A DNA stretch of 64,000 nucleotides from Granulicella sp. (GCA_027365345.1 DAHXNO010000070.1:1-64000), one strand, 5' to 3'; shown: positions 1 to 64,000, counted from the stretch's first letter. Notes: generated from the sequence alone by a model not told the origin. Made by a program: numbers and translations.

Positions 1-67
1 CGCTCGCCATCTGCTCCGCAACCAACTCTCGCCACTTCGCCCGATCTTCCGTCTTGCGCTCTCTCAT
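1..67 (-). CDS. IS66-type TnpA-like accessory protein, partial (N-terminus only)
   Basis: Only the first 22 codons lie in the window; the gene runs off the left edge. The peptide begins MRERKTEDRAKW and continues with a W-R-E-L-V-A-E-Q-M pattern, the usual opening of IS66-family TnpA/HTH accessory proteins. A GGGAGG purine run directly abuts the ATG at 67. No IS66 terminal repeat is visible here, so whether the element is intact cannot be judged. An unrelated small basic protein is possible. Confidence 0.35.
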   Translation of the reverse strand, partial: MRERKTEDRAKWRELVAEQMAS

Positions 68-216
68 CCTCCCGGCCTGACGCTTCGCCCCCCGCCCCAC
101 AAGATGCGGTCCAGATAGCGCTCACGACTTCATTGCCTGGCGCCCACCTGGCCAGAGCCGCAGGAAACAATTGTGTGATTTTGTAATGATGATGGCGACA
201 AGGCCGATGGTTCCGG

Positions 217-1446
217 TCAGGCGCGTAGTGAATGTCTCGCACCCTGCTCCCACTCTTGAAGCATGCGATTGCCAATATCTGCAAACTCTCCGTGCTTCTT
301 GGTGTAGACGCGCATCTCTCCGGCCGTAGAGGTCAGTGCAGTATCGACGCTTTCCAGAATGGCTCTTACTCGTGCCGGCGTGCTTCCGAGTCGCACTTCG
401 CCCAGTCGCTGCAGATCCTTTGCACTCGCCCATTTTGTGGTGCCATTCAATGTCAGGGCCATGCTGTCCCTGGGCAAATAAACGGAAGTGGTCACCAGGT
501 CATAGACCGGCGCGAGGCGGGCTTCACCCTGAACGTCGTCGTAGACCATGCCGAAATTCTTGAGGTGTGCATCGCCATTGCGCAATGCACAGTTGATGAC
601 AATGAGCGTAAACAGACGCTCAAGGTCTTGGCCAACATTGGATGAGTTGGCAAATTCGACGAAGCGCTTCAGGACGGAGCCCTCATAGCTGCCGCGATAT
701 TTCTCATCCGTACGGCGCGCGTTGAGCACACAGAAGTCTTCAAAGCCTCGATACGTTCCGTCGGGTCGCAAATCGAAGCGATCAATGACAAGCGCACGGC
801 CATCCTCGGCCAACCGACACGGTGGCACTTCCAGGCCACACTTCTCAGCAACCTTGAGGCAGAAATACTCGTTGGCAGCGAGCTGCGGAAATTCATTCTG
901 TTCCCACAACTTCACAATATGCGTAGCGCCACGATAGCTCTGCGACAGGCGAGTCTTGTTTCTGCTCAGCGCGTGGAAGGCATTCTCGTCACGTACCAGG
1001 AATTTGGGCTGCACTCCGCTGATACCGGAAAACGATGCAAACTTGTCGATGAGATAGCGCAGCAGATCGCCGCCACGGTTCCGTTCAAGAATCTCCTCAA
1101 CCGACTGGAAGGGTACGTCCTCGTTGAGTTGCTCTCTCTCCCCGGTATATCGAATGCGGCCAACCTGCGAGCGCCCCACGATCCTCAACAGATCGAAGTC
1201 GTCGAAGCTACCGGTAGCCTTGGCAAAGGCCAGGCGCAACCGCTCGCGCAATGCGCCTTCGGGCAAGTTCATTTCAAAGATGGGTAGAAGTCCCAACGGC
1301 GCGTCATACGATGACGTGCGAACGTTCATCGTGACGGAAACCGCTCTTTCGCCGGCTACTCCCGGCTGATAGACAAACGTGCTGCCGCGCGTGTTGTGGC
1401 GGTCGAGCATGCCCGCTTCAACGGCGTCGGTCCAGACCTTGATCAT
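217..1446 (-). CDS. hipA: HipA-family serine/threonine kinase toxin
   Basis: This 409-residue protein matches HipA kinases, whose E. coli member phosphorylates glutamyl-tRNA synthetase and causes growth arrest. An N-terminal HipA_N-like part (about residues 1-110) precedes the kinase fold. The SGISGVQPK segment corresponds to the flexible phosphorylated loop of HipA. The catalytic loop reads NGDAHLKN, with Asp as base and Lys/Asn for ATP and metal binding, and is followed by the metal-binding APVYD. It lies downstream of hipB and the two reading frames overlap by 29 bp, implying co-translation. The length is near the usual 410-440 residues and no key motif is missing, so the kinase looks intact. 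Its substrate cannot be deduced. Confidence 0.9.
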   Translation of the reverse strand: MIKVWTDAVEAGMLDRHNTRGSTFVYQPGVAGERAVSVTMNVRTSSYDAPLGLLPIFEMNLPEGALRERLRLAFAKATGSFDDFDLLRIVGRSQVGRIRYTGEREQLNEDVPFQSVEEILERNRGGDLLRYLIDKFASFSGISGVQPKFLVRDENAFHALSRNKTRLSQSYRGATHIVKLWEQNEFPQLAANEYFCLKVAEKCGLEVPPCRLAEDGRALVIDRFDLRPDGTYRGFEDFCVLNARRTDEKYRGSYEGSVLKRFVEFANSSNVGQDLERLFTLIVINCALRNGDAHLKNFGMVYDDVQGEARLAPVYDLVTTSVYLPRDSMALTLNGTTKWASAKDLQRLGEVRLGSTPARVRAILESVDTALTSTAGEMRVYTKKHGEFADIGNRMLQEWEQGARHSLRA

Positions 1447-1696
1447 CGCGGCCCTCCTCCAGGAGTTCTTCGAGTGTCGGTCGCCGTCCGCTCATTTCCT
1501 GCAGCCGGAGCTCCATTCCCAGCGCCGTCAAAATGTTGGTGATCTTCGAATAACCGAGCTCGCCTAGACGCGCGTTCTCAAGAGCATCAAGCGTCGAGAG
1601 CCCGACTCTGGCCTTTCGGGCAAGCTGAGATTGGGTCATCCCAAGCTCCTTGCGCTTGCCGGCTATGCGTTCGCCTATCGAAGTCAACGGCAGCAT
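1418..1696 (-). CDS. hipB: HipB-like antitoxin, XRE-type HTH repressor
   Basis: This 92-residue protein has a Cro/C1-type helix-turn-helix at residues 6-62. Its signature is GERIAGKRKELGMTQSQLA, followed by the recognition helix around VGLSTLDALENAR. Its position directly before hipA, the frame overlap and the family size identify it as the antitoxin. HipB dimers bind HipA and repress their own operon. An inverted repeat with HipB-like spacing lies 12-31 nt upstream of the start. The start is the ATG at 1696. The C-terminal tail is charged, as in other HipB proteins. Confidence 0.88.
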   Translation of the reverse strand: MLPLTSIGERIAGKRKELGMTQSQLARKARVGLSTLDALENARLGELGYSKITNILTALGMELRLQEMSGRRPTLEELLEEGRDDQGLDRRR

Positions 1697-1707
1697 GAAC
1701 CTAATAT

Positions 1708-1727
1708 ATAAGGTACTCTTGCCTTAT
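1708..1727. promoter_or_regulatory. Candidate HipB operator upstream of hipBA
   Basis: The sequence is ATAAGG-N8-CCTTAT, a perfect 6-bp inverted repeat with an 8-bp spacer, ending 12 nt before the hipB start codon. The E. coli HipB operator has the same design (TATCC-N8-GGATA). The site sits where repressor binding would block the hipBA promoter. Confidence 0.6.
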
Positions 1728-1835
1728 CTCAACAGAACACCTAATAAATTGCGTCTTTGCACCTCACGAGCCCGTGGTGAAGTCGCAGTTTTACGGGAGA
1801 CGGTTGGAGGGTGAAATCGTCGAACGAGTATGGCG

Positions 1836-2162
1836 ATGGGTGGGCGGGAAGAGCAGCGGGTGCAGGAGTGTTTGTGGGTTGCGCATACGGAGCCGGCAAC
1901 GGCTCCGGGGCATCCCTTCTAGGAAAAGTTGAACAAGGTACTGGATGCGGAAGGCTTCGATGGTTTCGTGGAAGGGCGGAGCGCGAAGTTCTATGCGCAG
2001 AAGTTCGGTCGGCCGTCGTTGTTGCCGGGCATCTCCTTTCGTTCGCTGTTGATTGGATATTGTGAAGGCATCGAGGGAGCCGCGGGTTGCGCGAGGGATG
2101 GGTGTGGGTTGCGGCAGGCCGACAAGGCGCTGTGGTCAGACGATGGAGGCGCGGACGAGTAA
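1836..2162 (+). pseudogene. Decayed IS1182-family transposase, N-terminal remnant
   Basis: From the ATG at 1836 the frame reads like the start of IS1182-type transposases: a WVAHTEPATAPGHPF segment, an in-frame TAG at 1920-1922 where the family has Tyr, then LNKVLDAEGFDGFVEG and FYAQKFGRPSLLPG leading into SLLIGYCEGI. After that the similarity is lost, probably through a frame change, and the frame stops at 2162. The catalytic part is absent. This is a dead fragment of a transposase normally about 450-500 residues long, left between hipBA and the nitric-oxide cluster. Confidence 0.7.
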
Positions 2163-2182
2163 AAAGGAATCCGTGCGGGCGG

Positions 2183-2902
2183 TCAGGCAAAGCTCTCGTC
2201 CAGTTGAATCGCGTTTGGGAAGAGAGTGTTGTTTTCCAGATGGATGTGTTGCTGTAGATCCTGCTCGAAGGCTGCAAGCGCGTGGTAAAGACCACGGTAG
2301 GTAGGGCAGGCGCCTTCCGGAGGCGTGAATCCTTTGCTGAGCAGGCGGATCCGGGCCATGATTTCCGCAGAGGCATCGTGTTCCGCCACCATCATGCGGA
2401 TGGGATTGCGCACCGCGCCAAAGCAGCCGAGCGGACGCGGGCCGCAGGTGATGAGATTGCGTTCAAGATGGGTGATGTAGGGGAAGAGTACGGCCTCTTC
2501 TTTCGCGAGGTGCTGGAGAAGATCGGCACCGAGCGAGTGGATGAGTTGTTGAATCTGCGGCAGCTCTGGATGCGCGGTTCCGTGGCGCGAGATGACCTTT
2601 TGCGCCAGCATGTCAAGGCGCGGCAGCTCGGCGCGGATGTAGGCGTGATGCGTGGCTACGATATGGTTGCAGATGGTTTCGAGCGATTCGGCAGCCCAGT
2701 TGACGGCGTCTTCTGCGGTTCCCGCAGTGGCCTCCGCAATGGCCTGGAGAACCGTGCCGGGCTCAAGGGAGTGCTCCTGGCACGCTTCGGTGAGTGGCTT
2801 GCGGCCGCCACAGCAGTAGTCGATGCCGAACTTTTCAAAGATGCGGATGGAGGCCGGTTGCTCCAAGGCGATGTCCCGGACGGTGGTTTCAGATGTGGCC
2901 AT
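2183..2902 (-). CDS. ytfE: RIC-family iron-sulfur cluster repair di-iron protein (YtfE/ScdA/DnrN)
   Basis: This 239-residue protein has an N-terminal ScdA_N domain (residues about 5-60) with the diagnostic Cys-Cys pair in FGIDYCCGG. A hemerythrin-like four-helix domain follows, with His/Glu ligands in NHIVATHHAY, LLQHLAKEEAVLFP, MVAEHDAS and QQHIHLENNTLFP. RIC proteins rebuild Fe-S clusters damaged by nitric oxide or oxidants in the cytoplasm. The start at 2902 is set by an AGGAG Shine-Dalgarno 8 nt upstream; the open frame extends further but has no conserved sequence there. It is divergent from the Crp/Fnr gene. A predicted -10 (TAAGGT, 2928-2923) lies 29.5 bp from the centre of the shared palindrome at 2951. 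Confidence 0.93.
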   Translation of the reverse strand: MATSETTVRDIALEQPASIRIFEKFGIDYCCGGRKPLTEACQEHSLEPGTVLQAIAEATAGTAEDAVNWAAESLETICNHIVATHHAYIRAELPRLDMLAQKVISRHGTAHPELPQIQQLIHSLGADLLQHLAKEEAVLFPYITHLERNLITCGPRPLGCFGAVRNPIRMMVAEHDASAEIMARIRLLSKGFTPPEGACPTYRGLYHALAAFEQDLQQHIHLENNTLFPNAIQLDESFA

Positions 2903-2950
2903 GGTGATCTCTCCTGAAGGCAACCTTACGGAAATGCGGCGGCGGATGCT

Positions 2951-2964
2951 GCGACTAAAGTCAC
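2951..2964. promoter_or_regulatory. Crp/Fnr-type palindrome, site 1 (ytfE/regulator intergenic)
   Basis: The sequence is GCGAC-TAAA-GTCAC. It is one of six near-identical palindromes in this window. Its centre is 29.5 bp from a TAAGGT -10-like hexamer on the minus strand, giving position -41.5 for ytfE and a leader of about 14 nt. It also lies about 30 bp before the regulator gene's ATG and might autoregulate it. Confidence 0.7.
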
Positions 2965-2994
2965 TGGGCGGATGAATTCGGTAGACTATGGCCA

Positions 2995-3696
2995 ATGGCT
3001 GAACAAGGAAACACCGTCTCCTCACTCGGCGCGGCCGCACTCTTCTCCAGCCTGTCACCGGAGGAGTTGCGGCTTTTGGGGGAGCACGCGGTGCGCAAAC
3101 GCTATGGGCAGGGGGAGTTGCTGTTTTCTGAAGGCGATCCGTGCAAGGGTCTGCACATTATCGCCAGCGGTAAGCTGCGCATCTTCAAGAGTTCCGCCAG
3201 TGGCCGGGAGCAGGTGCTTGCGGTGGAGGGTCCGGGTGGATCGGTGGCGGAGTTGCCGGTCTTCGATGGGGCGCCGTATCCGGCGTCCGTGAGCGCGGTG
3301 GAGGAGTCAGAGGTTCTATTTATCTCGCGCAACGATTTTCGCAACTTCTGCCTGGCGCATCCTGAAGTAGCTCTGAAGATGCTGGCCGTGGTGGGGGCGC
3401 GGCTGAGGCGGCTGGTAGGGATTATCGAGGAGCTTTCCTTTGCCACCGTGCGCCAGCGGCTGGCGTCTGTGCTGGTGCGACTGGCCCAGACCCAGGGAAG
3501 ACAGACCGGCGCAGGCAGGGAGTTTCAGCTTTCTGGAACCCATCAGGAACTGGCGCAGGAGCTTGGCACGGTGCGCGAGCTGGTGTCGCGCAATCTGATG
3601 CGGCTGCAGGCGGAGGGGCTGGTGCAGGTGGAGGGGCGGAAGATCACGGTGGTTGACTTGCCGGGTCTGACGGCGATTCTGGACAGCAGTTCGTAA
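2995..3696 (+). CDS. Crp/Fnr-family transcriptional regulator, probable nitric-oxide regulon activator
   Basis: This 233-residue protein has an N-terminal cyclic-nucleotide-like beta-roll (about residues 15-130), a dimer helix, and a C-terminal winged HTH (about 165-225). The recognition helix contains RELVSR. Its E-x-x-S-R pattern is that of FNR (Glu-209, Ser-212, Arg-213), which reads TTGAT/TTGAC-like half-sites. No N-terminal cysteine cluster is present, so it is not an Fe-S FNR; DNR/NnrR-type regulators, which sense NO, also lack one. It is flanked by RIC and NnrS genes. Six palindromes with TGAC/GTCA cores in the window are its likely targets. No Shine-Dalgarno precedes the ATG at 2995. 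The ligand is inferred from context only. Confidence 0.88.
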   Translation: MAEQGNTVSSLGAAALFSSLSPEELRLLGEHAVRKRYGQGELLFSEGDPCKGLHIIASGKLRIFKSSASGREQVLAVEGPGGSVAELPVFDGAPYPASVSAVEESEVLFISRNDFRNFCLAHPEVALKMLAVVGARLRRLVGIIEELSFATVRQRLASVLVRLAQTQGRQTGAGREFQLSGTHQELAQELGTVRELVSRNLMRLQAEGLVQVEGRKITVVDLPGLTAILDSSS

Positions 3697-3713
3697 TGGG
3701 GGTTTTCGGCAGC

Positions 3714-3727
3714 GCGACTAAAGTCAC
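3714..3727. promoter_or_regulatory. Crp/Fnr-type palindrome, site 2 (upstream of nnrS)
   Basis: The sequence is GCGAC-TAAA-GTCAC, identical to site 1. The centre lies 29.5 bp before TACGCT (3750-3755), the predicted -10. The resulting start near 3762 gives nnrS an 18-nt leader that contains its ribosome binding site. Confidence 0.7.
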
Positions 3728-3779
3728 TGCGTTCTGACCGGTGGGCTTCTACGCTCGATTCTGTGAGCGGAGAAGAGCC

Positions 3780-5132
3780 ATGAGCACAACAGTGATGGAA
3801 GTGGATGGAGTTTCTGGCGACGCAGCGGAGAAGCACCGTGCGCTGGTCGCTGTGGAGCGGCGCAAGAGCCTGCTGTTCCGGCTATGGATTGCCACGGGGC
3901 TGTTCTTTCTGGTGCTTCCGGGCACGATTTTAGGGTTCACCAACCTGCTGGTGATTACGGCGCATCATGGGCTGAGCGGGCTTTCACCGGCATGGATCCA
4001 GGCGCACGGCCACTCGCAGGTGTTTGGCTGGATTGGCAGTTTTGTGCTGGGGATTGGGTTCTATTCACAGCCACAGACGAGGGCCAACCGTGGCCGGTTG
4101 CCTGTAACCTGCTGGGCGTTGTGGACGGCCGGCCTGACGTTGCACTGGCTGGCCGGCGCTTATCTGTGGCGATGGCGTGTGACGCTGCCCCTCTCCGGGC
4201 TGCTGGAACTGGTGGCCATTCTAATGTTTCTGTATGCGGCCAGCCAGCACAAGCTGCCGGAGCAGACAGGCGAAGAGGCTGGGGCAAAGGCGAAGGCGCG
4301 TCCCAGAGCGGGGATGGAGCCCTGGATGCAGACGGTGCTGGTGAGCAATGCGGCGATGTTGATGGCCATTGCTCTGAACTTCGCCATTGAGGTGCGATTG
4401 GCGCTGGCAGGTTTGACTCCGGCCAGGCCGCATGGATTTGACCAACGATATCTGGTGCTGCTGGGGTGGGGATTTCTGGCTCCGCTGGTGTGGGGGTTCA
4501 GCGCCCGCTGGCTGCCGATCTTCCTGGGAGCAGGGCCGGTACGAGGCCGGATGCTCCAGATGGCCGTGCTGGTCGATGTGCTGGGTGTGGTTCTGGGCAT
4601 GGCGGGGCAGACCTTGGCTGCAACGGTGTTGCTGGCTGTGGGTGCAGTGATGGCTGCCGTGGCGATTCGCGTGTTTTCCGCTCCGGAGCGCCCTGCGAAG
4701 ACACTGGGAGTTCATTCCAGCTTTCCGGTATTTCTGCGTATTGCCTTTGTGTGGTCGATTGTGGCTTCGCTGCTGGGCGTCTGGGCCGCGGTGGCGGATG
4801 TTCATGGTGGGATCTGGGGCGGGTCTCGGCATGCGCTCACTGTGGGATTTGCGGCCATGATGGTGATGACGGTGGGACCGAGGATTCTGCCGCATTTTGC
4901 CGGTATCCTCCGGCTGTGGAGTCCGCGGCTGATGTTCGCCACGCTGCTCTTGCTGCTGGCCGGTTGCACCCTGCGCGTGAGTATGGAGCCGCTGGCCTAT
5001 GAGGGTATGGCGCATTTTGCGTGGAAGCTGCTGCCGATTTCAGGTTTTCTGGAGCTTGCCGCGGTGCTCCTGTTTGCGCTGCAACTGATTCTGACGGTAG
5101 CGCGCGGGGAGAGCTTCTTTCCGCCAGCTTGA
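3780..5132 (+). CDS. nnrS: NnrS family haem/copper membrane protein
   Basis: This 450-residue protein has about 12 hydrophobic segments in the NnrS pattern. The first conserved motif, HGHSQVFGWIGSFVLGIG, carries the conserved histidines, and HALTVGFAAMMVMTVGPR lies in the C-terminal half. NnrS proteins protect against nitrosative stress and typically sit beside NO-responsive Crp/Fnr genes. The start at 3780 is preferred because GGAGAAG lies 5-11 nt upstream; a longer frame from 3741 has no such signal. A copy of the regulator palindrome lies 52 nt before the start. The central cytoplasmic loop (about residues 160-190) is Ala/Lys/Arg-rich. Confidence 0.93.
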   Translation: MSTTVMEVDGVSGDAAEKHRALVAVERRKSLLFRLWIATGLFFLVLPGTILGFTNLLVITAHHGLSGLSPAWIQAHGHSQVFGWIGSFVLGIGFYSQPQTRANRGRLPVTCWALWTAGLTLHWLAGAYLWRWRVTLPLSGLLELVAILMFLYAASQHKLPEQTGEEAGAKAKARPRAGMEPWMQTVLVSNAAMLMAIALNFAIEVRLALAGLTPARPHGFDQRYLVLLGWGFLAPLVWGFSARWLPIFLGAGPVRGRMLQMAVLVDVLGVVLGMAGQTLAATVLLAVGAVMAAVAIRVFSAPERPAKTLGVHSSFPVFLRIAFVWSIVASLLGVWAAVADVHGGIWGGSRHALTVGFAAMMVMTVGPRILPHFAGILRLWSPRLMFATLLLLLAGCTLRVSMEPLAYEGMAHFAWKLLPISGFLELAAVLLFALQLILTVARGESFFPPA

Positions 5133-5365
5133 GGCGGAGGAGGCGAGCGGCTTACGCGCGGGAGATTGTGCGGCTTCCTTTGGCCGGCCAGGAAGGGTGG
5201 GAGACGATGCGGTTGACCCGCGGCAGGAGCGAGGCTTGCAGGGTGGGTCCTTGCACCTGGAGCTTTTGTGGCTTGGTTCCTGTTATGTTCTGACGGCGGA
5301 GCGGGAGTCTTTGGTTCCGGCCGCAGGGCTGGTCTGGCCGGGTTCCATTTGCGTGATGCTGGAGT

Positions 5366-5379
5366 GTGACATAAGTCGC
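5366..5379. promoter_or_regulatory. Crp/Fnr-type palindrome, site 3 (upstream of polyferredoxin gene)
   Basis: The sequence is GTGAC-ATAA-GTCGC. Its centre is 29.5 bp upstream of TAGATT (5402-5407), a good -10 match. The predicted start near 5414 leaves a 17-nt leader before the ATG at 5431. Confidence 0.7.
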
Positions 5380-5430
5380 TGCTGCGGGGGAGGCGTAGCT
5401 GTAGATTCTGAAGTTGAGGGAGACACAGAG

Positions 5431-6516
5431 ATGGCTACGCAGACGGTAGAGAGTGTGACCTCGCAGACTGCAAAGAAGAAGCTGGTTCGGCGCTTGCTGC
5501 AAGACCGGTCGCAAACGATCCGGCATTTGATGCAATGGGCGTTTGTGGCGCTGAACGCCTGGCTTGGTCTTCAGTTTTACCTGTGGGTCCGTTACTTTGA
5601 GCGGGGCGGAGAGGGGCTCTATGTGTCGCGTCCGGCCGGCGTAGAGGGCTGGCTGCCGATTGCCGGCATGATGAACACCAAGTATTTTCTTACGACGGGG
5701 AGGGTTCCGAGTATCCATCCCGCGGCCATGTTCCTGTTCATGGCGTTTGTGACGATGAGCCTGCTGCTGAAGAAGTCATTTTGCTCCTGGATTTGCCCGA
5801 TCGGCACGGTCTCCGAGCGGTTGTGGAGGGTGGGACGGAAGGTGTTCCAGCGTACGTTCCGGTTGCCGCGTTGGGCGGATCTTCCGCTGCGTAGCCTGAA
5901 GTATTTGCTGCTGGGATTCTTTGTGTACGTGGCCGGGAGCTTGCCGGCGGCTGCGCTGAGGGGGTTTATGCACACGCCCTACGGCATGGTGGCCGATGTG
6001 AAGATGCTGAACTTTTTCCGCGAGATGAGTGTGACGGGGATCGTGGTGCTGCTGGTGCTGGGGGTGCTTTCCCTGCTGGTGCAGAACTTCTGGTGCCGCT
6101 ACCTGTGTCCTTATGGGGCGCTGATGGGCCTGGCTTCGCTGTTGAGTCCGCTGAAGATTCGGCGCGACGCGGAGGCGTGTATCGATTGCGGCAAATGCGC
6201 GCGCGCGTGCCCGGCGGGTTTGCAGGTGGATCGCCTGGTGCAGATTCGCTCTGTGGAGTGTACGGCGTGCACGGAGTGCGTTGCCGCCTGCCCGGCCGAG
6301 CATGCCTTGCAGTTTGCCGCAACGCCGCGCAGAGCGGCTGATGTGGCGGAGCGGTGGAGAGGCCGAGTGGCAGGTCCAACGGCGACGGCGGCGGCGATTT
6401 TGGTGTTGTTCCTGGGTACGGTGGCGGTGGCCAAAGCTACTGGGCACTGGCAGACGCATTTGCCCCGCCAGATGTATGTGGATCTGGTGATGCATGCGGA
6501 TGAGTGGACGCACTGA
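5431..6516 (+). CDS. Membrane-bound 4Fe-4S polyferredoxin (NapH/NosR C-terminal type)
   Basis: This 361-residue membrane protein has about five hydrophobic segments. It carries two membrane-proximal CX3CP motifs (Cys118/122 in CSWICP and Cys222/226 in CRYLCP). Two classical [4Fe-4S] ferredoxin motifs follow: Cys250/253/256/260 and Cys277/280/283/287. This is the layout of NapH and the C-terminal part of NosR, which pass electrons from the quinol pool to periplasmic reductases. The start at 5431 has GAGGGAGA upstream; the frame is open back to 5197 without conserved sequence. A last helix near the C-terminus is followed by a short tail. The electron acceptor is unknown; the HAO-like cytochrome at 24.6 kb carries the same type of regulatory site and is a candidate. 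Confidence 0.85.
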   Translation: MATQTVESVTSQTAKKKLVRRLLQDRSQTIRHLMQWAFVALNAWLGLQFYLWVRYFERGGEGLYVSRPAGVEGWLPIAGMMNTKYFLTTGRVPSIHPAAMFLFMAFVTMSLLLKKSFCSWICPIGTVSERLWRVGRKVFQRTFRLPRWADLPLRSLKYLLLGFFVYVAGSLPAAALRGFMHTPYGMVADVKMLNFFREMSVTGIVVLLVLGVLSLLVQNFWCRYLCPYGALMGLASLLSPLKIRRDAEACIDCGKCARACPAGLQVDRLVQIRSVECTACTECVAACPAEHALQFAATPRRAADVAERWRGRVAGPTATAAAILVLFLGTVAVAKATGHWQTHLPRQMYVDLVMHADEWTH

Positions 6517-6650
6517 GGAAGGCGCGGATGCGGCTGGTGAGTTTTTGGTTCTCAGCGTGCGGTCTGGAGCCGGAAGATTCGCGTGATGAAGCGAGAGGTT
6601 GGCCGGGGATCTACTGGGGATTCGCTGGAAGGATGGGGTATTGCGGAGAG

Positions 6651-7184
6651 CTATCTCCGTCTTGCCTGGAACTCTGAGCCAATGGCGGCCAGCGCCGCAT
6701 TGTCGAGTACCTGAGCGGCACGTGGGAAGACGATGGACTCTTCTAACTGGATGTGTGCTGTCTGGATGCTGCGCAGCTCTGAGGTTGCGGAGAGCAGGGC
6801 CTGCTGTTCCTGGCTGCTGAGGGTAGAAGTTTCCATCCATTGCCGGTAGAGCGATTCGACCTGCTGATGAAGACTTTCGGTGCGGCGGTGATCGTCTTCG
6901 AGGTGGGCGAGGTTGGCCTGGGAGTGATCGGGGTCTGCTACGCGAAGGCGAGGAAAGACAGACGCTTCTTCGTCGGCATTGTGACGCAGGCCGGCCTGCT
7001 GAAAGTACTGAAGGGACGCGGAGACGGCTGCGCGTTCTTCCGGAGTGAGGGAGCGCCCGCAGGCTTGCTCTGCCACCAGGCAGAGGATATGGAGAAATCG
7101 TTCGATGCGGCGGTGGCAGTCCTGAAGCATCCCGAGAGGATCCTCGAATCCGCTATCTGGTTTTGCGCCAATTTGTACGGGCAT
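6651..7184 (-). CDS. Hemerythrin domain-containing protein
   Basis: This 177-residue cytoplasmic protein is a single hemerythrin HHE fold. Iron-ligand candidates are His in LGMLQDCHRRIERFL (about residue 24), the RHNADEEASVFPRL motif (about 68-80), the LEDDHRR histidine and QTAHIQLEESIVFPRA near the end. Such proteins bind O2, NO or store di-iron. It lies downstream of the radical SAM gene on the same strand with a 100-bp gap. The two probably form one unit under the palindrome at 8469, with the radical SAM gene first. Unlike RIC, it has no Cys-Cys domain. Confidence 0.85.
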   Translation of the reverse strand: MPVQIGAKPDSGFEDPLGMLQDCHRRIERFLHILCLVAEQACGRSLTPEERAAVSASLQYFQQAGLRHNADEEASVFPRLRVADPDHSQANLAHLEDDHRRTESLHQQVESLYRQWMETSTLSSQEQQALLSATSELRSIQTAHIQLEESIVFPRAAQVLDNAALAAIGSEFQARRR

Positions 7185-7284
7185 GTCTTTTGCCTCCTAC
7201 AGCTTCTTCTCTTCGGCCGGGTGAGATCTGCTGGGCTGGTTCCGTGAGATCTGGTGGAATGGCGTGCCGGAGCGCGCTGGAACT

Positions 7285-8433
7285 TCAGGCGCCCTGCAGA
7301 ACGTGGAGCGTGTCGGCTGCGCGAATGGCCGGTGGCGGCGCGACGTAACCTTTGGGGATGTAAGAGCAGCAAGGCTCTTCGGCCATGGGATCGCCGGTGA
7401 GAGCGTAGGCGCGAGCGCGCGAGCCGCCGCAGATTTCCTTGAATTCGCAGTGACCGCATTTGCCGGTGAGTTGCGCTGGGTCGCGCAAGCTGTGAAAGAG
7501 CGGCGAGTGACGATAGATGGAGGCGAGCGGTTTGTGCCGGATGTTGCCGGCGGTGAGCGGCAGGAATCCGCTGGGGTAGACCTCTCCGGTGTGGGAGATG
7601 AAGAGGAAGCCCTTGCCGTCGTTGAGCCCGCGCGGCGCGCGTCCAAGGGAATCCGCCATCTTCTCGGGAGCTGAGTCTGCGGTAATCCCGGCTTTGCGCT
7701 CCGCAACGCGCTGCTGCAGGATGTAGCGGCGGTAGTGCTGAGCTTCCGTGGTCTTGATGTCGAAGCTGGCGGTCTTTGAGAGCTGGTAGATTCGCGCGAA
7801 GACCTGTTCGAACTGGTCTGCGCTGAGCAGATCGTCGAGCTTTCCTCGTCCGGTGGGGACCAGGAAGAAGACGCTCCACAGCGTAATGCGAAGGTTCTCC
7901 ACCCGTGCGGCGATCTCATCCAGTTCCGAGAGGTTGCGGCGGCTGAAGGTGGTGTTGATCTGGACGGGCAGACCGGCTTCATTTGCCCAGGAGACGGCGT
8001 TGAGGGTTCGTTGAAAGGAGCCGGACATGCCGCGAAAGGCGTCGTGCGTCCGGGCGCATGCTCCGTCAAGACTTACTGCGAGGCGCGCGAGGCCCGCCTG
8101 TTTGAGCCGGAAGACGATCTGGCGGGTGAGCAGCGGGGTGGCGCTGGGAGTGAGGGAGACGCGGACCCCGACGTTACGCGCGTGCTCGATGAGTTCAAAG
8201 AGGTCGGGGCGCTTGATCGGATCGCCGCCCGTCAGCACGAAGACGGGCACATCCAGCGATGCAATCTGATCGATCAGGTTCTTGCCCTCGTCGGTGGTCA
8301 GTTCCAAGGGGTGGCGCAGCGGTTGGGCCGCGGCGCGGCAGTGGACGCAGGCCAGGTCGCAGGCCTGGGTGACCTCCCAGATAGCGAGAAAGGGACGCTG
8401 GTTGAAGTCGATGGCGTGAATCTGCGGGTTCAT
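7285..8433 (-). CDS. Radical SAM/SPASM protein (TIGR04053-like), predicted leaderless
   Basis: This 382-residue protein has the radical SAM CX3CX2C motif at Cys25/29/32 in TQACDLACVHC, a glycine-rich TGGDP strand, and a C-terminal SPASM cysteine cluster (CGHCEFKEICGG ending in a Cys-Cys pair). It resembles the TIGR04053 group related to the haem-d1/alternative haem enzymes NirJ and AhbD, so a role in haem or peptide modification is possible but unproven. The start at 8433 fits the family start (ERPFLAIWEVTQ-like context). There is no Shine-Dalgarno. The predicted -10, TCTAAT (8446-8441), puts the transcript start at or one base before the ATG, suggesting a leaderless mRNA. Confidence 0.87.
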   Translation of the reverse strand: MNPQIHAIDFNQRPFLAIWEVTQACDLACVHCRAAAQPLRHPLELTTDEGKNLIDQIASLDVPVFVLTGGDPIKRPDLFELIEHARNVGVRVSLTPSATPLLTRQIVFRLKQAGLARLAVSLDGACARTHDAFRGMSGSFQRTLNAVSWANEAGLPVQINTTFSRRNLSELDEIAARVENLRITLWSVFFLVPTGRGKLDDLLSADQFEQVFARIYQLSKTASFDIKTTEAQHYRRYILQQRVAERKAGITADSAPEKMADSLGRAPRGLNDGKGFLFISHTGEVYPSGFLPLTAGNIRHKPLASIYRHSPLFHSLRDPAQLTGKCGHCEFKEICGGSRARAYALTGDPMAEEPCCSYIPKGYVAPPPAIRAADTLHVLQGA

Positions 8434-8468
8434 GGTTTTGATTAGAAGCGACTTGACGCGAGGGCGCA

Positions 8469-8482
8469 GTGACCAAAGTCGC
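8469..8482. promoter_or_regulatory. Crp/Fnr-type palindrome, site 4 (upstream of radical SAM gene)
   Basis: On the minus strand the sequence is GCGAC-TTTG-GTCAC. The centre (8475.5) lies 29.5 bp from TCTAAT, a five-of-six match to the -10 consensus. The predicted transcription start falls at the start codon. Confidence 0.7.
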
Positions 8483-8838
8483 TCGACTGGCACATGAGAC
8501 GCCAGATCTGCCCGCTGTTGCGTATCGCGAGTCTGGAGGGTTGTGTTTCCCAGGATGACAGGCCACTGACGCGGAAAGCGTGGTCCTGAGCCCGGACGGC
8601 GCATTCGAGATGCTGAGAGGCCTTTGGAATGCCTTCTTCTGCGGGGGCGGCGCGCGGTCGCAAGATGGATGGAGTTCGGAGCGGGGCCCCGGAGGGCCAG
8701 CCTGCTGGGTTGGGAGAGGGAGCTTGCCTGCTGGGGTATGGGGAGGGAGCGCTCGGCGCGCTCCGCTCCGGGATATTGAGGCATAGGGAAAAAGCTCTGG
8801 TCAGATTCTCTCTATGCCGAAGCGATGCTTCTTGGACA

Positions 8839-10320
8839 TTATTCCGCTGTGGTTGCAGCGGTTGAGGAATAAATGTCCTTCAAGGGGACGGCAGTGACCC
8901 ACCCGTAAACATTGGAGACGTAGAGCGTACCGCCAACGATGACGGGTGACGATGGGCCAAAGGCTCCGCCAAGGTGCTTGACGGCTACGCGCTTGCCATC
9001 GGCGATCCGGATCGCGGCGATGTCTCCTGCTCTGTAGGGGAGGTAGGCGATACCGTTCTGTATTGCGGCTCCAGCACGGATCTGGCTGCCGATGTGAAGA
9101 CTCCACAACTGATGGCCGTCTTTGAGGTTCAGGGCGTAGTACTCGCCGGAGACTGGGCTGCCCTCATAGACGACTCCATTCACGATGACCGGAGTTGCGG
9201 TCTTCATGGCTGGAGGGACCGGGCCGTTGGGGAATCGCTTTTGCCAGATGATCTTTCCGCTGTTTGCGTCCATCGCAAGGAGAACGTTGGCTACCGGGTT
9301 GGAGGGATCGCCGCTGCTGACGGTGACCTCCTGAACCACGATTCCAGCCTGGTATGCGGGTGTGCAATCTCCGATACCGGTTGCAACCATGTCTGGGATG
9401 GTCATCTTCCAGGCTATCTTGCCCGTGTTTTCATCCAGAGCGTAGAAGAAGTTGGGATTGGTGCCGCCGGCGAAGACATAGCCGGAGCCTTCCACAAGGG
9501 AGGACATGCTGTCGAAGGATACGATGTCCGCCTTCCAGACGAGGGTTCCGGTGTCTGCGGCAAGTTTGTAGATGTGTCCGTCGCCAGTGCCCTCATAGAG
9601 GAAGCCATTCTTATAAAGAGGAGTGGGCATGCCTTCGCCGGGTGTATGGTAGGCCCAAAGTTCTTTGCCGGTTGTGCGATCGAGGGCGTAGATGGTGTTG
9701 AGCCCAGGGCCACGCGTAGGACGCTGACCTTTGAGATATTTCATGGTGTTGGCGTAGTTGAAGTAGGCGCTGCCCGTAGAGACAAAGACGCGATCGCCGA
9801 CAACGAGCGGATTGCTCATGTTCATGTTCCAGCCGTAATGCGCCCAGATCAGCTTTCCAGTTTGAGCATTGATGGCGTAGGTATATCCGTTATCGTCTCC
9901 GACGTAGACGATTCCCTTGACTACGCTGACGCCGACGGGCATACCGAAGGTATAAGCGGCGGTTTTGAAGTCGCCCCCCGGAGGTGGCCCATTGAGAGGC
10001 AGCGCGCCGGCACCGGCAAAGGACCACGCTACCCCATCGCGAAGTTTCCTGGGAGCGTTAGCGGGCATTGGAAAGGCAGGATTACGCCCGGGATTGGACG
10101 CATAGGTGGTCCATACGGATGGATAGAACTGTGCTGTCGCATCGCTGGGAAGGTTTGCCGGAAAGTACTGATAGGGAAACTCCATCGCGACGGGGTTTTG
10201 GCTGCTGGTCGCCTGAGAGTGACCCATAGCTGGAAGGCTCGCAAGGATTGCAATCATTGCGAGCTTTGCCAGTGAGGCTTTGCCGGGACGGCGCGAGGGA
10301 TGTGACGGGAACAGATTCAT
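8839..10320 (-). CDS. Secreted PQQ-like beta-propeller repeat protein
   Basis: This 493-residue protein has a signal peptide (basic start, hydrophobic core at about 18-33, Ala-x-Ser cleavage region). A series of PQQ/WD-like blades follows, recognised by repeated patterns such as TYAINAQTGKLIW, IYALDRTTGKELW, KLAADTGTLVWKA, ALDENTGKIAWK and LAMDANSGKIIWQ. These resemble quinoprotein dehydrogenase propellers and BamB-like repeats. It has no haem c motif. The start at 10320 follows GGAGAAAAAC. It lies between the NO cluster and the DUF2892 gene and has no palindrome of the NO regulon. Whether it binds PQQ and oxidises an alcohol or is structural cannot be told. Confidence 0.8.
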   Translation of the reverse strand: MNLFPSHPSRRPGKASLAKLAMIAILASLPAMGHSQATSSQNPVAMEFPYQYFPANLPSDATAQFYPSVWTTYASNPGRNPAFPMPANAPRKLRDGVAWSFAGAGALPLNGPPPGGDFKTAAYTFGMPVGVSVVKGIVYVGDDNGYTYAINAQTGKLIWAHYGWNMNMSNPLVVGDRVFVSTGSAYFNYANTMKYLKGQRPTRGPGLNTIYALDRTTGKELWAYHTPGEGMPTPLYKNGFLYEGTGDGHIYKLAADTGTLVWKADIVSFDSMSSLVEGSGYVFAGGTNPNFFYALDENTGKIAWKMTIPDMVATGIGDCTPAYQAGIVVQEVTVSSGDPSNPVANVLLAMDANSGKIIWQKRFPNGPVPPAMKTATPVIVNGVVYEGSPVSGEYYALNLKDGHQLWSLHIGSQIRAGAAIQNGIAYLPYRAGDIAAIRIADGKRVAVKHLGGAFGPSSPVIVGGTLYVSNVYGWVTAVPLKDIYSSTAATTAE

Positions 10321-10466
10321 GTTTTTCTCCGAAGGTTCAGGCGTTGAAGGCCAGCCTGTGGTTTGGATGCGTTGGGGAGGAAGAGGCTGAGCGTGTTGCC
10401 TGGCGTTGTTTGCTGGAGGCGATGGGCTCCGAGCAGATTTATGGTGAGAGACAGATGACGCAGCGG

Positions 10467-10682
10467 TTAGATGCCGCAGCTCGCTCCCGAGTTACTCTGC
10501 CTGAGCCCGAGCTTCTGCAGGATGATGGCAGCGAGGCACCATCCGGTGATGCCCGACTGGAGTAGATTCAGGCCGACAAAGGTTGTCATCAGATACCAGT
10601 AGGGGGAGTAGAAGTATCCCAAGCCAAGCGATATCAAGATAAAAGAACCTGCTAAAACGCGAACACCTCGTTCCACTGTCAT
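10467..10682 (-). CDS. Small DUF2892 (YgaP-type) inner membrane protein
   Basis: This 71-residue protein opens with MTVERGVRVLAGS and has two hydrophobic segments separated by a YFYSPYW turn. That is the DUF2892 pattern, known from the C-terminal membrane part of YgaP rhodaneses. An AAGGAG Shine-Dalgarno lies 8 nt before the ATG at 10682. It is upstream of the beta-propeller gene on the same strand with a 146-bp gap. The C-terminal tail (SGASCGI) includes a Cys. The function of stand-alone members is unknown. Confidence 0.75.
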   Translation of the reverse strand: MTVERGVRVLAGSFILISLGLGYFYSPYWYLMTTFVGLNLLQSGITGWCLAAIILQKLGLRQSNSGASCGI

Positions 10683-11134
10683 GGTGATTGCTCCTTATTT
10701 TGGATGGTGGCGATAGCGAAGCCAGACGCTGGATGGTTGTTGATTGCGCTGCCTTCAGTGAGTTCCGACGGTGGGGGAGATGCAGCGACGGCCAACCGGG
10801 TCGAGGCCCGCGCCGCGTGGGTATTGCGCCGTCAGTTTTTGTGCCGGGCTGCTGCCCATGGCTGTCGCAACAGTCAAGGTATCTCACCGCTGAAAGGAAG
10901 GGAGTGTCCAGCTTTGCTCACAACTATGCCTCAGTTAGATAGATCCATATTTTGGTGAAGTGTTACAAGTTTTTTGGAGTTTCTCGATAGGGCGGCGACG
11001 AAGCGGCGGAGCAAAGGTGGTCCGCCGCGCCATAGAGTCGGCTGAGGGACAGGCGGGGTTGGGGTGTGCTTACCTGCCTCTTTGGAGCGCAGAGGAGGCA
11101 TAGGATGCTTGTTTTCTGTCGGATACGGGAAGGG
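10683..11134. other. Intergenic, no gene recognised
   Basis: This stretch lies between the DUF2892 start and the stop codon of the LacI-type gene. Short open frames here have no family resemblance and no ribosome binding site. The part at 10920-10980 is AT-richer and may hold the DUF2892 promoter. Confidence 0.5.
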
Positions 11135-12268
11135 TTAGAGCTTCCGCTTCTTGAGGGAGCGGGGCTCCTTTGGGGTGAGCGCTCTTTGCCGGTCTGGGGG
11201 TTGGATGACTCCGGACGGTGTGGCCCGAGCCACTTCCCCGCGGAACAGCTCCAGGTTGCTACGCATGACAAGGTGGGGCGCCAGGTTGATCTGGTTGCGC
11301 TCCAGTCGGCCTTCGCAGAGATAACGTACGATCTGCTCGACGATCAGGCTGCCTTGCGTTGCCGGACGCTGGTGCAGCGTTGCAAGCACCGCTCCGGTTT
11401 CCAGATAGGGGAGGATCTCCGGAAAGAGATCGGTAGTCAGGAGAGGCAGCTTTGCGAGCAGGCCGCGCTCCGCGCAGGCTTGCAAGACTGGGACGCTCAT
11501 CGCGTTGGTTACATAGAGTGCAACGGGACGCTGCCGGGACGCCAACATGCTGGCCGCGAGACGATGGGCTTGCGATGCTTGCTCGTGGGTTTCAAGGATT
11601 ATGGCCGGCGCAAGGTGCGCTGCCCAGCGCGACAGGCCTTCGTTGAAGCCGCGGACCTTCTCGGCATGATCCAGTGTGGAGAGATCCCCGGTGATGACGG
11701 CCAGCGGTCCTGCGGTTTTGACGACATGCGAGAGCAGGTCAGCGGCGATGGCTCCGCTGGTGTAGGCATCGACGGTGACGGCTCCGATTCTTCCCGTCTC
11801 CGGCGCGTCGGTGGAGACGCAGAAGACGGGCGTGCCGGCGGCTATGGTCTGGCGCAGGACGGGCGCGATGCGCGCCGGGTTGCCGGGGGAGACGATGCAG
11901 GCGTCCCAGGGTTCTTGCAGATGCGCCGAGAGGAGTTGGCGATCGCCATAGTCCAGGCGCGGATAACGAAAGAGATGAGGCTCAAGCTGTAAGACGCTGG
12001 TTGCCCGGCAGGCCTCCGCGATCCCCTGGTAGATGGCGTCAAAGAATGCGCCGTGCTCCAGCGGAAGATATACGGCGAGGCGATAGGTACGGTTGAGCTT
12101 GAGAGATCGTGCGGCGGCGTTGGGACGGTAGCCAAGCTCTTTGGCCTTGGCCAGCACTAGCTCGCGGGTCCTGGGGCTGATCCCGGAGCGCCCGTGCAAG
12201 GCTCTGTCCACGGTTCCGATGGAGATACGGAGAGCGTCTGCGATGCCTTTTATGCCGGCGGGTTTCAT
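11135..12268 (-). CDS. LacI-family transcriptional regulator
   Basis: This 377-residue protein has an N-terminal LacI HTH (residues 4-50) with IADALRISIGTVDRALHG and the hinge region YRPNAAARSLK. A periplasmic-binding-protein-like effector domain follows (about 62-345). The fold resembles the Peripla_BP_4 (ribose/rhizopine) type. It is divergent from the DUF5107-sugar porter-GH59 operon and probably represses it until a sugar binds. The C-terminal 30 residues are basic and probably disordered. The start at 12268 fits the family. The effector is not known; galactose or a galactolipid fragment is suggested by the GH59 gene. Confidence 0.88.
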   Translation of the reverse strand: MKPAGIKGIADALRISIGTVDRALHGRSGISPRTRELVLAKAKELGYRPNAAARSLKLNRTYRLAVYLPLEHGAFFDAIYQGIAEACRATSVLQLEPHLFRYPRLDYGDRQLLSAHLQEPWDACIVSPGNPARIAPVLRQTIAAGTPVFCVSTDAPETGRIGAVTVDAYTSGAIAADLLSHVVKTAGPLAVITGDLSTLDHAEKVRGFNEGLSRWAAHLAPAIILETHEQASQAHRLAASMLASRQRPVALYVTNAMSVPVLQACAERGLLAKLPLLTTDLFPEILPYLETGAVLATLHQRPATQGSLIVEQIVRYLCEGRLERNQINLAPHLVMRSNLELFRGEVARATPSGVIQPPDRQRALTPKEPRSLKKRKL

Positions 12269-12319
12269 GCTTTGGTGGATTGTACCTGAGCGGAGCAGGA
12301 GGGAGACGGACGGGTGCGG

Positions 12320-12350
12320 TTGACAGCGTGGGAGCTGCCGTGTACGTTAC
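12320..12350 (+). promoter_or_regulatory. Candidate promoter and LacI-type operator for the GH59 operon
   Basis: A perfect TTGACA (-35) at 12320-12325 is followed after 17 bp by TACGTT (12343-12348). The imperfect dyad TGTACGTTAC overlaps this -10 and has a CG core as in LacI-family operators. The placement would let the divergent LacI protein block polymerase. The operator part is weak. Confidence 0.4.
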
Positions 12351-12505
12351 CGACAGCGGTTTTCCGTGGCGTGCTGCTACCGGGACGCTGAGGTTCGATG
12401 CGTCTTTTGGCTCCGCCGGGCGGTGGGCGACAGGGCGCAAAGACGCAAGAATGCATGCGGCTCCGGTTGTTGCGGTGTTTCATGCGGGAGGATGGAACGA
12501 TACCT

Positions 12506-15500
12506 ATGCCTTTCGTCAAAGCCAAGGCCGCCGCTGCGGTGGTTTGCCGAGAAGAGACGATTGTTCTGCCGACGTGGAGTCCGTTGGCGCCGGATCCCAA
12601 CCCCATGTTTCTGGAGAAGAGGGTGTATCAGGGAAGCTCCGGAGCGGTGTATCCCAATCCGATTACGGACCAGATTGAGAGTATTCCGTCGCCTCGGGAG
12701 TTCCGAGCCATTTTTCTGGAGAATGATTACGTTCAACTTATGCTGCTACCGGAGATTGGCGGCCGGATCCATACGGGAACCGACAAGAGCACCGGGTACG
12801 ACTTTTTTTATCGCCAACGAGTGATCAAGCCCGCGCTGGTGGGTTTGCTGGGTCCGTGGATCTCTGGCGGCGTGGAGTTCAACTGGCCGCAGCATCATCG
12901 TCCCTCTACCTTTATGCCGGTACACGCGGCGGTGGAGCACGACGATGAGGGAGGGTGCACGGTGTGGCTGAGCGAGCATGATCCGATGCTGCGCATGAAG
13001 GGGATGGCCGGAGTTCATCTTTCTGCGCAGAGCAGCGTGGTTGAGGTTCGAGTGCGGCTTTATAACCGCACGCCTTTTACCCAGACCTTTCTGTGGTGGG
13101 CGAATGTGGCGGTTCGCGTCCATGAGGAGTACGAGGTGTTTTTCCCTCCCGACGTGGCATTTGTTGCGGACCATGCGCGGCGCGCGATGAGCACGTTTCC
13201 GCTGGCCACGGGAACCTACTATGGGGTGAATTACAGCCCGGGGACCGATCTGCGCTGGTACAAGAATATTCCGGTCCCTACCTCTTACATGGTTCCGAGC
13301 TCGGATTACGACTTCTTTGGCGGCTACGACCACCGCGCGGATGCGGGTGTGGTGCATGTGTCGAATCACCACATTGCCCCGGGGAAGAAGCTATGGACGT
13401 GGGGTTGCGGAGAGTTCGGCAAGGCGTGGGATAGAAATTTAACCGAGGAAGACGGCCCATATGTGGAGCTGATGGCTGGAGCGTACACCGACAATCAACC
13501 GGATTTTTCCTGGATTGCGCCTTGCGAGACGCGCACCTTTCGCCAGAGCTGGTATCCGATTCATAAGATCGGCACGCCTGATATTGCCAATCTGCACGCG
13601 GCCGTGAGCCTGCGGCCGGGGCAGAGGGGGCTTCGGCTGGGCATCCTGACGACAGAGCCGCGTTCGATCACGATTCATCTTGAGGATGGCACTGGCACGT
13701 TGCTGCAGGTGAGCGGCGAGGTTTCGCCGGCTGAGCCCGCGTTTTACGATACAGGAGAGGAGAGAGAGTGCATCGACGGGCTGGTGCTGACGGTTCGGGA
13801 TGTGGGTGGAGAGGTTTTGCTGGAGCATCGGTTTGCCGCACCGAGAGCGGCTGAAGCGCCAGGTGTGGCGCGGGAGGAGGCTTCAGCGCCGACTCTGGCT
13901 CCGGCTCCAGAGCCGGCGCGGGAGCCGCCGCTGCCCGCGGAGGTGCGGAGTACGGAAGAGCTTTATCTTATCGGGCTGCATGTGGAGCAGAATCGGCATG
14001 CGACCCGGTCTGCGGAGGAGTGGTGGCTGGAGGGATTGCGGCGCGATCCGGAGGACGTCCGCATCAACCATGCTTTGGGACTGTCCCGGCTGCGCCGGGG
14101 TCTGTTGGTTGAGGCTGAGGACTGCTTCCGCGCGGCGATCCGGCGTCTGACGCGGTTGAATCTGAATCCTCGCGACGGCGAGGTTTTTTACAGCCTGGGT
14201 CTTACGCTCCAGTTCCAAGGGAGGATGGAGGAGGCCTATGCGGCGCATTCCAAGGCTGCGTGGAACCGAGCCTGGCAAGGGCCGGCGTATTATGCTCTGG
14301 CCTGTATCAGCGTGGGTGGGGGCTTGTGGAAGCGGGCGTTGGAGGAGGTTGGCTTGTCGCTGGCTGCGGAGCCCAACAACCTGAAGGCTCGTGCGCTGAA
14401 GGCGTTTGCGCTGCACGGTCTGGATGGATGTGCGGCGGCGGTTGATGCGCTGGAAGAGTCGCTGCGGGACGATCCGCTGGACTTTCTGGGTATGGCCGCG
14501 CTTGCGCTTCTCTCCGGCTCCAGAGATGCATGGGAGCGTTACCGGACGGCGCTGGGGAGGGATTTGCAGACCCATGTGGATGTTCTGCTGGATCTGGCGT
14601 GGTGTGGCTTGCGGGGCTATGCGATTGAGCTTGGGTTGCGGTTTGTGGAGGATCCTGATCTGCAGTCGCCTATGATTGGCTATCTGCTGGAGTTTCTTCT
14701 GCGCCGGCAGGGCGAGTTTGAGCAGGCGACGATTCACGCGGAGCGTGCGGACGCGATGGATACGCGGTGCTGCTTTCCATCGCGATTGGAAGAGATGTGC
14801 ATCCTGGAGGATCATCTGCGGCAGGCGCCGGATTCGGCTTCAGCAAACTATCTGCTGGGGAATGCTCTTTATCACTACCGGCGCTATGAGGAGGCGATGG
14901 CGCGCTGGCGCACGGCTGCGCGGAGCTCCAAGGCGAGTGCGACGGTGTTTCGCAACCTTGCTCTGGGCGAATATAACGTGCTGCATCGCGCGGAGGTTGC
15001 GGATGAGCTCTACGCTGAGTCATTTCGAAGAGAGCCGAGCGATGCGCGCGTGTTCTATGAGTGGGATCAACTGAGGAAACGGGCGCTGTTGGCCTCCGCG
15101 GAGCAGCGTCTCCAGCGCCTGAGCGAGTATCCGCAGTTGGTGGAGCAGCGAGACGATCTGAGTCTTGAGTTCCTTACGCTGCTCAATGAGCTAGGCAGAT
15201 GGCCGGAGGCTCTGGAGCGGCTGCTGGCGCGGCGGTTCCGTCCCTGGGAGGGTGGGGAGGGGCTGGTTTCCGCGCAGTATGTGCATGCCCAACGCAGCCT
15301 GGGACTGGCAGCGCTGGCCGTTGGCGATAGCGAGAGAGCGCTTGATCACTTTCGGCAGGCGCGATGTTATCCGGAGAGCCTTGGGGAAGGGAAGCACCTG
15401 CTGACCGAGGAGCGGGATCTGGATTATTACTCCGGGTGCGCGGAGGTTCTGCGCGGAGAGGCGGCCGCCGCGGAGGCGTTCTGGCGGGATGCCGGGAAAC

Positions 15501-15877
15501 CATTGGCTTCGCCAGGGTACTCGACACTTTTTCAGGCGCTTGCGCTGCATCGGTTGGGAGATCGAACGGCAGCGGGGGGCGCGGTGGAGGCGCTACGGGT
15601 GCATCTGGAAGAGCTGGGCCGCGCGCCTGTCCGCATTGATTACTTTGCCACATCGCTTCCGAATCTGCTGCTGTTTGACGAGGATATGGAGCGAAGGCGG
15701 CGCGCGGATTGCACGTGGCTGAGGGCGCTGATTGCGCTTGGCGAGGGCGACGCGGAAGGAGCGATTCTGCGGCTGGGAGAGGTGCTGCAAGAGAGTCCGA
15801 ATCATCTGCCGGCGCTGGATATGCGCTCACGTCTGCAGAAGGAGGCCAACTTCCGCGCGATGGTGGTGCTGTTGTGA
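12506..15877 (+). CDS. DUF5107 domain protein with C-terminal tetratricopeptide repeats
   Basis: This protein of about 1123 residues begins with a DUF5107 domain (about residues 10-400), an all-beta region with family-like stretches such as LPEIGGRIHTG, GGVEFNWPQHHRP and TWGCGEFGKAWDRN. An Ala/Pro/Glu-rich linker (about 450-480) leads to many TPR-type helical hairpins up to the end. No signal peptide is seen, so it is probably cytoplasmic. DUF5107-TPR proteins are common in sugar-utilisation loci, and the galactose-mutarotase-like fold of the domain suggests a carbohydrate-binding or isomerising role; this is inference. The start at 12506 is tentative: GGAGG lies 15 nt upstream, and an ATG at 12482 is possible. 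Its stop overlaps the next start (TGATG). Confidence 0.8.
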   Translation: MPFVKAKAAAAVVCREETIVLPTWSPLAPDPNPMFLEKRVYQGSSGAVYPNPITDQIESIPSPREFRAIFLENDYVQLMLLPEIGGRIHTGTDKSTGYDFFYRQRVIKPALVGLLGPWISGGVEFNWPQHHRPSTFMPVHAAVEHDDEGGCTVWLSEHDPMLRMKGMAGVHLSAQSSVVEVRVRLYNRTPFTQTFLWWANVAVRVHEEYEVFFPPDVAFVADHARRAMSTFPLATGTYYGVNYSPGTDLRWYKNIPVPTSYMVPSSDYDFFGGYDHRADAGVVHVSNHHIAPGKKLWTWGCGEFGKAWDRNLTEEDGPYVELMAGAYTDNQPDFSWIAPCETRTFRQSWYPIHKIGTPDIANLHAAVSLRPGQRGLRLGILTTEPRSITIHLEDGTGTLLQVSGEVSPAEPAFYDTGEERECIDGLVLTVRDVGGEVLLEHRFAAPRAAEAPGVAREEASAPTLAPAPEPAREPPLPAEVRSTEELYLIGLHVEQNRHATRSAEEWWLEGLRRDPEDVRINHALGLSRLRRGLLVEAEDCFRAAIRRLTRLNLNPRDGEVFYSLGLTLQFQGRMEEAYAAHSKAAWNRAWQGPAYYALACISVGGGLWKRALEEVGLSLAAEPNNLKARALKAFALHGLDGCAAAVDALEESLRDDPLDFLGMAALALLSGSRDAWERYRTALGRDLQTHVDVLLDLAWCGLRGYAIELGLRFVEDPDLQSPMIGYLLEFLLRRQGEFEQATIHAERADAMDTRCCFPSRLEEMCILEDHLRQAPDSASANYLLGNALYHYRRYEEAMARWRTAARSSKASATVFRNLALGEYNVLHRAEVADELYAESFRREPSDARVFYEWDQLRKRALLASAEQRLQRLSEYPQLVEQRDDLSLEFLTLLNELGRWPEALERLLARRFRPWEGGEGLVSAQYVHAQRSLGLAALAVGDSERALDHFRQARCYPESLGEGKHLLTEERDLDYYSGCAEVLRGEAAAAEAFWRDAGKPLASPGYSTLFQALALHRLGDRTAAGGAVEALRVHLEELGRAPVRIDYFATSLPNLLLFDEDMERRRRADCTWLRALIALGEGDAEGAILRLGEVLQESPNHLPALDMRSRLQKEANFRAMVVLL

Positions 15878-17325
15878 TGGGCGCGCCAACCCAGGACGGC
15901 GAGAGCGGGTTGAGCGCAGAGGCGGCTCCCTTGCGGGCCTGGCTGGCGGGCTTTGCCGGCGCGCTTGGAGGATTGCTGTTTGGCTACGACTGGGTTGTGA
16001 TTGGAGGCGCGAAGAGTTTTTACGAGGCCTACTTCCACATTCGTACGCCGGGCATGGAGGCCTGGGCGATGAGTTGCGCGCTGGTGGGATGCCTGGCCGG
16101 CACGCTGGCGAGCGGGCGGCTGAGCGCTCGCAGGGGACGGCGGTGGATGCTGATGGGCGCAGCCATGCTGTTCGTGGTCTCCTCGCTGGGTACGGCCTCC
16201 AGCGGCTCGCTGCGGATGTTTGTTCTGTGGCGGATTGCCGGAGGATGCGCGATTGGAGCAGCCTCTGATGTTGCTCCGATGTTCCTGGCGGAGATTGCGC
16301 CGACGGCTTTGCGGGCCCGGTTTGTCTCCATGAATCAGATGGCGATTGTCTTTGGCGTGCTGGCCGCGCAAGGCATGAACTGGCTGATAGCGCGGCCGGC
16401 TCCTGCCGGGATGACGGCTGCCGCGGTGCTTGCGTCCTGGAATGTGCAGTGGGGATGGCGCTGGATGTTCGGGATTACGGCGGTTCCGTCGGCGGTGTTC
16501 TTTGTAGCGGCGCTGGTGATGCCGGAGAGCCCGCGCTGGCTGCTGGCAAACTCTCGCGAATTTGAGGCGCTGGACGCCTTCCGCAGGCTGGGCGTCTCCG
16601 GCGCTGAGGCCGCAGCGATCCGTGAAGGGATGGAGCACAACAACGACATTCCGGCAGAGGGTCCTGCGGAGGGTGAAGGCCAAAGCTTTGCCTCATTGCT
16701 CTGGCGGAAGGAGGTGCTGCGCATTCTTGCAATGGGGATATGCCTTGCAGTGCTGCAGCAATGGTGCGGCATCAATGTGATCTTTGCCTATGCGCAGGAT
16801 ATCTTTGCGCGGGCCGGCTTCTCGGTATCGCAGGGGCTGTTCCAGATTGTGCTGACCGGCGTGGCCAATCTTCTGTTTACGGTGCTGGCGCTCTACTTTG
16901 TGGACCGCGTGGGCCGGCGCGTCCTGCTGCTGAGCGGGCTGTTTACGCTTGCCGGGATCTATCTGTTGCTGGGCTGGATGACGAGGAGCGCGGGGCACGG
17001 TGCAGCGGTGGCGGCGCTGTGCCTGGTGGCTATAGCGGCCTATGCGATGACGCTGGCTCCGGTGAGTTGGGTGGTGATTGCGGAGATTTATCCCTCGCGG
17101 CTCCGCGCCGAGGCGATGTCGATCACCGTTGGCGCGTTGTGGGTGGCCAGCTTTACGCTTACCAGCAGCTTTCCGCTGATCCGCGCGCACATGGGCATGG
17201 CCGAGGCATTCTGGTTGTATGCTCTGGTATGCTGCTGCGGCGGCGTGGCGCTGGCTCTCTGGCTGCCGGAGACGCGCGGGTATTCGCTGGAGACGCTGGA
17301 AGAAAGGCTGTACGGCAAAGGATAG
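15877..17325 (+). CDS. MFS sugar porter family transporter
   Basis: This 482-residue transporter has twelve membrane segments and the sugar-porter signatures: GGLLFGYDWVVIGG in helix 1, RRGRRWMLMGA after helix 2, PESPRWLLANSRE closing the first half, a QQWCGIN motif in helix 7, VDRVGRRVLLL after helix 8, and a final PETRGYSLETLEE. Members move hexoses, pentoses or inositols by proton symport. It is translationally coupled to DUF5107 (TGATG) and followed 11 nt later by the GH59 gene. It probably imports the monosaccharide released by that enzyme, most likely galactose. Confidence 0.92.
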   Translation: MGAPTQDGESGLSAEAAPLRAWLAGFAGALGGLLFGYDWVVIGGAKSFYEAYFHIRTPGMEAWAMSCALVGCLAGTLASGRLSARRGRRWMLMGAAMLFVVSSLGTASSGSLRMFVLWRIAGGCAIGAASDVAPMFLAEIAPTALRARFVSMNQMAIVFGVLAAQGMNWLIARPAPAGMTAAAVLASWNVQWGWRWMFGITAVPSAVFFVAALVMPESPRWLLANSREFEALDAFRRLGVSGAEAAAIREGMEHNNDIPAEGPAEGEGQSFASLLWRKEVLRILAMGICLAVLQQWCGINVIFAYAQDIFARAGFSVSQGLFQIVLTGVANLLFTVLALYFVDRVGRRVLLLSGLFTLAGIYLLLGWMTRSAGHGAAVAALCLVAIAAYAMTLAPVSWVVIAEIYPSRLRAEAMSITVGALWVASFTLTSSFPLIRAHMGMAEAFWLYALVCCCGGVALALWLPETRGYSLETLEERLYGKG

Positions 17326-17336
17326 AAGGTATCTGC

Positions 17337-19463
17337 ATGAAGAGACGGACGACAGGGCAAACGATTCGCGTGGCTGCGCTGGTGGTTGTGGCGGCAGCCT
17401 GGTTTTTCTGTAACGCAGGGCAGTCCGAAGCTGCCACGCCAGTCACCTCGGCCGCGCCGGGCGCCTCTGGTGCGCCCTCCGCCTCTGCCGCAGGACGGCT
17501 GGCGGCTCGCGTGGCTGCGACTTCGGTTGCGGTTACGGCTCCGGCTGTTCGGGAGATTGTGCTGGATGGGCGCAGTGAAGGGCGAGTGTTTGACGGCCTC
17601 GGCGCAGTGAGCGCCGGAGCTTCTTCACGGCTTCTCTTTGACTATCCAGAACGGCAGCGGAATGAGATTCTGGATTATCTGTTCAAGCCGCACTATGGGG
17701 CGTCGCTGCAGAGGCTGAAGGTTGAGATCGGCGCTGATGTGGACTCTACGGATGGGTCTGAACCCTCCGCGATGCGGACGCCAAGAGTGATTGACGTGAC
17801 GCGGGGGTATGAGGGCTGGTTGATGCAGCAGGCGGTGCGACGGAATCCAAAGATCATTCTGGAGGTGTTGCCGTGGGGCGCGCCTGCGTGGGTGGGGACG
17901 GAGAAGAACGGCAAGCCAAGCCTCTATACGGAGCGCATGGCCAGGTATGTGGCTGACTTCATTGAGAAGACGCAGGAGCACTACGGTCTGAAGATTGCAT
18001 ACGCCGGCCTGTGGAATGAAAAGGTCTATGACCTGAACTATCTGAATGAGTTGCATCGGGAGCTGTTGCTGCACCATCTGCAGACGCGGATTGTGTGCTG
18101 CGACGAGTACCCAGGCGAAGGGCAGTGGGAGATTGCGAAGGTGATGCAGAAGGATGCGCGCGTGGCGCAAGCGGTTGCGGCCATCGGCGTGCATTATCCG
18201 CGCAGGGACGATACGCCAACGACGACGGCCGCAGCCCGCGCCACGGGCAAACCGCTGTGGGCCAGTGAGGACCAGCCGAACCCGGGCGGCGGGCCTTTTG
18301 CGAGCCGCAGTTGGGCCGAGGGCGGACGTAGACTGGCACAGATTTATAACGACAACTACCTGCGCGGCTCTTTGACGGCTACGGAGATCTGGAGTCCTGT
18401 GACCTCGTATTATGACCTGCTGCCCGCGCCGCACTCCGGGCTGATGTATGCGAACACACCGTGGTCCGGAGCGTACAAGGTGCAGAGCACGATCTGGGTG
18501 ACGGCGCATACGACGCAGTTTGCAGAGCCGGGGTGGCAGTATCTGGATGGTTCTTCGCAGCGGTTGCCGGAGGGGGGAAGTCTGGTGACGCTTGCTTCTC
18601 CCGATCGCCGCGACTGGAGTGTGGTTGTGGAGACCATTGACGCCAAGCAGCCGCTTGCGCTGGCGTTTCGCCTGACGGGTGGACTGCATGGCGAGACCGT
18701 GCATGTGTGGCAGACGGATGCAGAGCATCGTTTTGCGCATGTGAAGGACGTGCCGGTGAAGGATGGGAGTTTTGAGGTGCAGCTTGAGGCCAACGCGCTT
18801 TATACCCTGACCAACACCACGGGCCAAGGGCACGGCAGAGCTGCTCCGCCGCCAGAGGCTCCGTTTCCGTTCCCTTACGCCGATGATTTTGAGCACACGG
18901 ATCTGCATCGGGCCGCAAAGTATCTGGCCGATCAGGATGGAGCGTTTGAGGCCAACGCCTGCGTGGGGCGCGAAGGGAGGTGCCTGGAGCAGGTGATTCG
19001 CTACCCGCCGGTTCCCTGGGGACCGTTACCGGATCCCTTTACGCTGGCCGGCGACGCAGCATGGAAGGATTACACGCTGGCCGCTGATGTGCGCGTGAGC
19101 AGCGGCGCGGCTGCTACGTTGATGGGGCGAATCGACTCTGCCAATTTCTTCAGGGACCAGAGGGCGGAGTTCCCGAGCGGGTATGTGCTTCGGCTGTCTT
19201 CTGACGGCCGCTGGGAGTTGCTTACAGCCGGGTTGCGCTCGCCGACGCGCACGCTGGCGAGCGGGTCGCTGGCTGGGGGAATGGCTGCGGAAACGACGGC
19301 ATGGCATCGGTTGCGGCTGAGCATGCACGGCGACGCGATCAGCGCATTCTGCGACGGGAGATTGCTGGCCAGCGTGCATGATGGGAGCCATACGCACGGC
19401 ATGTTTGGCCTGGGAAGCGGATGGAATGACGTGCAATTCGATAACCTGAACGTCTCGCGTTAG
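17337..19463 (+). CDS. Secreted glycoside hydrolase family 59, galactocerebrosidase-like
   Basis: This 708-residue protein has a signal peptide (residues 1-32) and a low-complexity Ala/Ser/Pro stretch to about 75. It then follows animal galactosylceramidase through its whole length. FDGLGAVSAGASSRLL and DYLFKPHYGASLQRLKVEIG match the start of the TIM barrel. Glu228 in LWNEK is the acid/base and Glu311 in ASEDQPNPGG the nucleophile. WVTAHTTQFAEPGWQYL and the C-terminal lectin-like domain (about 510-708) are also conserved. Such enzymes remove beta-galactose from galactolipids. An AAGG signal lies 7 nt before the ATG. Its place after a sugar porter and DUF5107 makes a complete degradation and uptake unit. 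Confidence 0.9.
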   Translation: MKRRTTGQTIRVAALVVVAAAWFFCNAGQSEAATPVTSAAPGASGAPSASAAGRLAARVAATSVAVTAPAVREIVLDGRSEGRVFDGLGAVSAGASSRLLFDYPERQRNEILDYLFKPHYGASLQRLKVEIGADVDSTDGSEPSAMRTPRVIDVTRGYEGWLMQQAVRRNPKIILEVLPWGAPAWVGTEKNGKPSLYTERMARYVADFIEKTQEHYGLKIAYAGLWNEKVYDLNYLNELHRELLLHHLQTRIVCCDEYPGEGQWEIAKVMQKDARVAQAVAAIGVHYPRRDDTPTTTAAARATGKPLWASEDQPNPGGGPFASRSWAEGGRRLAQIYNDNYLRGSLTATEIWSPVTSYYDLLPAPHSGLMYANTPWSGAYKVQSTIWVTAHTTQFAEPGWQYLDGSSQRLPEGGSLVTLASPDRRDWSVVVETIDAKQPLALAFRLTGGLHGETVHVWQTDAEHRFAHVKDVPVKDGSFEVQLEANALYTLTNTTGQGHGRAAPPPEAPFPFPYADDFEHTDLHRAAKYLADQDGAFEANACVGREGRCLEQVIRYPPVPWGPLPDPFTLAGDAAWKDYTLAADVRVSSGAAATLMGRIDSANFFRDQRAEFPSGYVLRLSSDGRWELLTAGLRSPTRTLASGSLAGGMAAETTAWHRLRLSMHGDAISAFCDGRLLASVHDGSHTHGMFGLGSGWNDVQFDNLNVSR

Positions 19464-19483
19464 TGGCGCATGGCGCGTTCGAG

Positions 19484-20830
19484 CTAGCCCCAGGCTGCGG
19501 GCGCGAGGTCGAGAGCGGAGTCTGGTTCCGATAAGAAGCCGGGGGCTGCGGAGGGGGCGGCCGCTTCGGCTCCTGTACGCTGGGTGAAGAAGGCCTCTAC
19601 TGTTTCGACGACCTGGACTGCGCGGCGAGCCTCGAAGATCTGGCGGCGGAGCGTGGCTCCGCCGGGGACGCCGTGAGTGAACCAGCTTGCAAACTGCTTC
19701 ATGCGTCCGATGGCGTCGCGCTGGGCGCTCTCATGATTGCGCTTGAGACGCTTCTCCAGATCCGTCTGGGCGGGGCCGGGGACCTCGGGATGCTCGGCTA
19801 GCTCCGCCATGAGGCGGTCGAAGTAGGCGCGGATCATGTGGTAACGGTCCATCTCTGTGGGTCGGTCATAGACGCCCACGCCGGTAAGCCGGAGGGAGAG
19901 GGTGTACTGGGCGATCTGGCGAAAGATCCAGGGATTGGCGGGCGCGGCGCGGCCGATCATGACTGCGTCGCAGCCGGTGGCCTCTACCATAGCGGCGGCG
20001 TCCTCCGGCGTGCGGATGTCGCCGTTGCCGATGACCGGGATGCGGACGGCGTCCTTGACGGCGGCGATCCACTCCCAGCGGGCAGCGCCGCTGTAGCCCT
20101 GTTCGCGGGTTCGGGCGTGCAACGCGACCGCGTTGAGACCGCAGTCTTCCGCCATCTTCGCCAGTTCCACGCAGACGATGTTGGAGTCATTCCAGCCCAT
20201 GCGGAACTTGACGGTGAAGGGGATGGAGATGGATTTGCGGACCTCCAGAAAGATCTGCTGGATACGAGGAAGATCGCGAAGCAGGCCGCTGCCGCCGTTG
20301 CAACTGACGACGCGCTTGGCCGGGCAGCCCAGGTTCAGGTCGACGAGATCGAAGCCGGCGTCCTGGCAGATGCGGGCGGATTCAGCCAGGGTGACGGGGT
20401 TGGATCCGAAGATCTGCGCCGAGATGGGATGCTCGTCCTCGTAGTAGGTGAGGTAGCGTTGGCGTTTGCTCTCGCGCATGCGGCTGAGACCGTCGGCGGA
20501 GGTGAACTCGGTCATGATGAGGCCGCAGCCGGAGACCTCGTTGGTGGTGAGGGCGTCGACATCGGCCGCAGGAGCGGGGTGGGCCAGCGGCGGCGTAGGC
20601 TGGGCTGGGTATTCAGGCTGCGCTGGATCCGCGAGGTGGGTTGGGTGGGTGAACAGCGAGGCGTTCTTGATGAAGCGGCGGAAGACTGTATCCGTGACGC
20701 CGGCCATGGGGGCCAGCACGGTGGCGGGGGCGACGCGAACGCCGCCGATCCATAGCTCAGCCGGCACGCTGGCGTGGTGCGGCATGGAGCGCGTGGGGAG
20801 GGTCTCCGGGTTGTCCCAGTGCTTCTGCAT
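19484..20830 (-). CDS. tRNA-dihydrouridine synthase (DusB-like) with internal Pro/Ala-rich insert
   Basis: This 448-residue FMN enzyme reduces uridines in tRNA. Family motifs are LAPMAGVTDTVFRRF (about 39-53), LNLGCPAKRVVSCNGGSGLL with the catalytic Cys, TVKFRMGWND, a LHARTREQGYSG segment, and the FMN phosphate site IPVIGNGDIRTPEDA with MIGRAAPANPWIF. Residues about 56-100 form a Pro/Ala/His-rich insertion absent from typical Dus proteins, which go directly from the first helix to a T-E-x-x-S-A-D-G motif (here TEFTSADG at 107-114). A low-complexity C-terminal tail follows. The start at 20830 has AGGA 8 nt upstream. It lies downstream of rpmE on the same strand, separated by a terminator hairpin. 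Confidence 0.92.
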   Translation of the reverse strand: MQKHWDNPETLPTRSMPHHASVPAELWIGGVRVAPATVLAPMAGVTDTVFRRFIKNASLFTHPTHLADPAQPEYPAQPTPPLAHPAPAADVDALTTNEVSGCGLIMTEFTSADGLSRMRESKRQRYLTYYEDEHPISAQIFGSNPVTLAESARICQDAGFDLVDLNLGCPAKRVVSCNGGSGLLRDLPRIQQIFLEVRKSISIPFTVKFRMGWNDSNIVCVELAKMAEDCGLNAVALHARTREQGYSGAARWEWIAAVKDAVRIPVIGNGDIRTPEDAAAMVEATGCDAVMIGRAAPANPWIFRQIAQYTLSLRLTGVGVYDRPTEMDRYHMIRAYFDRLMAELAEHPEVPGPAQTDLEKRLKRNHESAQRDAIGRMKQFASWFTHGVPGGATLRRQIFEARRAVQVVETVEAFFTQRTGAEAAAPSAAPGFLSEPDSALDLAPAAWG

Positions 20831-20886
20831 GTGGACGTCCTGGTAGAGAGCGGTTGGCGCCGGTACGGATTGCAGGTGGAAGAAGA

Positions 20887-20914
20887 AAGGCCCCCGCTTG
20901 TCCGCGGAGGCCTT
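20887..20914 (-). terminator. Rho-independent terminator after rpmE
   Basis: An 11-bp stem with one mismatch (20887-20897 with 20904-20914) and a 6-nt loop is followed on the minus strand by TTTCTTCTTCC. It lies 20 nt past the L31 stop codon and before the dus start. Confidence 0.7.
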
Positions 20915-20933
20915 CCGGTCCGTCTTGGAGGGA

Positions 20934-21173
20934 TTACCTTGTGGCGGCGGCAGCGGCCTTTTGGGCGTCAGCGGCGGCGTATTTGCGGCGGAAGCGCTCG
21001 ACGCGGCCGGCGGTATCGACCAGCTTCTGCTTGCCGGTAAAGAAGGGGTGGCAGGCGGCGCAGATTTCAAGCACGATGGGCCCCTTGTGGGTGGAGCGGG
21101 TATCGAACTGATTGCCGCAGGCGCACTTGACGTGCGTGGCTTCGTAGTGCGGATGAATTCCGGTTTTCGGCAT
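20934..21173 (-). CDS. rpmE: 50S ribosomal protein L31
   Basis: This 79-residue protein opens [10 protein letters not shown] and carries the zinc-binding C-x-C and C-x-x-C pairs (VKCACGNQF and [15 protein letters not shown]) of the zinc-containing L31 type. [20 protein letters not shown] is the family signature. A short Ala-rich tail follows. The start at 21173 is fixed by the conserved N-terminus. It forms its own unit with a terminator downstream. Confidence 0.97.
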
Positions 21174-21563
21174 CTGATTTTTCTCTCTAGCAATCCCGCC
21201 GCAGAACGGTTCGCTTGCACGCAGCCAGAGGGCTAAGACCGGTGGCCGGAAGAGAGGCCAAACCAGATCCGCAGGGGCGGGCGTGCATCGATGTTCCAGT
21301 CGCGCTGCGAGCTTGGGCCCCGACTCCCGGGGCTACAGGCGCTCGGATTAGTTTACCACTGAGAGAGCGCTGACTTGGGGTGAGTTGCCGCAAGGGATGC
21401 ACGAAGAGAAGGCGAAGGCGGCCTGAAGCTGTGGCTGACGCCGTTGACGCAGCATCGTGGGGGATGGATGGGGCGGGGTAAGCGGCGCCGTCTCCCCTGT
21501 GGAGAAGCGAGCGGGGAAGAAGGCCGGGCGGGGGTCAGCAGGTAAGCTGAGCGCGGTGGTTCA

Positions 21564-21601
21564 GCGAGCGGTCCGAATAGCCTTGCGTTTGGACCGCTCG
21601 C
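21564..21601 (-). terminator. Perfect 11-bp inverted repeat after the AsmA gene
   Basis: GCGAGCGGTCC (21564-21574) pairs perfectly with 21591-21601 around a 16-nt loop, starting 10 nt past the AsmA stop. No U-tract follows, so it may be an mRNA-end hairpin or a Rho-dependent end rather than a classical intrinsic terminator. Confidence 0.5.
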
Positions 21602-21611
21602 GCCCCGGTGT

Positions 21612-23234
21612 TTATCTGCCAAAGATGCCCTTGAGCGAGTTGATGGGGTTCTGGCCCTTGGAGTTGCCCAGGATGCCGCCAGCGGCGTTCTTGAGCATCT
21701 GGCCGAGATTGGCATGGATTGAGGGATTTGAGGCGGTTCCGGTGATGGTGAGAGGAATGCCTCCACCGTTTGCCCCAGTCGAGGAGTTTGAGCCCATGCC
21801 CAGGAATCCACCAGCCACTTTGCCCAACGCGGAGATGGCTGCGATTCTGGCGGAGAGCTGAAAGTTGAGCTGCTCCGTTGGTGAGATGGAGCCCTGGCCC
21901 GATGCAGAGCCGATTCTGGGAACTTCGGCGTCGATATTGCTGAAGGTGGTGCCCTGCGGCGAGTTGTTGACCTCGGCATAGAGCTTTTGAATTTCAGTTC
22001 CGCCGGAGGTTCCCTGGATGGGATTGATGCCCTGGATTTGCGAGCCGAGGTCAAAGCCGGCGAGTTGGCTGTTGTCAAGTTCAATCGGGCCGGCGATGGT
22101 GAGCGCATCGACTGGACCGGTGATGGCGAGATTGGCGTTGATCGTGCCTCCGGAAAGACGCGATCCGCTGGGCAGCTTGACACCGGCCGCAGGCAGGAGC
22201 TGCTCTACCTGGTTGACGGGGAGGTTGGGCGCGGCGAGGTGGAGGTTGACGACGGGGACGGCGCCGTCGTCACGGAAGGTTCCTGTGATGTGGGTTGCTA
22301 CTCCGCCGGAGGCGATGGCGAGGTCATTGAGCTGACCGGCGCGGGATGAGAGGTTGTCGGAGAGGTTGAATGCGATATCGACGGGGTTGGGCGCCGGGGT
22401 TCCGTTGCTCGCCAGTTTGAGCTGGGATGCGGAGGCTTTTCCGGTTGTGGTCAGGACGCCGTCAACGGACTGGATGTGGGCGCTGAGGTTGGCCAGCATG
22501 GAGATGCCGTCCTTGGCCTGGATGGCTCCAGCGGCAACGGGGTTGAAGTGCTTGACGACGAGCGATGCGTCAAACGGGGTGAGCGAGGTATCGTTTGGAG
22601 CGATGGGTCCCGCGGTTCCCGACAGGCTGAGCGATCCGCGGTCTGCAACCTGGAGGGAGAGCGTGAAGGGAAAGGATTGCGTCAGCGATAAATTCCGGAT
22701 GGTGAGGTTGACGTGGGTGCACTGGAAGGGGTTGCCAGAGGCGGGGAGCGAGGAGAGAGTGGCGCTGCCGTTCTCAATCTTGAACTGCCCGACGGCGAGC
22801 TGGGGTGGGGCGTCGGATGATTTTTCGGAGGATGGCGACGAGCTATTGGCCAGCGAGGAGAAGTTCCACGTGCCGTTGGCGGCGTGAATGAGTTGAATGG
22901 AAGGCGAGTTGACGGTGAAGTCCCTGATTTGAAGCTCGCGATGGAAGAGGAGCGGGCCTAGCTGAACTCCGATGCGAAGCTCCGTGGCCTGCAAGAACGG
23001 CGAAGAGGAGAAGCTGGGGTCGTCGGCAATGGAGATGTTGTTCGCCACCAGACTCCCCGTAAGCAAAGACAGGCTGATGTGGCCGAGCGTGACGTTGCGC
23101 CGCAATGCGCTGGAGAGTTCTTTCTGAATGGTGGGGCGGAAGGTATCCGCGTTAACAAAAAACGGAACCACGAGCAGAATGGCGATCAACGCTACGGCAG
23201 CCGCCGCAGCTATTTTCATCCAGCGTTTCTTCAT
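21612..23234 (-). CDS. AsmA family protein
   Basis: This 540-residue protein has a single N-terminal membrane anchor (MKKRWMKIAAAAAV onward, residues about 5-28). A long AsmA-type region follows: FFVNADTFRPTIQKEL and GRNVTLGHISLSLLTGSL-like beta strands typical of the AsmA N-terminus (here RRNVTLGHISLSL), and a C-terminal AsmA_2-like segment with repeated LSGGTINANLAITGPVDA patterns. AsmA proteins are bridge-like envelope proteins implicated in lipid transfer or outer-membrane assembly. An AGGAGG Shine-Dalgarno 8 nt before the ATG at 23234 fixes the start. The C-terminal 70 residues are Gly/Asn/Ser-rich. Confidence 0.85.
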   Translation of the reverse strand: MKKRWMKIAAAAAVALIAILLVVPFFVNADTFRPTIQKELSSALRRNVTLGHISLSLLTGSLVANNISIADDPSFSSSPFLQATELRIGVQLGPLLFHRELQIRDFTVNSPSIQLIHAANGTWNFSSLANSSSPSSEKSSDAPPQLAVGQFKIENGSATLSSLPASGNPFQCTHVNLTIRNLSLTQSFPFTLSLQVADRGSLSLSGTAGPIAPNDTSLTPFDASLVVKHFNPVAAGAIQAKDGISMLANLSAHIQSVDGVLTTTGKASASQLKLASNGTPAPNPVDIAFNLSDNLSSRAGQLNDLAIASGGVATHITGTFRDDGAVPVVNLHLAAPNLPVNQVEQLLPAAGVKLPSGSRLSGGTINANLAITGPVDALTIAGPIELDNSQLAGFDLGSQIQGINPIQGTSGGTEIQKLYAEVNNSPQGTTFSNIDAEVPRIGSASGQGSISPTEQLNFQLSARIAAISALGKVAGGFLGMGSNSSTGANGGGIPLTITGTASNPSIHANLGQMLKNAAGGILGNSKGQNPINSLKGIFGR

Positions 23235-23290
23235 GACACATTCCTCCTTGCGATGCGTTTCGCAAGGATTGTACCCCTGTCCTCGGCTCG

Positions 23291-23519
23291 CGGTCAGGGC
23301 CTGGGCGCGTATCGTTCCCGGTAATGGGGGGGGTGCGTGGAGTCCGGCTGCGGCTCTGTCAGACGCTCTGCTCCGCAATCCGGTAGGGGTGGGAGGGATT
23401 CCAAGCGCCAATGCGGACAGGGGTCCGGGTGGGATTGGGGGCTGTTGGAGGGGTGCGGTTTCCTCGGTTGGGGAGGGTTTCGCACACCCGGGCGCGCCCC
23501 ATGGCCTGCCATGGGATGG
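23291..23519 (+). repeat. Dispersed ~225-bp intergenic repeat, copy 1
   Basis: This GC-rich stretch matches 28133-28352 in the same orientation over its whole length, with long identical runs (for example the tracts beginning GGTCAGGGCCTGGGCGCGTA and TTTCCTCGGTTGGGGAGGGT) and scattered substitutions. It lies between the AsmA start and the HAO-operon membrane gene. No open frame in it has a start signal or known family. The rest of the gap (23235-23290 and 23520-23685) shows no gene. Confidence 0.85.
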
Positions 23520-23685
23520 TTTCCCTTTTTGTGTAAGTAGCCGCGCCGGGAGTGGTGGAACGTAGCGGAGGGCTTCTGTCGGCTACGGCATTTTGCTCCT
23601 TTTAATCTCCTCTGCTCTGCTTTTGCGGCAGAGAGCTTCGCCAAGCGCGTTCTTCCTTAACTGGTGCTGCGAATTGAAGACGGAC

Positions 23686-24618
23686 TCAGTCTAGAGCGTT
23701 CTCTACATCCTGGGGATGCGTCCATCGGTAGATAGAGCCTAGCCAGGAGATTCCTGGTGTTGATTCCTCCAGATGCGGAATCAGCGCCCACAGACCGATA
23801 AGCGCCAGCGCAACGAGGTTGGGGAACAGCAGGGGCGCCAAGGGTGGCGCTCCATTGACGAGTTTCTCAAAGAGGCTGTGCCCGGGTTCGAGGAGATTGC
23901 TGTGCAGGTGGAACCAGAAGCCGAGGATGCCGACGAGCGCCTGAATCAAGAGCACCAGAAGGCAGAGGTCGAGGAATCGGCGGGTGACCTTCATGAAGAG
24001 GGGAACGATAAGAAAGCCGGTTGCGAATGCCGACGAGATGACTGGGATCCACTCGGTCTTAAAGAAGAAGCCGTTGCCGGCGTGATCGGTGAGGGAGAGG
24101 ACAAAATTGCCGAAGAAGCCGCCCAGGGCGAGGAGCATGACCCACTGCGCCCACTCCTTGCTGTGCGAGTCGACCATGCGGTTGGCCAGCAGCAGAAAGC
24201 CAAGACCGGTGTAGGCCAGCGGCGCCGCAAAGGGGGCTGCATAGGTAAGGCTCTTCAGCGTCCGGTCGAGGAAGAAGCTGCTCTCCAAGTGGTAGAGCAC
24301 GCCGGCCAAGCCGACCAGGGCGGCCAGCCACCCGATCAAGTAACCCACATCCCGCCAGGGAGCTTGCAGATGCCATCGCCAGCGCAGCGCGATTCCAGCC
24401 GCCAGGATGGGGGGCGCTGCGATCGAGAAGTAGAGAGGAATGTATTCGGCAGGCCTGCGGAACTGGTTGGTGGAATGGGCGATGTAAATATCGGCTGCAA
24501 GGATGGCAAGATTGACCGTGACAAAGAGTTCTACCCAGAGTTGAGGATCATGCGCCCAGCGCAGCCGCGGGGCGCTGACGATCTTCTGGGCGCGCGCGAG
24601 CAGCTTATTTGTGAGCAT
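23686..24618 (-). CDS. Multi-pass membrane protein coupled to HAO-like cytochrome
   Basis: This 310-residue protein has about eight membrane segments (for example LFVTVNLAILAADIYIA, IAAPPILAAGIAL, WVMLLALGGFFGNFVLSL, LCLLVLLIQALVGILGFW). I do not recognise a named family. Its start overlaps the last 14 bp of the octaheme cytochrome gene and has GGAGGGAGC immediately upstream, so the two are translationally coupled. It could anchor the cytochrome and exchange electrons with quinones. Histidines in HLESSF, LTDHAGN and FWFHLHSN lie at segment ends and might bind haem b; this is inference. Confidence 0.8.
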   Translation of the reverse strand: MLTNKLLARAQKIVSAPRLRWAHDPQLWVELFVTVNLAILAADIYIAHSTNQFRRPAEYIPLYFSIAAPPILAAGIALRWRWHLQAPWRDVGYLIGWLAALVGLAGVLYHLESSFFLDRTLKSLTYAAPFAAPLAYTGLGFLLLANRMVDSHSKEWAQWVMLLALGGFFGNFVLSLTDHAGNGFFFKTEWIPVISSAFATGFLIVPLFMKVTRRFLDLCLLVLLIQALVGILGFWFHLHSNLLEPGHSLFEKLVNGAPPLAPLLFPNLVALALIGLWALIPHLEESTPGISWLGSIYRWTHPQDVENALD

Positions 24619-25840
24619 GCTCCCTCCGGAGTTCGTTGGCCTGATGCTGGAGTTCGACGGTTTGTTCCAGCAACGCATAATTTCCGTGCCACTGCGCGAA
24701 GTCCGCTCCGCCCATAAACGCGCCGTGTTTGCTGGTGCGGCCGGCGTAGTGCCACATATTGAAGTAGGTGAAATCGATGGCGTGGGTAAAGGGAGGGCCA
24801 GACAGGACGCCATCCTTATGCAGGTTATCCATGATCGTTGTGGCGACGAGGATCCTGGCGTTGGTAGCGGCCACCTGCTGTTCCGCCTGCTGATAGACGC
24901 GATCGACCGAGGCGCTGGTATGGCACTGTGCACAGACCTGCTTCATCCTGGCCTGGGCCTGGGCGTAGTCCGGACGGTGGGTGCTGACGGGAGCAGTGAG
25001 GTACCAACTGAGACGCTCCGAGACGTTGTGCGTGAACCCGATGCCGTTGAGGCCGCTCATGTGGCAGGTGGCGCAGGTTGGAACCCACATGTCGCGCGTT
25101 GTCAGCGTGCGTGGGTCGGCGCTCAAATTCAATTGATTGTGAAACGCGGCGAACATGACGCCATGTTTCGATTCGGTGTAGATTTCCAACTGCGAGTGAT
25201 CCGGGCCCATATGGCATTGGCCACAGGTGGAAGGGAGACGGGCGAGGGCCACAGAGTCGGCGTGGCGTGAATGGCAGTCTGTGCAGGTGCCGATGGTTCC
25301 GTCGTCGTTGGGCTTACCAATGGCGTGGCAGTGATCGCATCCGCCAGTAACCGCGACGTGACCTTCAGGGAGGGTCAGGGGGTTTGGCGGGCGCTTTGTG
25401 CCTCCGGGCTGATAGGTCTCACTAAAGGCGACTTGCTGGGGTGAAAGCCCCTGTTCGCCGTTTATGGCGGCCCACGCGGGGGCGGCATGGCGGCTCTCCA
25501 GGAACTCCTGGTAGATGCCTTCGTGGCAGGAGCGGCAGTTGCCGGCGGTGAGGTGGTCGCTGATCACGAATCCGTGGTGATCGACCTTCTTTTGCCCCGG
25601 CGCAGGCTGGTGGCAGTCGAGGCAGGTGACGCCCTTCCGGGCGTGGGCGGACATCTCATATTCATGCACTACGGAATATTGTTGGCGCTCGTGGCACTGG
25701 GCGCATTTTCCCGACGCCTCGACAAGCGCGGCGGTAGGCTGCGCCACTTCAACCCTGGGGCGAGCCAGATTGATCAGGAAAGCGGAGACGATGAGCCCGA
25801 AGGCAATGACAACGGCTACAAATACGGAACGGAATGACAT
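24605..25840 (-). CDS. Octaheme c-type cytochrome, hydroxylamine oxidoreductase (HAO)-like
   Basis: This 411-residue protein has an N-terminal signal anchor (residues 5-24) and exactly eight CxxCH haem motifs (first Cys at 46, 73, 102, 168, 186, 206, 256 and 303). The C-terminal helix region carries the HAO-family block MWHYAGRTSKHGAFMGGADF followed by QWHGNY. HAO-family enzymes oxidise hydroxylamine or, in non-nitrifiers, probably reduce nitrite, NO or hydroxylamine in the periplasm. Without an alignment I cannot say whether the Tyr that cross-links haem P460 is present. GGAG lies 9 nt before the ATG at 25840. The palindrome at 25986 is about 145 bp upstream. A membrane protein gene overlaps its end. 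Confidence 0.87.
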   Translation of the reverse strand: MSFRSVFVAVVIAFGLIVSAFLINLARPRVEVAQPTAALVEASGKCAQCHERQQYSVVHEYEMSAHARKGVTCLDCHQPAPGQKKVDHHGFVISDHLTAGNCRSCHEGIYQEFLESRHAAPAWAAINGEQGLSPQQVAFSETYQPGGTKRPPNPLTLPEGHVAVTGGCDHCHAIGKPNDDGTIGTCTDCHSRHADSVALARLPSTCGQCHMGPDHSQLEIYTESKHGVMFAAFHNQLNLSADPRTLTTRDMWVPTCATCHMSGLNGIGFTHNVSERLSWYLTAPVSTHRPDYAQAQARMKQVCAQCHTSASVDRVYQQAEQQVAATNARILVATTIMDNLHKDGVLSGPPFTHAIDFTYFNMWHYAGRTSKHGAFMGGADFAQWHGNYALLEQTVELQHQANELRREHAHK

Positions 25841-25985
25841 CGAGTCACACTCCAAGGCAAAGCCAGCTTGAACACCCTTCACGGACGTCGCCGTGCGTGC
25901 CCGCCGGCGGGGTGCCGACAACTCTCTCATGATCATCGGCAGGCTTGCGTGAATTCCAGCATCGCTCCCGGGGTGGTTGCCGGCA

Positions 25986-25999
25986 GCGACTTAAGTCAC
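25986..25999. promoter_or_regulatory. Crp/Fnr-type palindrome, site 5 (HAO-like operon)
   Basis: The sequence is GCGAC-TTAA-GTCAC, a perfect dyad except for the second base of each arm. On the minus strand GATGCT lies 29.5 bp from its centre, a weak -10. That would give a leader of about 111 nt for the cytochrome gene. Action toward the plus strand is less likely because site 6 serves that side. Confidence 0.6.
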
Positions 26000-26287
26000 T
26001 CCGGTCCAGTTCTGTGCGTAGTAGGCCCCTCGGTATGAAGGAGGGTTGTGCGGGCCAGTCTCGCCGAGATGGTGTTTCCGGCCTGGTCTTTCGGCTATCC
26101 ATGAAGTTTGTCTGGACGTTGGTTCGAAGTGGTCTGGACGAGGCTTCTGATCGATTTCAGCAAGCGTTCTTCGGGATGCTCCGCGCCACTTTGTCGCTGT
26201 AGACTCTTTTGTTTTGCCACCCTCTCCTCCTTTGGATTTGCCGCGCACTGGATTTAAAGGGCACCGCAGCAGATTCAGCGACGTCTT

Positions 26288-26301
26288 GTGACTAAAGTCC
26301 C
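26288..26301. promoter_or_regulatory. Crp/Fnr-type palindrome, site 6 (upstream of qNorB remnant)
   Basis: The sequence is GTGAC-TAAA-GTCCC. TACTGT (26324-26329) lies 29.5 bp from its centre. The predicted start near 26336 gives a 46-nt leader to the ATG at 26382. Confidence 0.65.
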
Positions 26302-26381
26302 TGCACGATGGTGCGCGCTGTCCTACTGTAGCGCCATAGCAGTATGTGACAAGCACGGTTGCTTGCGAAGCGAGGGAAGCG

Positions 26382-26954
26382 ATGGCCTATAAGCGTTATT
26401 GGCTTGCACTGGCGGTTGTTGTGGTTGGATCGTTCGCGATCCTGGGATCTACAGGAAGGAAGATGATCAGTCAGGCTCCCCCCATTCCGGACGTCTATAC
26501 CACGGATGGACAGCTTCTGTTTACCGGTGCGACGGTCACCGATGGGCAGGGCGTGTGGCAATCCATCGGAGGGCAGGAGATCGGCACGGTCTGGGGGCAC
26601 GGCTCCTACGTTGCGCCTGACTGGAGCGCTGGTTGGCTGCATCGCGAGTCAGAGATTCTGCTCAACATGGGGGCGGTAAGGGCTGGGGCGCGTGATTTTG
26701 CCGCTCTGGGAGCGCGGGCGGCGGCTCTCTTCTGGTGGACTTCCTGGGCCGCGCACACTGATCGTCCCGGATCGACGACCACGTATACCAACAACTGGCC
26801 GCATGAGCCGCTGGTTGGCAACGAGCCGACCCCGGGAGCGGTCCTCTGGAGCCTGATCAGCTTTGTTGGTCTGCTGGCCGGCATCGGAGGGCTCGTGTGG
26901 TGGTCCGCATCGCAGGAAAAGGTGCTCGTTGACGGGGCATTCCTACGCGGATGA
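26382..26954 (+). pseudogene. norB: qNorB (quinol nitric oxide reductase) N-terminal remnant with internal deletion
   Basis: The 190-residue frame matches the start of quinol-type nitric oxide reductases: a membrane helix (about 5-25), PPIPDVYTTDGQLLFTG, VWQSIGGQEIGTVWGHGSYV and PDWSAGWLHRE. It then jumps to a later part of the same domain (FFWT-like LFWWTSWAAHTDRPG, TYTNNWPHEPLVGNEPTPG and the second helix LISFVGLLAGIGGLVWW). Roughly 60 residues between these parts are missing. After a novel tail it stops, so the whole catalytic haem/FeB domain (several hundred residues) is absent. The remaining frame is uninterrupted and has a GAGGGA ribosome site and a regulatory palindrome. It could therefore still be expressed as a small two-helix protein, but it cannot reduce NO. 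Confidence 0.8.
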
Positions 26955-27111
26955 AACGCCGGCCGGTAGAGACAAGGCTTTCCACGGGTTAAGAGAAGGA
27001 AGGGCGGCGGCGGCAGGAGATTGATTTGTACCGAAACGGTGCGGCGCTTTCAACGAGTTGGTCGTAGCCTGGAATGCGTCGCCCACAACAGCATCAGCAT
27101 GGAGAGTTGAA

Positions 27112-27537
27112 ATGAAGATGAAACGTTACTATAGCGAAGATGAACCCCTTACGGTGCTTCCAGAATTGGATCAGCCGTTGCTGCAAGCTGATCTCTCCGC
27201 GGAGATTGAGAGTCTGCGGCTTGCGGAATCGTGGAAACGAAAGATGGGGCGGAGCTCCAAAACGCTGCTGAACTCTCCGGCGTGCGGCATTCTGCTGATT
27301 GCGATGAAGCAGAACACGGAGACGAAGGAGCATCGCGTAGATGGAAGGATCACGATTCAGACCCTGGTCGGGCGTCTGAGGCTGAAGTTGTCCGATCGAA
27401 CGGTTGAAGTTCCGGCGGGCCATCTGCTGATGCTTGATCGCGGCATTGCGCACGACGTTCGGGCAGTGGAGGAGAGCGTTTTCCTGCTCACCATGTGCTG
27501 GCACGGTGGCGTCGCCCGATCCGCTGCGAGAAGCTAA
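27112..27537 (+). CDS. Cupin-fold protein
   Basis: This 141-residue protein shows a small cupin barrel. KEHRVDGRITIQTLVGRLRLKL corresponds to cupin motif 1 with His and a central Gly. The second motif, VPAGHLLMLDRGIAHDVRAVEES, carries the final metal-ligand-type His. The N-terminal 55 residues include an NSPACGILLIAM strand. GGAGAG lies 5 nt before the ATG at 27112. It follows the qNorB remnant on the same strand and precedes another cupin, and small cupins of this kind often accompany NO- or anaerobiosis-related genes. No substrate can be assigned. Confidence 0.72.
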   Translation: MKMKRYYSEDEPLTVLPELDQPLLQADLSAEIESLRLAESWKRKMGRSSKTLLNSPACGILLIAMKQNTETKEHRVDGRITIQTLVGRLRLKLSDRTVEVPAGHLLMLDRGIAHDVRAVEESVFLLTMCWHGGVARSAARS

Positions 27538-27675
27538 CGGATGACCGGCGCTATTCCGAAGGAAAGCGCTGAGCGCGGATCTGTGCAGGGCGTCCGCAGC
27601 CATTCCATGGAAGATCCCTGTCGAGCAGTTCTGCCGAACCAACTCGACGATGGGAGGTACACGAAGGAGACGTCG

Positions 27676-28008
27676 ATGGACTATACATTTCTTGCCAATC
27701 TGCAACAGGAGTTGGCGCCGCCTGAAAAGGGAATCCTGAGCCGGGTTCTGCGCAAAGACGATCGAGTCAACGTCACGCTATTCGGCTTCTCAGAAGGTGA
27801 GGCGCTCTCCACCCATTCGTCGCCGACGCCGGCCGTTCTCTATTTTCTGGAGGGGGAGGCTGAAGTTCAATTGGGAGCGGACAAGGTCAATACCCAACAA
27901 GGCTCCTTTCTCTATATGCCTCCCATGTTGCCTCACGGGATCACTGCCAAAACTGCTCTTCGCCTGTTGCTTGTTCAGATGAAGGATCAACCACGATCTG
28001 TGGAGTGA
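27676..28008 (+). CDS. Small cupin domain protein
   Basis: This 110-residue protein is almost wholly a cupin_2 barrel. Motif 1 is GFSEGEALSTHSSPTPAVLYFLEGEAEV, with one His rather than the usual His-x-His. Motif 2 is QGSFLYMPPMLPHGITA, with the conserved His. An AAGGAG signal lies 6 nt before the ATG at 27676. A longer frame from 27541 is possible but unsupported. It probably forms a unit with the preceding cupin gene. Its function is unknown; metal binding is inferred from the fold. Confidence 0.75.
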   Translation: MDYTFLANLQQELAPPEKGILSRVLRKDDRVNVTLFGFSEGEALSTHSSPTPAVLYFLEGEAEVQLGADKVNTQQGSFLYMPPMLPHGITAKTALRLLLVQMKDQPRSVE

Positions 28009-28132
28009 ATGGAAGGAGTTTGCTAACTAGCGATAGCGGCAACGGCAGTTGCGGAAGTCTCCCTTATCCAGCGTTGCTTCGTGAAACCTTCCGCCTCGCG
28101 ATCTGGCTGGCTGTGCTTGTACTGCCTTTACC

Positions 28133-28352
28133 CGGTCAGGGCCTGGGCGCGTATCGTCCACGGTGATGGGAGGGGTTGCGTGGAGTCCGGCCGTGGCTCT
28201 CCCGGGCGCTTTGTTCCGCGATCCGGTAGGGGCGGGAGGGTTCCAGGCGCCAATGCGGACAGGGGTCCGGGTGGGGTTGGGGGCTGCTTGATGGGCGCGG
28301 TTTCCTCGGTTGGGGAGGGTTTCGCACACCCGGGCGCGCCCCCCTGGCCTGC
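28133..28352 (+). repeat. Dispersed ~225-bp intergenic repeat, copy 2
   Basis: This is the direct-repeat partner of 23291-23519, in the same orientation. It ends about 70 bp before the DnaC-like gene. The two copies bracket the HAO-like operon, the qNorB remnant and both cupins (about 4.6 kb). The left flank of the gap (28009-28132) holds nothing recognised. Confidence 0.85.
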
Positions 28353-28422
28353 GATACTGGAGGCAATGCGCCGGTTCCCACATGGCTGCTTGTCGGCTTG
28401 CGGCGCGTAGGAAGGACGACGA

Positions 28423-29187
28423 ATGGCGGAAGATCTTTGTCCTCTGTGCGAGGGCGCCGGCTTGCGCGTGGTGGAGCGCGAGGATGGTACGCGAGTGGCC
28501 CAGCCCTGCCCATGCCGCGCGGGTCTGCGGTCGGTGCGGATGATTCAGCAGGCCCGCATTCCGAAGCGCTATGCGCATTGCACGCTGGAGAGCTACGATA
28601 CTCACTTTCCTTCCTCCAACCGGACGCTGGAGGATGCGCTGGTGAAGGCGCGCGGTTTTGTGAACGCCTATCCTTTGGGAACGGGCGGAAATGGAATTCT
28701 GATGAGCGGATCGATTGGCGTGGGAAAGACGCATCTGGCGGTGGGCATGCTGCAGGCGCTGATCCGGGAGCGGGGCGCCAAAGGCTTGTTCTTCGACTAC
28801 CGCGATCTGTTGAAGCAGGTGCAGAACAGCTACAACCGCAGCGTGGATGTGACCGAACTGGAGGTGCTGCAGCCGGTGTTTGACGCCGAGGTGCTGGTGC
28901 TGGACGAACTGGGCGCCTCCAAACCTACCGACTGGGTGTGGGATACAGTAGCGCACATTCTGAATACGCGCTACAACGATCGCCGCACGACGATCATCAC
29001 AACGAACTATCCCAACCGGCCTCCGCTGGGGGCCGAGGAGAGCGGGCCGCGGCTGGCGGTGCGCGAAGAGACGCTGGGAGACCGCATCGGAGAGCGGATG
29101 CGGTCTCGGCTGCAGGAGATGTGCGTGGTGGTGGAGATGACCGGCGAAGACTTCCGGCAGAAGGTGAAGCGGGCCAGCTTCGCCTGA
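28423..29187 (+). CDS. DnaC/IstB-like ATP-binding protein
   Basis: This 254-residue AAA+ ATPase resembles DnaC/DnaI helicase loaders. An N-terminal zinc-finger-like part (CPLCEGAG and PCPC, residues 6-31) precedes an R-I-P-K-R-Y motif. Then come Walker A GSIGVGKTHLA, Walker B VLVLDELGA, a sensor-type TTIITTNYPN, and the sensor 2 arginine region GDRIGERMRSRL. Members load the replicative helicase or serve IS21-type transposition. No transposase is adjacent, so a chromosomal replication role is more likely. The start at 28423 follows GAAGGACGACGA. Confidence 0.88.
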   Translation: MAEDLCPLCEGAGLRVVEREDGTRVAQPCPCRAGLRSVRMIQQARIPKRYAHCTLESYDTHFPSSNRTLEDALVKARGFVNAYPLGTGGNGILMSGSIGVGKTHLAVGMLQALIRERGAKGLFFDYRDLLKQVQNSYNRSVDVTELEVLQPVFDAEVLVLDELGASKPTDWVWDTVAHILNTRYNDRRTTIITTNYPNRPPLGAEESGPRLAVREETLGDRIGERMRSRLQEMCVVVEMTGEDFRQKVKRASFA

Positions 29188-29256
29188 GGCGGCTGGGCGC
29201 AGTATGAAGCCGGCAGCGGAGACGGAAGAACGCGCCGAGAGGTGGGGTGGTCTGTT

Positions 29257-30246
29257 CTATGCAGGAGCGTCGGCAGACGGGGTGTTGCGGCTTGCCTGCG
29301 GCGCTGGTGCGCGGAGGGTCCGGGTAGATTTTCTGCCCGTGGTGCGTGGCGCGACGTCGTAGGCGTTCTGGAGGAGGAAGCGATGAAAGGCGCCGGCGCT
29401 TCCTGCAGGCACGGGGCCAATCCGGTAGGCCACAGAGAATACGCGCGAGAGTTTGACCCCCTTCAGCCGAGCCAGCTTCAAGGTACCAAGGGAGAGTTGA
29501 TTGCGAACCGCCCAGCGGGAGACGAACGCGACTCCCAGGCCGGCTTCGACGGCGCTTAGAATCCCTTCGGTCGAGTCCAGGGTGAGGGCGTAACGTAGCT
29601 TCTGGACACGCAGACCCGCTTTGCGCAGCGCGTTCTCAACGACGCGTCGAGAGCCGGAGCCGAGTTCGCGGGTGATGAAGGGCATCTCCGTGAGCGACTC
29701 CAGATCCACTTCGGCGTCAGCCCATTCGTGATCCGGAGGCACGACGAGGAGCATCTGGTCTTCCATGAAGGGTTCGCTTTTGACATCGCCTCGCGAACAG
29801 GGGCCCTCGACCAGGGCAAGGTCGATCTTGTGATCGGCAAGATTCTGCAAGACATCATCGGTGTTGCCGCTGCTGCCGGAAAGGGTGACGTTACCGTGCG
29901 ATTTGAGGAAGCCGGCGAGGAGGTTGGGCAGGAGATATTGGCCGATGGTCTGCGAAGCGCCCACCCGGAGCTCATCGCGATGTTGACCGGAGATCTCTGC
30001 AACCGCCTGGGCCGCTTCATCGGCCAGGGTCTTGAGCCGTTCCGCATAGCCGAGCAGGGCTGTTCCAGCTTCTGTGAGGGTGACCTTGCCCCTGGTGCGA
30101 TTGAAGACGGGTGTGCCGAGTTCTTCCTCAAGCGCCTTGATCTGCTGGGTGACGGCGGGTTGGGAGATGAGGAGCGCCTCAGATGCCTTGCGAAAGTTCA
30201 AGCTTTGCGCAACTGTTCGAAACACTTTGAGGCGGAAGTTCTCCAT
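29257..30246 (-). CDS. LysR-family transcriptional regulator (YeiE/CysB-like)
   Basis: This 329-residue protein has an N-terminal LysR HTH (residues 3-62; FRTVAQSLNFRKASEALLIS, QPAVTQQIKALEEELG) and a type 2 periplasmic-binding effector domain to about 295. The last 30 residues are basic, Pro/Ala-rich and probably disordered. It lies 91 bp downstream of a YeiH-type transporter gene on the same strand. In enterobacteria YeiE and YeiH are neighbours and the LysR protein responds to sulfite, so control of the transporter is the natural inference. Confidence 0.87.
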   Translation of the reverse strand: MENFRLKVFRTVAQSLNFRKASEALLISQPAVTQQIKALEEELGTPVFNRTRGKVTLTEAGTALLGYAERLKTLADEAAQAVAEISGQHRDELRVGASQTIGQYLLPNLLAGFLKSHGNVTLSGSSGNTDDVLQNLADHKIDLALVEGPCSRGDVKSEPFMEDQMLLVVPPDHEWADAEVDLESLTEMPFITRELGSGSRRVVENALRKAGLRVQKLRYALTLDSTEGILSAVEAGLGVAFVSRWAVRNQLSLGTLKLARLKGVKLSRVFSVAYRIGPVPAGSAGAFHRFLLQNAYDVAPRTTGRKSTRTLRAPAPQASRNTPSADAPA

Positions 30247-30337
30247 CGCGAGGATGCTCCTTCAGGGCATGATGTGGAGCGGTGAGTGGCATCGCATCGA
30301 CATAGACCGAGTCTTTCCTAGTCTATCGCGCGGCAGG

Positions 30338-31315
30338 CTAGATTCCGATGAGACGGCTGCGAACCGCGAGAAGCGACAAGGTGGCGACGATGATCCACAG
30401 GATGACGCCCTGGACCATGGGCCGCACGCCGACTCGGCGAATTCTTTGCCGGGAGAGGCCGGTGCCAATCAGGAACAAGGTGACCGTGAGGCCGATCTCG
30501 CCGAGGTGATTCAACGGCCCATAGACGCGGGAGAGAGCGGGGAGGAAGGTGTTGGCCACCGCGGCCAGAAGGAAGAAGACGATGAACCATGGAAAGTGAA
30601 TCCTGGCCTTGCTCCTGGTGAAGAGTGCTGTGGCGAGCGCGAGCGGCACAATCCAGAGCGCCCGCGCTAGCTTTACGGTGGTTCCTACGAGAAGAGCCTC
30701 GGCGCCATACTTTGCGGTGGCTCCAACGACCGAGCTTGTGTCGTGTATCGCCAAGGCCGACCAGAGGCCGAACTGATTCTGGGTGAAGTGCAGGGCCCAG
30801 CCAATGAGAGGAAAGGTGAGCAACGCCACGGAATTGAGGGTGAAGACCGTTCCCAGGGAGACGGCCATATCTTCCTCATTGGCGTTGGTAATGGGCGCCA
30901 AGGCCGCGATGGCGCTGCCGCCACAGATGGCTGTCCCGCAGGTGATGAGGAAGGAGGCGCGCGGAGCGACCCGCATGGCTCTTCCAATCAACAGTCCGAG
31001 AACGATGGTGGAGGTGATGCTGATGGCGGTATAGACAAAGCCCGAGCGGCCGACGTGAATCACCTGGTGCAGGTTCATGCCGAAGCCGAGTCCGATGATG
31101 GATGCCTGCAACAAAAACTTGGCGAGCGACTGGCTCTCTGCCCGGTAAGGATGGGCTATGGCAAGGCCATAGATGAGGCCCGCGAGTAAAGCGATCGGAG
31201 CAGAGACGAGTCCGCTGGCGGCGACGATGACGCCGACAAAGAAGATCTTCTTGGAATCCAAATAGTACCCCCAAGGATAGTGTGGCGGCTGAGAGGGGTG
31301 GCAGTCCAAGATCAA
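30338..31315 (-). CDS. YeiH-family putative sulfate/sulfite exporter
   Basis: This protein of about 325 residues has ten hydrophobic segments in the YeiH (UPF0324) pattern: LLQASIIGLGFGMNLHQV, LGLLIGRAMRVAPRASFLITCGTAICGGSAIAA, IHDTSSVVGATAKYG, and a final VQGVILWIIVATLSLL. Members are thought to export sulfite or related anions. No ATG exists near the N-terminus. TTG at 31315 gives the longest frame, and a second TTG 19 codons further in (YYLDSKKIFF) is an alternative start. The LysR gene downstream probably regulates it. Confidence 0.83.
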   Translation of the reverse strand: MILDCHPSQPPHYPWGYYLDSKKIFFVGVIVAASGLVSAPIALLAGLIYGLAIAHPYRAESQSLAKFLLQASIIGLGFGMNLHQVIHVGRSGFVYTAISITSTIVLGLLIGRAMRVAPRASFLITCGTAICGGSAIAALAPITNANEEDMAVSLGTVFTLNSVALLTFPLIGWALHFTQNQFGLWSALAIHDTSSVVGATAKYGAEALLVGTTVKLARALWIVPLALATALFTRSKARIHFPWFIVFFLLAAVANTFLPALSRVYGPLNHLGEIGLTVTLFLIGTGLSRQRIRRVGVRPMVQGVILWIIVATLSLLAVRSRLIGI

Positions 31316-31754
31316 GTTCTTCTGGTTGATAAGGTGAAGTTATGGGAGGCGATTGCGGGAGGGACCCGCCGGGGATTTGTTTGCCAGGGCGGGGGGCATC
31401 GGGCAAAGTTCACGGTCCAAGTGAGGCTCCGAGGTTCCCGAGGTGTGGGTGCGACCTTGGGTGTCCCTGACAGGAGCAGGCAGTGGCGATCCGCTGACGC
31501 TGCAGCCGCAGTTTCAGCCGCGTGTCCACTTGATCGTTCGGATGCTGCTTCACTTGGCAGGCTGGATGGCTCGGTCGACTCCTCCAGTGGTTATCCTGTG
31601 GCGAATGGGCGAGTTCGCCCATCCCGCAAAGGCTTCTGAGATCGACCAACGTTCCGGATTCCTGCGCGGCGCCCGGAGTGGATTGCCGCGGTTGAGCTTT
31701 AGAAGGCCGGGGTGATGCGCTTGCCGAGGCCGACCAAGTGCCTGGCCGGAGTGG
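31316..31754. other. Intergenic, no gene recognised
   Basis: This is the gap between the YeiH start and the stop codon of the HigA-type gene. Open frames on both strands show no family resemblance and no ribosome binding site. Confidence 0.5.
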
Positions 31755-32081
31755 TCAAAGTTGGCCCCAACCGGGGGCGGGGTGGATGGGTTGAGCCACC
31801 AGCCGGACGCCGAGCGCGGCGCAAACGCGGCTCACGGTGTCGAATCGCGGGGCGCTATCCGGGCGCAGGGCTTTGTACAGGGCTTCGCGCGTGATCCCCG
31901 CTATCCTGGCGATCTCCGTCATGCCACGGGCACGGGCGATGTTCCCTAATGCCGATGCCAGCAAAGCCGCATCGTTGGCCTCCAGAATGTCGGTCAGGTA
32001 AGCAGCGATGGCGGTTTCACTGTCGAGATAACGGGCTGCGTCGAACTCAGGCAGGTCAGCGGCCTTGATGCGTTTGCTCAT
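31755..32081 (-). CDS. higA: HigA-like addiction-module antidote protein
   Basis: This 108-residue protein matches the antidote family found with HigB/Gp49-like toxins. An N-terminal KAADLPEFDAARYLDSETAIAAYL-like segment precedes an XRE-type HTH (IARARGMTEIARIAGITREALYKAL, about 47-72) and a C-terminal strand. Its start is 15 bp past the ancestral toxin stop (32097). The toxin gene comes first, the HigBA order. It should repress the operon at the 18-bp palindrome upstream of the toxin. The frame looks intact. Confidence 0.85.
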   Translation of the reverse strand: MSKRIKAADLPEFDAARYLDSETAIAAYLTDILEANDAALLASALGNIARARGMTEIARIAGITREALYKALRPDSAPRFDTVSRVCAALGVRLVAQPIHPAPGWGQL

Positions 32082-32096
32082 GATAGTTTCCTGGAC

Positions 32097-32390
32097 TCAG
32101 TCCAGTAATGCGGCCAATGTCTTGGCCCGCTTGATGTCCTCTTTCTGCGTTCATTTTGAGCCGCCGGCCAGCAGCACAATGAGCTGCGTCCCGCGTTGAG
32201 TGAAGTACAGTGGCCATCCCGCGCCCATGTGGATGCATAGCTCGGAAACGCCTTCGCCCAGCGGCTGGACGTCTCCCATCAATCCACGTTCCAGCCGTTT
32301 GATCCTGGCGACGATCAAACCGCGTACTGCCTCGTCGTTCAGCCCGTCGAGCCAAACGGTGAATTCGGGCAAAGGGCGAATCGAAAACAT
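32097..32390 (-). pseudogene. higB: HigB/RelE-type toxin gene with premature in-frame stop
   Basis: The first 79 codons (32390-32154) encode a RelE/ParE-superfamily toxin of the Gp49/HigB type: PEFTVWLDGLNDEAVRG, ARIKRLERGLMGD, GVSELCIHMGAGWPLYF and LIVLLAGGSK. A TGA follows at 32153-32151. The same frame then continues for 17 codons reading TQKEDIKRAKTLAALLD, exactly the family C-terminus, and stops at 32097. A TCA (Ser) to TGA change would explain it, since family members read GGDKSxQ here. The truncated protein lacks the last helix, so the toxin is probably weakened or dead while its antidote is kept. Confidence 0.8.
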
Positions 32391-32397
32391 AGACGAT

Positions 32398-32415
32398 TGT
32401 AATCGATCGATTACA
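32398..32415. promoter_or_regulatory. Perfect 18-bp palindrome, operator of the higBA-type operon
   Basis: TGTAATCGATCGATTACA is a perfect dyad beginning 8 nt upstream of the toxin start codon. Type II antitoxins with XRE HTH domains bind such palindromes to autoregulate. No other copy was seen in the window. Confidence 0.7.
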
Positions 32416-32989
32416 CTGTGGTCAACTCGATGATGCCGCTGGCGGAGGGCTCCGCGGTGTGTCCTGTGGTTTGGGTCTCTTCCCGAAGGATGTTGCTGAG
32501 AGTCAGGTCAGCCGCTCTCTGCGCTTTGGTGGCGGCAGGAGCGGTGCGCCGGTTGTCTTGCTCCGGCTGGGTGATCCAGTTCTGGATGGATGAAGTGGGG
32601 TTGCGACTGGTGTGCTGGTTGACGAGGGCCGGGGTTTGAGGGCGGACGGTGGAGTGGCGGATGAAGGGGCCGCATGCACCTGGCGCAGTTTGATTGCATC
32701 GGGATGGGGCGCCAGCGTCTTGGACCGGCCGAGGTGATTTTGAATGGCGACGCCAGAGTGAGTTCGCAGGATCGTTCCTGCCAGGGTGAAGAAGGTGGGT
32801 TCCCGTCCAGGTTGAGTTCCCTTGGCTCTACGTTCCCTTGGTTTATGGACGAACGCGGTATTCGACGTGGCAAGGGTGAAAGCCGAAGGGTGTCCATTGG
32901 TTCGCGAGGACGCGGGGACGGAATGGGAGGCAACGAAGCGCCTGCCCGGAGGCAGCAGAGGGAGAGGGCTCTCCCTCTGCAGCGTTGGA
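32416..32989. other. Intergenic, no gene recognised
   Basis: Overlapping open frames occur on both strands but they are Pro/Arg/Ser-rich, lack ribosome sites and match nothing I know. The stretch might carry decayed sequence. Confidence 0.45.
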
Positions 32990-33106
32990 TTAAATGTGCA
33001 GGTAGGCGGCTGTGGAGACCAGAAGACTGCCGGCGATGCTGAGCACGACGCCACAGATGAAGAGGAACGGGGAGTTGTCAGAGACGAAATTGACCAAGGG
33101 TTTCAT
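32990..33106 (-). CDS. Small single-pass membrane protein
   Basis: This 38-residue frame begins MKPLVNFVSDNSPFLF. It has one strong hydrophobic helix (FICGVVLSIAGSLLVSTAAY) and ends LHI. AAGG lies 8 nt before the ATG at 33106. The frame is open further upstream, but only this part has protein-like character. It is too short for family assignment. It may be a real stress-type small membrane protein or chance. Confidence 0.4.
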   Translation of the reverse strand: MKPLVNFVSDNSPFLFICGVVLSIAGSLLVSTAAYLHI

Positions 33107-33658
33107 GGATATACCTTTCTGATGGGCTCCCCCATTCCGGATCGGAAAAGATCGCCTTTCAGCAGTCGCGAGCCTGAAGACGCCTCTTCTTGGAAGCCAG
33201 AAGGGGTTGTCTAAGAAGAAAGCAACTGAATGGCCAACAATATCTTTATTTGAATCAACAACATAGAATCCAGAGGAGGACGCAGTGTGCAGCATTTTGC
33301 ATAGACTTTCTGGACTTGTTTGCCACTATGTTTTTCGGTTGGCTCCTCTTGGGTGAGCACGGCAGAAGCCGGGTAACAGGGAGCTGCGGCGACAAAGGCA
33401 TGTCGCAGGCGTATGAGGGGCTGTCTGCTAGAGGATCGGTTTGGCTGGGGCTGGTTTGCCGGGGCTGGTCAGCTGGGTGCAGGGGGGCGCCGTTGCTGTG
33501 GAGATGTAAGGCGGGCACCCTAGGGCAAATGGCGTGGCTTCGCCCATGGCTCCGAGATAGGCTTCGCCTTGGGCTTCCCGTCTGGCTTCGCTTGGGGTTC
33601 TGTGGGAGATCTGGAGTTCTGGAGATCGATTGGTTCGAGCTAGGCCGGATGCCGGCGT
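33107..33658. other. Intergenic, no gene recognised
   Basis: This gap precedes the stop of the flavoprotein gene. Frames crossing it are Arg/Ser/Pro-rich shadows that run into the flavoprotein. Bases 33530-33600 contain a run of imperfect GGCTTCGCC-like repeats, possibly a hairpin-forming tail. Confidence 0.45.
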
Positions 33659-34807
33659 TCATCCGGCTACGGGCTGCGAGACGACAACCGCTTGACCGGC
33701 GGCGACGCGGGTCAGTTTTGCGGTTACACGCATCACGCCGGGCCAGATGCGGAGGCAGAATGGCAACACCGCACGCGCGAGGCTGTTGTTGATGCCGTCC
33801 GCGGCGAATTCGGCGAGGCGCATCTGGGGCAGCAGTGCGGAGCGTAAACGAGCCTGGAAGAGCGGGGCGGGTTCGTCTGCAAGGAAGGCCGCTACGGCGC
33901 AACGAGCCGTGTGCAGCGCGATCGATATGCCATCGCCGGTGAAGGATGGGATGACCGCGGCCTGGTCGCCGACGCAGTAGAGGCCTTGCTCCGTTGTGCG
34001 GCGAATGTATCCGTAGGGGATGCGGGCGACCGAGATTGGCTTTTCGAGCAAGGGCTCCGCTCCTGCCAGCCGCAGGGCAAGATGCGGGCACGCCTGTTGC
34101 ATCCGGAGCAGGAGTTTGTCCCAGCGATAGCCGGCGCGTGCGAGGTGCGGCTGCTGCACAACCCAGCAGAGATTGGCGACGCCGCCTTCCACCGGCTGGA
34201 TGCCACCGTAGCCGCCGGGATAGAGCATCAGCTCTGAGGCGTTGGCGAGCTCGGCGGCTTGCGCGGGCTGAAGCCTGTAATACATCTTGAACGCGACCCA
34301 ACGCTGCGGGTCGTCAGGGCGCGGGAAGCTGCGCAGATCGTGCTTTCCTGTGGCGAGAATGGCGGTGGGCGCCGTATAGACAGAGCCGTTATCGAGTTTG
34401 GCCTGCCAGGCTCCGGCGGGTGTACGGGTGAGGGACTCCACGCTGCGGCCGGCCTCAACGCGAACTCCAGCGGCCTTGGCCTCGGCTATGAGGGCGGTGT
34501 CTAATGCCTTGCGGGTGAGCGACTTGGCAGGGAAAGGAAGGGGCGCCTCCGCGGCGCGCCTTGCGGCGGCGAGGCGAACGTTGGCGATGTGCGCCGCACC
34601 CAGAGAGACGACATCGATTCCAAGAGCGTCGAGGTCCTCCAGCGCTTCACCGCTGAGAAACTCTCCGCATACTTTATGGCGTGGCGCGGTTTCGCGCTCG
34701 ATCAATCGTACGGCTCTTCCGTGGCGAGCCAGCGCAATGGAAGCAGCACAGCCCGCAACCCCACCCCCAAGAACCAACACTTCGTCCTGCAAATCGCTGC
34801 TCCTCAT
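33659..34807 (-). CDS. FAD-dependent oxidoreductase of the geranylgeranyl reductase/PHBH type
   Basis: This 382-residue flavoprotein has the N-terminal FAD-binding motif LVLGGGVAGCAASIALARHG with the acidic residue at the end of strand 2 (RLIERE), a KVCGEFLSGEAL segment, and the second FAD motif GLYCVGDQAAVIPSFTGDGI. It resembles halogenase/geranylgeranyl-reductase-like hydroxylases. In Streptomyces srsABC-type loci a flavoprotein acts after a type III PKS and a methyltransferase to hydroxylate phenolic lipids. Both partners are encoded 1.7-3.5 kb away on the same strand. The start at 34807 has GGAAGATCC upstream. Confidence 0.82.
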   Translation of the reverse strand: MRSSDLQDEVLVLGGGVAGCAASIALARHGRAVRLIERETAPRHKVCGEFLSGEALEDLDALGIDVVSLGAAHIANVRLAAARRAAEAPLPFPAKSLTRKALDTALIAEAKAAGVRVEAGRSVESLTRTPAGAWQAKLDNGSVYTAPTAILATGKHDLRSFPRPDDPQRWVAFKMYYRLQPAQAAELANASELMLYPGGYGGIQPVEGGVANLCWVVQQPHLARAGYRWDKLLLRMQQACPHLALRLAGAEPLLEKPISVARIPYGYIRRTTEQGLYCVGDQAAVIPSFTGDGISIALHTARCAVAAFLADEPAPLFQARLRSALLPQMRLAEFAADGINNSLARAVLPFCLRIWPGVMRVTAKLTRVAAGQAVVVSQPVAG

Positions 34808-34952
34808 GCTCAGGATCTTCCACCAATCCGTAGCTGGATTCTCTATTGAGAGTAGACGACGTGGAGAGGGCTTCGCTGCCGATTCTGAACGAATCGTCAT
34901 ATAGCTGATGGGAGTACGCTCGACGGGATGAGGCGTCCAAAAGAGGAGAACG

Positions 34953-35744
34953 ATGCATGGAAAGAAGCTGAACGCTCCCAGAGTGTGCGCCCTGATTGTG
35001 TTGATGGGGATTCCGGCGGCTGCGGCGGAACAGATTCCGGTTCGACACGTCCAACTGCCGATGCAGCGGTGGATGGTGACGCGCTCCCAGACGGGAGCGA
35101 CGCTTGCGCGGGACGAGTTCACGCAGTCGGTTCAGGGAGACGAGGTGACGATGCGCCTCACCTTGCACTTTCTGGATGGATCTGTGGACGAGGAGACGAC
35201 GAGCTACCGGCAGCAGGGGACGTTCCGGCTGCTGGGGGACCGTCAAATCGAAAGAGGGCCTTTTTTTGCGAGGCCGGTGGACTTTACGGTGGATGCGGTT
35301 ACGGGCGTGCTGACCAGCCGCAGCACGGAGGCGGGTGGCGGGAGCAGAGTGGAGAGCCGACAGATGGATCTGCCGGCTGACATTGCGAATGGGATTGTTG
35401 GGACGCTGTTGTTGAATGTTCCGCGGCATACAAAGCCGTTTTCCGTGGATATGGTGGCTCCGGTGGAGGGTGGGCGGCTGGTTCAGCTCCTGATCTCGCC
35501 GGAGGGTGAGCGGCCGTTCAAGATGGATGGCCAGAACCTGACAGCCACGGTGTTCCGGATTCATCCGGTGCTGGGCGGCCTTGTGGGGTTGATTGCGCGC
35601 CTGCTGGGAATGCAGCCAAAGGATGTGATGGTGTGGATTTGGGAGGGCTCGGATCCGGCGGTGGTGAGGATCGTTGGGCAGCTTGGGGGCTCAGGTCCGG
35701 TGGTGACCTCGGATCTGGTGGGCGCCAGCTTTGGCAGGCCGTAG
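34953..35744 (+). CDS. Secreted protein of unknown function
   Basis: This 263-residue protein has a signal peptide (residues 1-25, cleavage near AAAAEQ). The mature part is mostly beta strands, with a TMRLTLHFLDGSVDEETTSYRQQGTFRLL block and a later WIWEGSDPAVVRIVG strand. I do not recognise the family; a DUF3108-like periplasmic fold is conceivable. AGGAG lies 5 nt before the ATG at 34953. It is transcribed opposite to the surrounding phenolic-lipid genes and starts about 145 bp from the flavoprotein start. A role in handling that product in the envelope is speculation. Confidence 0.7.
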   Translation: MHGKKLNAPRVCALIVLMGIPAAAAEQIPVRHVQLPMQRWMVTRSQTGATLARDEFTQSVQGDEVTMRLTLHFLDGSVDEETTSYRQQGTFRLLGDRQIERGPFFARPVDFTVDAVTGVLTSRSTEAGGGSRVESRQMDLPADIANGIVGTLLLNVPRHTKPFSVDMVAPVEGGRLVQLLISPEGERPFKMDGQNLTATVFRIHPVLGGLVGLIARLLGMQPKDVMVWIWEGSDPAVVRIVGQLGGSGPVVTSDLVGASFGRP

Positions 35745-35777
35745 GTTTTGAAGCAACGGGATGGCGGCGAGGTAAGG

Positions 35778-36434
35778 TTAGATATCGCCGGCTGGGGATG
35801 CGTTGCGGCGGGTGGTGAGTTCATGCCAGTTCAGGCCGAGGTCCACGATGAGCAGGGAGGCGAGGGTGAAGGCGATGACGCCGACGGCGGCGAGGACGTC
35901 GCCCAGGTGGCTCCAATAGGCCGGCCAGAGATTGAGGATGCGGCTGGAGACGAAGGTGAATGTGACGGCGTAGGAGCGGGCCATCCACTGGCGATGCACT
36001 TTGATCTGACGGTTGCGCGCGGTGATGAAGGCGGCCGTGGTGCAGACCATCCAGGCAGCCGCTTGCATGGAGGTTCCGGGCAAGCCGGGGCGGCCAGCCG
36101 CGAGTGCGATGCCGGTGAAGGAGCCGACAAAGACTGAGAGGACGTACAGGAGCCCGAGACGGCGATGGAGTGCAAGGTGGCGCTGGCGAAATCGCGAGGA
36201 GAACTGGAAGGGGCCGGCGAGCAGAGCGGTGAGGCCTGCCAAGGTGTGCGGAATGAGGAGATGGCGGTCTGCGATGACCTGCAGACGGTAGGCGTGATAC
36301 ATCGGATAGTCGGTGACGAGGAGCAGCTCTGAGGTGATGAAGACGAAGAGCGTGATGAGGCCGAGCGAGACCCAGAGGGCGATTTTGAATCGGGAGGCGG
36401 AAGATTTGGGGGCAATCAGAGTGGATGTGGACAT
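35778..36434 (-). CDS. DUF2306-like multi-pass membrane protein
   Basis: This 218-residue protein has about six hydrophobic segments. Conserved features are HTLAGLTALLAGPFQFSSRF, RHLALHRRLGLLYVL and HRQWMARSYAVTFTFV, which match the DUF2306 pattern (histidines on helices 2, 3 and 5, possibly haem ligands). The start is the ATG at 36434 after GAAGAAG. It lies 124 bp downstream of the methyltransferase on the same strand and may belong to the same unit. The function is unknown. Confidence 0.75.
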   Translation of the reverse strand: MSTSTLIAPKSSASRFKIALWVSLGLITLFVFITSELLLVTDYPMYHAYRLQVIADRHLLIPHTLAGLTALLAGPFQFSSRFRQRHLALHRRLGLLYVLSVFVGSFTGIALAAGRPGLPGTSMQAAAWMVCTTAAFITARNRQIKVHRQWMARSYAVTFTFVSSRILNLWPAYWSHLGDVLAAVGVIAFTLASLLIVDLGLNWHELTTRRNASPAGDI

Positions 36435-36558
36435 GATTTGCTTCTTCTAGGGTTGGACGCGGGGAAGCGGCGTGCGGTGGTGGACGCCGGGGAGAAGATG
36501 CAGGCCGAGCCTGAGCCCGCGGGTTGCTTGCAGAGGGCGGGGACGGGCTGCGGTAGCG

Positions 36559-37272
36559 TCATTTCCACCGTCCTACGCACAGACGGCCCGGCCTCCAGCG
36601 CTCCACAGTGACGGTTTCCAGTGGGATTCCGGCGGTGGCGAGCAGGCGGCGCCAGTCTTCTTTGCGAAAGGCGCGGCGGAAGGAGACGGGGCCATCATGG
36701 CGCACCAGCGGGTGCCAGGGCACCAAGCCGAACAAGCGGCTGGTCCGTTCGGAGCGCTCCAGATCGTTGATGAACCAGCCACAGGTGGCGGTGGTCTCCA
36801 TCCATTGGAGCAGCGAGACGATCTGTTCGTCTTCCAGGTGATGGACCATGAGCGAGCTGACGATGATGTGTACCGGCTGATCGGATTGATAGGCCAGGGC
36901 ATCGCCGGTGATCCAGGTGATGCCCAGTTCGGCAGGGGTGAACTCCTGTGCGGCGCGCGCGGCAAGAGGGTTGAGATCGATCCCGGTGAGTTGCACGGGG
37001 ATGGCGCGTCTGGAGGCCCAGTGCGCGATGCGGCGGAGGAGGTCACCGCCTCCGCTACCGACATCGAGGATGTGCACGGGACCGGGGAGACCGAGGGGCA
37101 GAGGCTTGAGCCAGGCAAGGGTTGGGCGGTAGCCAAGGAACCAGCGATTGATTCTTTCGAGGGTGCGCAGGCAATCGCGGAAGTCTTCATAGGAGCAGTC
37201 GCCATCCATCCACTCCGGCAAGTCGCGCGGAGAGGCGCGGCGGCTGAAGTCGGCGGAGGAACTAGACGGCAT
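36559..37272 (-). CDS. Class I SAM-dependent methyltransferase
   Basis: This 237-residue protein has the Rossmann SAM-binding motif HILDVGSGGGDLLRRIA (about 68-84), an acidic end of strand 2 (LTGIDLNPLA), and a SSLMVHHLEDEQIVSLL segment typical of the UbiE/methyltransf_12 type. Its start overlaps the end of the type III PKS gene by 11 bp, so the two are coupled. In srsB-type systems the enzyme O-methylates the alkylresorcinol or alkylquinone made by the PKS, and the same role is inferred here. Confidence 0.87.
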   Translation of the reverse strand: MPSSSSADFSRRASPRDLPEWMDGDCSYEDFRDCLRTLERINRWFLGYRPTLAWLKPLPLGLPGPVHILDVGSGGGDLLRRIAHWASRRAIPVQLTGIDLNPLAARAAQEFTPAELGITWITGDALAYQSDQPVHIIVSSLMVHHLEDEQIVSLLQWMETTATCGWFINDLERSERTSRLFGLVPWHPLVRHDGPVSFRRAFRKEDWRRLLATAGIPLETVTVERWRPGRLCVGRWK

Positions 37273-38323
37273 GAAAGCGCATGGTCTCCGCGGTCAGTCC
37301 GGGGCCGAAGGACATGGCGCATCCCTGCTGCCCTGGCTGCGCCTGCTGCAGCATCTGCTGCAAGACAAACATGACGGTGGCGGATGACATATTCCCGAAG
37401 TTTGAAAGGACGTTGCGCGAAGCGGCGAGGGCGTTGGGCGACAGATCCAGACCGCGCTCGACGGCGTCCAGAACCGAGCGGCCGCCGGGATGCACGGCCC
37501 AGAGATCGATGTTGGGGGCTTCGGCCATCAGGCCGCCCTGATGAAGGGCGCGGCCCAGCTCTCCTGGCACCTGCCCGGAGAGGAGCATGTCAAAGCCCAA
37601 GCCGCGAATCTTCCAGGTGATGAGGTTGCGGGTCTCCGGGACCATCACGGCGTGGAAGCTATCCATAGCGAAGCCCTGCTGCTGCGCGGTGATGAGGCTG
37701 GCTGCCGCGCCATCGGCAAAGACAAGGAAGGAGAGCACTTGTTCGAGGTCCTGGGTTTCCTGCAGGTGCAGGGAGCACAACTCAAGGTTGAGCATGAGGA
37801 CGCCGGCGCTGGGGTTGGAGCGCACGATGTGCCGGGCGAGTTTGAGCGCATTGATAGCGGCGTAACATCCCATGAAGCCGACCATGGTGCGCTCCACGCT
37901 GGTGGAGAGCCCGAGGTGGTCGACGATCTCAAAGTCCAGCCCTGGGGCGTAGAGTCCGGTACAACAGGTAACCAGGACATGAGTGATGCCGGCGCGCTCC
38001 TGCTCATTGAGCGCGAGTCCATCGACCGCGTTCTTCATGAGAACTGGGGCGCATTGCTCAAACACGTGCATTCTCTGCGCGGTATCAGGGAAGCTGCCGC
38101 GGCGATAGAACTTGTGGGCGTCATGCGAGGAGAAGTGGATGGGGGTGTGGTGGGGATTGAGGAAGGAGTAGCGATGGGAGATTTCAGCTCGGCTTGCCAT
38201 CCGGCGGAAGAGCGCACGCAGCCGAGGATCATCCAGCATTTGTTCTGCAAAGGCGACGAATGCGTCGTGCACGTCATACTCTGGAACAGCCGTGGCGATG
38301 CGGTTGATGTAAGCCGTTGTCAT
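37262..38323 (-). CDS. Type III polyketide synthase (chalcone/alkylresorcinol synthase-like)
   Basis: This 353-residue condensing enzyme has the active-site Cys in VGFMGCYAAINALK, a VTCCTGLYAPGLDFEIV segment before it, the catalytic His in WAVHPGGRSVLDAV, and the Asn in NFGNMSSATVMFVL. This is the Cys-His-Asn triad. The C-terminal GFGPG-type loop reads FGPGLTAE. Such bacterial enzymes extend fatty acyl-CoA with malonyl-CoA to alkylresorcinols or alkylpyrones. The start at 38323 is set by AAGGA 9 nt upstream; a TTG at 38344 is less likely. It leads a set with a methyltransferase and, further away, a flavoprotein. Confidence 0.92.
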   Translation of the reverse strand: MTTAYINRIATAVPEYDVHDAFVAFAEQMLDDPRLRALFRRMASRAEISHRYSFLNPHHTPIHFSSHDAHKFYRRGSFPDTAQRMHVFEQCAPVLMKNAVDGLALNEQERAGITHVLVTCCTGLYAPGLDFEIVDHLGLSTSVERTMVGFMGCYAAINALKLARHIVRSNPSAGVLMLNLELCSLHLQETQDLEQVLSFLVFADGAAASLITAQQQGFAMDSFHAVMVPETRNLITWKIRGLGFDMLLSGQVPGELGRALHQGGLMAEAPNIDLWAVHPGGRSVLDAVERGLDLSPNALAASRNVLSNFGNMSSATVMFVLQQMLQQAQPGQQGCAMSFGPGLTAETMRFHAV

Positions 38324-38792
38324 GTGTAAAAGTCCTTCAAGCAAGGATACCGGGAATCAACTGTTCTGCGCGCCCAGGAGAAGCGAAATTGGGAGGCGAC
38401 GGCATCCCGCGACGACATAACGGCTATAGTTGTTGGGACGAAATCGCCGATGGTTGGATAGCCGTTTACGGGCCGGGCCCCAGATGACGATTTGTTCATC
38501 TCGTGGTTCGGCCCGAGTCTGGCGGAGGGGTCTGGCGCGCTGTACCGGGCAGGTAAAGGGAGCAGATGGCTTGGAACCGCCGTGGAACGGCTGAGCCGGA
38601 TGGTGAAGGCGAGGGCGACGGAGCGAAGCGCCGACCGGCGCGCTGGCTATGGCTGGGATGCAGGACTGGGCGCCGATGAGGTCTCAGGAATCAACGCGCA
38701 AGACCGCTCTCTCTGAGAAGAGGGTTGAGATCGACTGCGCTGTGGCGTGAATGCCGACGCAGCCTTTCTATCTAGCCAAAGGGAGAGACGGT
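38324..38792. other. Intergenic, no gene recognised
   Basis: This is the upstream region of the type III PKS gene, followed by the end region of the exosortase operon. No convincing frame is present. The PKS promoter should lie at 38340-38480. Confidence 0.5.
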
Positions 38793-38821
38793 GGGCGAGT
38801 GGGAAGTGGATCCACTCGCCC
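38793..38821 (-). terminator. Hairpin terminator candidate after prsT
   Basis: GGGCGAGTGG pairs perfectly (10 bp) with 38812-38821 around a 9-nt loop. It lies 34 nt past the prsT stop. On the minus strand it is followed by a pyrimidine-rich stretch with few consecutive T residues, so termination efficiency is uncertain. Confidence 0.5.
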
Positions 38822-38854
38822 GCCGCGCGCGATTTGGCGGGTTGGGGCGGCATG

Positions 38855-41149
38855 TTAGCTGATGGAGTGCAGAGCCTGATCCGCACTCTTGCCAACCTCC
38901 GTGTTGGGAGCCAGCGTGGACGCCTTCTTGAGATGGGCTATGGCATCGGCCTTGTTGCCGAGTTTGCTGTCTATCATGCCGAGATGGTACTGAATGTCGG
39001 CGTTGTCCGGGTCGGACTTGACGGCGGTTTCGAGAAGATCGCGAGCTGATCCGTAGGTGCCTTTGAGATAGTAGGCCCAGGCGAGGGTATCGGCGGTGGC
39101 GGGAGAGTTGGGCAGGCCGCGATGAGCGACCTCAGCCAAGGAGAGCGCCACGTCGATGTCCTGATGATGCTCCATCATGAGATAGGCGAGGTTGTTGGCG
39201 GCGTTGGGGTCATTGGGCTGAAGGGCGAGAGCCTTCTTGTAGTCGGCCTCGGCGGTGGTGGGGTCAGCTACGGCCTCTTCCAAGGCGCCCAGAACGGTGT
39301 AGCCGTGGGCCTGGTCGGGATGGGCGGCTGTCCAGCTCTTCCAGGAGGCAAGCGCGGCATGGGGATCTCCCTGCGCTACCTCGGCACGGGTGTAGTTTGC
39401 GATGGCGTCGTTATCGGAGGGGTTGAGTTGCATGGCCTTCTGCGCGGAGGCGATGGCTGCCGCGTTGTCGTTGGAGCGCATCTGGATCTCAGAGAGGAGG
39501 TCATACAACTGGCTGTTGGAGGGGGCTTTGGCGATCTGCTGTTGCACTCGGGCGAGAGCCTGAGGAAGCTGGTTCTGGTGCAGATCGTAGCCGACCAGAA
39601 TGCCCAGAGCGGCAACGTCGTTAGGATTGACGGTGAGGGCCTGTTCGAGGTACTTTTCGCCGTCTGGAACGTTGTTCTGGCTGAGCCGCAGAGCTCCAAG
39701 CTCCTGGAGGGCGTCGAAGTTGTTGGAGTTCTTGGCGATGGCAGTCTGGAGATCGGCGGCGGCATCTTCGGTCTGGTTTTGATGGACTTCAGCCACTGCC
39801 TTCCAGAGATAAGCCTGGGAGGAGTTTGGGTAGTTCGCCAGCGTGTTGGTGGCGACCTGCATGAGGAGGGTGAAGTCGCCCAGTTGATTGGCGACGGTGG
39901 CCAGACCGGATTGAGCGGCGAGATTGTTGGGCTGGAGACGGGCGGCAGCCTGGAAGCTCTGCTCGGCGTCGGGGAGATCCCCTTTGGCGAGAGCGGCCTG
40001 GCCGAGCCAGATTTTGATGGGGATGTTGTCCGGCCAGTTGGTCTCTTCTTTTTGGAGGGCGAGGAAGGCGTTATCCGCATGCCCGGCCTGTAGGAGCAGC
40101 ATCGCGTTGAGAACGGCGACATCCGGAGCGGTGGCGTTGGACTTCATGAGTTGATCCGCGATGGTTCTGGCCTGGGCGAAGTTTTGCTGCTGGATGAGAA
40201 TGTGCGCGTAGGTGATCTTGAGCGGAACGCTGCCCGGATGCTTGGCGACCAGAGCGGCGTAGACCGAGGAGGCTTTGTCCACCTGATGAGTGCCGGCGTA
40301 GTAGTTCCATAACAGGTCGGCTCCCTGCTGGGTGTCAGAGAGGAGTTCCGTGCCCTGTTGCAGGGTAGCCTCGGCGGCTGCGGTGTTGCCGTTGTGGATA
40401 TCAAGGGCAGCTAACTCCAGACGGAAACGGATGTTTTTGGGATCGAGGTCGACAGCGGTCTGGGCCTGCTGCTGGGCTCCCTGCATGTCGCCATTTTGGG
40501 CGAGGACGCTGGAGAGGGCGCTATGGGCCGCGGCGTTCTTGGGATCCAGAGCGATGGCCTTCTGCAGTTCGGCTTGGGCAGCCTGCTTCTGGGCTGGGTC
40601 GCGAAGTTCAATGAGACCGAGGGCGGCATGAAAGTTGGAGTTGTTGGGTTCAAGCGCGAGAGCGTGCTGAACCTGCTGGAGAGCCTCAGCGACGTTTCCC
40701 TGGGCCAGGGCGATGTTGGAGAGCAGCACCATAGCGTTGGCGTTGTTGGGCTGAAGGGCGAGGATGGCGTTGGCTTGATCCTTAGCGCGGGGGTACTGAC
40801 GGCCGGCCAGCAGCAGATCTCCTATATCCATGCGAGCCTGGATGTTGTGGGGATCCAAGGCGACGGTGCGCTGGAGTTCGCTGAAGGCTCCGGCGAAGGC
40901 GCCCAACTGCAAGTAGGCTTTGGCGAGATCGTAGTGCGCCGCAGCGTAGTTGGGATCGATTTTGATGGCGTTGGAGAACTGAATGATCGCCTCCTGCTGC
41001 TTGCCCTCGGCGGCATAGTGCTCGCCGCTTTTGAGGTATTTCGCCTTCCGGACGTTGGGATCGCGAGTGCAACCCTGCAGTACGGTTGCTCCGATGAGAA
41101 CCGCGCATAGCGCGACGGGCTGAAACATTCTCTGTCTTTTGAGCATCAT
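38855..41149 (-). CDS. prsT: XrtA/PEP-CTERM system TPR-repeat lipoprotein (PrsT-like)
   Basis: This lipoprotein of about 764 residues has a signal sequence with the lipobox VLQGC, followed by some twenty tetratricopeptide repeats recognised by recurring ALALQPNN and ALDPKN turns. PrsT proteins accompany exosortase A loci and probably assist envelope export of exopolysaccharide or sorted proteins. The start lies in a run of four ATG codons (41155, 41152, 41149, 41146). GAAGG directly abuts the first, so the third or fourth is better spaced. It lies 150 bp downstream of epsI and is the last gene before a hairpin. Confidence 0.87.
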   Translation of the reverse strand: MMLKRQRMFQPVALCAVLIGATVLQGCTRDPNVRKAKYLKSGEHYAAEGKQQEAIIQFSNAIKIDPNYAAAHYDLAKAYLQLGAFAGAFSELQRTVALDPHNIQARMDIGDLLLAGRQYPRAKDQANAILALQPNNANAMVLLSNIALAQGNVAEALQQVQHALALEPNNSNFHAALGLIELRDPAQKQAAQAELQKAIALDPKNAAAHSALSSVLAQNGDMQGAQQQAQTAVDLDPKNIRFRLELAALDIHNGNTAAAEATLQQGTELLSDTQQGADLLWNYYAGTHQVDKASSVYAALVAKHPGSVPLKITYAHILIQQQNFAQARTIADQLMKSNATAPDVAVLNAMLLLQAGHADNAFLALQKEETNWPDNIPIKIWLGQAALAKGDLPDAEQSFQAAARLQPNNLAAQSGLATVANQLGDFTLLMQVATNTLANYPNSSQAYLWKAVAEVHQNQTEDAAADLQTAIAKNSNNFDALQELGALRLSQNNVPDGEKYLEQALTVNPNDVAALGILVGYDLHQNQLPQALARVQQQIAKAPSNSQLYDLLSEIQMRSNDNAAAIASAQKAMQLNPSDNDAIANYTRAEVAQGDPHAALASWKSWTAAHPDQAHGYTVLGALEEAVADPTTAEADYKKALALQPNDPNAANNLAYLMMEHHQDIDVALSLAEVAHRGLPNSPATADTLAWAYYLKGTYGSARDLLETAVKSDPDNADIQYHLGMIDSKLGNKADAIAHLKKASTLAPNTEVGKSADQALHSIS

Positions 41150-41298
41150 CATCATCCTTCTTTCTTCCCTTGAGGTCGTGAATCTTTGGAGGGCGGGTAG
41201 GTAGCGGTTCCCGGCGGGACAGACCGGGCGGCCGGGCAAAACAAAATAGGTTGGAGCTTTCCAACCGTCACCGGCCGGGAGTTGTGATCCGGCGCGAG

Positions 41299-41955
41299 TC
41301 AGTTGGGGATAAACCGCGGCAAAATGGGGACGAGGCGATGGGCAAAGCGAATGTCACGCTGCTCGGCCGTGGCGAGAGACTCGTTGGGCTCCAGCGGAGT
41401 GATCAAACGGATAAGGGCTCCGTCCGTGCGGTTGTAGCGAATCGCGTCCAGCATCATGTAGGCCTTGGCGAGATAATCATTGGCGATGCTTCGGCCTTGA
41501 GCGAGATACCAATAGAGGACAACCTCCTTGTTGGTTCCATCGGTGATGACATATTCGCCCACCGGGTAGGGTCGGCTTCCGGGCTGATCCAGATTGATGG
41601 TTTTGGAGAAGAGGAAGGTCCAGCCGGCGCCGGGGAGGCAGTTCTGTGGGGAGTGGATGGACTGCCCGGTGCGCTGGGTGGGAAAGTAGCCGATAAAGAG
41701 AGAGATCGGCGGTTGCGAAGACTGGTGGGCGGTAGCCGGATCGGTGTAGTCGCGGTCCAGGAAATGGCCGTCGCCCAGAACGGAGAGGATGTCCGTTGGG
41801 ATGGGGATGTCCTGACCGCTCCAGTTTCCTATGGTCCTGGGAAGGAGGGTGAGATCCTCCACGGGCGGCACCCGGTCTACGGCTGCACGGAGCGTGAGGG
41901 TGGCCCACGCCGCGGTGAGCATAAGGAAGAGGACCCAATAGCGAGGAGATCTCAT
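41299..41955 (-). CDS. epsI: Exosortase-associated protein EpsI
   Basis: This 218-residue protein has one N-terminal membrane helix (residues 6-24) and the EpsI signatures: PRTIGNWSGQDIPIP, a YFPTQRTGQSIHSPQNCLPGAGW block with conserved Cys, and VVLYWYLAQGRSIANDY. EpsI occurs fused to or beside exosortases and is required for EPS or sorting, in an unclear role. Its ATG overlaps the exosortase stop (ATGA), so the two are co-translated. Confidence 0.92.
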   Translation of the reverse strand: MRSPRYWVLFLMLTAAWATLTLRAAVDRVPPVEDLTLLPRTIGNWSGQDIPIPTDILSVLGDGHFLDRDYTDPATAHQSSQPPISLFIGYFPTQRTGQSIHSPQNCLPGAGWTFLFSKTINLDQPGSRPYPVGEYVITDGTNKEVVLYWYLAQGRSIANDYLAKAYMMLDAIRYNRTDGALIRLITPLEPNESLATAEQRDIRFAHRLVPILPRFIPN

Positions 41956-42872
41956 TGGTCCTCTTTTGCGGCAGGCCGTGCCGCGGGAGTTGCGAGGCGC
42001 ATGAGGCTATGCACCAGATAGAGACAGGTGAGCGAAACCAGGAACATGAGCCAGCCAGAGAACTCATGGAAGAAGCCGACGGCCTTATCCGGATTCCAAT
42101 ACTGAACGCAGAGACCCGTGCCGACGATGCGGGCCGCATTGGCCACGACGGCGATGGGGATGCTGCAAAGCGCCAGAATCGTCCGGCGCCAAGTGCTGTT
42201 TTCAAGGAAGTAGCCATAGAAGACCGCTATGGCGAACAGACTCATGAGGGAGCGTATACCGCTGCAGGCTTCAGCGACCTCGAGTTGCAAGGCCGGAAGC
42301 TGAATGACGTTGCCGTCGCGCAGCACGGGCACGCCGAAGAGTGGCAGGACCGCGCTGGCGAATCTGGACGCCAGAAGCTGCAAGGGAAAGGTGAGCTGAT
42401 TGAAGATGACCGCAGGAATCGGGATAGCCAGAAGAAGCACCAGCAGGCCGAAGCGAACCTGGCGCAACATCGACGCGCCCAAGAGAGTCCATACGATGCC
42501 CCCAAGAAGCATGATCAGGGAGATGCGAGAGAGGAAGATCTCTGCGCCATAGACGCCCAGCAGGAGGAAGAGGATGGCCGCCGCCACCAGCCATAGACCC
42601 GACCAGGACTGGCGGACGGGCGTGTTCCGAAGGATCTCGCGCTTCTGCCAAAGAAGGAACACGGCGAAGGGAACGACCAGAAAGCCGTGGGAAAAGTCAG
42701 GGTCGGTGTACCAATTGAGTACCAGATCTGCCACGACCTTGTAGTAGATGGCCGTGAATGGGAGACTCAAGAGGAGATAAGGTAGCCAATGCCACATGGC
42801 GCTGGCCTTGGGTTCGGCAAGCGGGGGTGGGTAGCTCGGCAGCGAGCGGGCGGGAGCGGTGGATGGAGGCAT
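41952..42872 (-). CDS. xrtA: Exosortase A (XrtA/EpsH), cysteine transpeptidase for PEP-CTERM proteins
   Basis: This 306-residue membrane protein has about eight helices and the exosortase triad: Cys203 in EACSGIRSL, Arg248 in ANAARIVGTG and His269 in FFHEFSGW. It is predicted to cut PEP-CTERM proteins within the membrane after the PEP motif. The N-terminal 25 residues are Pro/Ala-rich and cytoplasmic. AGGAT lies 6 nt before the ATG at 42872. A strong sigma-54-type element (42899-42914) predicts a 16-nt leader. One PEP-CTERM substrate gene lies at 55.4 kb. Confidence 0.95.
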   Translation of the reverse strand: MPPSTAPARSLPSYPPPLAEPKASAMWHWLPYLLLSLPFTAIYYKVVADLVLNWYTDPDFSHGFLVVPFAVFLLWQKREILRNTPVRQSWSGLWLVAAAILFLLLGVYGAEIFLSRISLIMLLGGIVWTLLGASMLRQVRFGLLVLLLAIPIPAVIFNQLTFPLQLLASRFASAVLPLFGVPVLRDGNVIQLPALQLEVAEACSGIRSLMSLFAIAVFYGYFLENSTWRRTILALCSIPIAVVANAARIVGTGLCVQYWNPDKAVGFFHEFSGWLMFLVSLTCLYLVHSLMRLATPAARPAAKEDQ

Positions 42873-42898
42873 CGGGGATCCTGTTTCCCTTCTTGTTG

Positions 42899-42914
42899 AG
42901 CAATTTCACTGCCA
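42899..42914 (-). promoter_or_regulatory. Sigma-54 (-24/-12) promoter of xrtA-epsI-prsT
   Basis: On the minus strand the sequence is TGGCAGTGAAATTGCT, which matches TGGCAC-N5-TTGCW at all defined positions except the sixth. GG and GC are 10 bp apart as required. The predicted start near 42888 leaves just enough leader for the ribosome site. Two sigma-54 activators are encoded in the same locus. Confidence 0.7.
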
Positions 42915-43576
42915 GACGAGGTGAGATCCGAGAAAAGCTTCAGAACAGCCTGAACCGGTGAGCGGGTGAGGGAGGAATTAGGGTGCGGCCGGGGGCGGTA
43001 TTCCGGGCGTGCCGGCGTAGCGTGCAGGGCCTCCGAGCGCGCGCTGGAGGCAGTCTGGAGAGCTGGACGGCATGGGTGAAGCTGCGGGAGGCGAGGCTGC
43101 AGCTTCATTCAAGTAATAGACAAGAAAGATACTCTGCATCATAGAAGAGAAGGGCGTTGGAGGTAGAGGTAGGGAGAGCTGCCGCAGAGTTGCCCGGCGT
43201 GGCGGGATGGTGTTTGCCTCCGGATGGAAGGGTAACAGAGAACTTCAGGATATGGAGCGGGGCATCGGGGAGCGCATGGTATCGCCAGGGTGAAGTCGCT
43301 GAGGGGAAGACGGCAGACGATTTTTCCGGGTGGGGCCGAGCGGTGGTGATCTGGAGAGAGTGGGAGTTGCCCTGAGAAGGGAACTCTCCCACCCAAAGTG
43401 GAAGGAATTTTCCACTTTTCCCGTCATTGTGCATCACTTTCTTATGGAAGTTCGCCGATGGCTGCACGTCCGATGCAATCGCTTGACGAAGCAGTGAAGA
43501 TTATACCTAAGATAAAAAACGACTTGTCTCGCCAAGGGTGTTGCTGCGGAAAACAGTGCATGCAAAGTTTTGCGTT
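42915..43576. other. Intergenic regulatory region between divergent exosortase and EPS-export operons
   Basis: No gene is supported here. The region is flanked by outward-facing sigma-54-type promoters and contains a strong inverted repeat at 43395-43418. Enhancer sites for the activators would be expected within it. Confidence 0.6.
43395..43418. promoter_or_regulatory. Perfect 9-bp inverted repeat, possible activator-binding site
   Basis: AAAGTGGAA and TTCCACTTT are separated by 6 bp. The centre is about 170 bp upstream of the sigma-54-type -24 element of the export operon, a usual distance for an upstream activator sequence. It has no U-tract or gene end nearby, so a terminator is unlikely. 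Confidence 0.5.
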
Positions 43577-43592
43577 TGGCCACCGCAGTGCA
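43577..43592 (+). promoter_or_regulatory. Sigma-54-type promoter of the EPS export operon
   Basis: The sequence TGGCCACCGCAGTGCA has GG and GC exactly 10 bp apart and agrees at most other consensus positions. The predicted start near 43603 gives a 23-nt leader containing AAGGAG before the ATG at 43626. Confidence 0.55.
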
Positions 43593-43625
43593 AGAGAGAT
43601 TGGCATAGGGCTACAAGGAGTCTTC

Positions 43626-44288
43626 ATGAAAGGTCTGCAACAAAGAGAGAGCCTGGGGCTTTTGGCGTCTCTCCCGGTTTGGGGGATGGTGCTGGCGCTG
43701 GCTCCGGTGATGATGGCCCAGTCGCTGGCGCGGCCGGTGATTACCCCAGCGAAGGCGGCGAGCCAGCCCGCGGTGAGCAGTCCGAACGGGGGAACGCCGA
43801 CGGATGTGTCTACCTATCAGATAGGGCCGCAGGATCATCTGCAGATCACGGTGTGGCAGGAGCCGAACCTGTCTGGAACGTTTCCGGTGCGGCCGGATGG
43901 GATGATCTCGCTGGTGCTGCTGGGGGACGTGCCGGCCGCAGGGCTGACGCCGATGCAGTTGGCGCATGATCTTACGGTGAAGTTGAAGAAGTACATTCAG
44001 GATCCGGTGGTCTCCGTGGTGGTGACATCGGTGGATAGCCAGAGGATCTATGTGGTGGGAGAGGTGAATCACACGGGACCGATTGCGCTGACGCCGGGGA
44101 TGACGTTGCTGCAGGCCATTGCATCCGCCGGCGGGCTGACGCCGTACACCAACGGGAAGCATTGTTATATTCTGCGAGGCCCGGAGGGGCATGAGCAGAA
44201 GATCCCGTTCAACTACAAGGCTGCCCTGAGGGGCGATAACCACCAGGACGTACCCCTGCAGTCCGGGGATACGATAGTGGTCCCATGA
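43626..44288 (+). CDS. Polysaccharide export protein (Wza/BexD family)
   Basis: This 220-residue protein has a signal peptide (residues about 1-32). It has the Poly_export domain (YQIGPQDHLQITVWQEPNLSG, VRPDGMISLVLLGDVPAAGLTP) and then a SLBB domain (RIYVVGEVNHTGPIALTPGMTLLQAIASAGGLTPY). It is short, like the single-SLBB exporters of XrtA loci, and lacks an obvious lipobox Cys. It forms the periplasmic/outer-membrane export channel for exopolysaccharide. AAGGAG lies 7 nt before the ATG. Its stop overlaps an upstream ATG of the next frame. Confidence 0.92.
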   Translation: MKGLQQRESLGLLASLPVWGMVLALAPVMMAQSLARPVITPAKAASQPAVSSPNGGTPTDVSTYQIGPQDHLQITVWQEPNLSGTFPVRPDGMISLVLLGDVPAAGLTPMQLAHDLTVKLKKYIQDPVVSVVVTSVDSQRIYVVGEVNHTGPIALTPGMTLLQAIASAGGLTPYTNGKHCYILRGPEGHEQKIPFNYKAALRGDNHQDVPLQSGDTIVVP

Positions 44289-44296
44289 GGAGATCC

Positions 44297-45574
44297 ATGA
44301 AGAGTTGCCTTATGGTTCCGATGCTGATGCTGATGGTGGGAGCGACGGCTCACGGGCAAAATCAGCCGATCGAGAACCAACCGAGCTTTGGCTTCTCCCT
44401 GCCCAAGGTGGAAGGAACGATGACGTATGCTTTGACCGGAACGGAGGCGGCGATGACCGGCTTTGGTGTGTCGGGAGTTGCCTATATGACGTCGCTGAGC
44501 GGGGATCTGGGGTATCTCTCCTCGAGCGTGAGCGATCCGTTCAGTCTGGTGTATTCGGGCGGGTATATCTATACAAATCAGCCGGGATATCCCCCGAACA
44601 CGACCTTTCAGAATCTGGCTGCGTCGCAGGTGGTGACGACCAAGAGCTGGACGTTCATGCTTGAAGATGCGTTCAGCTATTTGCCGGACTCGCCGACGAT
44701 GGGGCTCTCGGGAATTCCCGGACTGGGAGATATCGGCGTCGTCCCGGTGCAGAATGGAATTGAACCGGGGCGGAGCATCTTTTCCGACTTTGCGACCCAG
44801 TGGGGGAATGGTCTGACCGGGGAAGCTACGTGGAAACTGAACGGGAACCTTTCCATGGTTGGGTCCGGATCCTGGCAGGTGCTGCGCTTTACGAGCGCGG
44901 GCAACATCAACTCAACAGAAGAGTTGGCGACACTGGGCCCGACGTACCGCATCAACGCCAACAGTTCGGTGAGCGCGGATGTGATCTACACTTACTCGAC
45001 GGATACCGGCGATGGACTGGTGCTTCCTTTCACGACAGAGGCCATCTCCATTCAGTACCAGCGACAGTTGACGCCGCTGCTTAGCTTCACGGTTGCTGCC
45101 GGTCCACAAAGGACGTACGGCACCGGGGTGGCGGAGGCGCTGCTCCCCGCCGAGATTTCGATGGTCGGCAGTGCGGGAGTGGTCTATCAGCGCAAGATGA
45201 GCAGCGCCAGCTTATCCTTCTCGCGCGCTACCGACACTGGTTCCGGCATGGTATTCGGAGCCATGGTGGATACGGTGGCAGGAACGCTTAGCCGGCAGTT
45301 CAACCGCGCATGGGCGGGCTCGTTGACTGGCTCCTGGTCTAAGAGTACGGCGCTAGGGCAGGTGCCGGGGTTCGATCTGGACTACGACTCGACGGCCTAC
45401 GGTGCGCAGGTCACGCGCAGTCTGGGCAAGGACTGGTCAACCTACTTCAGCTATTCGTACGTAGACCAGACGGCAACCGGCTCGGCAACCTCATCGTCGG
45501 CGTTCGCCGGCACGGAACAGACCTATGCGGTTGGGGTGACGTTCTCTCCGGCCGCTCATCATTTTGCGCAGTAA
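44297..45574 (+). CDS. Outer-membrane beta-barrel protein of the EPS locus
   Basis: This protein of about 425 residues has a signal peptide ending near THAHGQ-like AHGQ. About 16 alternating beta strands follow with Gly/Ser/aromatic patterns such as GEATWKLNGNLSMVGSGSWQ and STYFSYSYVDQ, and it ends in an aromatic-rich strand. PEP-CTERM EPS loci carry such barrels (TIGR03016-like) as the probable outer-membrane exit. GAGGAG lies 4 nt before the ATG at 44297, which is preferred over the ATG at 44285 that overlaps the previous stop. Confidence 0.78.
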   Translation: MKSCLMVPMLMLMVGATAHGQNQPIENQPSFGFSLPKVEGTMTYALTGTEAAMTGFGVSGVAYMTSLSGDLGYLSSSVSDPFSLVYSGGYIYTNQPGYPPNTTFQNLAASQVVTTKSWTFMLEDAFSYLPDSPTMGLSGIPGLGDIGVVPVQNGIEPGRSIFSDFATQWGNGLTGEATWKLNGNLSMVGSGSWQVLRFTSAGNINSTEELATLGPTYRINANSSVSADVIYTYSTDTGDGLVLPFTTEAISIQYQRQLTPLLSFTVAAGPQRTYGTGVAEALLPAEISMVGSAGVVYQRKMSSASLSFSRATDTGSGMVFGAMVDTVAGTLSRQFNRAWAGSLTGSWSKSTALGQVPGFDLDYDSTAYGAQVTRSLGKDWSTYFSYSYVDQTATGSATSSSAFAGTEQTYAVGVTFSPAAHHFAQ

Positions 45575-45587
45575 GAAGGAAACTCAT

Positions 45588-47135
45588 ATGTTAGGTCATC
45601 GTCCCCTGAACGTAGAAGACTACGTAGGCATTCTGAAGCGCAGAGGCTGGATTGTTGTGATTCCGGCACTGTTGGTTCCGATCATCGCCGTAGCGATTAG
45701 TTACCGGCTGACCCCGGTGTACACGTCGCAGACCCTGGTGCTGATCCAGCCGCAGACGGTGCCGGATACATACGTGAAGCCGGTGCTTGCGGAAAATCTG
45801 GACAGCCAGCTTGCCTCCATGAAGGAGCAGATTCTGAGCCGGTCCAGGCTGGAGCCGATCATTGAGCGGTTCAACCTGGGTGCTCCAGGCATGGATATGG
45901 ACGACAAGGTGGCGATGACCCGCAAGGATATCGGTATTAAGACGATTCAACCGGAGGCTGGATCGTCGGGTGGCCTGCCCGGCTTCTTCATATCGTTCGA
46001 GGCCCCGGACCCGCACACGGCGCAGTTGGTCTGCCGGGAGATTACCTCCATGTTTGTGAGCCAGAACTTGCAGGTTCGGGAGCAATCTGCGGAAGGAACG
46101 ACGCAGTTTCTGCAAGGGCAACTCCAGCAGGCCAAGGCGGATCTGGATTCGCAGGATGCGAAGCTGGCGGAGTTTCAGCGGGAGCATATGGGAGACCTGC
46201 CGGATCAGCAGGATTCGAATATGGATATGCTGAACAGTTTGAACACGGAACTGGATGCAACCACCCAGGCACTGGCGAGGATGGAGCAGGACCGGTCATT
46301 GGAAGAGGCGATGATGACGCAGGTGGCGCGCCAGGCGGTGGCGGCTCCGGGGCAGAAATCGAGTCCGGAGGAGCAGGCCACTCAGTTGCAGGCGCTGGAG
46401 GCAAAACTGACGGACCTGCGCACCCGCTATACTGCGGATTATCCTGATGTGCTGGCGGTGGAACGCCAGATCAGCGATCTACGGAAGCAACTGGCGCAGG
46501 CGCCGCCGCCGGCGACCGTGAGCCCGGCGCCGACGCAGGCGGAGGTGGCGGACTCGCCCGGCCTGTTGCGGATGCGGATGCAGATGAAGGCTCTGGACGA
46601 TACGATCCAGCAGAAGAAGAAACAGCAGGCGATGATTCAGAGCCAGATTCGGCAGTATCAGGACCGGATCCAGCAAACGCCTCTGATCGCGGCGCAGATG
46701 AAGGATCTGACGCGCAACCATCAGACGGCGCAGGACTTTTATGACAGCCTGCTGGCGAAATTGAATCAATCGCAGATGGCGACTGATCTGGAGCGCCGCC
46801 AGGAAGGAGAACAATTCCGAGTGATGGACGACGCCAACCTACCCGACGCACCGAGTTTTCCAAAGCGACCTGTGTTTGCGCTTGGAGGATTTGTGGCTGG
46901 ACTAGGGATTGGACTGCTCGTGATTGCCTTCCTTGAGTACAACGACAAGTCTTTGCGGTCCGAGCGGGATGTGTGGGCCTTTACCAAACTGCCGACCCTG
47001 GCGACAATCGGCAAGTTGCCGGAGGTGAAGCATCGGCGGAAGGCAAAGTCCAGTTCAAACAAAGCGTTGCCGAGCGATCGATTGAAGGGTGATATCGCCG
47101 CAACCAACAAATCTCTTGCGAATGCTGGTGGGTAG
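45588..47135 (+). CDS. XrtA-system polysaccharide chain length determinant (Wzz/GNVR family)
   Basis: This 515-residue inner-membrane protein has a Wzz domain at the N-terminus (NVEDYVGILKRRGWIVVIPALLVPIIAVAIS with the first helix). A long periplasmic coiled-coil region follows (about 170-400, many Gln/Glu/Leu heptads), then a GNVR-type segment and a second helix near 435-455 (FALGGFVAGLGIGLLVIAFLEY). It controls polymer length together with the kinase encoded two genes on. AGGA lies 7 nt before the ATG at 45588. A Pro/Ala-rich break near 305-325 interrupts the coil. Confidence 0.9.
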   Translation: MLGHRPLNVEDYVGILKRRGWIVVIPALLVPIIAVAISYRLTPVYTSQTLVLIQPQTVPDTYVKPVLAENLDSQLASMKEQILSRSRLEPIIERFNLGAPGMDMDDKVAMTRKDIGIKTIQPEAGSSGGLPGFFISFEAPDPHTAQLVCREITSMFVSQNLQVREQSAEGTTQFLQGQLQQAKADLDSQDAKLAEFQREHMGDLPDQQDSNMDMLNSLNTELDATTQALARMEQDRSLEEAMMTQVARQAVAAPGQKSSPEEQATQLQALEAKLTDLRTRYTADYPDVLAVERQISDLRKQLAQAPPPATVSPAPTQAEVADSPGLLRMRMQMKALDDTIQQKKKQQAMIQSQIRQYQDRIQQTPLIAAQMKDLTRNHQTAQDFYDSLLAKLNQSQMATDLERRQEGEQFRVMDDANLPDAPSFPKRPVFALGGFVAGLGIGLLVIAFLEYNDKSLRSERDVWAFTKLPTLATIGKLPEVKHRRKAKSSSNKALPSDRLKGDIAATNKSLANAGG

Positions 47136-47138
47136 ACC

Positions 47139-48074
47139 ATGTATACAAAGTTTTTCAATCTTCAAATCTGCCCGTTCGGGACCAGTCCAGATCCTCGGTT
47201 TCTCTACATGATGCCGCACACGAGGGAGGCGCTGGCTGGATTGGAGTATGGGATCGCGGAGCGCAAGGGCTTCACGGTGCTGACCGGCGAGGTAGGGACG
47301 GGAAAGACGACGCTACTGCGGTCTGCCCTGGGCTCGCTTGGGCAGCAGCGTGTTTCGACATCGTTCGTCTTCAATCCTCTGCTGGACCCTCTTGATTTTC
47401 TGGAGTTCGTGCTGACGGACTTCGGTCTGACGCCCGACTCGCGGACGAAGTCCGGGATGCTGTTGCAGCTCAATCGATGGCTGATCGAACGCTATCGCCG
47501 GCAGGAGACCTGTGTGGTGGTGGTTGACGAGGCACAGAACCTTTCCTGGGAGTTGTTGGAGGAGATCCGCTTGCTGACCAATTTGGAGTCTTCTTCTGGA
47601 AAGTTGCTGCAGATTGTGCTCTCTGGCCAGCCTGAGTTGGAGGAGAAGTTGCGTCATCCCAGCGTACGGCAGCTGCGCCAAAGGATCTTTCTGTGGTGCC
47701 GCACGCAGCCACTGACTGTGGAACAGACGGGCGAGTACATTGTGGAGCGGTTGCGCATCGCCGGCGCCGATCATACGATCTTTTCTGCTGAGGCGGCGCA
47801 GCTTGTCCATCGTTATAGCCGTGGGATCCCGCGTACGATCAACCTGATCTGCGAGCACTCGCTGATCCTTGGCTATGTGGAGCAGATCCCTCTGATTCCG
47901 GGGTCCCTGATTGATCACGTGGCGGAGGATCTTGAGCTGACGTCGCCGTCCTTCGTGATGGCTCCCGCGGAAGCGGGCGCCGGAGGTTTCCAGTCGCCGC
48001 TTCATCCGATGGAGACGAGCGCAAGCAGAGTGATGAACTCGTTTCATCGAGAGTTAGGGAGAAGCCGTCCATGA
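47139..48074 (+). CDS. XrtA-associated AAA ATPase (ExeA-like)
   Basis: This 311-residue ATPase has Walker A GEVGTGKTTLL (about 48-58), Walker B CVVVVDEAQNL, and the ExeA/GspA-type opening FFNLQICPFGTSPDPRFLYMM. SGQPELEEKL and the RHRI-like arginine region (LRQRIFLWCRTQPL) also match TIGR03015 proteins of PEP-CTERM loci. It starts 3 bp after the chain-length gene and overlaps the next start by 4 bp (ATGA). Its role in EPS assembly is unknown. Confidence 0.88.
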   Translation: MYTKFFNLQICPFGTSPDPRFLYMMPHTREALAGLEYGIAERKGFTVLTGEVGTGKTTLLRSALGSLGQQRVSTSFVFNPLLDPLDFLEFVLTDFGLTPDSRTKSGMLLQLNRWLIERYRRQETCVVVVDEAQNLSWELLEEIRLLTNLESSSGKLLQIVLSGQPELEEKLRHPSVRQLRQRIFLWCRTQPLTVEQTGEYIVERLRIAGADHTIFSAEAAQLVHRYSRGIPRTINLICEHSLILGYVEQIPLIPGSLIDHVAEDLELTSPSFVMAPAEAGAGGFQSPLHPMETSASRVMNSFHRELGRSRP

Positions 48075-49015
48075 GCCATATCTATGAGGCATTACAACGA
48101 GCAGAGGCTGAGCGGAAGGCCGGGCTGGCGGGAGTTGCAACGGATCCCATCGCGGAGCGTGCGCCGGAGCATCCCAGTCTCGTTTCGTCGCTGGCAGCGC
48201 AGAGATCACAGCATGATGGCCCGATCCCCGTAGAGGTTGCGGAGGAGAAGACAGCAGCGATGCCGCCGGAGTTTTTTGACCGCATCCTGCGGAGGCCATG
48301 GAATCCTTCGCTGGAGCGGCTGCCGGCGCTGGAGAGAGGCGGAATGCCGGTGGAGCAGTTCCGCAGCCTGCGCTCGCGGGTGCAGGAGTTGCGCGACCTG
48401 AAGCCGCTGAAGTCCGTACTGGTGAGCAGCGGATTGCCCAAGGAGGGCAAGAGCTTTATCTCCGTGAACCTGGCCATCAACCTGGCGCGGCATAAGAGCA
48501 GCAAGGTGTTGCTGATTGATGCTGACATGCGCTGCTCGGCCCTGCACCAGTATCTGGGCGCTGAGTTGCAGCCCGGGCTGCCCGAGTATCTGTCTGGCAA
48601 GGCAACCATGCTGGAGGTGATGCAGACTCCGCAGGAGGCTGTGGGCCGTGATCCTATGGTCTCTTCTGTGCTGGAGAATATTACCTTGATACCCGGCGGA
48701 GAGGGGAATGACATGGCCGCCGACCTGACGGCCAGTAAGCGGTTTGAGGAGTTACTGACAGCGGCTGGACCTTTCTTCGATTGGATCGTGATTGATTCGC
48801 CGCCGGTGCTATTGGTCTCCGATGCCGTGAATCTTGCCCGGCACAGCGATGCGGTTCTTCTGGTTGCCCGCAGTGGGGTAACCACGTTCCCAGTCGCTCA
48901 GCGTGCACAGCATGAGTTGAAGGCCGCCAATGTGATTGGGTTTGTGTTGAATGCGGCGGAGAAGCCGCCGATGAGCGGAAATTATTACTACCGGTATCAG
49001 AAGACTGCGGTATGA
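48071..49015 (+). CDS. BY-type tyrosine kinase (CpsD/CapB family) of the EPS locus
   Basis: This 314-residue cytoplasmic kinase opens MSHIYEALQRAEAE. It has a Walker A-like LPKEGKSFISVNLA (about 120-133), Walker A' VLLIDADMR, and Walker B IVIDSPPVLLVSDA. A C-terminal tyrosine cluster (NYYYRYQ) is the autophosphorylation tail. Such kinases act on a Wzz partner, here encoded separately at 45588, to control polymerisation. It is coupled to the ATPase gene by an ATGA overlap. Confidence 0.92.
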   Translation: MSHIYEALQRAEAERKAGLAGVATDPIAERAPEHPSLVSSLAAQRSQHDGPIPVEVAEEKTAAMPPEFFDRILRRPWNPSLERLPALERGGMPVEQFRSLRSRVQELRDLKPLKSVLVSSGLPKEGKSFISVNLAINLARHKSSKVLLIDADMRCSALHQYLGAELQPGLPEYLSGKATMLEVMQTPQEAVGRDPMVSSVLENITLIPGGEGNDMAADLTASKRFEELLTAAGPFFDWIVIDSPPVLLVSDAVNLARHSDAVLLVARSGVTTFPVAQRAQHELKAANVIGFVLNAAEKPPMSGNYYYRYQKTAV

Positions 49016-49034
49016 GCCAGGTTATGGTGCTCTG

Positions 49035-50411
49035 ATGATTAAGCTGCTGAATGTTTACTATCCAACGCGAACGATCGTTTTGTTGATCTGCGAGGTCCTG
49101 CTGGTGGGGGGATCGTTCCTGCTGGCATCGGCGCTGGTGCTGGGCCCCAGAACGCTGCTGGTTCTGGGTCAAGACCACGGAGGACTGAAGATTACCCTGT
49201 TGACGGTGAGCACCATTCTTGGCGCCCATTACTTTGATCTGTATGAGCCGCAACAGGTCTCCGAGCGGTGGGAGATCTACCTGCGGCTGATGGTGATCAT
49301 CGGTTGCCTGGCGATTTTGCTGGCCTTGATTGTTTACATCTTTCCGCAGGCTGCGATTGCAAATTTCGTCTTTCTGCTGGGCTTGATCTTTGTGGTGGCA
49401 TCGTTGATCGCGTGGCGCAAGGCCTTTGAATGGATCAGCGGGCGTCCAGTGTTCCAGGAGCGGGTCTATGTTCTGGGTGCTGGGGAGCGCGCCCACGAGA
49501 TCATACGGACGATTGAGGCGCACCGGGAATCCGGCATGGTGGTTGTGGGCAACGATGCTCCGGTTGCGGACAAGGCCGAACGGAAGAAGGCGTTCCGGGA
49601 AGCTGTGCGGCAGTTGGCGTCCCGACGAGAGAGGATCCACCGGATTGTGATTGCACTCGATGACCGGCGCGGAGAGCTTCCAGTGGACGAGCTTCTCGCG
49701 ATGCGGCTTAGCGGCGTGACCATCCAGGACGCCAGCGACCTTATGGAGAGGCTGAAGGGAAAGATGCAACTGGATGGACTGCGCCCCAGTGATCTTCTAT
49801 TCTGCGAGGGGTTTCGTATGCGGCCGTCGCAGCAGATTTTGCGGCGAGCAGCCTCGATGTTGGTGTCGGCTCTTGTACTTCTATTGTTTCTGCCCATCTT
49901 CCCGCTTGTGGTGTTGCTGGTGCGGCTCTCCTCGCCGGGGCCGATCTTCTTCCGTCAGGAGCGGGTAGGCCTGAATGGGAAGGTATTCAAACTGAGCAAG
50001 TTCCGCACGATGGTGGTGAACGCTGAAGCGGACGGAGCCCAGTGGGCGCAGAAGAATGATCCGCGCGTCACACGGATCGGACAGTTTCTGCGCAAGACCC
50101 GATTGGATGAGGTGCCGCAGTTATGGAATGTTCTGCGTGGCGAGATGACTTTTGTGGGACCGCGCCCGGAACGGCCGGAGTTTGTGAGTTGGCTGGCGAA
50201 AGAGTTGCCATTTTATGATCTTCGCCACATGATTCATCCGGGCCTGACAGGCTGGGCCCAGATCCGCTACGGATATGGCGCCACGCTGGAACAGAGCCGG
50301 GAGAAGCTGGCGTATGACCTTTACTACGTGAAACATCAGACCTTGGGTTTGGATCTTCTGATCATGTTCGACACGATCAAGACCGTCATCCGCCGGCGAG
50401 GAGCGCAGTAG
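49035..50411 (+). CDS. XrtA-system polyprenyl glycosylphosphotransferase (initiating EPS sugar transferase)
   Basis: This 458-residue protein has N-terminal membrane helices (about 10-120), a Rossmann-like central part (VYVLGAGERAHEIIRTIEAH), a further helix (ASMLVSALVLLLFLPIFPLVVLLV), and the bacterial sugar transferase domain. The last carries PGPIFFRQERVGLNGKVFKL, KFRTM, TRLDEVPQLWNVLRGEMTFVGPRPE and GLTGWAQIRYGYGA. It transfers the first sugar-1-phosphate to undecaprenyl phosphate. The length and motifs match TIGR03013-type enzymes. It starts 20 bp after the kinase gene. Confidence 0.93.
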   Translation: MIKLLNVYYPTRTIVLLICEVLLVGGSFLLASALVLGPRTLLVLGQDHGGLKITLLTVSTILGAHYFDLYEPQQVSERWEIYLRLMVIIGCLAILLALIVYIFPQAAIANFVFLLGLIFVVASLIAWRKAFEWISGRPVFQERVYVLGAGERAHEIIRTIEAHRESGMVVVGNDAPVADKAERKKAFREAVRQLASRRERIHRIVIALDDRRGELPVDELLAMRLSGVTIQDASDLMERLKGKMQLDGLRPSDLLFCEGFRMRPSQQILRRAASMLVSALVLLLFLPIFPLVVLLVRLSSPGPIFFRQERVGLNGKVFKLSKFRTMVVNAEADGAQWAQKNDPRVTRIGQFLRKTRLDEVPQLWNVLRGEMTFVGPRPERPEFVSWLAKELPFYDLRHMIHPGLTGWAQIRYGYGATLEQSREKLAYDLYYVKHQTLGLDLLIMFDTIKTVIRRRGAQ

Positions 50412-50648
50412 CACAGCTGGACCACGCTTAGGTTTGCCAAGAGTTCCGGAGGGATGCAACCCGAGAAGATGGATGGAACTCGGGGACTCCGGTGGATTCG
50501 GCAGCGACGGACTGAGATGATTCCTGAGATGATTTGTTTGGAGGAGCTGGACTTTTCTTCAGGGGTTGCTGTGCAAACCCTGTAACTTTGGGACGGATCA
50601 TCTCTTCGACGGATGATCCATTCGACGGATGAGGATGGCTGGGGGCCG

Positions 50649-51587
50649 ATGGCGAGATATCTTATCACTGGAGTTGCGGGGTTTATTGGATCTTCACTGG
50701 CGCGCGCATTGCTGGAGCAAGGGCATGAGGTACGCGGTTTCGACAACCTCTCGACGGGCAAGATGGAGAACCTGACGGAGATTCTCTCTTCGATTCAGTT
50801 TCAAGAGATGGATCTTCAGGACCAGAAGGGGGTGCGAGCTGCCTGCCAGGAAGTGGACTTTATTCTGCACCAGGGAGCGCTAGCCTCAGTTCCCCGGTCG
50901 GTGATGGATCCGCTGCCATCCCACGAGTCCAATATCAATGGAACGCTGAACCTGCTGCTGGCAGCCAAAGACGCAGGCGTTCGCCGCATTGTCTACGCGG
51001 CATCCTCTTCCGCCTATGGCGATCAACCGACTCAGCCGAAGCACGAAGAGATGCTTCCGATGCCGCTATCGCCGTATGCTGTGCAGAAGCTCACCTGCGA
51101 GTATTACATTCAGGCATTTTTCCGCTGCTATGGACTGCAGGGGATCTGCCTGCGCTACTTTAATATCTTCGGACCACGGCAGGCCGCCGATTCGCCATAC
51201 TCAGGCGTGATTGCAAAGTTTATCTACATGATGATGGCCGGGCAGACGCCGACCATCAACGGAGATGGAAGCACCAGCAGAGATTTCACCTACATTGAGA
51301 ATGCGGTGAACGCCAATCTGCTGGCCTGTGTGGCTCCGGACGAGGTTGCCACTGGCCGCGTGTTCAATGTAGGGACTGGCAAGAGCCACACGCTGAATGA
51401 GGTGTATGCGGGCGTTGCGCAGATCCTTGGGTTCTCCGGAAGTCCGATCTATGGCCCTCCGCGCGCTGGAGATATTCAGCATTCGCTGGCCAGCATCGAA
51501 CGCGCACGGAAAGAACTTGGTTACCAACCAGAGACCGATTTTTATGCGGGTCTGGAGAAGACCGTTGCCTGGTACACCGCGGGGTAG
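50649..51587 (+). CDS. NAD-dependent UDP-sugar 4-epimerase (WbpP/GalE-like SDR)
   Basis: This 312-residue extended SDR has the NAD motif TGVAGFIGSSLARAL, an ASSSAYGD strand with the catalytic Ser, and the YxxxK pair in SPYAVQKL. FNIFGPRQ and RDFTYIENAVNANLLA match UDP-GlcNAc/UDP-GalNAc 4-epimerases. It probably supplies UDP-sugars for the exopolysaccharide. The start at 50649 places the NAD motif in its usual position; an ATG at 50613 would add 12 residues. A 237-bp gap separates it from the transferase gene. Confidence 0.9.
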   Translation: MARYLITGVAGFIGSSLARALLEQGHEVRGFDNLSTGKMENLTEILSSIQFQEMDLQDQKGVRAACQEVDFILHQGALASVPRSVMDPLPSHESNINGTLNLLLAAKDAGVRRIVYAASSSAYGDQPTQPKHEEMLPMPLSPYAVQKLTCEYYIQAFFRCYGLQGICLRYFNIFGPRQAADSPYSGVIAKFIYMMMAGQTPTINGDGSTSRDFTYIENAVNANLLACVAPDEVATGRVFNVGTGKSHTLNEVYAGVAQILGFSGSPIYGPPRAGDIQHSLASIERARKELGYQPETDFYAGLEKTVAWYTAG

Positions 51588-51936
51588 GATCTTTGCGCTC
51601 GCCGGCTGCGCGCGGAGGCGCAAGCCGATACCTGCATTCGTGGGTGTTGCCCTCCTGGGAGACGGGCGCTTATCCTCCGGGCGCGAAGGGATAGGCGATG
51701 CGCGGATGAAGCTGCGAGAGATTCGCGGGAAGTAGCGGATCGCCGCACAGCCTGGCCGACGCTCCGCGTAGGCTAAGCGCGAGGGAGCAATCTTCCCGCG
51801 GTGGAAACGTGGGGCGTGGACATGGCAAGGCGTTCATGCCAAGGTCCTGGGGCGGCCGATAGGTGTGAGGGTTGGGGTGGGATGAAAGCGCCGCTGCGAG
51901 TAATGGTGAGGGGGCTGAGGAACAGGAACAGTTGTA
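51588..51936. other. Intergenic, no gene recognised
   Basis: This gap lies between convergent genes. Neither strand holds a frame with a ribosome site or a family match. Confidence 0.5.
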
Positions 51937-52458
51937 TCAGGCTTCGGTTGTCCTGGCAGCACTTTGGACGCGACGCAGACTATTGATCTGGGGGCGCAAT
52001 CCCAGAATCTCAAAGCCAGTCAACCGGCTTTTGGAGACATAGATGAGCCAGTTATTTCCGATTGGATCGGCTGGAGCCATAAAGAACCCTGGGCCAACGA
52101 TGTGGTCGAGAGAGTTGTGGATCATCCCCTCCATGGTCTCACCGTCATCGAAGCGAATGCGAATCCAGAGGCACTCCATGAGCGGCTGCTGGTTATGGAA
52201 GTGCAGGTCCACATGGCTGGTTTGGCCCGAGAAGTCTTTGACGAAAAAGACCGCTTTGATGTTGGTCAGGGCGACGTCTTCCACCACATTGGAGTGGAGA
52301 TGACGCAGGCGAATGGAAGTCAGCTTCTGGGCATGAAGTCCGTCCATCTCCGACGGCCATTGGGAGCGATCCGCGAACCCTTTGAGGGTGTAATCTTCGC
52401 CACGGATCACAACCAGGTAGGGATCGTCGGAACCTTCGCGGGGAGGAAAGTGATTCAA
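51937..52458 (-). CDS. Unknown protein translationally coupled to the sigma-54 activator (TTG start)
   Basis: This 173-residue soluble protein has two beta-rich parts (PYLVVIRGEDYTLKGFADRS and an IRLRHLHSNVVEDV stretch; then WIRIRFDDGETMEGMIHNSL and NWLIYVSKSRLTGFEILGL). The second resembles PilZ-like or DUF6982-type folds found in acidobacterial regulators. The best start is TTG at 52458, which overlaps the activator stop as TTGA and has GGAGAG just upstream. The coupling suggests it works with that regulator. I do not recognise its biochemical function. Confidence 0.65.
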   Translation of the reverse strand: MNHFPPREGSDDPYLVVIRGEDYTLKGFADRSQWPSEMDGLHAQKLTSIRLRHLHSNVVEDVALTNIKAVFFVKDFSGQTSHVDLHFHNQQPLMECLWIRIRFDDGETMEGMIHNSLDHIVGPGFFMAPADPIGNNWLIYVSKSRLTGFEILGLRPQINSLRRVQSAARTTEA

Positions 52459-53873
52459 GCTCTCCGTCTTGGCGCCAGATCGTACTGCTTGATCTTGTAC
52501 AGCAAGGCCTTGTAACTGATCTGCAGTTCGTTTGCCGCTGCCTTCCGGTTCCATCCGTTCGCCTCCAGAATTCTTTCGATTGCCGCTGCTTCTGCGTCTC
52601 CCTTCAGACTGCGGACGAGTTGCTTGAGGCCTGCGCCCTTGAGCTGATCCGCAGAGGCCCCTTGTTCAGCGGTCAGATGGGAGAATGGGGACAGGTCAGC
52701 CAGGATCGCCATCTCATCTCCAAGGATGAGAAATCGATTAATCACGTGTTCGAGTTCGCGGCTGTTACCGGGCCAGGAGTATCGGGTCAACGCATCCAGC
52801 AAGTTTTTGGAGGGAACGACGGGTTTGCCTCCATACTTGCTTGCACCTTTTTGAATAAAGTGTTGGGCGAGCACTGGAATCTCGTCACGGCGGTCGCGCA
52901 GGGGTGGAATGAGAAGGGAGAAACCATTGAGCCGGTAGAAGAGGTCCTCGCGAAAGCTCTTCTGAGCGATGGCAGCCTTCATATTGATATTGGTGGCGGC
53001 GATGACGCGGACATCGACTTTCATGGGGGCGCGGCTACCGAGGCGGGAGAAGGTTCCGTCCTGCAAAACCTGGAGCAACTTGGCCTGGAGGATGGCGGGC
53101 ATCTCGCCGATTTCGTCGAGGAAGATGGTTCCACCGCTGCAGATCTCAAACTTGCCGGGTTTGGCCTTGGTGGCTCCGGTGAAGGCTCCCTGCTCATAGC
53201 CGAAGAGTTCGCTTTCCAGCAGGTCGGCCGGCATGGCGGCACAGTTCACCTTGAGGAACATGCGATCGCTGCGCGAGGACATCTTGTGGGTATACATGGC
53301 CAGAATCTCTTTGCCTGTGCCACTTTCACCCATGATGAGGACGGGAATATCGGATTTGGCCACCAGCGCCGCCTGGGCCTGCAGTTCGCGCATCCGCTTG
53401 TTGGACCAGACGAAGGAGTGGCTATCGTCGAGTCGAATCTCCTGAGGTTCAGCCGAGCCAGCCCGGTCCATGCGGGCGAGGTGCTCTTCGATGGCTGCTT
53501 CGAGATTCCCATCGACAAAGGGCTTGAGGACGACACCTCGTGGTGCGATACGAGTGACGATCTCGAGCTCTTTGACCTCGGCAGAGCAGGAAAGAAGGAT
53601 GACGGGGACATCTGGGAGGGAAGCTCGCAGATGGGAGAGGGTGGGGAGGGATTGCTCGATGTTCTCCCAAGCGAGCAAGACAAGATGGGGTTCGGGACCG
53701 CTGGCGCAGTGATGGAGCAGGGAACTCTCGTCGGAGAAGAGACTGAGACTGTATTGACGGCCCAGCACCTCACGGAGGTACTCGAGCACAGCGAGATTCG
53801 AGTCCAAGGCGAAGAGCCGGGGCTTTGGCGCCTGCGCGAGCTTTGGGACGCCAAATGGCATTGTGTTGGACAT
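52455..53873 (-). CDS. prsR: Sigma-54-dependent regulator PrsR-like with degenerate receiver domain
   Basis: This 472-residue protein has an N-terminal receiver-like domain (residues 17-130) and an AAA+ sigma-54 interaction domain (about 150-390) with Walker A GESGTGKE, GAFTGA and Walker B GGTIFLDEIGE. A Fis-type HTH ends the protein (about 430-465; NGWNRKAAANELQISYKALLYKIKQY). In the receiver the phospho-acceptor position reads VLLAWEN, with Ala68 where Asp is expected, and the acidic pair near the start is reduced (FALDSN). Phosphorylation by a PrsK-type kinase, which is not in the window, is therefore unlikely. It probably activates the two sigma-54-type promoters of the EPS locus. Confidence 0.9.
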   Translation of the reverse strand: MSNTMPFGVPKLAQAPKPRLFALDSNLAVLEYLREVLGRQYSLSLFSDESSLLHHCASGPEPHLVLLAWENIEQSLPTLSHLRASLPDVPVILLSCSAEVKELEIVTRIAPRGVVLKPFVDGNLEAAIEEHLARMDRAGSAEPQEIRLDDSHSFVWSNKRMRELQAQAALVAKSDIPVLIMGESGTGKEILAMYTHKMSSRSDRMFLKVNCAAMPADLLESELFGYEQGAFTGATKAKPGKFEICSGGTIFLDEIGEMPAILQAKLLQVLQDGTFSRLGSRAPMKVDVRVIAATNINMKAAIAQKSFREDLFYRLNGFSLLIPPLRDRRDEIPVLAQHFIQKGASKYGGKPVVPSKNLLDALTRYSWPGNSRELEHVINRFLILGDEMAILADLSPFSHLTAEQGASADQLKGAGLKQLVRSLKGDAEAAAIERILEANGWNRKAAANELQISYKALLYKIKQYDLAPRRRA

Positions 53874-54257
53874 CGCAGGACTCCTAAATCTAGATCCGCA
53901 CCCGGCTGTGGCGAGAGGAGTTCGCCGCCATGGGAGGTTCCAATTCGGCGCGCGGAAGGATGAAGAACAAGTTCCGGAGGGAACGGGCTCCCATCGCCTT
54001 CAAGGTGAAATCAGTCTAGACGAACGGAAACATAAAAGGAAGAACTTTGCAGTCAAAAAGAGAAAAAAAATTCACACTCGTTGTATTAACGACTTAGTAA
54101 ATAAAGGGGTTTCCATCGCATACCGGAGGCTATCTGCTGGATAACTGGGGCTACAGAAGACAATTGGCCCCGAGATTCCAACAGGCGGGGTATGGCCTTC
54201 AACGTGCAACGTATATGGGCAGGTTTGCAAATCAATTACTGATGGCAGGACATCACT
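53874..54257. other. Intergenic region between two divergent sigma-54 activator genes
   Basis: No gene is supported. Bases 54000-54120 are unusually AT-rich for the window and probably hold the promoters of both regulators. No -24/-12 element was found here. Confidence 0.55.
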
Positions 54258-55349
54258 TTGAACCACTTCGTAAACTCGGCTGCCTTTCTGGACCTCCCGC
54301 CATTGGACATCGTGTTTGGGCGCACCGCATCCATGCAGGCTGTCCGCCAGAAGATTGAGCGGGTGGCCACGACCGATGTACCCGTGCTGCTGCAGGGGGA
54401 GACGGGGACAGGAAAAGAGATCTGTGCGCGGCTGGTGCATGCCTTTTCCCGGCGTTCGAAGGACTCGCTGGTGAAGGTGAACTGCCCTTCGATTCCGCAG
54501 ACGCTACTGGAGACGGAGCTATTCGGTTATGAAAAGGGGGCGTTTACCGGCGCCCATACGACCAAGCGTGGGCGCATCGAGCAGGCGCACATGGGAACGC
54601 TCTTTCTAGATGAGGTAGGCAGCCTGGATCTGATGGTGCAGTCGAAGCTGCTGCAAGTGTTGCAGGACGGGACCTTTGTGCGGGTGGGTGGCCACGCTAC
54701 CCAGGCGATCGAGACGCGGCTGGTCTCTGCGGCAAACCGGGATCTTCGCAACCAGGTGGAGGACGGTTCCTTTCGCCTGGACTTCCTGTACCGCATCAAT
54801 GCCGTCACGATCAATCTGCCCCCGTTACGCTCGCGGAAGGAAGATGTTCCGCATCTGGTGGACTACTTTCTGGAGCAGCATGGGCGCACCTTCAGTCTTT
54901 CGCCGCGGCCACTCTCGCGCAATGCGCTGGAGTTGATGCAGCGGTATGACTGGCCGGGGAATATTCGCCAACTAGAGAATATCGTCCGCAGCTACGTGCT
55001 GATTGGCAATGAAGATATTCTGGCCGAAGAACTGCTGCCACAACCAGATGCCGGCGAGAGGCTGATGGGGGACATTGATCTGAGTGAGCCTGTTTCGCTC
55101 CGGCACATCACCAAGAAGGCGACGCTCGATCTGGAACGTCACATCATTCTGAAGGCGCTGCAGGCAAATAGCTGGAACCGCCAGAAGACAGCGAAGTGGC
55201 TTCACATCAGCTATCGTTCGCTGATGTACAAGCTGAGCGAGGAGAATGCCACGGTTCTTCTGATGCCTTCGTCGCAGAAGCATGGTCCGGTCAAGGCGCT
55301 GGCGGAAGATACGTTACGACGCAAGGTGAGTGTTCCCGCGCATCGCTGA
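54258..55349 (+). CDS. Sigma-54 activator without receiver domain (TTG start)
   Basis: This 363-residue protein starts almost directly with the AAA+ domain: IVFGRTASMQAVRQKIERVA, Walker A GETGTGKE, GAFTGAH, Walker B GTLFLDEVGS and the R-finger region YRINAVTINLPPLR. A Fis-type HTH follows (NSWNRQKTAKWLHISYRSLMYKL) and then a basic tail of 40 residues. There is no sensory domain, as in PspF, so activity must be set by expression or by a partner protein. A stop codon just upstream leaves TTG at 54258 as the first start, with AGGA 7 nt before it. It is upstream of the PEP-CTERM gene on the same strand. Confidence 0.88.
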   Translation: MNHFVNSAAFLDLPPLDIVFGRTASMQAVRQKIERVATTDVPVLLQGETGTGKEICARLVHAFSRRSKDSLVKVNCPSIPQTLLETELFGYEKGAFTGAHTTKRGRIEQAHMGTLFLDEVGSLDLMVQSKLLQVLQDGTFVRVGGHATQAIETRLVSAANRDLRNQVEDGSFRLDFLYRINAVTINLPPLRSRKEDVPHLVDYFLEQHGRTFSLSPRPLSRNALELMQRYDWPGNIRQLENIVRSYVLIGNEDILAEELLPQPDAGERLMGDIDLSEPVSLRHITKKATLDLERHIILKALQANSWNRQKTAKWLHISYRSLMYKLSEENATVLLMPSSQKHGPVKALAEDTLRRKVSVPAHR

Positions 55350-55424
55350 GAGTGCTGGAACGATGAAGGGCGCATTGGAAGAAGAGTTGAGAATGGGCAA
55401 GAGGGCTTTGCACGAGGACCCCCG

Positions 55425-56018
55425 ATGAGACTGAAATTTCGATTACCGCTGTTCGTTTTGCTGATGATCGCCAGTGTCGGTATCGGTACGATGGGTGTTC
55501 ATGCGTCCACGGATTGCCAGAACCTCTTTCTTGCCTATAAACATCAGCTTGCGAAGCGCTTGCATCATCGGGTGAGCGCGGCGACGCTGGCGCGTTGGGC
55601 GGCGTGGAACAAAGCTCATCCAAACTATCGTCCTACCAAGAAGGAGGCGCTGGATAAGATCGACTTTGTGTGCGGAGTTCCGAGCGACTCGTCGGGAATC
55701 GACGCAGAAGTTCCGCCGGTCGCTCTGCCTCCTTTGCTGACATCCATGACCAACACCTTTACGGCTCCGAGCATGCCCGGCATTACGGTGGCGAACCTGG
55801 TGCCGCCGGATAGCCCGATGGTGATGACTCCCGGAGACCCGGTCTATCCGCAGGTGTACTCTCCTGGGCCGCCGGGCAGCTATAGTCCGTCGGCATCGGT
55901 GACGCCAGAGCCAAGCAGCCTATTGTTCATGACCACGGGGGTGGTGGCGATGACTGGGATGGCGCTGTGGAGACGGCGGCCGAGGATGGATTGGGAGTCT
56001 CCTTCGAAGCTCTCCTGA
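55425..56018 (+). CDS. PEP-CTERM sorting domain protein, likely exosortase substrate
   Basis: This 197-residue protein has a signal peptide (residues 1-27) and a small domain with two Cys (DCQNLFLAYKHQLAKRL and DKIDFVCG). A Pro/Ser/Thr-rich low-complexity region (about 90-160) leads to the sorting signal: VTPEPSSLLFMTTG, a hydrophobic helix, and the WRRRPR basic stop. This is the substrate signal for XrtA. It lies 76 bp after the second activator gene and is the only PEP-CTERM protein in the window. It follows the EPS genes and may be bound to or exported with the polysaccharide. Confidence 0.9.
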   Translation: MRLKFRLPLFVLLMIASVGIGTMGVHASTDCQNLFLAYKHQLAKRLHHRVSAATLARWAAWNKAHPNYRPTKKEALDKIDFVCGVPSDSSGIDAEVPPVALPPLLTSMTNTFTAPSMPGITVANLVPPDSPMVMTPGDPVYPQVYSPGPPGSYSPSASVTPEPSSLLFMTTGVVAMTGMALWRRRPRMDWESPSKLS

Positions 56019-56075
56019 GGGGCCGTCGCAGTTTGCCCGGTTGGGGTATCCTTGTTCGGCGTTGATGAAGGTGCT

Positions 56076-57443
56076 TCAGCAGCGCACGATCTTGTCCGAG
56101 ACGATTCCTTTCGTTGCATTCCGAGAGTCCACGACGAGTTGGGCAGACTGAACGATCTTCGGGAAGTCATACTCCGAATGGTCGGTAACGATCAGAACGC
56201 AGTCGTACTGCTCCAGCTTTTCGAGTGGGGTAGAGGTCATGTTCAGGTTGTAATGCCGGCCCCTGCCTACGGTGGGAAAGAAAGGATCGTTGTAGAGAAC
56301 TTCAGCTCCTTCCCTACGAAGGAGCTCGATGATCGTAAGGGATGGAGACTCACGCAGGTCATCGATATCCTTTTTATAGGCCATGCCCAACATCAGAATC
56401 CTGGACCCGTTCAATGCCTTTTTATGCCGGTTGAGGGCCTGGCCAACGGTCTGCACCACGTACTCCGGCATGGCTCCGTTTACCTCTCCGGCCAGCTCAA
56501 TGAAACGGGTATGGAAGTCATACTCTCTGGCCTTCCAGCTCAGATAGAAGGGATCAATGGGGATGCAGTGGCCGCCCAGGCCCGGTCCGGGATAAAACGG
56601 CTGAAAGCCGAAGGGCTTGGTCGCTGCCGCGTCGATGACCTCCCATATATCCACCCCCATGCGCAGGGAGAGCACTTTGAGCTCATTGACCAAAGCAATA
56701 TTGACGCAGCGATAGATATTTTCAAGCAGCTTGGTCATCTCTGCGACGCGGGTGGAAGAGACGCGAATGGACTTGATGAAGATCGCCTCGTAAAGCGTAG
56801 CCGCAAGTTCGGTGGCAATGGGGTCATGCCCGCCCACGACCTTCGGGATATCTTTGCGCGCCACGGTCACATTGCCGGGATCTTCGCGCTCTGGCGAGAA
56901 CGCTACATAGAAGACGCCCTGATCGAAGACGGGGCCCTTCCCCTGGACCTCCAGGCCGGCGGCATTTTCACCCTCGAGGATGGGAATGAGCAGATCCTCA
57001 GTGGTGCCGGGATAGGTGCTGCTCTCCAGCACCACCAGTTGCCCCTCACGAAGCCAGGGCGCGGCGGACTTGGCGGTATTCTCAATGAAGCTGACGTCCG
57101 GCTCGCGATGCTCGGTGAGCGGGGTGGGAACGCATAGGATGATCGCGTCCTGCTCGGAGAGGTGGGAGAAATCAGCCGTGGCTTGAAAGCCGTGACCGCG
57201 GGCCTGCTTGATCTCATCGCTATCGATGCGGAAGATGTAGGACCGGCCAGCCTGGAGATCAGCTATCTTCTTCTCGTCGATATCGAAGCCAGTGACCTTG
57301 AAGCCTGCACCACAGAGTAAGAGCGTGAGCGGCAACCCCACATAACCAAGGCCGATCACTCCAATTTTGGCGGTGTGAGCTTGTAAGCGTTCCAATCGTT
57401 CCCGAGCGATGTCTGGCAGAGTGAGGTCTTTGTTGGTCGTCAT
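56076..57443 (-). CDS. Nucleotide-sugar dehydrogenase (UDP-GlcNAc/UDP-glucose 6-dehydrogenase, WbpA/TviB-like)
   Basis: This 455-residue enzyme has the N-terminal NAD fold IGVIGLGYVGLPL with FDIDEKK at strand 2, a SSTYPGTTEDLL segment, the catalytic Cys in GLGGHCIPIDPFYLSWK, and a C-terminal UDP-binding domain (GMAYKKDIDDLRESPSL). The features favour the WbpA/VipA class acting on UDP-N-acetylhexosamines. It oxidises C6 to a uronic acid, and together with the epimerase at 50.6 kb it would make an aminouronic precursor for the exopolysaccharide. It is convergent with the PEP-CTERM gene. Confidence 0.92.
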   Translation of the reverse strand: MTTNKDLTLPDIARERLERLQAHTAKIGVIGLGYVGLPLTLLLCGAGFKVTGFDIDEKKIADLQAGRSYIFRIDSDEIKQARGHGFQATADFSHLSEQDAIILCVPTPLTEHREPDVSFIENTAKSAAPWLREGQLVVLESSTYPGTTEDLLIPILEGENAAGLEVQGKGPVFDQGVFYVAFSPEREDPGNVTVARKDIPKVVGGHDPIATELAATLYEAIFIKSIRVSSTRVAEMTKLLENIYRCVNIALVNELKVLSLRMGVDIWEVIDAAATKPFGFQPFYPGPGLGGHCIPIDPFYLSWKAREYDFHTRFIELAGEVNGAMPEYVVQTVGQALNRHKKALNGSRILMLGMAYKKDIDDLRESPSLTIIELLRREGAEVLYNDPFFPTVGRGRHYNLNMTSTPLEKLEQYDCVLIVTDHSEYDFPKIVQSAQLVVDSRNATKGIVSDKIVRC

Positions 57444-58064
57444 AAGAAGAATTATTGCATCTAGAAAGCAAGAAGTCGCGGCGCGCTTTGTTTCAGCCTG
57501 GATGGCCTGCCGGGGTTCCCCGGTCCACGCTCCGGTTTGCCGCGCTTGAGATGCCAGGCGAGAACTCCATGGGAGAAGACAGCCGCGTCATCCGGATGGA
57601 CGTCGCTTTAGCAGCAGGTTGCCTAGCTGAAGCCGGGGTGGATGAGGGGAAGGAGGTTGACCCGGGGGGGAGACGCGGCTCATGCCGCGGGGACGGGCAC
57701 GCGCGTGTTTGTCCTGGGACTCCAGATCGCTTCGGGGGTGATACGGGGTCGTCTTCGGCGCCGGACACAGCCGTGAATCGGAGGCGGAAGAGGACCGGTA
57801 CTGATCCATTTGGCCGCGGTCGGAGGGTAAAAGAGTAGATAGATCAGAGGAGCGCCTATGGGCCGAGATTTGGCGCGGCCCAGGCGAGATTGGCGGCGGC
57901 GCGCCGCGCCACGGCTATGGAGGGATTTGAGGCCGGCGACTTCGGGAATGGGAAGACGCGGATGAAGTTCATGCTGAAGAGGCCGTCTTTCAGATCGCGT
58001 GCTTCGTGATCGTCTTGCGCAGGTTACGAAACAGCTCCCAGAGCCGATTCCCAGAATGAGAAGA
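57444..58064. other. Intergenic, no gene recognised
   Basis: No frame on either strand has a ribosome site and a family match. A minus-strand stretch around 57860-58010 reads like a protein fragment (MNFIRVFPFPKSPAS) without a clear start. I cannot assign it. Confidence 0.4.
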
Positions 58065-59327
58065 TCAATGTGCAAACAGCGACAAGGGAACGGCGCCGCC
58101 CATGGCCCGGTAACCGAGCGGGGAGGGATGAAGATGGTCGCCACTATCATAGGCTCCCAGAAGCCGATCGGGGTGGGACGGATCTCGCATGGATTTGTCG
58201 AAGTCCAGGACAGCGTCGAAATGCCCGGGCGCACGGATCCACCGATTGATTTGCTCGCGGTCCGCTTCACTTCGAGGTCCCGGATGATAGTAGTCCGACC
58301 GCAGATAGGGTGTGATGGTTGCGCCAATGACCCTGATTCCGTTGGTATGGGCACGTTCGATGATCTGCTGATACGCTCCCAGAATGCGGTGTACCAGAAG
58401 ATCATGTTCCTTGGCTGATACCTTACCGTCTCGCGTCAAGGTTCCGAGGTCGTTGATTCCTTCAAAGACAATCAGCCAATGCACGCCTGCCTGAGCCAGG
58501 ACATCGCGGTCAAACCGCGCCAGTGCGTTGGGGCCGATACCGTCCGCGAGGAGGCGGTTGCCTCCGATTCCCTGGTTCAACACTCCGATATCTTGCGTCG
58601 ACCGGTTCGATTGAAGCCTTTCCGCAAGAACATCAGTCCAGCGGTCGTTGCCATTGGTTGTTGATGCGTGTCCGTCGGTGATGGAATCTCCCAGGACCAC
58701 GACGGAAGCAGCGCCTTGAGCATCAAGCACATCAATGCCCGATATCTGATACCAATGGTTCACAGATTTTGCCCCGACGAGGCCCGCCGCGGAGACATAG
58801 TCGCCATGAACGTAATAGGAGGTTTCGCGCGAACCGGGATGACCCGTTTGTATTGCCGGCGGCGCATTGAGATGAAAAGTGACGGCGAGATTGGAAAGAG
58901 CGGCCACGGGGTAATGAATCGGATCGGAGATATATTCTGCGCCTGCCGGCACGATGACGTCGCTCTTGCCCGAAAAAGTCAAAGCATGGTCCGATGCGGG
59001 ATCGATCGATGCCGAAGAGGGTGTAAGGGGGCGCGCGATATGTACCGAAGTGAATTGCAAAGGCGCGGTTCCGAATACGTTGGAAAGATGCACGCGAAGA
59101 GTGCTTCCTCCAACAGATATATGGAAGATTTGACGGATGGTAATGTCTTGCAACGCGTCCGCAGGCAATGCGTTCTGAGGGCCAGGGATTTGTTGCGAGC
59201 ATGCCCAGGTCCCGATCCATTTGCCTCCATTTGTTTTTGACTGCGCATATTGCGGCGAGGTAAATAAGATCGCCAGAAAAAAGGGAACAGCCAGACGAAA
59301 CTGGCAATGTACATTGTTGCAGTCCAT
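58065..59327 (-). CDS. Secreted SGNH/GDSL hydrolase
   Basis: This 420-residue protein has a signal peptide (residues 1-29). An N-terminal beta-sandwich (about 35-190) is followed by the SGNH domain with block I VVLGDSITDGHAS (Ser), block II LNQGIGGNRLL (Gly), block III FEGINDLG (Asn) and block V SGDHLHPSPLGY (Asp/His). Two-domain enzymes of this form act as carbohydrate esterases on plant or microbial polysaccharides. It is divergent from the CE15 gene with a 75-bp shared promoter region, consistent with joint hemicellulose deacylation. Confidence 0.88.
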   Translation of the reverse strand: MDCNNVHCQFRLAVPFFLAILFTSPQYAQSKTNGGKWIGTWACSQQIPGPQNALPADALQDITIRQIFHISVGGSTLRVHLSNVFGTAPLQFTSVHIARPLTPSSASIDPASDHALTFSGKSDVIVPAGAEYISDPIHYPVAALSNLAVTFHLNAPPAIQTGHPGSRETSYYVHGDYVSAAGLVGAKSVNHWYQISGIDVLDAQGAASVVVLGDSITDGHASTTNGNDRWTDVLAERLQSNRSTQDIGVLNQGIGGNRLLADGIGPNALARFDRDVLAQAGVHWLIVFEGINDLGTLTRDGKVSAKEHDLLVHRILGAYQQIIERAHTNGIRVIGATITPYLRSDYYHPGPRSEADREQINRWIRAPGHFDAVLDFDKSMRDPSHPDRLLGAYDSGDHLHPSPLGYRAMGGAVPLSLFAH

Positions 59328-59402
59328 AAGTTAGTATCTTGTCCGAACGAGGTTGGGCTTGATAAATACCAGACAAGGATAGCAGTTCAGGAGAGCGCAA
59401 GC

Positions 59403-60974
59403 ATGCATCCACGTAACGCAGTTCGAAGACTTTTGCCCTACGCCATGCTTGCCGGGCTGATTGGCGCAGTGGGAATGGCCGGCACAGCTCAAAACGCTAC
59501 GTCCAACGGCCCGATGCCTCCTCCTGTAACCTTCACGGCCGAGCAAGACCAGCGGAACATGATGCAGCAGTTGGGCATTGTTGCATTGCGTCCTGGCCCG
59601 AGCGGCAATGAGAATGCGCCAAACCACGCAAATTACGATGAGGCAAAGGCGAACCCCTATCCGCATATTCCCGATGCGTTGACGATGGACGATGGCAGGA
59701 AGGTGACCACTGCCAAGGAGTGGTGGGATGTGCGCCGGCCGCAAATCGTTCATGATTTCGACGAATATGTCTACGGCCGTGTACCGGAGGACGTGCCAAC
59801 GGTGAAATGGAAGGCGGTGGCGACAGACAAGGAAATGATTGGCGGCCATCCTGTGATCGCCAAAGAACTGATTGGGCATGTGAACAATGCGTCCTATCCA
59901 ATGATTTCCGTGAATCTTCGCATGATGCTGGTGACACCCGCGGAGGCGAAAGGGCCTGTGCCGGTGCTGATGATGTTTGGGCGCAGCAGGTTCCCTGCGC
60001 CCAATGAACCCTCGGTGGAGGAACTGGCGCGCATCAATGCAGCCGAAAAGGCGCTGCTGGTGCGGCAGGACCCCTCGCTAGCAGAGGTGTTTGCTCGGCA
60101 TCCGGCCTGGGAGCCGAACCTTCCCGCGCCTTTCAAGTTTCCCGAGTTCAATGTGGATGGAGATCCTCCCAGTACCTGGGAGCTGATCACTGCCGGATGG
60201 GGATTTGCCTATTTCGATCCGGAGAGCGTCCAGGCGGACAATGCAGCGGGACTTACGCGGGGCATCATCGGACTGACCAACAAGGGGCAGCCGCGGAGAC
60301 CCGACCAATGGGGAGCTTTACGGGCTTGGGCATGGGGCGCGGGGCGGGGACTGGACTATTTGCAAACCGATCCAGCGGTGGACTCGAAGCATATCGGCAT
60401 TGAAGGCGTCTCACGCTACGGCAAGGCGGCGCTGATCACGATGGCCTTCGACCAGAGATTCGCCATGGTGCTGGTAGGGTCTTCCGGCAAAGGCGGCGCT
60501 ACGCTGCTACGCCGCAACTTCGGAGAGGCTGTTGAGAGCCTGACGGGCGGTGAATATTACTGGATGGCTGGTAACTTCATGAAATATGGCGCAGCGAAAG
60601 CGGTCTTTGGAAGCGAAAACCCTGGTGATATTCCGGTGGACTCCAATGAACTGATCGCGCTATGCGCGCCCCGGCTGACATTCATCAGTTACGGAATCCC
60701 CGAGAAGGGCGATGCCCGTTGGCTCGACCAACGTGGGAGCTTTATGGCAGCCGTAGCAGCGAGCCCGGTCTTTACTCTGCTCGGGGTCAAGGGGCTGGAG
60801 GTTCCGGGGGATTACCTTACAGCAAAGATACCACCGGTGAACCATGGCCTGCTGGACGGCCATCTCGCGTGGCGACAGGACGACGGGGGGCATACGGATG
60901 CGCCGAACATGAAGTACTTCATCCAGTGGGTAGACCATTTCATTGGTTACTCCTTCCCACAACCGGCGATGTAG
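59403..60974 (+). CDS. CE15-family glucuronoyl esterase-like protein, secreted
   Basis: This 523-residue protein has a signal peptide (residues 1-30) and an alpha/beta-hydrolase core. The nucleophile Ser337 lies in GVSRYGKAAL, the CE15 signature, and the catalytic His497 in DGGHTDAPN. SFMAAVAASPVFTLLG and the PPVNHGLLDGHLAWR region match bacterial CE15 enzymes, which cleave ester bonds between lignin and glucuronoyl side chains of xylan. The start at 59403 has AGGAG 9 nt upstream. A hexuronate-type MFS gene follows at 62.6 kb. Confidence 0.9.
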   Translation: MHPRNAVRRLLPYAMLAGLIGAVGMAGTAQNATSNGPMPPPVTFTAEQDQRNMMQQLGIVALRPGPSGNENAPNHANYDEAKANPYPHIPDALTMDDGRKVTTAKEWWDVRRPQIVHDFDEYVYGRVPEDVPTVKWKAVATDKEMIGGHPVIAKELIGHVNNASYPMISVNLRMMLVTPAEAKGPVPVLMMFGRSRFPAPNEPSVEELARINAAEKALLVRQDPSLAEVFARHPAWEPNLPAPFKFPEFNVDGDPPSTWELITAGWGFAYFDPESVQADNAAGLTRGIIGLTNKGQPRRPDQWGALRAWAWGAGRGLDYLQTDPAVDSKHIGIEGVSRYGKAALITMAFDQRFAMVLVGSSGKGGATLLRRNFGEAVESLTGGEYYWMAGNFMKYGAAKAVFGSENPGDIPVDSNELIALCAPRLTFISYGIPEKGDARWLDQRGSFMAAVAASPVFTLLGVKGLEVPGDYLTAKIPPVNHGLLDGHLAWRQDDGGHTDAPNMKYFIQWVDHFIGYSFPQPAM

Positions 60975-61317
60975 CCTCCACATTCGACTGCAAGCGGGAG
61001 TGATCGTTTGGGATAGCGTGGACGCACCTTGGCAACAAGCCCGCGCTGTTCCGAGAACCCACCAGGGATTCTTCGCCGAAAGGAACGCCATGACCGCTTG
61101 CCTGCTTTCTGGCGACTGGCTCTCTCCATGTTGCGCGATGCTATTTGGGCCATGGTCCAAGGACACGCTGCTGCAACATCATCACGCTCCAGGGTTACCC
61201 ATCGGGTTTTCGCAGTTGGAACTGCTGAACAGAAGACTTCAGACTTGACTGCGCACCTTGCAACGGCTTAACTGTTCTGAGCCTGATCCCGCGGATTTCC
61301 TGAGCCGATTCAATCGA
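60975..61317. other. Intergenic, no gene recognised
   Basis: Short frames here have no family match. The frame of the DoxX gene is open back to a TTG at 61258, but that part has no membrane or conserved sequence. Confidence 0.5.
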
Positions 61318-62136
61318 GTGAAGACCTTGAGAGAACGCAGCCTGATATCGAATCTCGGCATTTATGTTTACGGTGGGGCCGCCATTCTCCTGGGCCTCGT
61401 GGGACTGGTGTCTGGCAACTTCGCTGTTAACTGGCAGCACGTAGGGCCGAACGTGCCGTTCCGCGGACCGCTCGCTTATTTGACGGCGCTCATTGAACTG
61501 ACGGCGGGCATCGCGGTTATCCTACCTCGCACTGCACGCATCGGCGCCTTTGCGCTGACGATCCTCTACTCCGTTTTCACGCTTCTTTGGGCGCCGAAGG
61601 CCTTTGTAGATGTGTTCGGATTACACTACGACGCCATGGGAAATGTCTTTGAAGAATTCTCGATGGTTGTCGGCGGACTCGTCCTGTGCGCGATCTTGAC
61701 TCGTACTGGATCGGCCTGGCCGCGACGTGAGGCCTTATTTGGACGGCTTTTCGGTATCTGTTCCCTTTCGTTTGGCATCGTGCATATCTTCGATACAATG
61801 CCAGGCCTGGCCGGCTGGATTCCGAAGTGGCTGCCGCCGAGCCAGTTATTCTGGGCCTACGCTACGACCGTCAGCTTTTTCCTGGCTGCGGCCGCCATCC
61901 TCACTGGCATCATGGCCCCTCTGGCTGCACGGCTACTGACGGCGGAGATTGTCGGCTTCCAGATATTGGTCTGGATTCCAAAGGTGGTTTCCGAGCCGCG
62001 CGAGCATTTTTACTGGGTCGGCAATGGCATTAACCTGGCAATCGCGGCAGCCGCCTGGGTCGTATCCGATTCCATCAGCCGGTTGGCGAAACTGAAATCG
62101 GCGCCGGTCGCGGCTGGGGCCGGCGGCGGCGCGTAA
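61318..62136 (+). CDS. DoxX-like multi-pass membrane protein
   Basis: This protein of about 272 residues consists of seven or eight hydrophobic segments. The first four resemble a DoxX unit (LGIYVYGGAAILLGLVGLVSG, LTALIELTAGIAVILPRTARIGAFALTILY, FEEFSMVVGGLVLCAIL), and the second half repeats the pattern (FGICSLSFGIVHIF, TTVSFFLAAAAILTGIMAPLAARLL). The start is uncertain: GTG at 61318 or the TTG 9 bp later precede the conserved part, and neither has a clear ribosome site. The function is unknown. Confidence 0.7.
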   Translation: MKTLRERSLISNLGIYVYGGAAILLGLVGLVSGNFAVNWQHVGPNVPFRGPLAYLTALIELTAGIAVILPRTARIGAFALTILYSVFTLLWAPKAFVDVFGLHYDAMGNVFEEFSMVVGGLVLCAILTRTGSAWPRREALFGRLFGICSLSFGIVHIFDTMPGLAGWIPKWLPPSQLFWAYATTVSFFLAAAAILTGIMAPLAARLLTAEIVGFQILVWIPKVVSEPREHFYWVGNGINLAIAAAAWVVSDSISRLAKLKSAPVAAGAGGGA

Positions 62137-62152
62137 AAATTACTTTTCAGGA

Positions 62153-62497
62153 TTGACCAGGTGCTTTTCAGGGACTGCGGCCTATACGACCACATTCACG
62201 GCCCCAGCATCCTGGTTGCGCAAGAGGCAGAGGCTCGATCTGGACCTGGGCAACGTTAAGGATCTGGCTAAAATCACGCTGAATGGAAAGGTTGTAGGCG
62301 TTCTTTGGAAGCCGCCCTACGGCGTGGATGTGATCTCGGTGCTGAAAGCTGGACGCAACACCCTTGAGATCGGGGCCGCTAACGAGTGGACCAACCGCAT
62401 TGCCGAGGATCGACAGCTTCCGCCAGGAAGATTTTCGACGATTCCTTACTTGGGGAAGTTTATGGCACGTTGCAGATATTGCCGAGCGGCCGCCTGA
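62153..62497 (+). pseudogene. C-terminal fragment of a glycoside hydrolase (GH106/GH2-type sugar-binding domain)
   Basis: The frame reads FSGTAAYTTTFTAPASWLRK, then a DLDLGNVKDLAKITLNGKVVGVLWKPPY-like stretch (here in two overlapping parts) and NTLEIGAANEWTNRIAEDR. This is the C-terminal beta-sandwich of large bacterial glycoside hydrolases such as GH106 rhamnosidases. No upstream catalytic part exists; the DoxX gene lies 17 bp before it. Near 62440 the expected C-terminus continues in another frame (reading LQILPSGRL), so there is also a frameshift. This is a remnant of a deleted gene of roughly 1000 residues. Confidence 0.7.
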
Positions 62498-62629
62498 ATG
62501 CGGGAGATTGCTATCGAGTAGAAGACAGTCCGCGCCGAGTGAAACAACTCGTATAATCAACCTATCCGGCTGGACCGCGAACCGCCAGGTGGCGACTGCT
62601 GGTATATCGATCAGGACAGAAGTTTCGGC

Positions 62630-63895
62630 TTGGCTACCAGACACCCGGTCCACGAACATTCGGCGCCATCGGTGGAAACGAGCTCGCAGCGCTGGGTGAT
62701 TCTGGCGCTCCTGTTCGCCATCACCGTGATCAACTTCATCGACCGGCAGACGGTTTCAGTGCTCGCGCCGTTGATCAAGGCGGCGTTCCACCTCTCCAAC
62801 GAGGCTTATGGGCGAATCGTCGCGATATTTCAATTTGGCATGATGGGCGGCGAACTGCCCATGGGCCTGGTGATGGACCGCTGGGGCTGCCGCATCGGCA
62901 TGTGCGCGGCCGTTTGCTGGTGGTCGGCCTGTACGGGATCGCAGGCATTTGTCCGCTCAGGAACGCAACTCGCTATCTCTCGCCTGGGTATGGGCAGTAC
63001 GGAGTGTGGCAACTTTTCCGGCGGCATCAAGGCCGTATCAGAGACCTTCCCTGTAAAGGAACGTACGCTCGCCATCGGCATCTTTAACAGTGGCAGCGTG
63101 ATAGGGGCTGTGGTTGCGCCGCCGCTGATTGTTTACCTGGCGCAGCATGACGGCTTTCGCACCGCCTTCTTTGTGCCGGCGTCGCTTGGAGTTTTGTGGA
63201 TCGTGCTGTGGTGGCTTGCCTATCCTAAGCACGGTACCCATGAGGTGAAAGGGACCGAGAAGGCGCAGATACCACTGAAGATGATGCTGCAACGGTCTTC
63301 GACATGGGCGGTGATGGTCTGCCGCGCACTTATTGGACCGGTAATTCAGTTTTATTGGTACTGGCTGCCTAGTTATCTTTACAGCGCCCGGCATATGAGC
63401 ATGACCAGGATTGGGGAACTCTCGTGGATTCCATTCTTCCTTGGCAGTGTTGGCGGTGTGGCCGGAGGATGGGCTGCCGGCTGGCTGGAGCGCCGAGGCG
63501 CAAGTCTGCCGAGGGTGCGTAAGGTGACCATGTACTTCAGCAGCGGGTTCTGCCTGGCCAGCTTTGCGGTGCCGTTCGTCGCAAGCCCGGTGGTTGCGCT
63601 GATGGTGATCAGCCTGGCCATCTTCGCTCACAACTTCCTCTCCGCCAACATGTATGGAGCGATCACTGACTTGTTCGCCGACGAGGAGGTGGGCCGCGCA
63701 ACCGGGCTGAGTGGCGTTGCCAGCGGACTGACTGGGTTGCTGTTTCCACTGCTGACGGGTTATCTGGTGGATCAGGGATCGTACCGGTTCGTCTTCATGA
63801 TCGCCGCACTGATGCCGCTGGCAGGAACGATAGCCCTTTTTGTGCTCGCGCGGCAGTACCGGACGATGACCCGAGTGCAAGCCGCGCAGGGCTGA
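62630..63895 (+). CDS. MFS transporter, anion:cation symporter family (hexuronate transporter-like)
   Basis: This 421-residue protein has twelve membrane segments. INFIDRQTVSVLAPLIK in helix 1, GGELPMGLVMDRWGCRIG after helix 2, a SRLGMGSTECGNFSGGIKAVSETFP segment and GIFNSGSVIGAVVAPPL match ExuT-type ACS symporters. It would import glucuronate or galacturonate, fitting the CE15 esterase upstream. The start is TTG at 62630 and has no strong ribosome site; the first 20 residues are hydrophilic. Confidence 0.87.
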   Translation: MATRHPVHEHSAPSVETSSQRWVILALLFAITVINFIDRQTVSVLAPLIKAAFHLSNEAYGRIVAIFQFGMMGGELPMGLVMDRWGCRIGMCAAVCWWSACTGSQAFVRSGTQLAISRLGMGSTECGNFSGGIKAVSETFPVKERTLAIGIFNSGSVIGAVVAPPLIVYLAQHDGFRTAFFVPASLGVLWIVLWWLAYPKHGTHEVKGTEKAQIPLKMMLQRSSTWAVMVCRALIGPVIQFYWYWLPSYLYSARHMSMTRIGELSWIPFFLGSVGGVAGGWAAGWLERRGASLPRVRKVTMYFSSGFCLASFAVPFVASPVVALMVISLAIFAHNFLSANMYGAITDLFADEEVGRATGLSGVASGLTGLLFPLLTGYLVDQGSYRFVFMIAALMPLAGTIALFVLARQYRTMTRVQAAQG

Positions 63896-64000
63896 GGCTG
63901 CTTGCCTGATGCTGTAGGGTTGATGCGGTAGGCTGGGGTCCGCAATCTTCAGGCGATTGAAGTATCGAACTTTTCCTGCCACGGCGATGCAGATTCCAAT

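Follow-up and report, generated by a model that had tools for sequence, protein, structure and literature searches.

A HAO-like octaheme cytochrome paired with an undescribed eight-helix membrane protein in a probable NO regulon of Granulicella: a candidate quinol-fed N-oxide reductase

The window analyzed here is a stretch of 64,000 nucleotides from Granulicella sp. (GCA_027365345.1 DAHXNO010000070.1:1-64000) that carries two overlapping genes on its minus strand, one for an octaheme cytochrome c resembling hydroxylamine oxidoreductase (HAO; 24605..25840, 411 aa) and one for a membrane protein of eight helices (8TM protein; 23686..24618, 310 aa). The 8TM gene begins inside the octaheme gene, 14 nt before its end, and this overlap of the reading frames (24605..24618, minus strand) is the part that stands of an earlier description of the two as “fused by overlap”, though they are two genes and no fusion. 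Upstream of the octaheme gene lies the palindrome GCGACTTAAGTCAC (25986..25999), and a second copy, GTGACTAAAGTCCC (26288..26301), precedes the remnant of a norB/norZ gene for qNOR (26382..26954, plus strand) and a cupin gene (27676..28008, plus strand) that adjoins norZ in relatives, too. Elsewhere in the window, translations point to a gene resembling type III polyketide synthases together with a methyltransferase (36559-38344), an FAD oxidoreductase near it (33659-35122), and an exosortase-like cluster of exosortase, EpsI-like protein, TPR protein, and polysaccharide export (38855-45574).

The octaheme cytochrome has an N-terminal membrane anchor or signal and eight CxxCH motifs (residues 46-50, 73-77, 102-106, 168-172, 186-190, 206-210, 256-260, and 303-307). 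It matches the HAO-like Pfam family PF13447 with 93.1 bits against a curated cut-off of 21.9, which bears out the HAO-family assignment of the first-pass annotation and settles its caveat that the protein might fall in a non-HAO octaheme family; in NCBIfam, it stays below every cut-off. Its nearest PDB relative by sequence is 4qo5 of Ignicoccus hospitalis (E 6e-49 in a profile search, ~30% identity), followed by the hydroxylamine oxidoreductase of Nitrosomonas. The segment GPDH (residues 212-215), which is invariant in A3 and includes the conserved Asp214-His215, lines up with GVDH of HAO, i.e., with the GxDH of the distal active-site segment. An AlphaFold model of the cytochrome was set aside for its pLDDT of 38, lack of hemes, and shallow alignment.

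The 8TM protein has no relative in Pfam, NCBIfam, or PDB, and its eight hydrophobic helices agree with the initial impression of an unrecognized eight-helix membrane protein; we also found no description of such a membrane partner in the open-licence literature. An AlphaFold (AF2) model from six sequences, of moderate confidence (pLDDT 67), likewise shows eight helices, and the absence of CxxCH motifs marks the protein as c-heme-free. Its two halves are homologous four-helix units (P 2.6e-13, hhalign), and their alignment brings together H48/H179, H110/H237, N51/N182, E58/E189, and P61/P192. Across 23 members with identities down to 31%, H48, H110, H179, and H237 are the only invariant histidines; they form one pair in TM1/TM3 (H48/H110) and one in TM5/TM7 (H179/H237), each residue lying 2-5 positions before the C-terminal end of its helix. 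In all 13 sequences counted, the side of the membrane on which the N-terminus lies is richer in K+R, which argues for an N-in orientation and thus for the histidines of TM1, 3, 5, and 7 being at periplasmic ends, the predicted side being the one where the anchored cytochrome is expected.

In known membrane cytochromes, a bis-His heme b is typically held by a pair of histidines on two helices that are two apart in the order of the chain. A conserved pair of this kind within a predicted four-helix bundle, as is characteristic of membrane b-type cytochromes, was found in the 23 sequences, and from this pattern we give even weight to the idea that each four-helix half of the 8TM protein would bind one heme b. 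Foldseek returned nothing significant for the low-confidence model (pLDDT 67), and the best matches of this model in VIA, with Z ~14, were two helical bundles of soluble proteins (3d19 and 3dby), taken as shared topology only. Weak Pfam matches to HlyIII (E 0.006, one member), Ceramidase (E 0.16, one member), and Rhomboid were not repeated in other members and were discarded.

The distribution of the 8TM gene was sampled within Acidobacteriota, and the conserved pairing for which the first-pass annotation had asked turned out to be strict. At the family level, nine full-length 8TM relatives were found in 200 genomes, all with an octaheme gene directly upstream; in one locus (L005), the octaheme gene upstream of the 8TM gene is split between two frames. 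Six public contigs with 8TM relatives, all from Acidobacteriota MAGs, likewise have the octaheme gene directly upstream, two of them (L020 and L023) being already counted in the family-level search. At the phylum level, 14/396 genomes carry a full-length 8TM gene and 14/396 carry this clade of octaheme, these being the identical 14 genomes, spread over eleven families, with the two genes adjacent in every one. The overlap of 14 nt is usual in relatives, and most of the others start within ~20 nt of that position. More distant octahemes (~45 genomes, E ~1e-80 to 1e-108) were never found in genomes with an 8TM gene, which was also absent from 16/16 of their flanks that were checked. Where the module has decayed, it has lost both genes, with only a remnant of the 8TM gene left and the octaheme gene gone or reduced to a remnant of 24 residues (L010 and L012), which counts for the pairing as well. 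Altogether, we consider it very likely that the octaheme and 8TM genes form an obligate pair. Decayed remnants of the module were seen in three loci of other Acidobacteriaceae (L010, L012, and L017), and tblastn of the 8TM protein against plasmids gave no match.

The palindrome at the octaheme gene, previously claimed as an NO-regulon element, is one of six copies of GTGACNNNNGTCAC (at most one mismatch) in the 64 kb, a number that was reached in 0/100 shuffles. All six lie upstream of genes of the NO cluster; besides the two copies near the pair, they are found between the RIC and Crp/Fnr genes (2951..2964), before the gene at 3741 (3714..3727), upstream of the polyferredoxin gene (5366..5379), and upstream of the radical SAM gene (8469..8482). 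The genes of this part of the cluster encode an iron-sulfur repair di-iron protein of the RIC/ScdA-YtfE type (2183..2917, minus strand), a Crp/Fnr-family regulator that is the presumed reader of the palindrome (2995..3696, plus strand), a multi-TM protein of NnrS-like character without Pfam match that relatives have in their NO cluster as well (3741..5132, plus strand), a NapH/NosR-like membrane polyferredoxin (5431..6516, plus strand), a hemerythrin-domain protein (6651..7184, minus strand), and a radical SAM/SPASM protein of TIGR04053 related to AhbD/NirJ (7285..8454, minus strand; 488 bits). Across the 4.2-Mb genome, GYGACNNAAGTCNC has ten distinct sites, of which six fall within the window and another precedes the single hcp gene.

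In two relatives (L062 and L064), the pair forms one block with an intact 765-aa qNOR, cupin, Crp/Fnr regulator, RIC, hemerythrin, radical SAM protein, polyferredoxin, and Hcp, and three others (L019, L024, and L063) have the same block with the pair in part. The NO-response cluster of the first-pass annotation is contiguous in relatives, whereas in our window ~13 kb of other genes separate its part at 2.2-8.8 kb from the pair with its neighbors at 23.7-28 kb. The polyferredoxin that had been proposed as a partner of the pair does start at 5431, is co-regulated, and is adjacent in one relative; its membership in one complex with the pair is at most a possibility. In two further loci (L058 and L059), the third gene after the pair encodes a protein of 503 aa without Pfam match. 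We are confident that the pair belongs to the NO regulon, and the nature of the regulon genes makes NO the most likely inducing signal. The regulon link was seen in Terriglobales-like relatives only, and distant families have neither NO genes nor the palindrome near the pair, so that the ancestral substrate may have been another one than NO, or NO may be one of several.

The norB remnant next to the pair is one open frame that keeps residues 1-106 and 185-255, while residues 256-765 of the 765-aa qNOR and with them the catalytic core are lost. Our source genome has no other NorB cytochrome-c-like domain, and its other COX1-family matches gave no tblastn match to norZ/qNOR. The first-pass annotation had spoken of a truncated NorB in a cluster lacking NorB, but what remains is less than a mere truncation would leave, and the lack is not general; since close relatives keep qNOR intact, with 765 aa and encoded divergently from the octaheme gene, it is a secondary loss in the source genome. 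The 4.8-kb segment of octaheme, 8TM, norB-remnant, and cupin genes is bracketed by a 210-bp direct repeat (23291..23500 and 28133..28342, both plus strand, 90% identical) that has only these two copies in the draft genome and may mark the rearrangement that moved this segment from the rest of the cluster.

For the direction of catalysis, the tyrosine that is cross-linked to the P460 heme is informative: Oxidative HAOs have it, reductive ones do not (PMC12758564), and HAOs without it are taken as reductive (PMC12758564, PMC3701875). Locating Tyr467 of HAO by its position in 1fgj, we considered several registers and found no counterpart among residues 366-387 of the octaheme cytochrome, where no tyrosine stands in any plausible register; depending on the register, the position opposite Tyr467 is taken by Phe381, Gln383, or a HAO-only insertion. 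A plain MAFFT placement of the short HAO C-terminal fragment was rejected as misplaced. A tyrosine does occur at the position of Phe381 in nearly all members of a second acidobacterial clade of octahemes (clade II), in homologs from Desulfobacterota, and in the most distant paired members (f13), as part of a D-Y-x-x-W-H motif (D-Y-x-Q-W-H in nearly all of clade II) in a segment that aligns with HAO ambiguously. The lack of a P460 tyrosine counterpart, which had been named beforehand as favoring a reductase, leads us to regard reductive use of the octaheme as likely.

We know of no 8TM partner for IhOCC (4qo5), which shares with our octaheme cytochrome the eight hemes and the association with the membrane and is its nearest structure by sequence, has a tryptophan instead of a tyrosine in the segment aligned to the P460 Tyr region, and differs in being archaeal and only ~30% identical. 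That it is an eight-heme, membrane-associated protein is taken from the title of a paper that PMC8840924 cites (Parey 2016). In the reverse-HURM of Nautilia and Campylobacter, HaoA goes with cM552 of the NapC/NrfH family, lacks the critical tyrosine, and is proposed to be an N-oxide reductase that is fed from quinol, with Hcp as the second enzyme (PMC3701875). Both that system and the pair described here have a HAO-like octaheme without the critical tyrosine, whereas their membrane partners differ, being a tetraheme NapC/CycB cytochrome c in the former and the c-heme-free 8TM protein in the latter; the pair most likely works like the reverse-HURM, yet it is no member of it as far as NapC defines that system.

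In Desulfosarcina ovata and Desulfobaculum bizertense, homologous octahemes (~30% identity) have a gene for a NapC/NirT cytochrome immediately before them. The octaheme of Desulfosarcina ovata is encoded on a plasmid and has norR, qNOR, and a gene for a hemerythrin as neighbors. The NO-defense neighborhood of this octaheme is alike, but NapC/NirT is found where the 8TM gene stands in our window. The source genome has a single Pfam NapC match above cut-off, which belongs to another multiheme protein (contig C133), and no NrfA was found in this genome. Judged from sequence, the 8TM protein occupies the place that is held elsewhere by quinol dehydrogenases such as NapC/NirT. The clade II octahemes of Acidobacteriota (~36% identical) have no 8TM partner; several are found in the order norB - cupin - octaheme (L104, L107, L110, and L113), and some beside Rieske/cytochrome b genes (L105 and L114), so that octahemes have swapped partners within one phylum.

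Weak matches led to a second family of ~350 aa that is homologous to the 8TM protein (P 9e-11, profile versus profile) and has the same duplication of a 4TM unit and four conserved histidines, but differs by a linker between the halves and by its redox partner. In Acidobacteriota, genes of this family (e.g., L065:4772-5878; also L013, L015, and L016) lie directly upstream of a Gluconate_2-dh3 gene in 4/4 loci seen, with a GMC oxidoreductase gene coming next in 3/3 loci whose contig reaches far enough. A weak Pfam match of a single member to DUF6962 was not reproducible and was dropped. Flavin-dependent gluconate dehydrogenases normally contact the quinone pool via a cytochrome c subunit. The presence of an 8TM-type module beside two unrelated redox enzymes argues for a role in electron transfer, which we consider quite likely for the 8TM protein. 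Tentatively, and with somewhat more doubt than conviction, the 8TM and GMC-associated families might form an undescribed superfamily of membrane quinone:cytochrome modules, each built by duplication of four helices that carry a single pair of His (for one heme b) at the periplasmic face, that are plugged into periplasmic redox enzymes as unrelated as an octaheme N-oxide reductase and flavin-dependent GMC dehydrogenases.

We cautiously favor a reading in which the octaheme is a reductase of NO, hydroxylamine, or nitrite that draws its electrons from quinol and is induced, most likely, by NO. In this reading, the 8TM protein would be a new kind of module for coupling quinol to a cytochrome, possibly with one b-heme per half. 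Octaheme and 8TM protein would form a single membrane-bound unit of respiration or detoxification: On the periplasmic side, the 8TM protein would oxidize quinol and hand the electrons on, probably via one b-heme per half (H48/H110 and H179/H237), to the membrane-anchored octaheme, whose fourth heme would reduce NO, hydroxylamine, or nitrite toward hydroxylamine or ammonium. The unit would be induced, most likely by NO, through the Crp/Fnr-family regulator and act alongside Hcp, RIC, and, in relatives, qNOR. With qNOR dead in our source genome, the load of NO or hydroxylamine would fall on the octaheme unit together with Hcp.

A rather unlikely variant of this reading would make the 8TM protein a heme-free quinol dehydrogenase similar to NrfD/PsrC that binds quinol among its conserved periplasmic His, Glu, Asp, and Asn residues and passes electrons straight to a surface heme of the octaheme. 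The two tandem four-helix units and the N-in topology of the 8TM protein resemble the plan of NrfD, E58, E189, D43, D178, and N51 are conserved near its histidines, and quinol coupling would be supported as well as in the heme b reading. None of 13 members matched Pfam NrfD at E up to 1, however, and a His pair at the same depth in each half is the pattern of a bis-His heme b, for which a heme-free site has no need. In ammonia oxidizers, the HURM delivers electrons from hydroxylamine oxidation to the quinone pool, and the pair could in principle run in this direction, with the octaheme oxidizing hydroxylamine (or NO) and the 8TM protein passing electrons to quinone. Such a reversal would suit the membership in the HAO family, the conserved Asp214-His215 of GxDH, and the homologous family next to GMC dehydrogenases, where electrons would enter the membrane, but it is made improbable by the missing P460 tyrosine, by the co-regulation with the NO defense genes hcp, RIC, and, in relatives, qNOR, and by the pairing of octaheme homologs with the quinol dehydrogenase NapC. 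Finally, we see little prospect for an 8TM protein that does not handle electrons, be it an assembly factor, an anchor, a channel for gas or N-oxides, or a metal-dependent enzyme akin to the CREST proteins (HlyIII/ceramidase), as the single HlyIII and Ceramidase matches might suggest, given that these matches are not common to other members, that the protein is duplicated with one His pair per half, that the octaheme already has its own N-terminal anchor, and that the module is found again beside a redox enzyme of an unrelated kind.

To our knowledge, few types of quinol-coupling modules have been described, i.e., those of NapC/NrfH, NrfD, cytochrome b, and NarI. If our favored reading of a quinol-fed octaheme reductase is true, many unannotated genes of the 8TM type would gain a role, and the Acidobacteriota, which are abundant in soils, would have a route that turns NO, hydroxylamine, or nitrite toward ammonium and not N2O in the absence of NrfA, NapC, and a functional NOR. 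Having lost qNOR but kept the octaheme unit, our source genome would then be a natural test of whether an octaheme can replace NorB.
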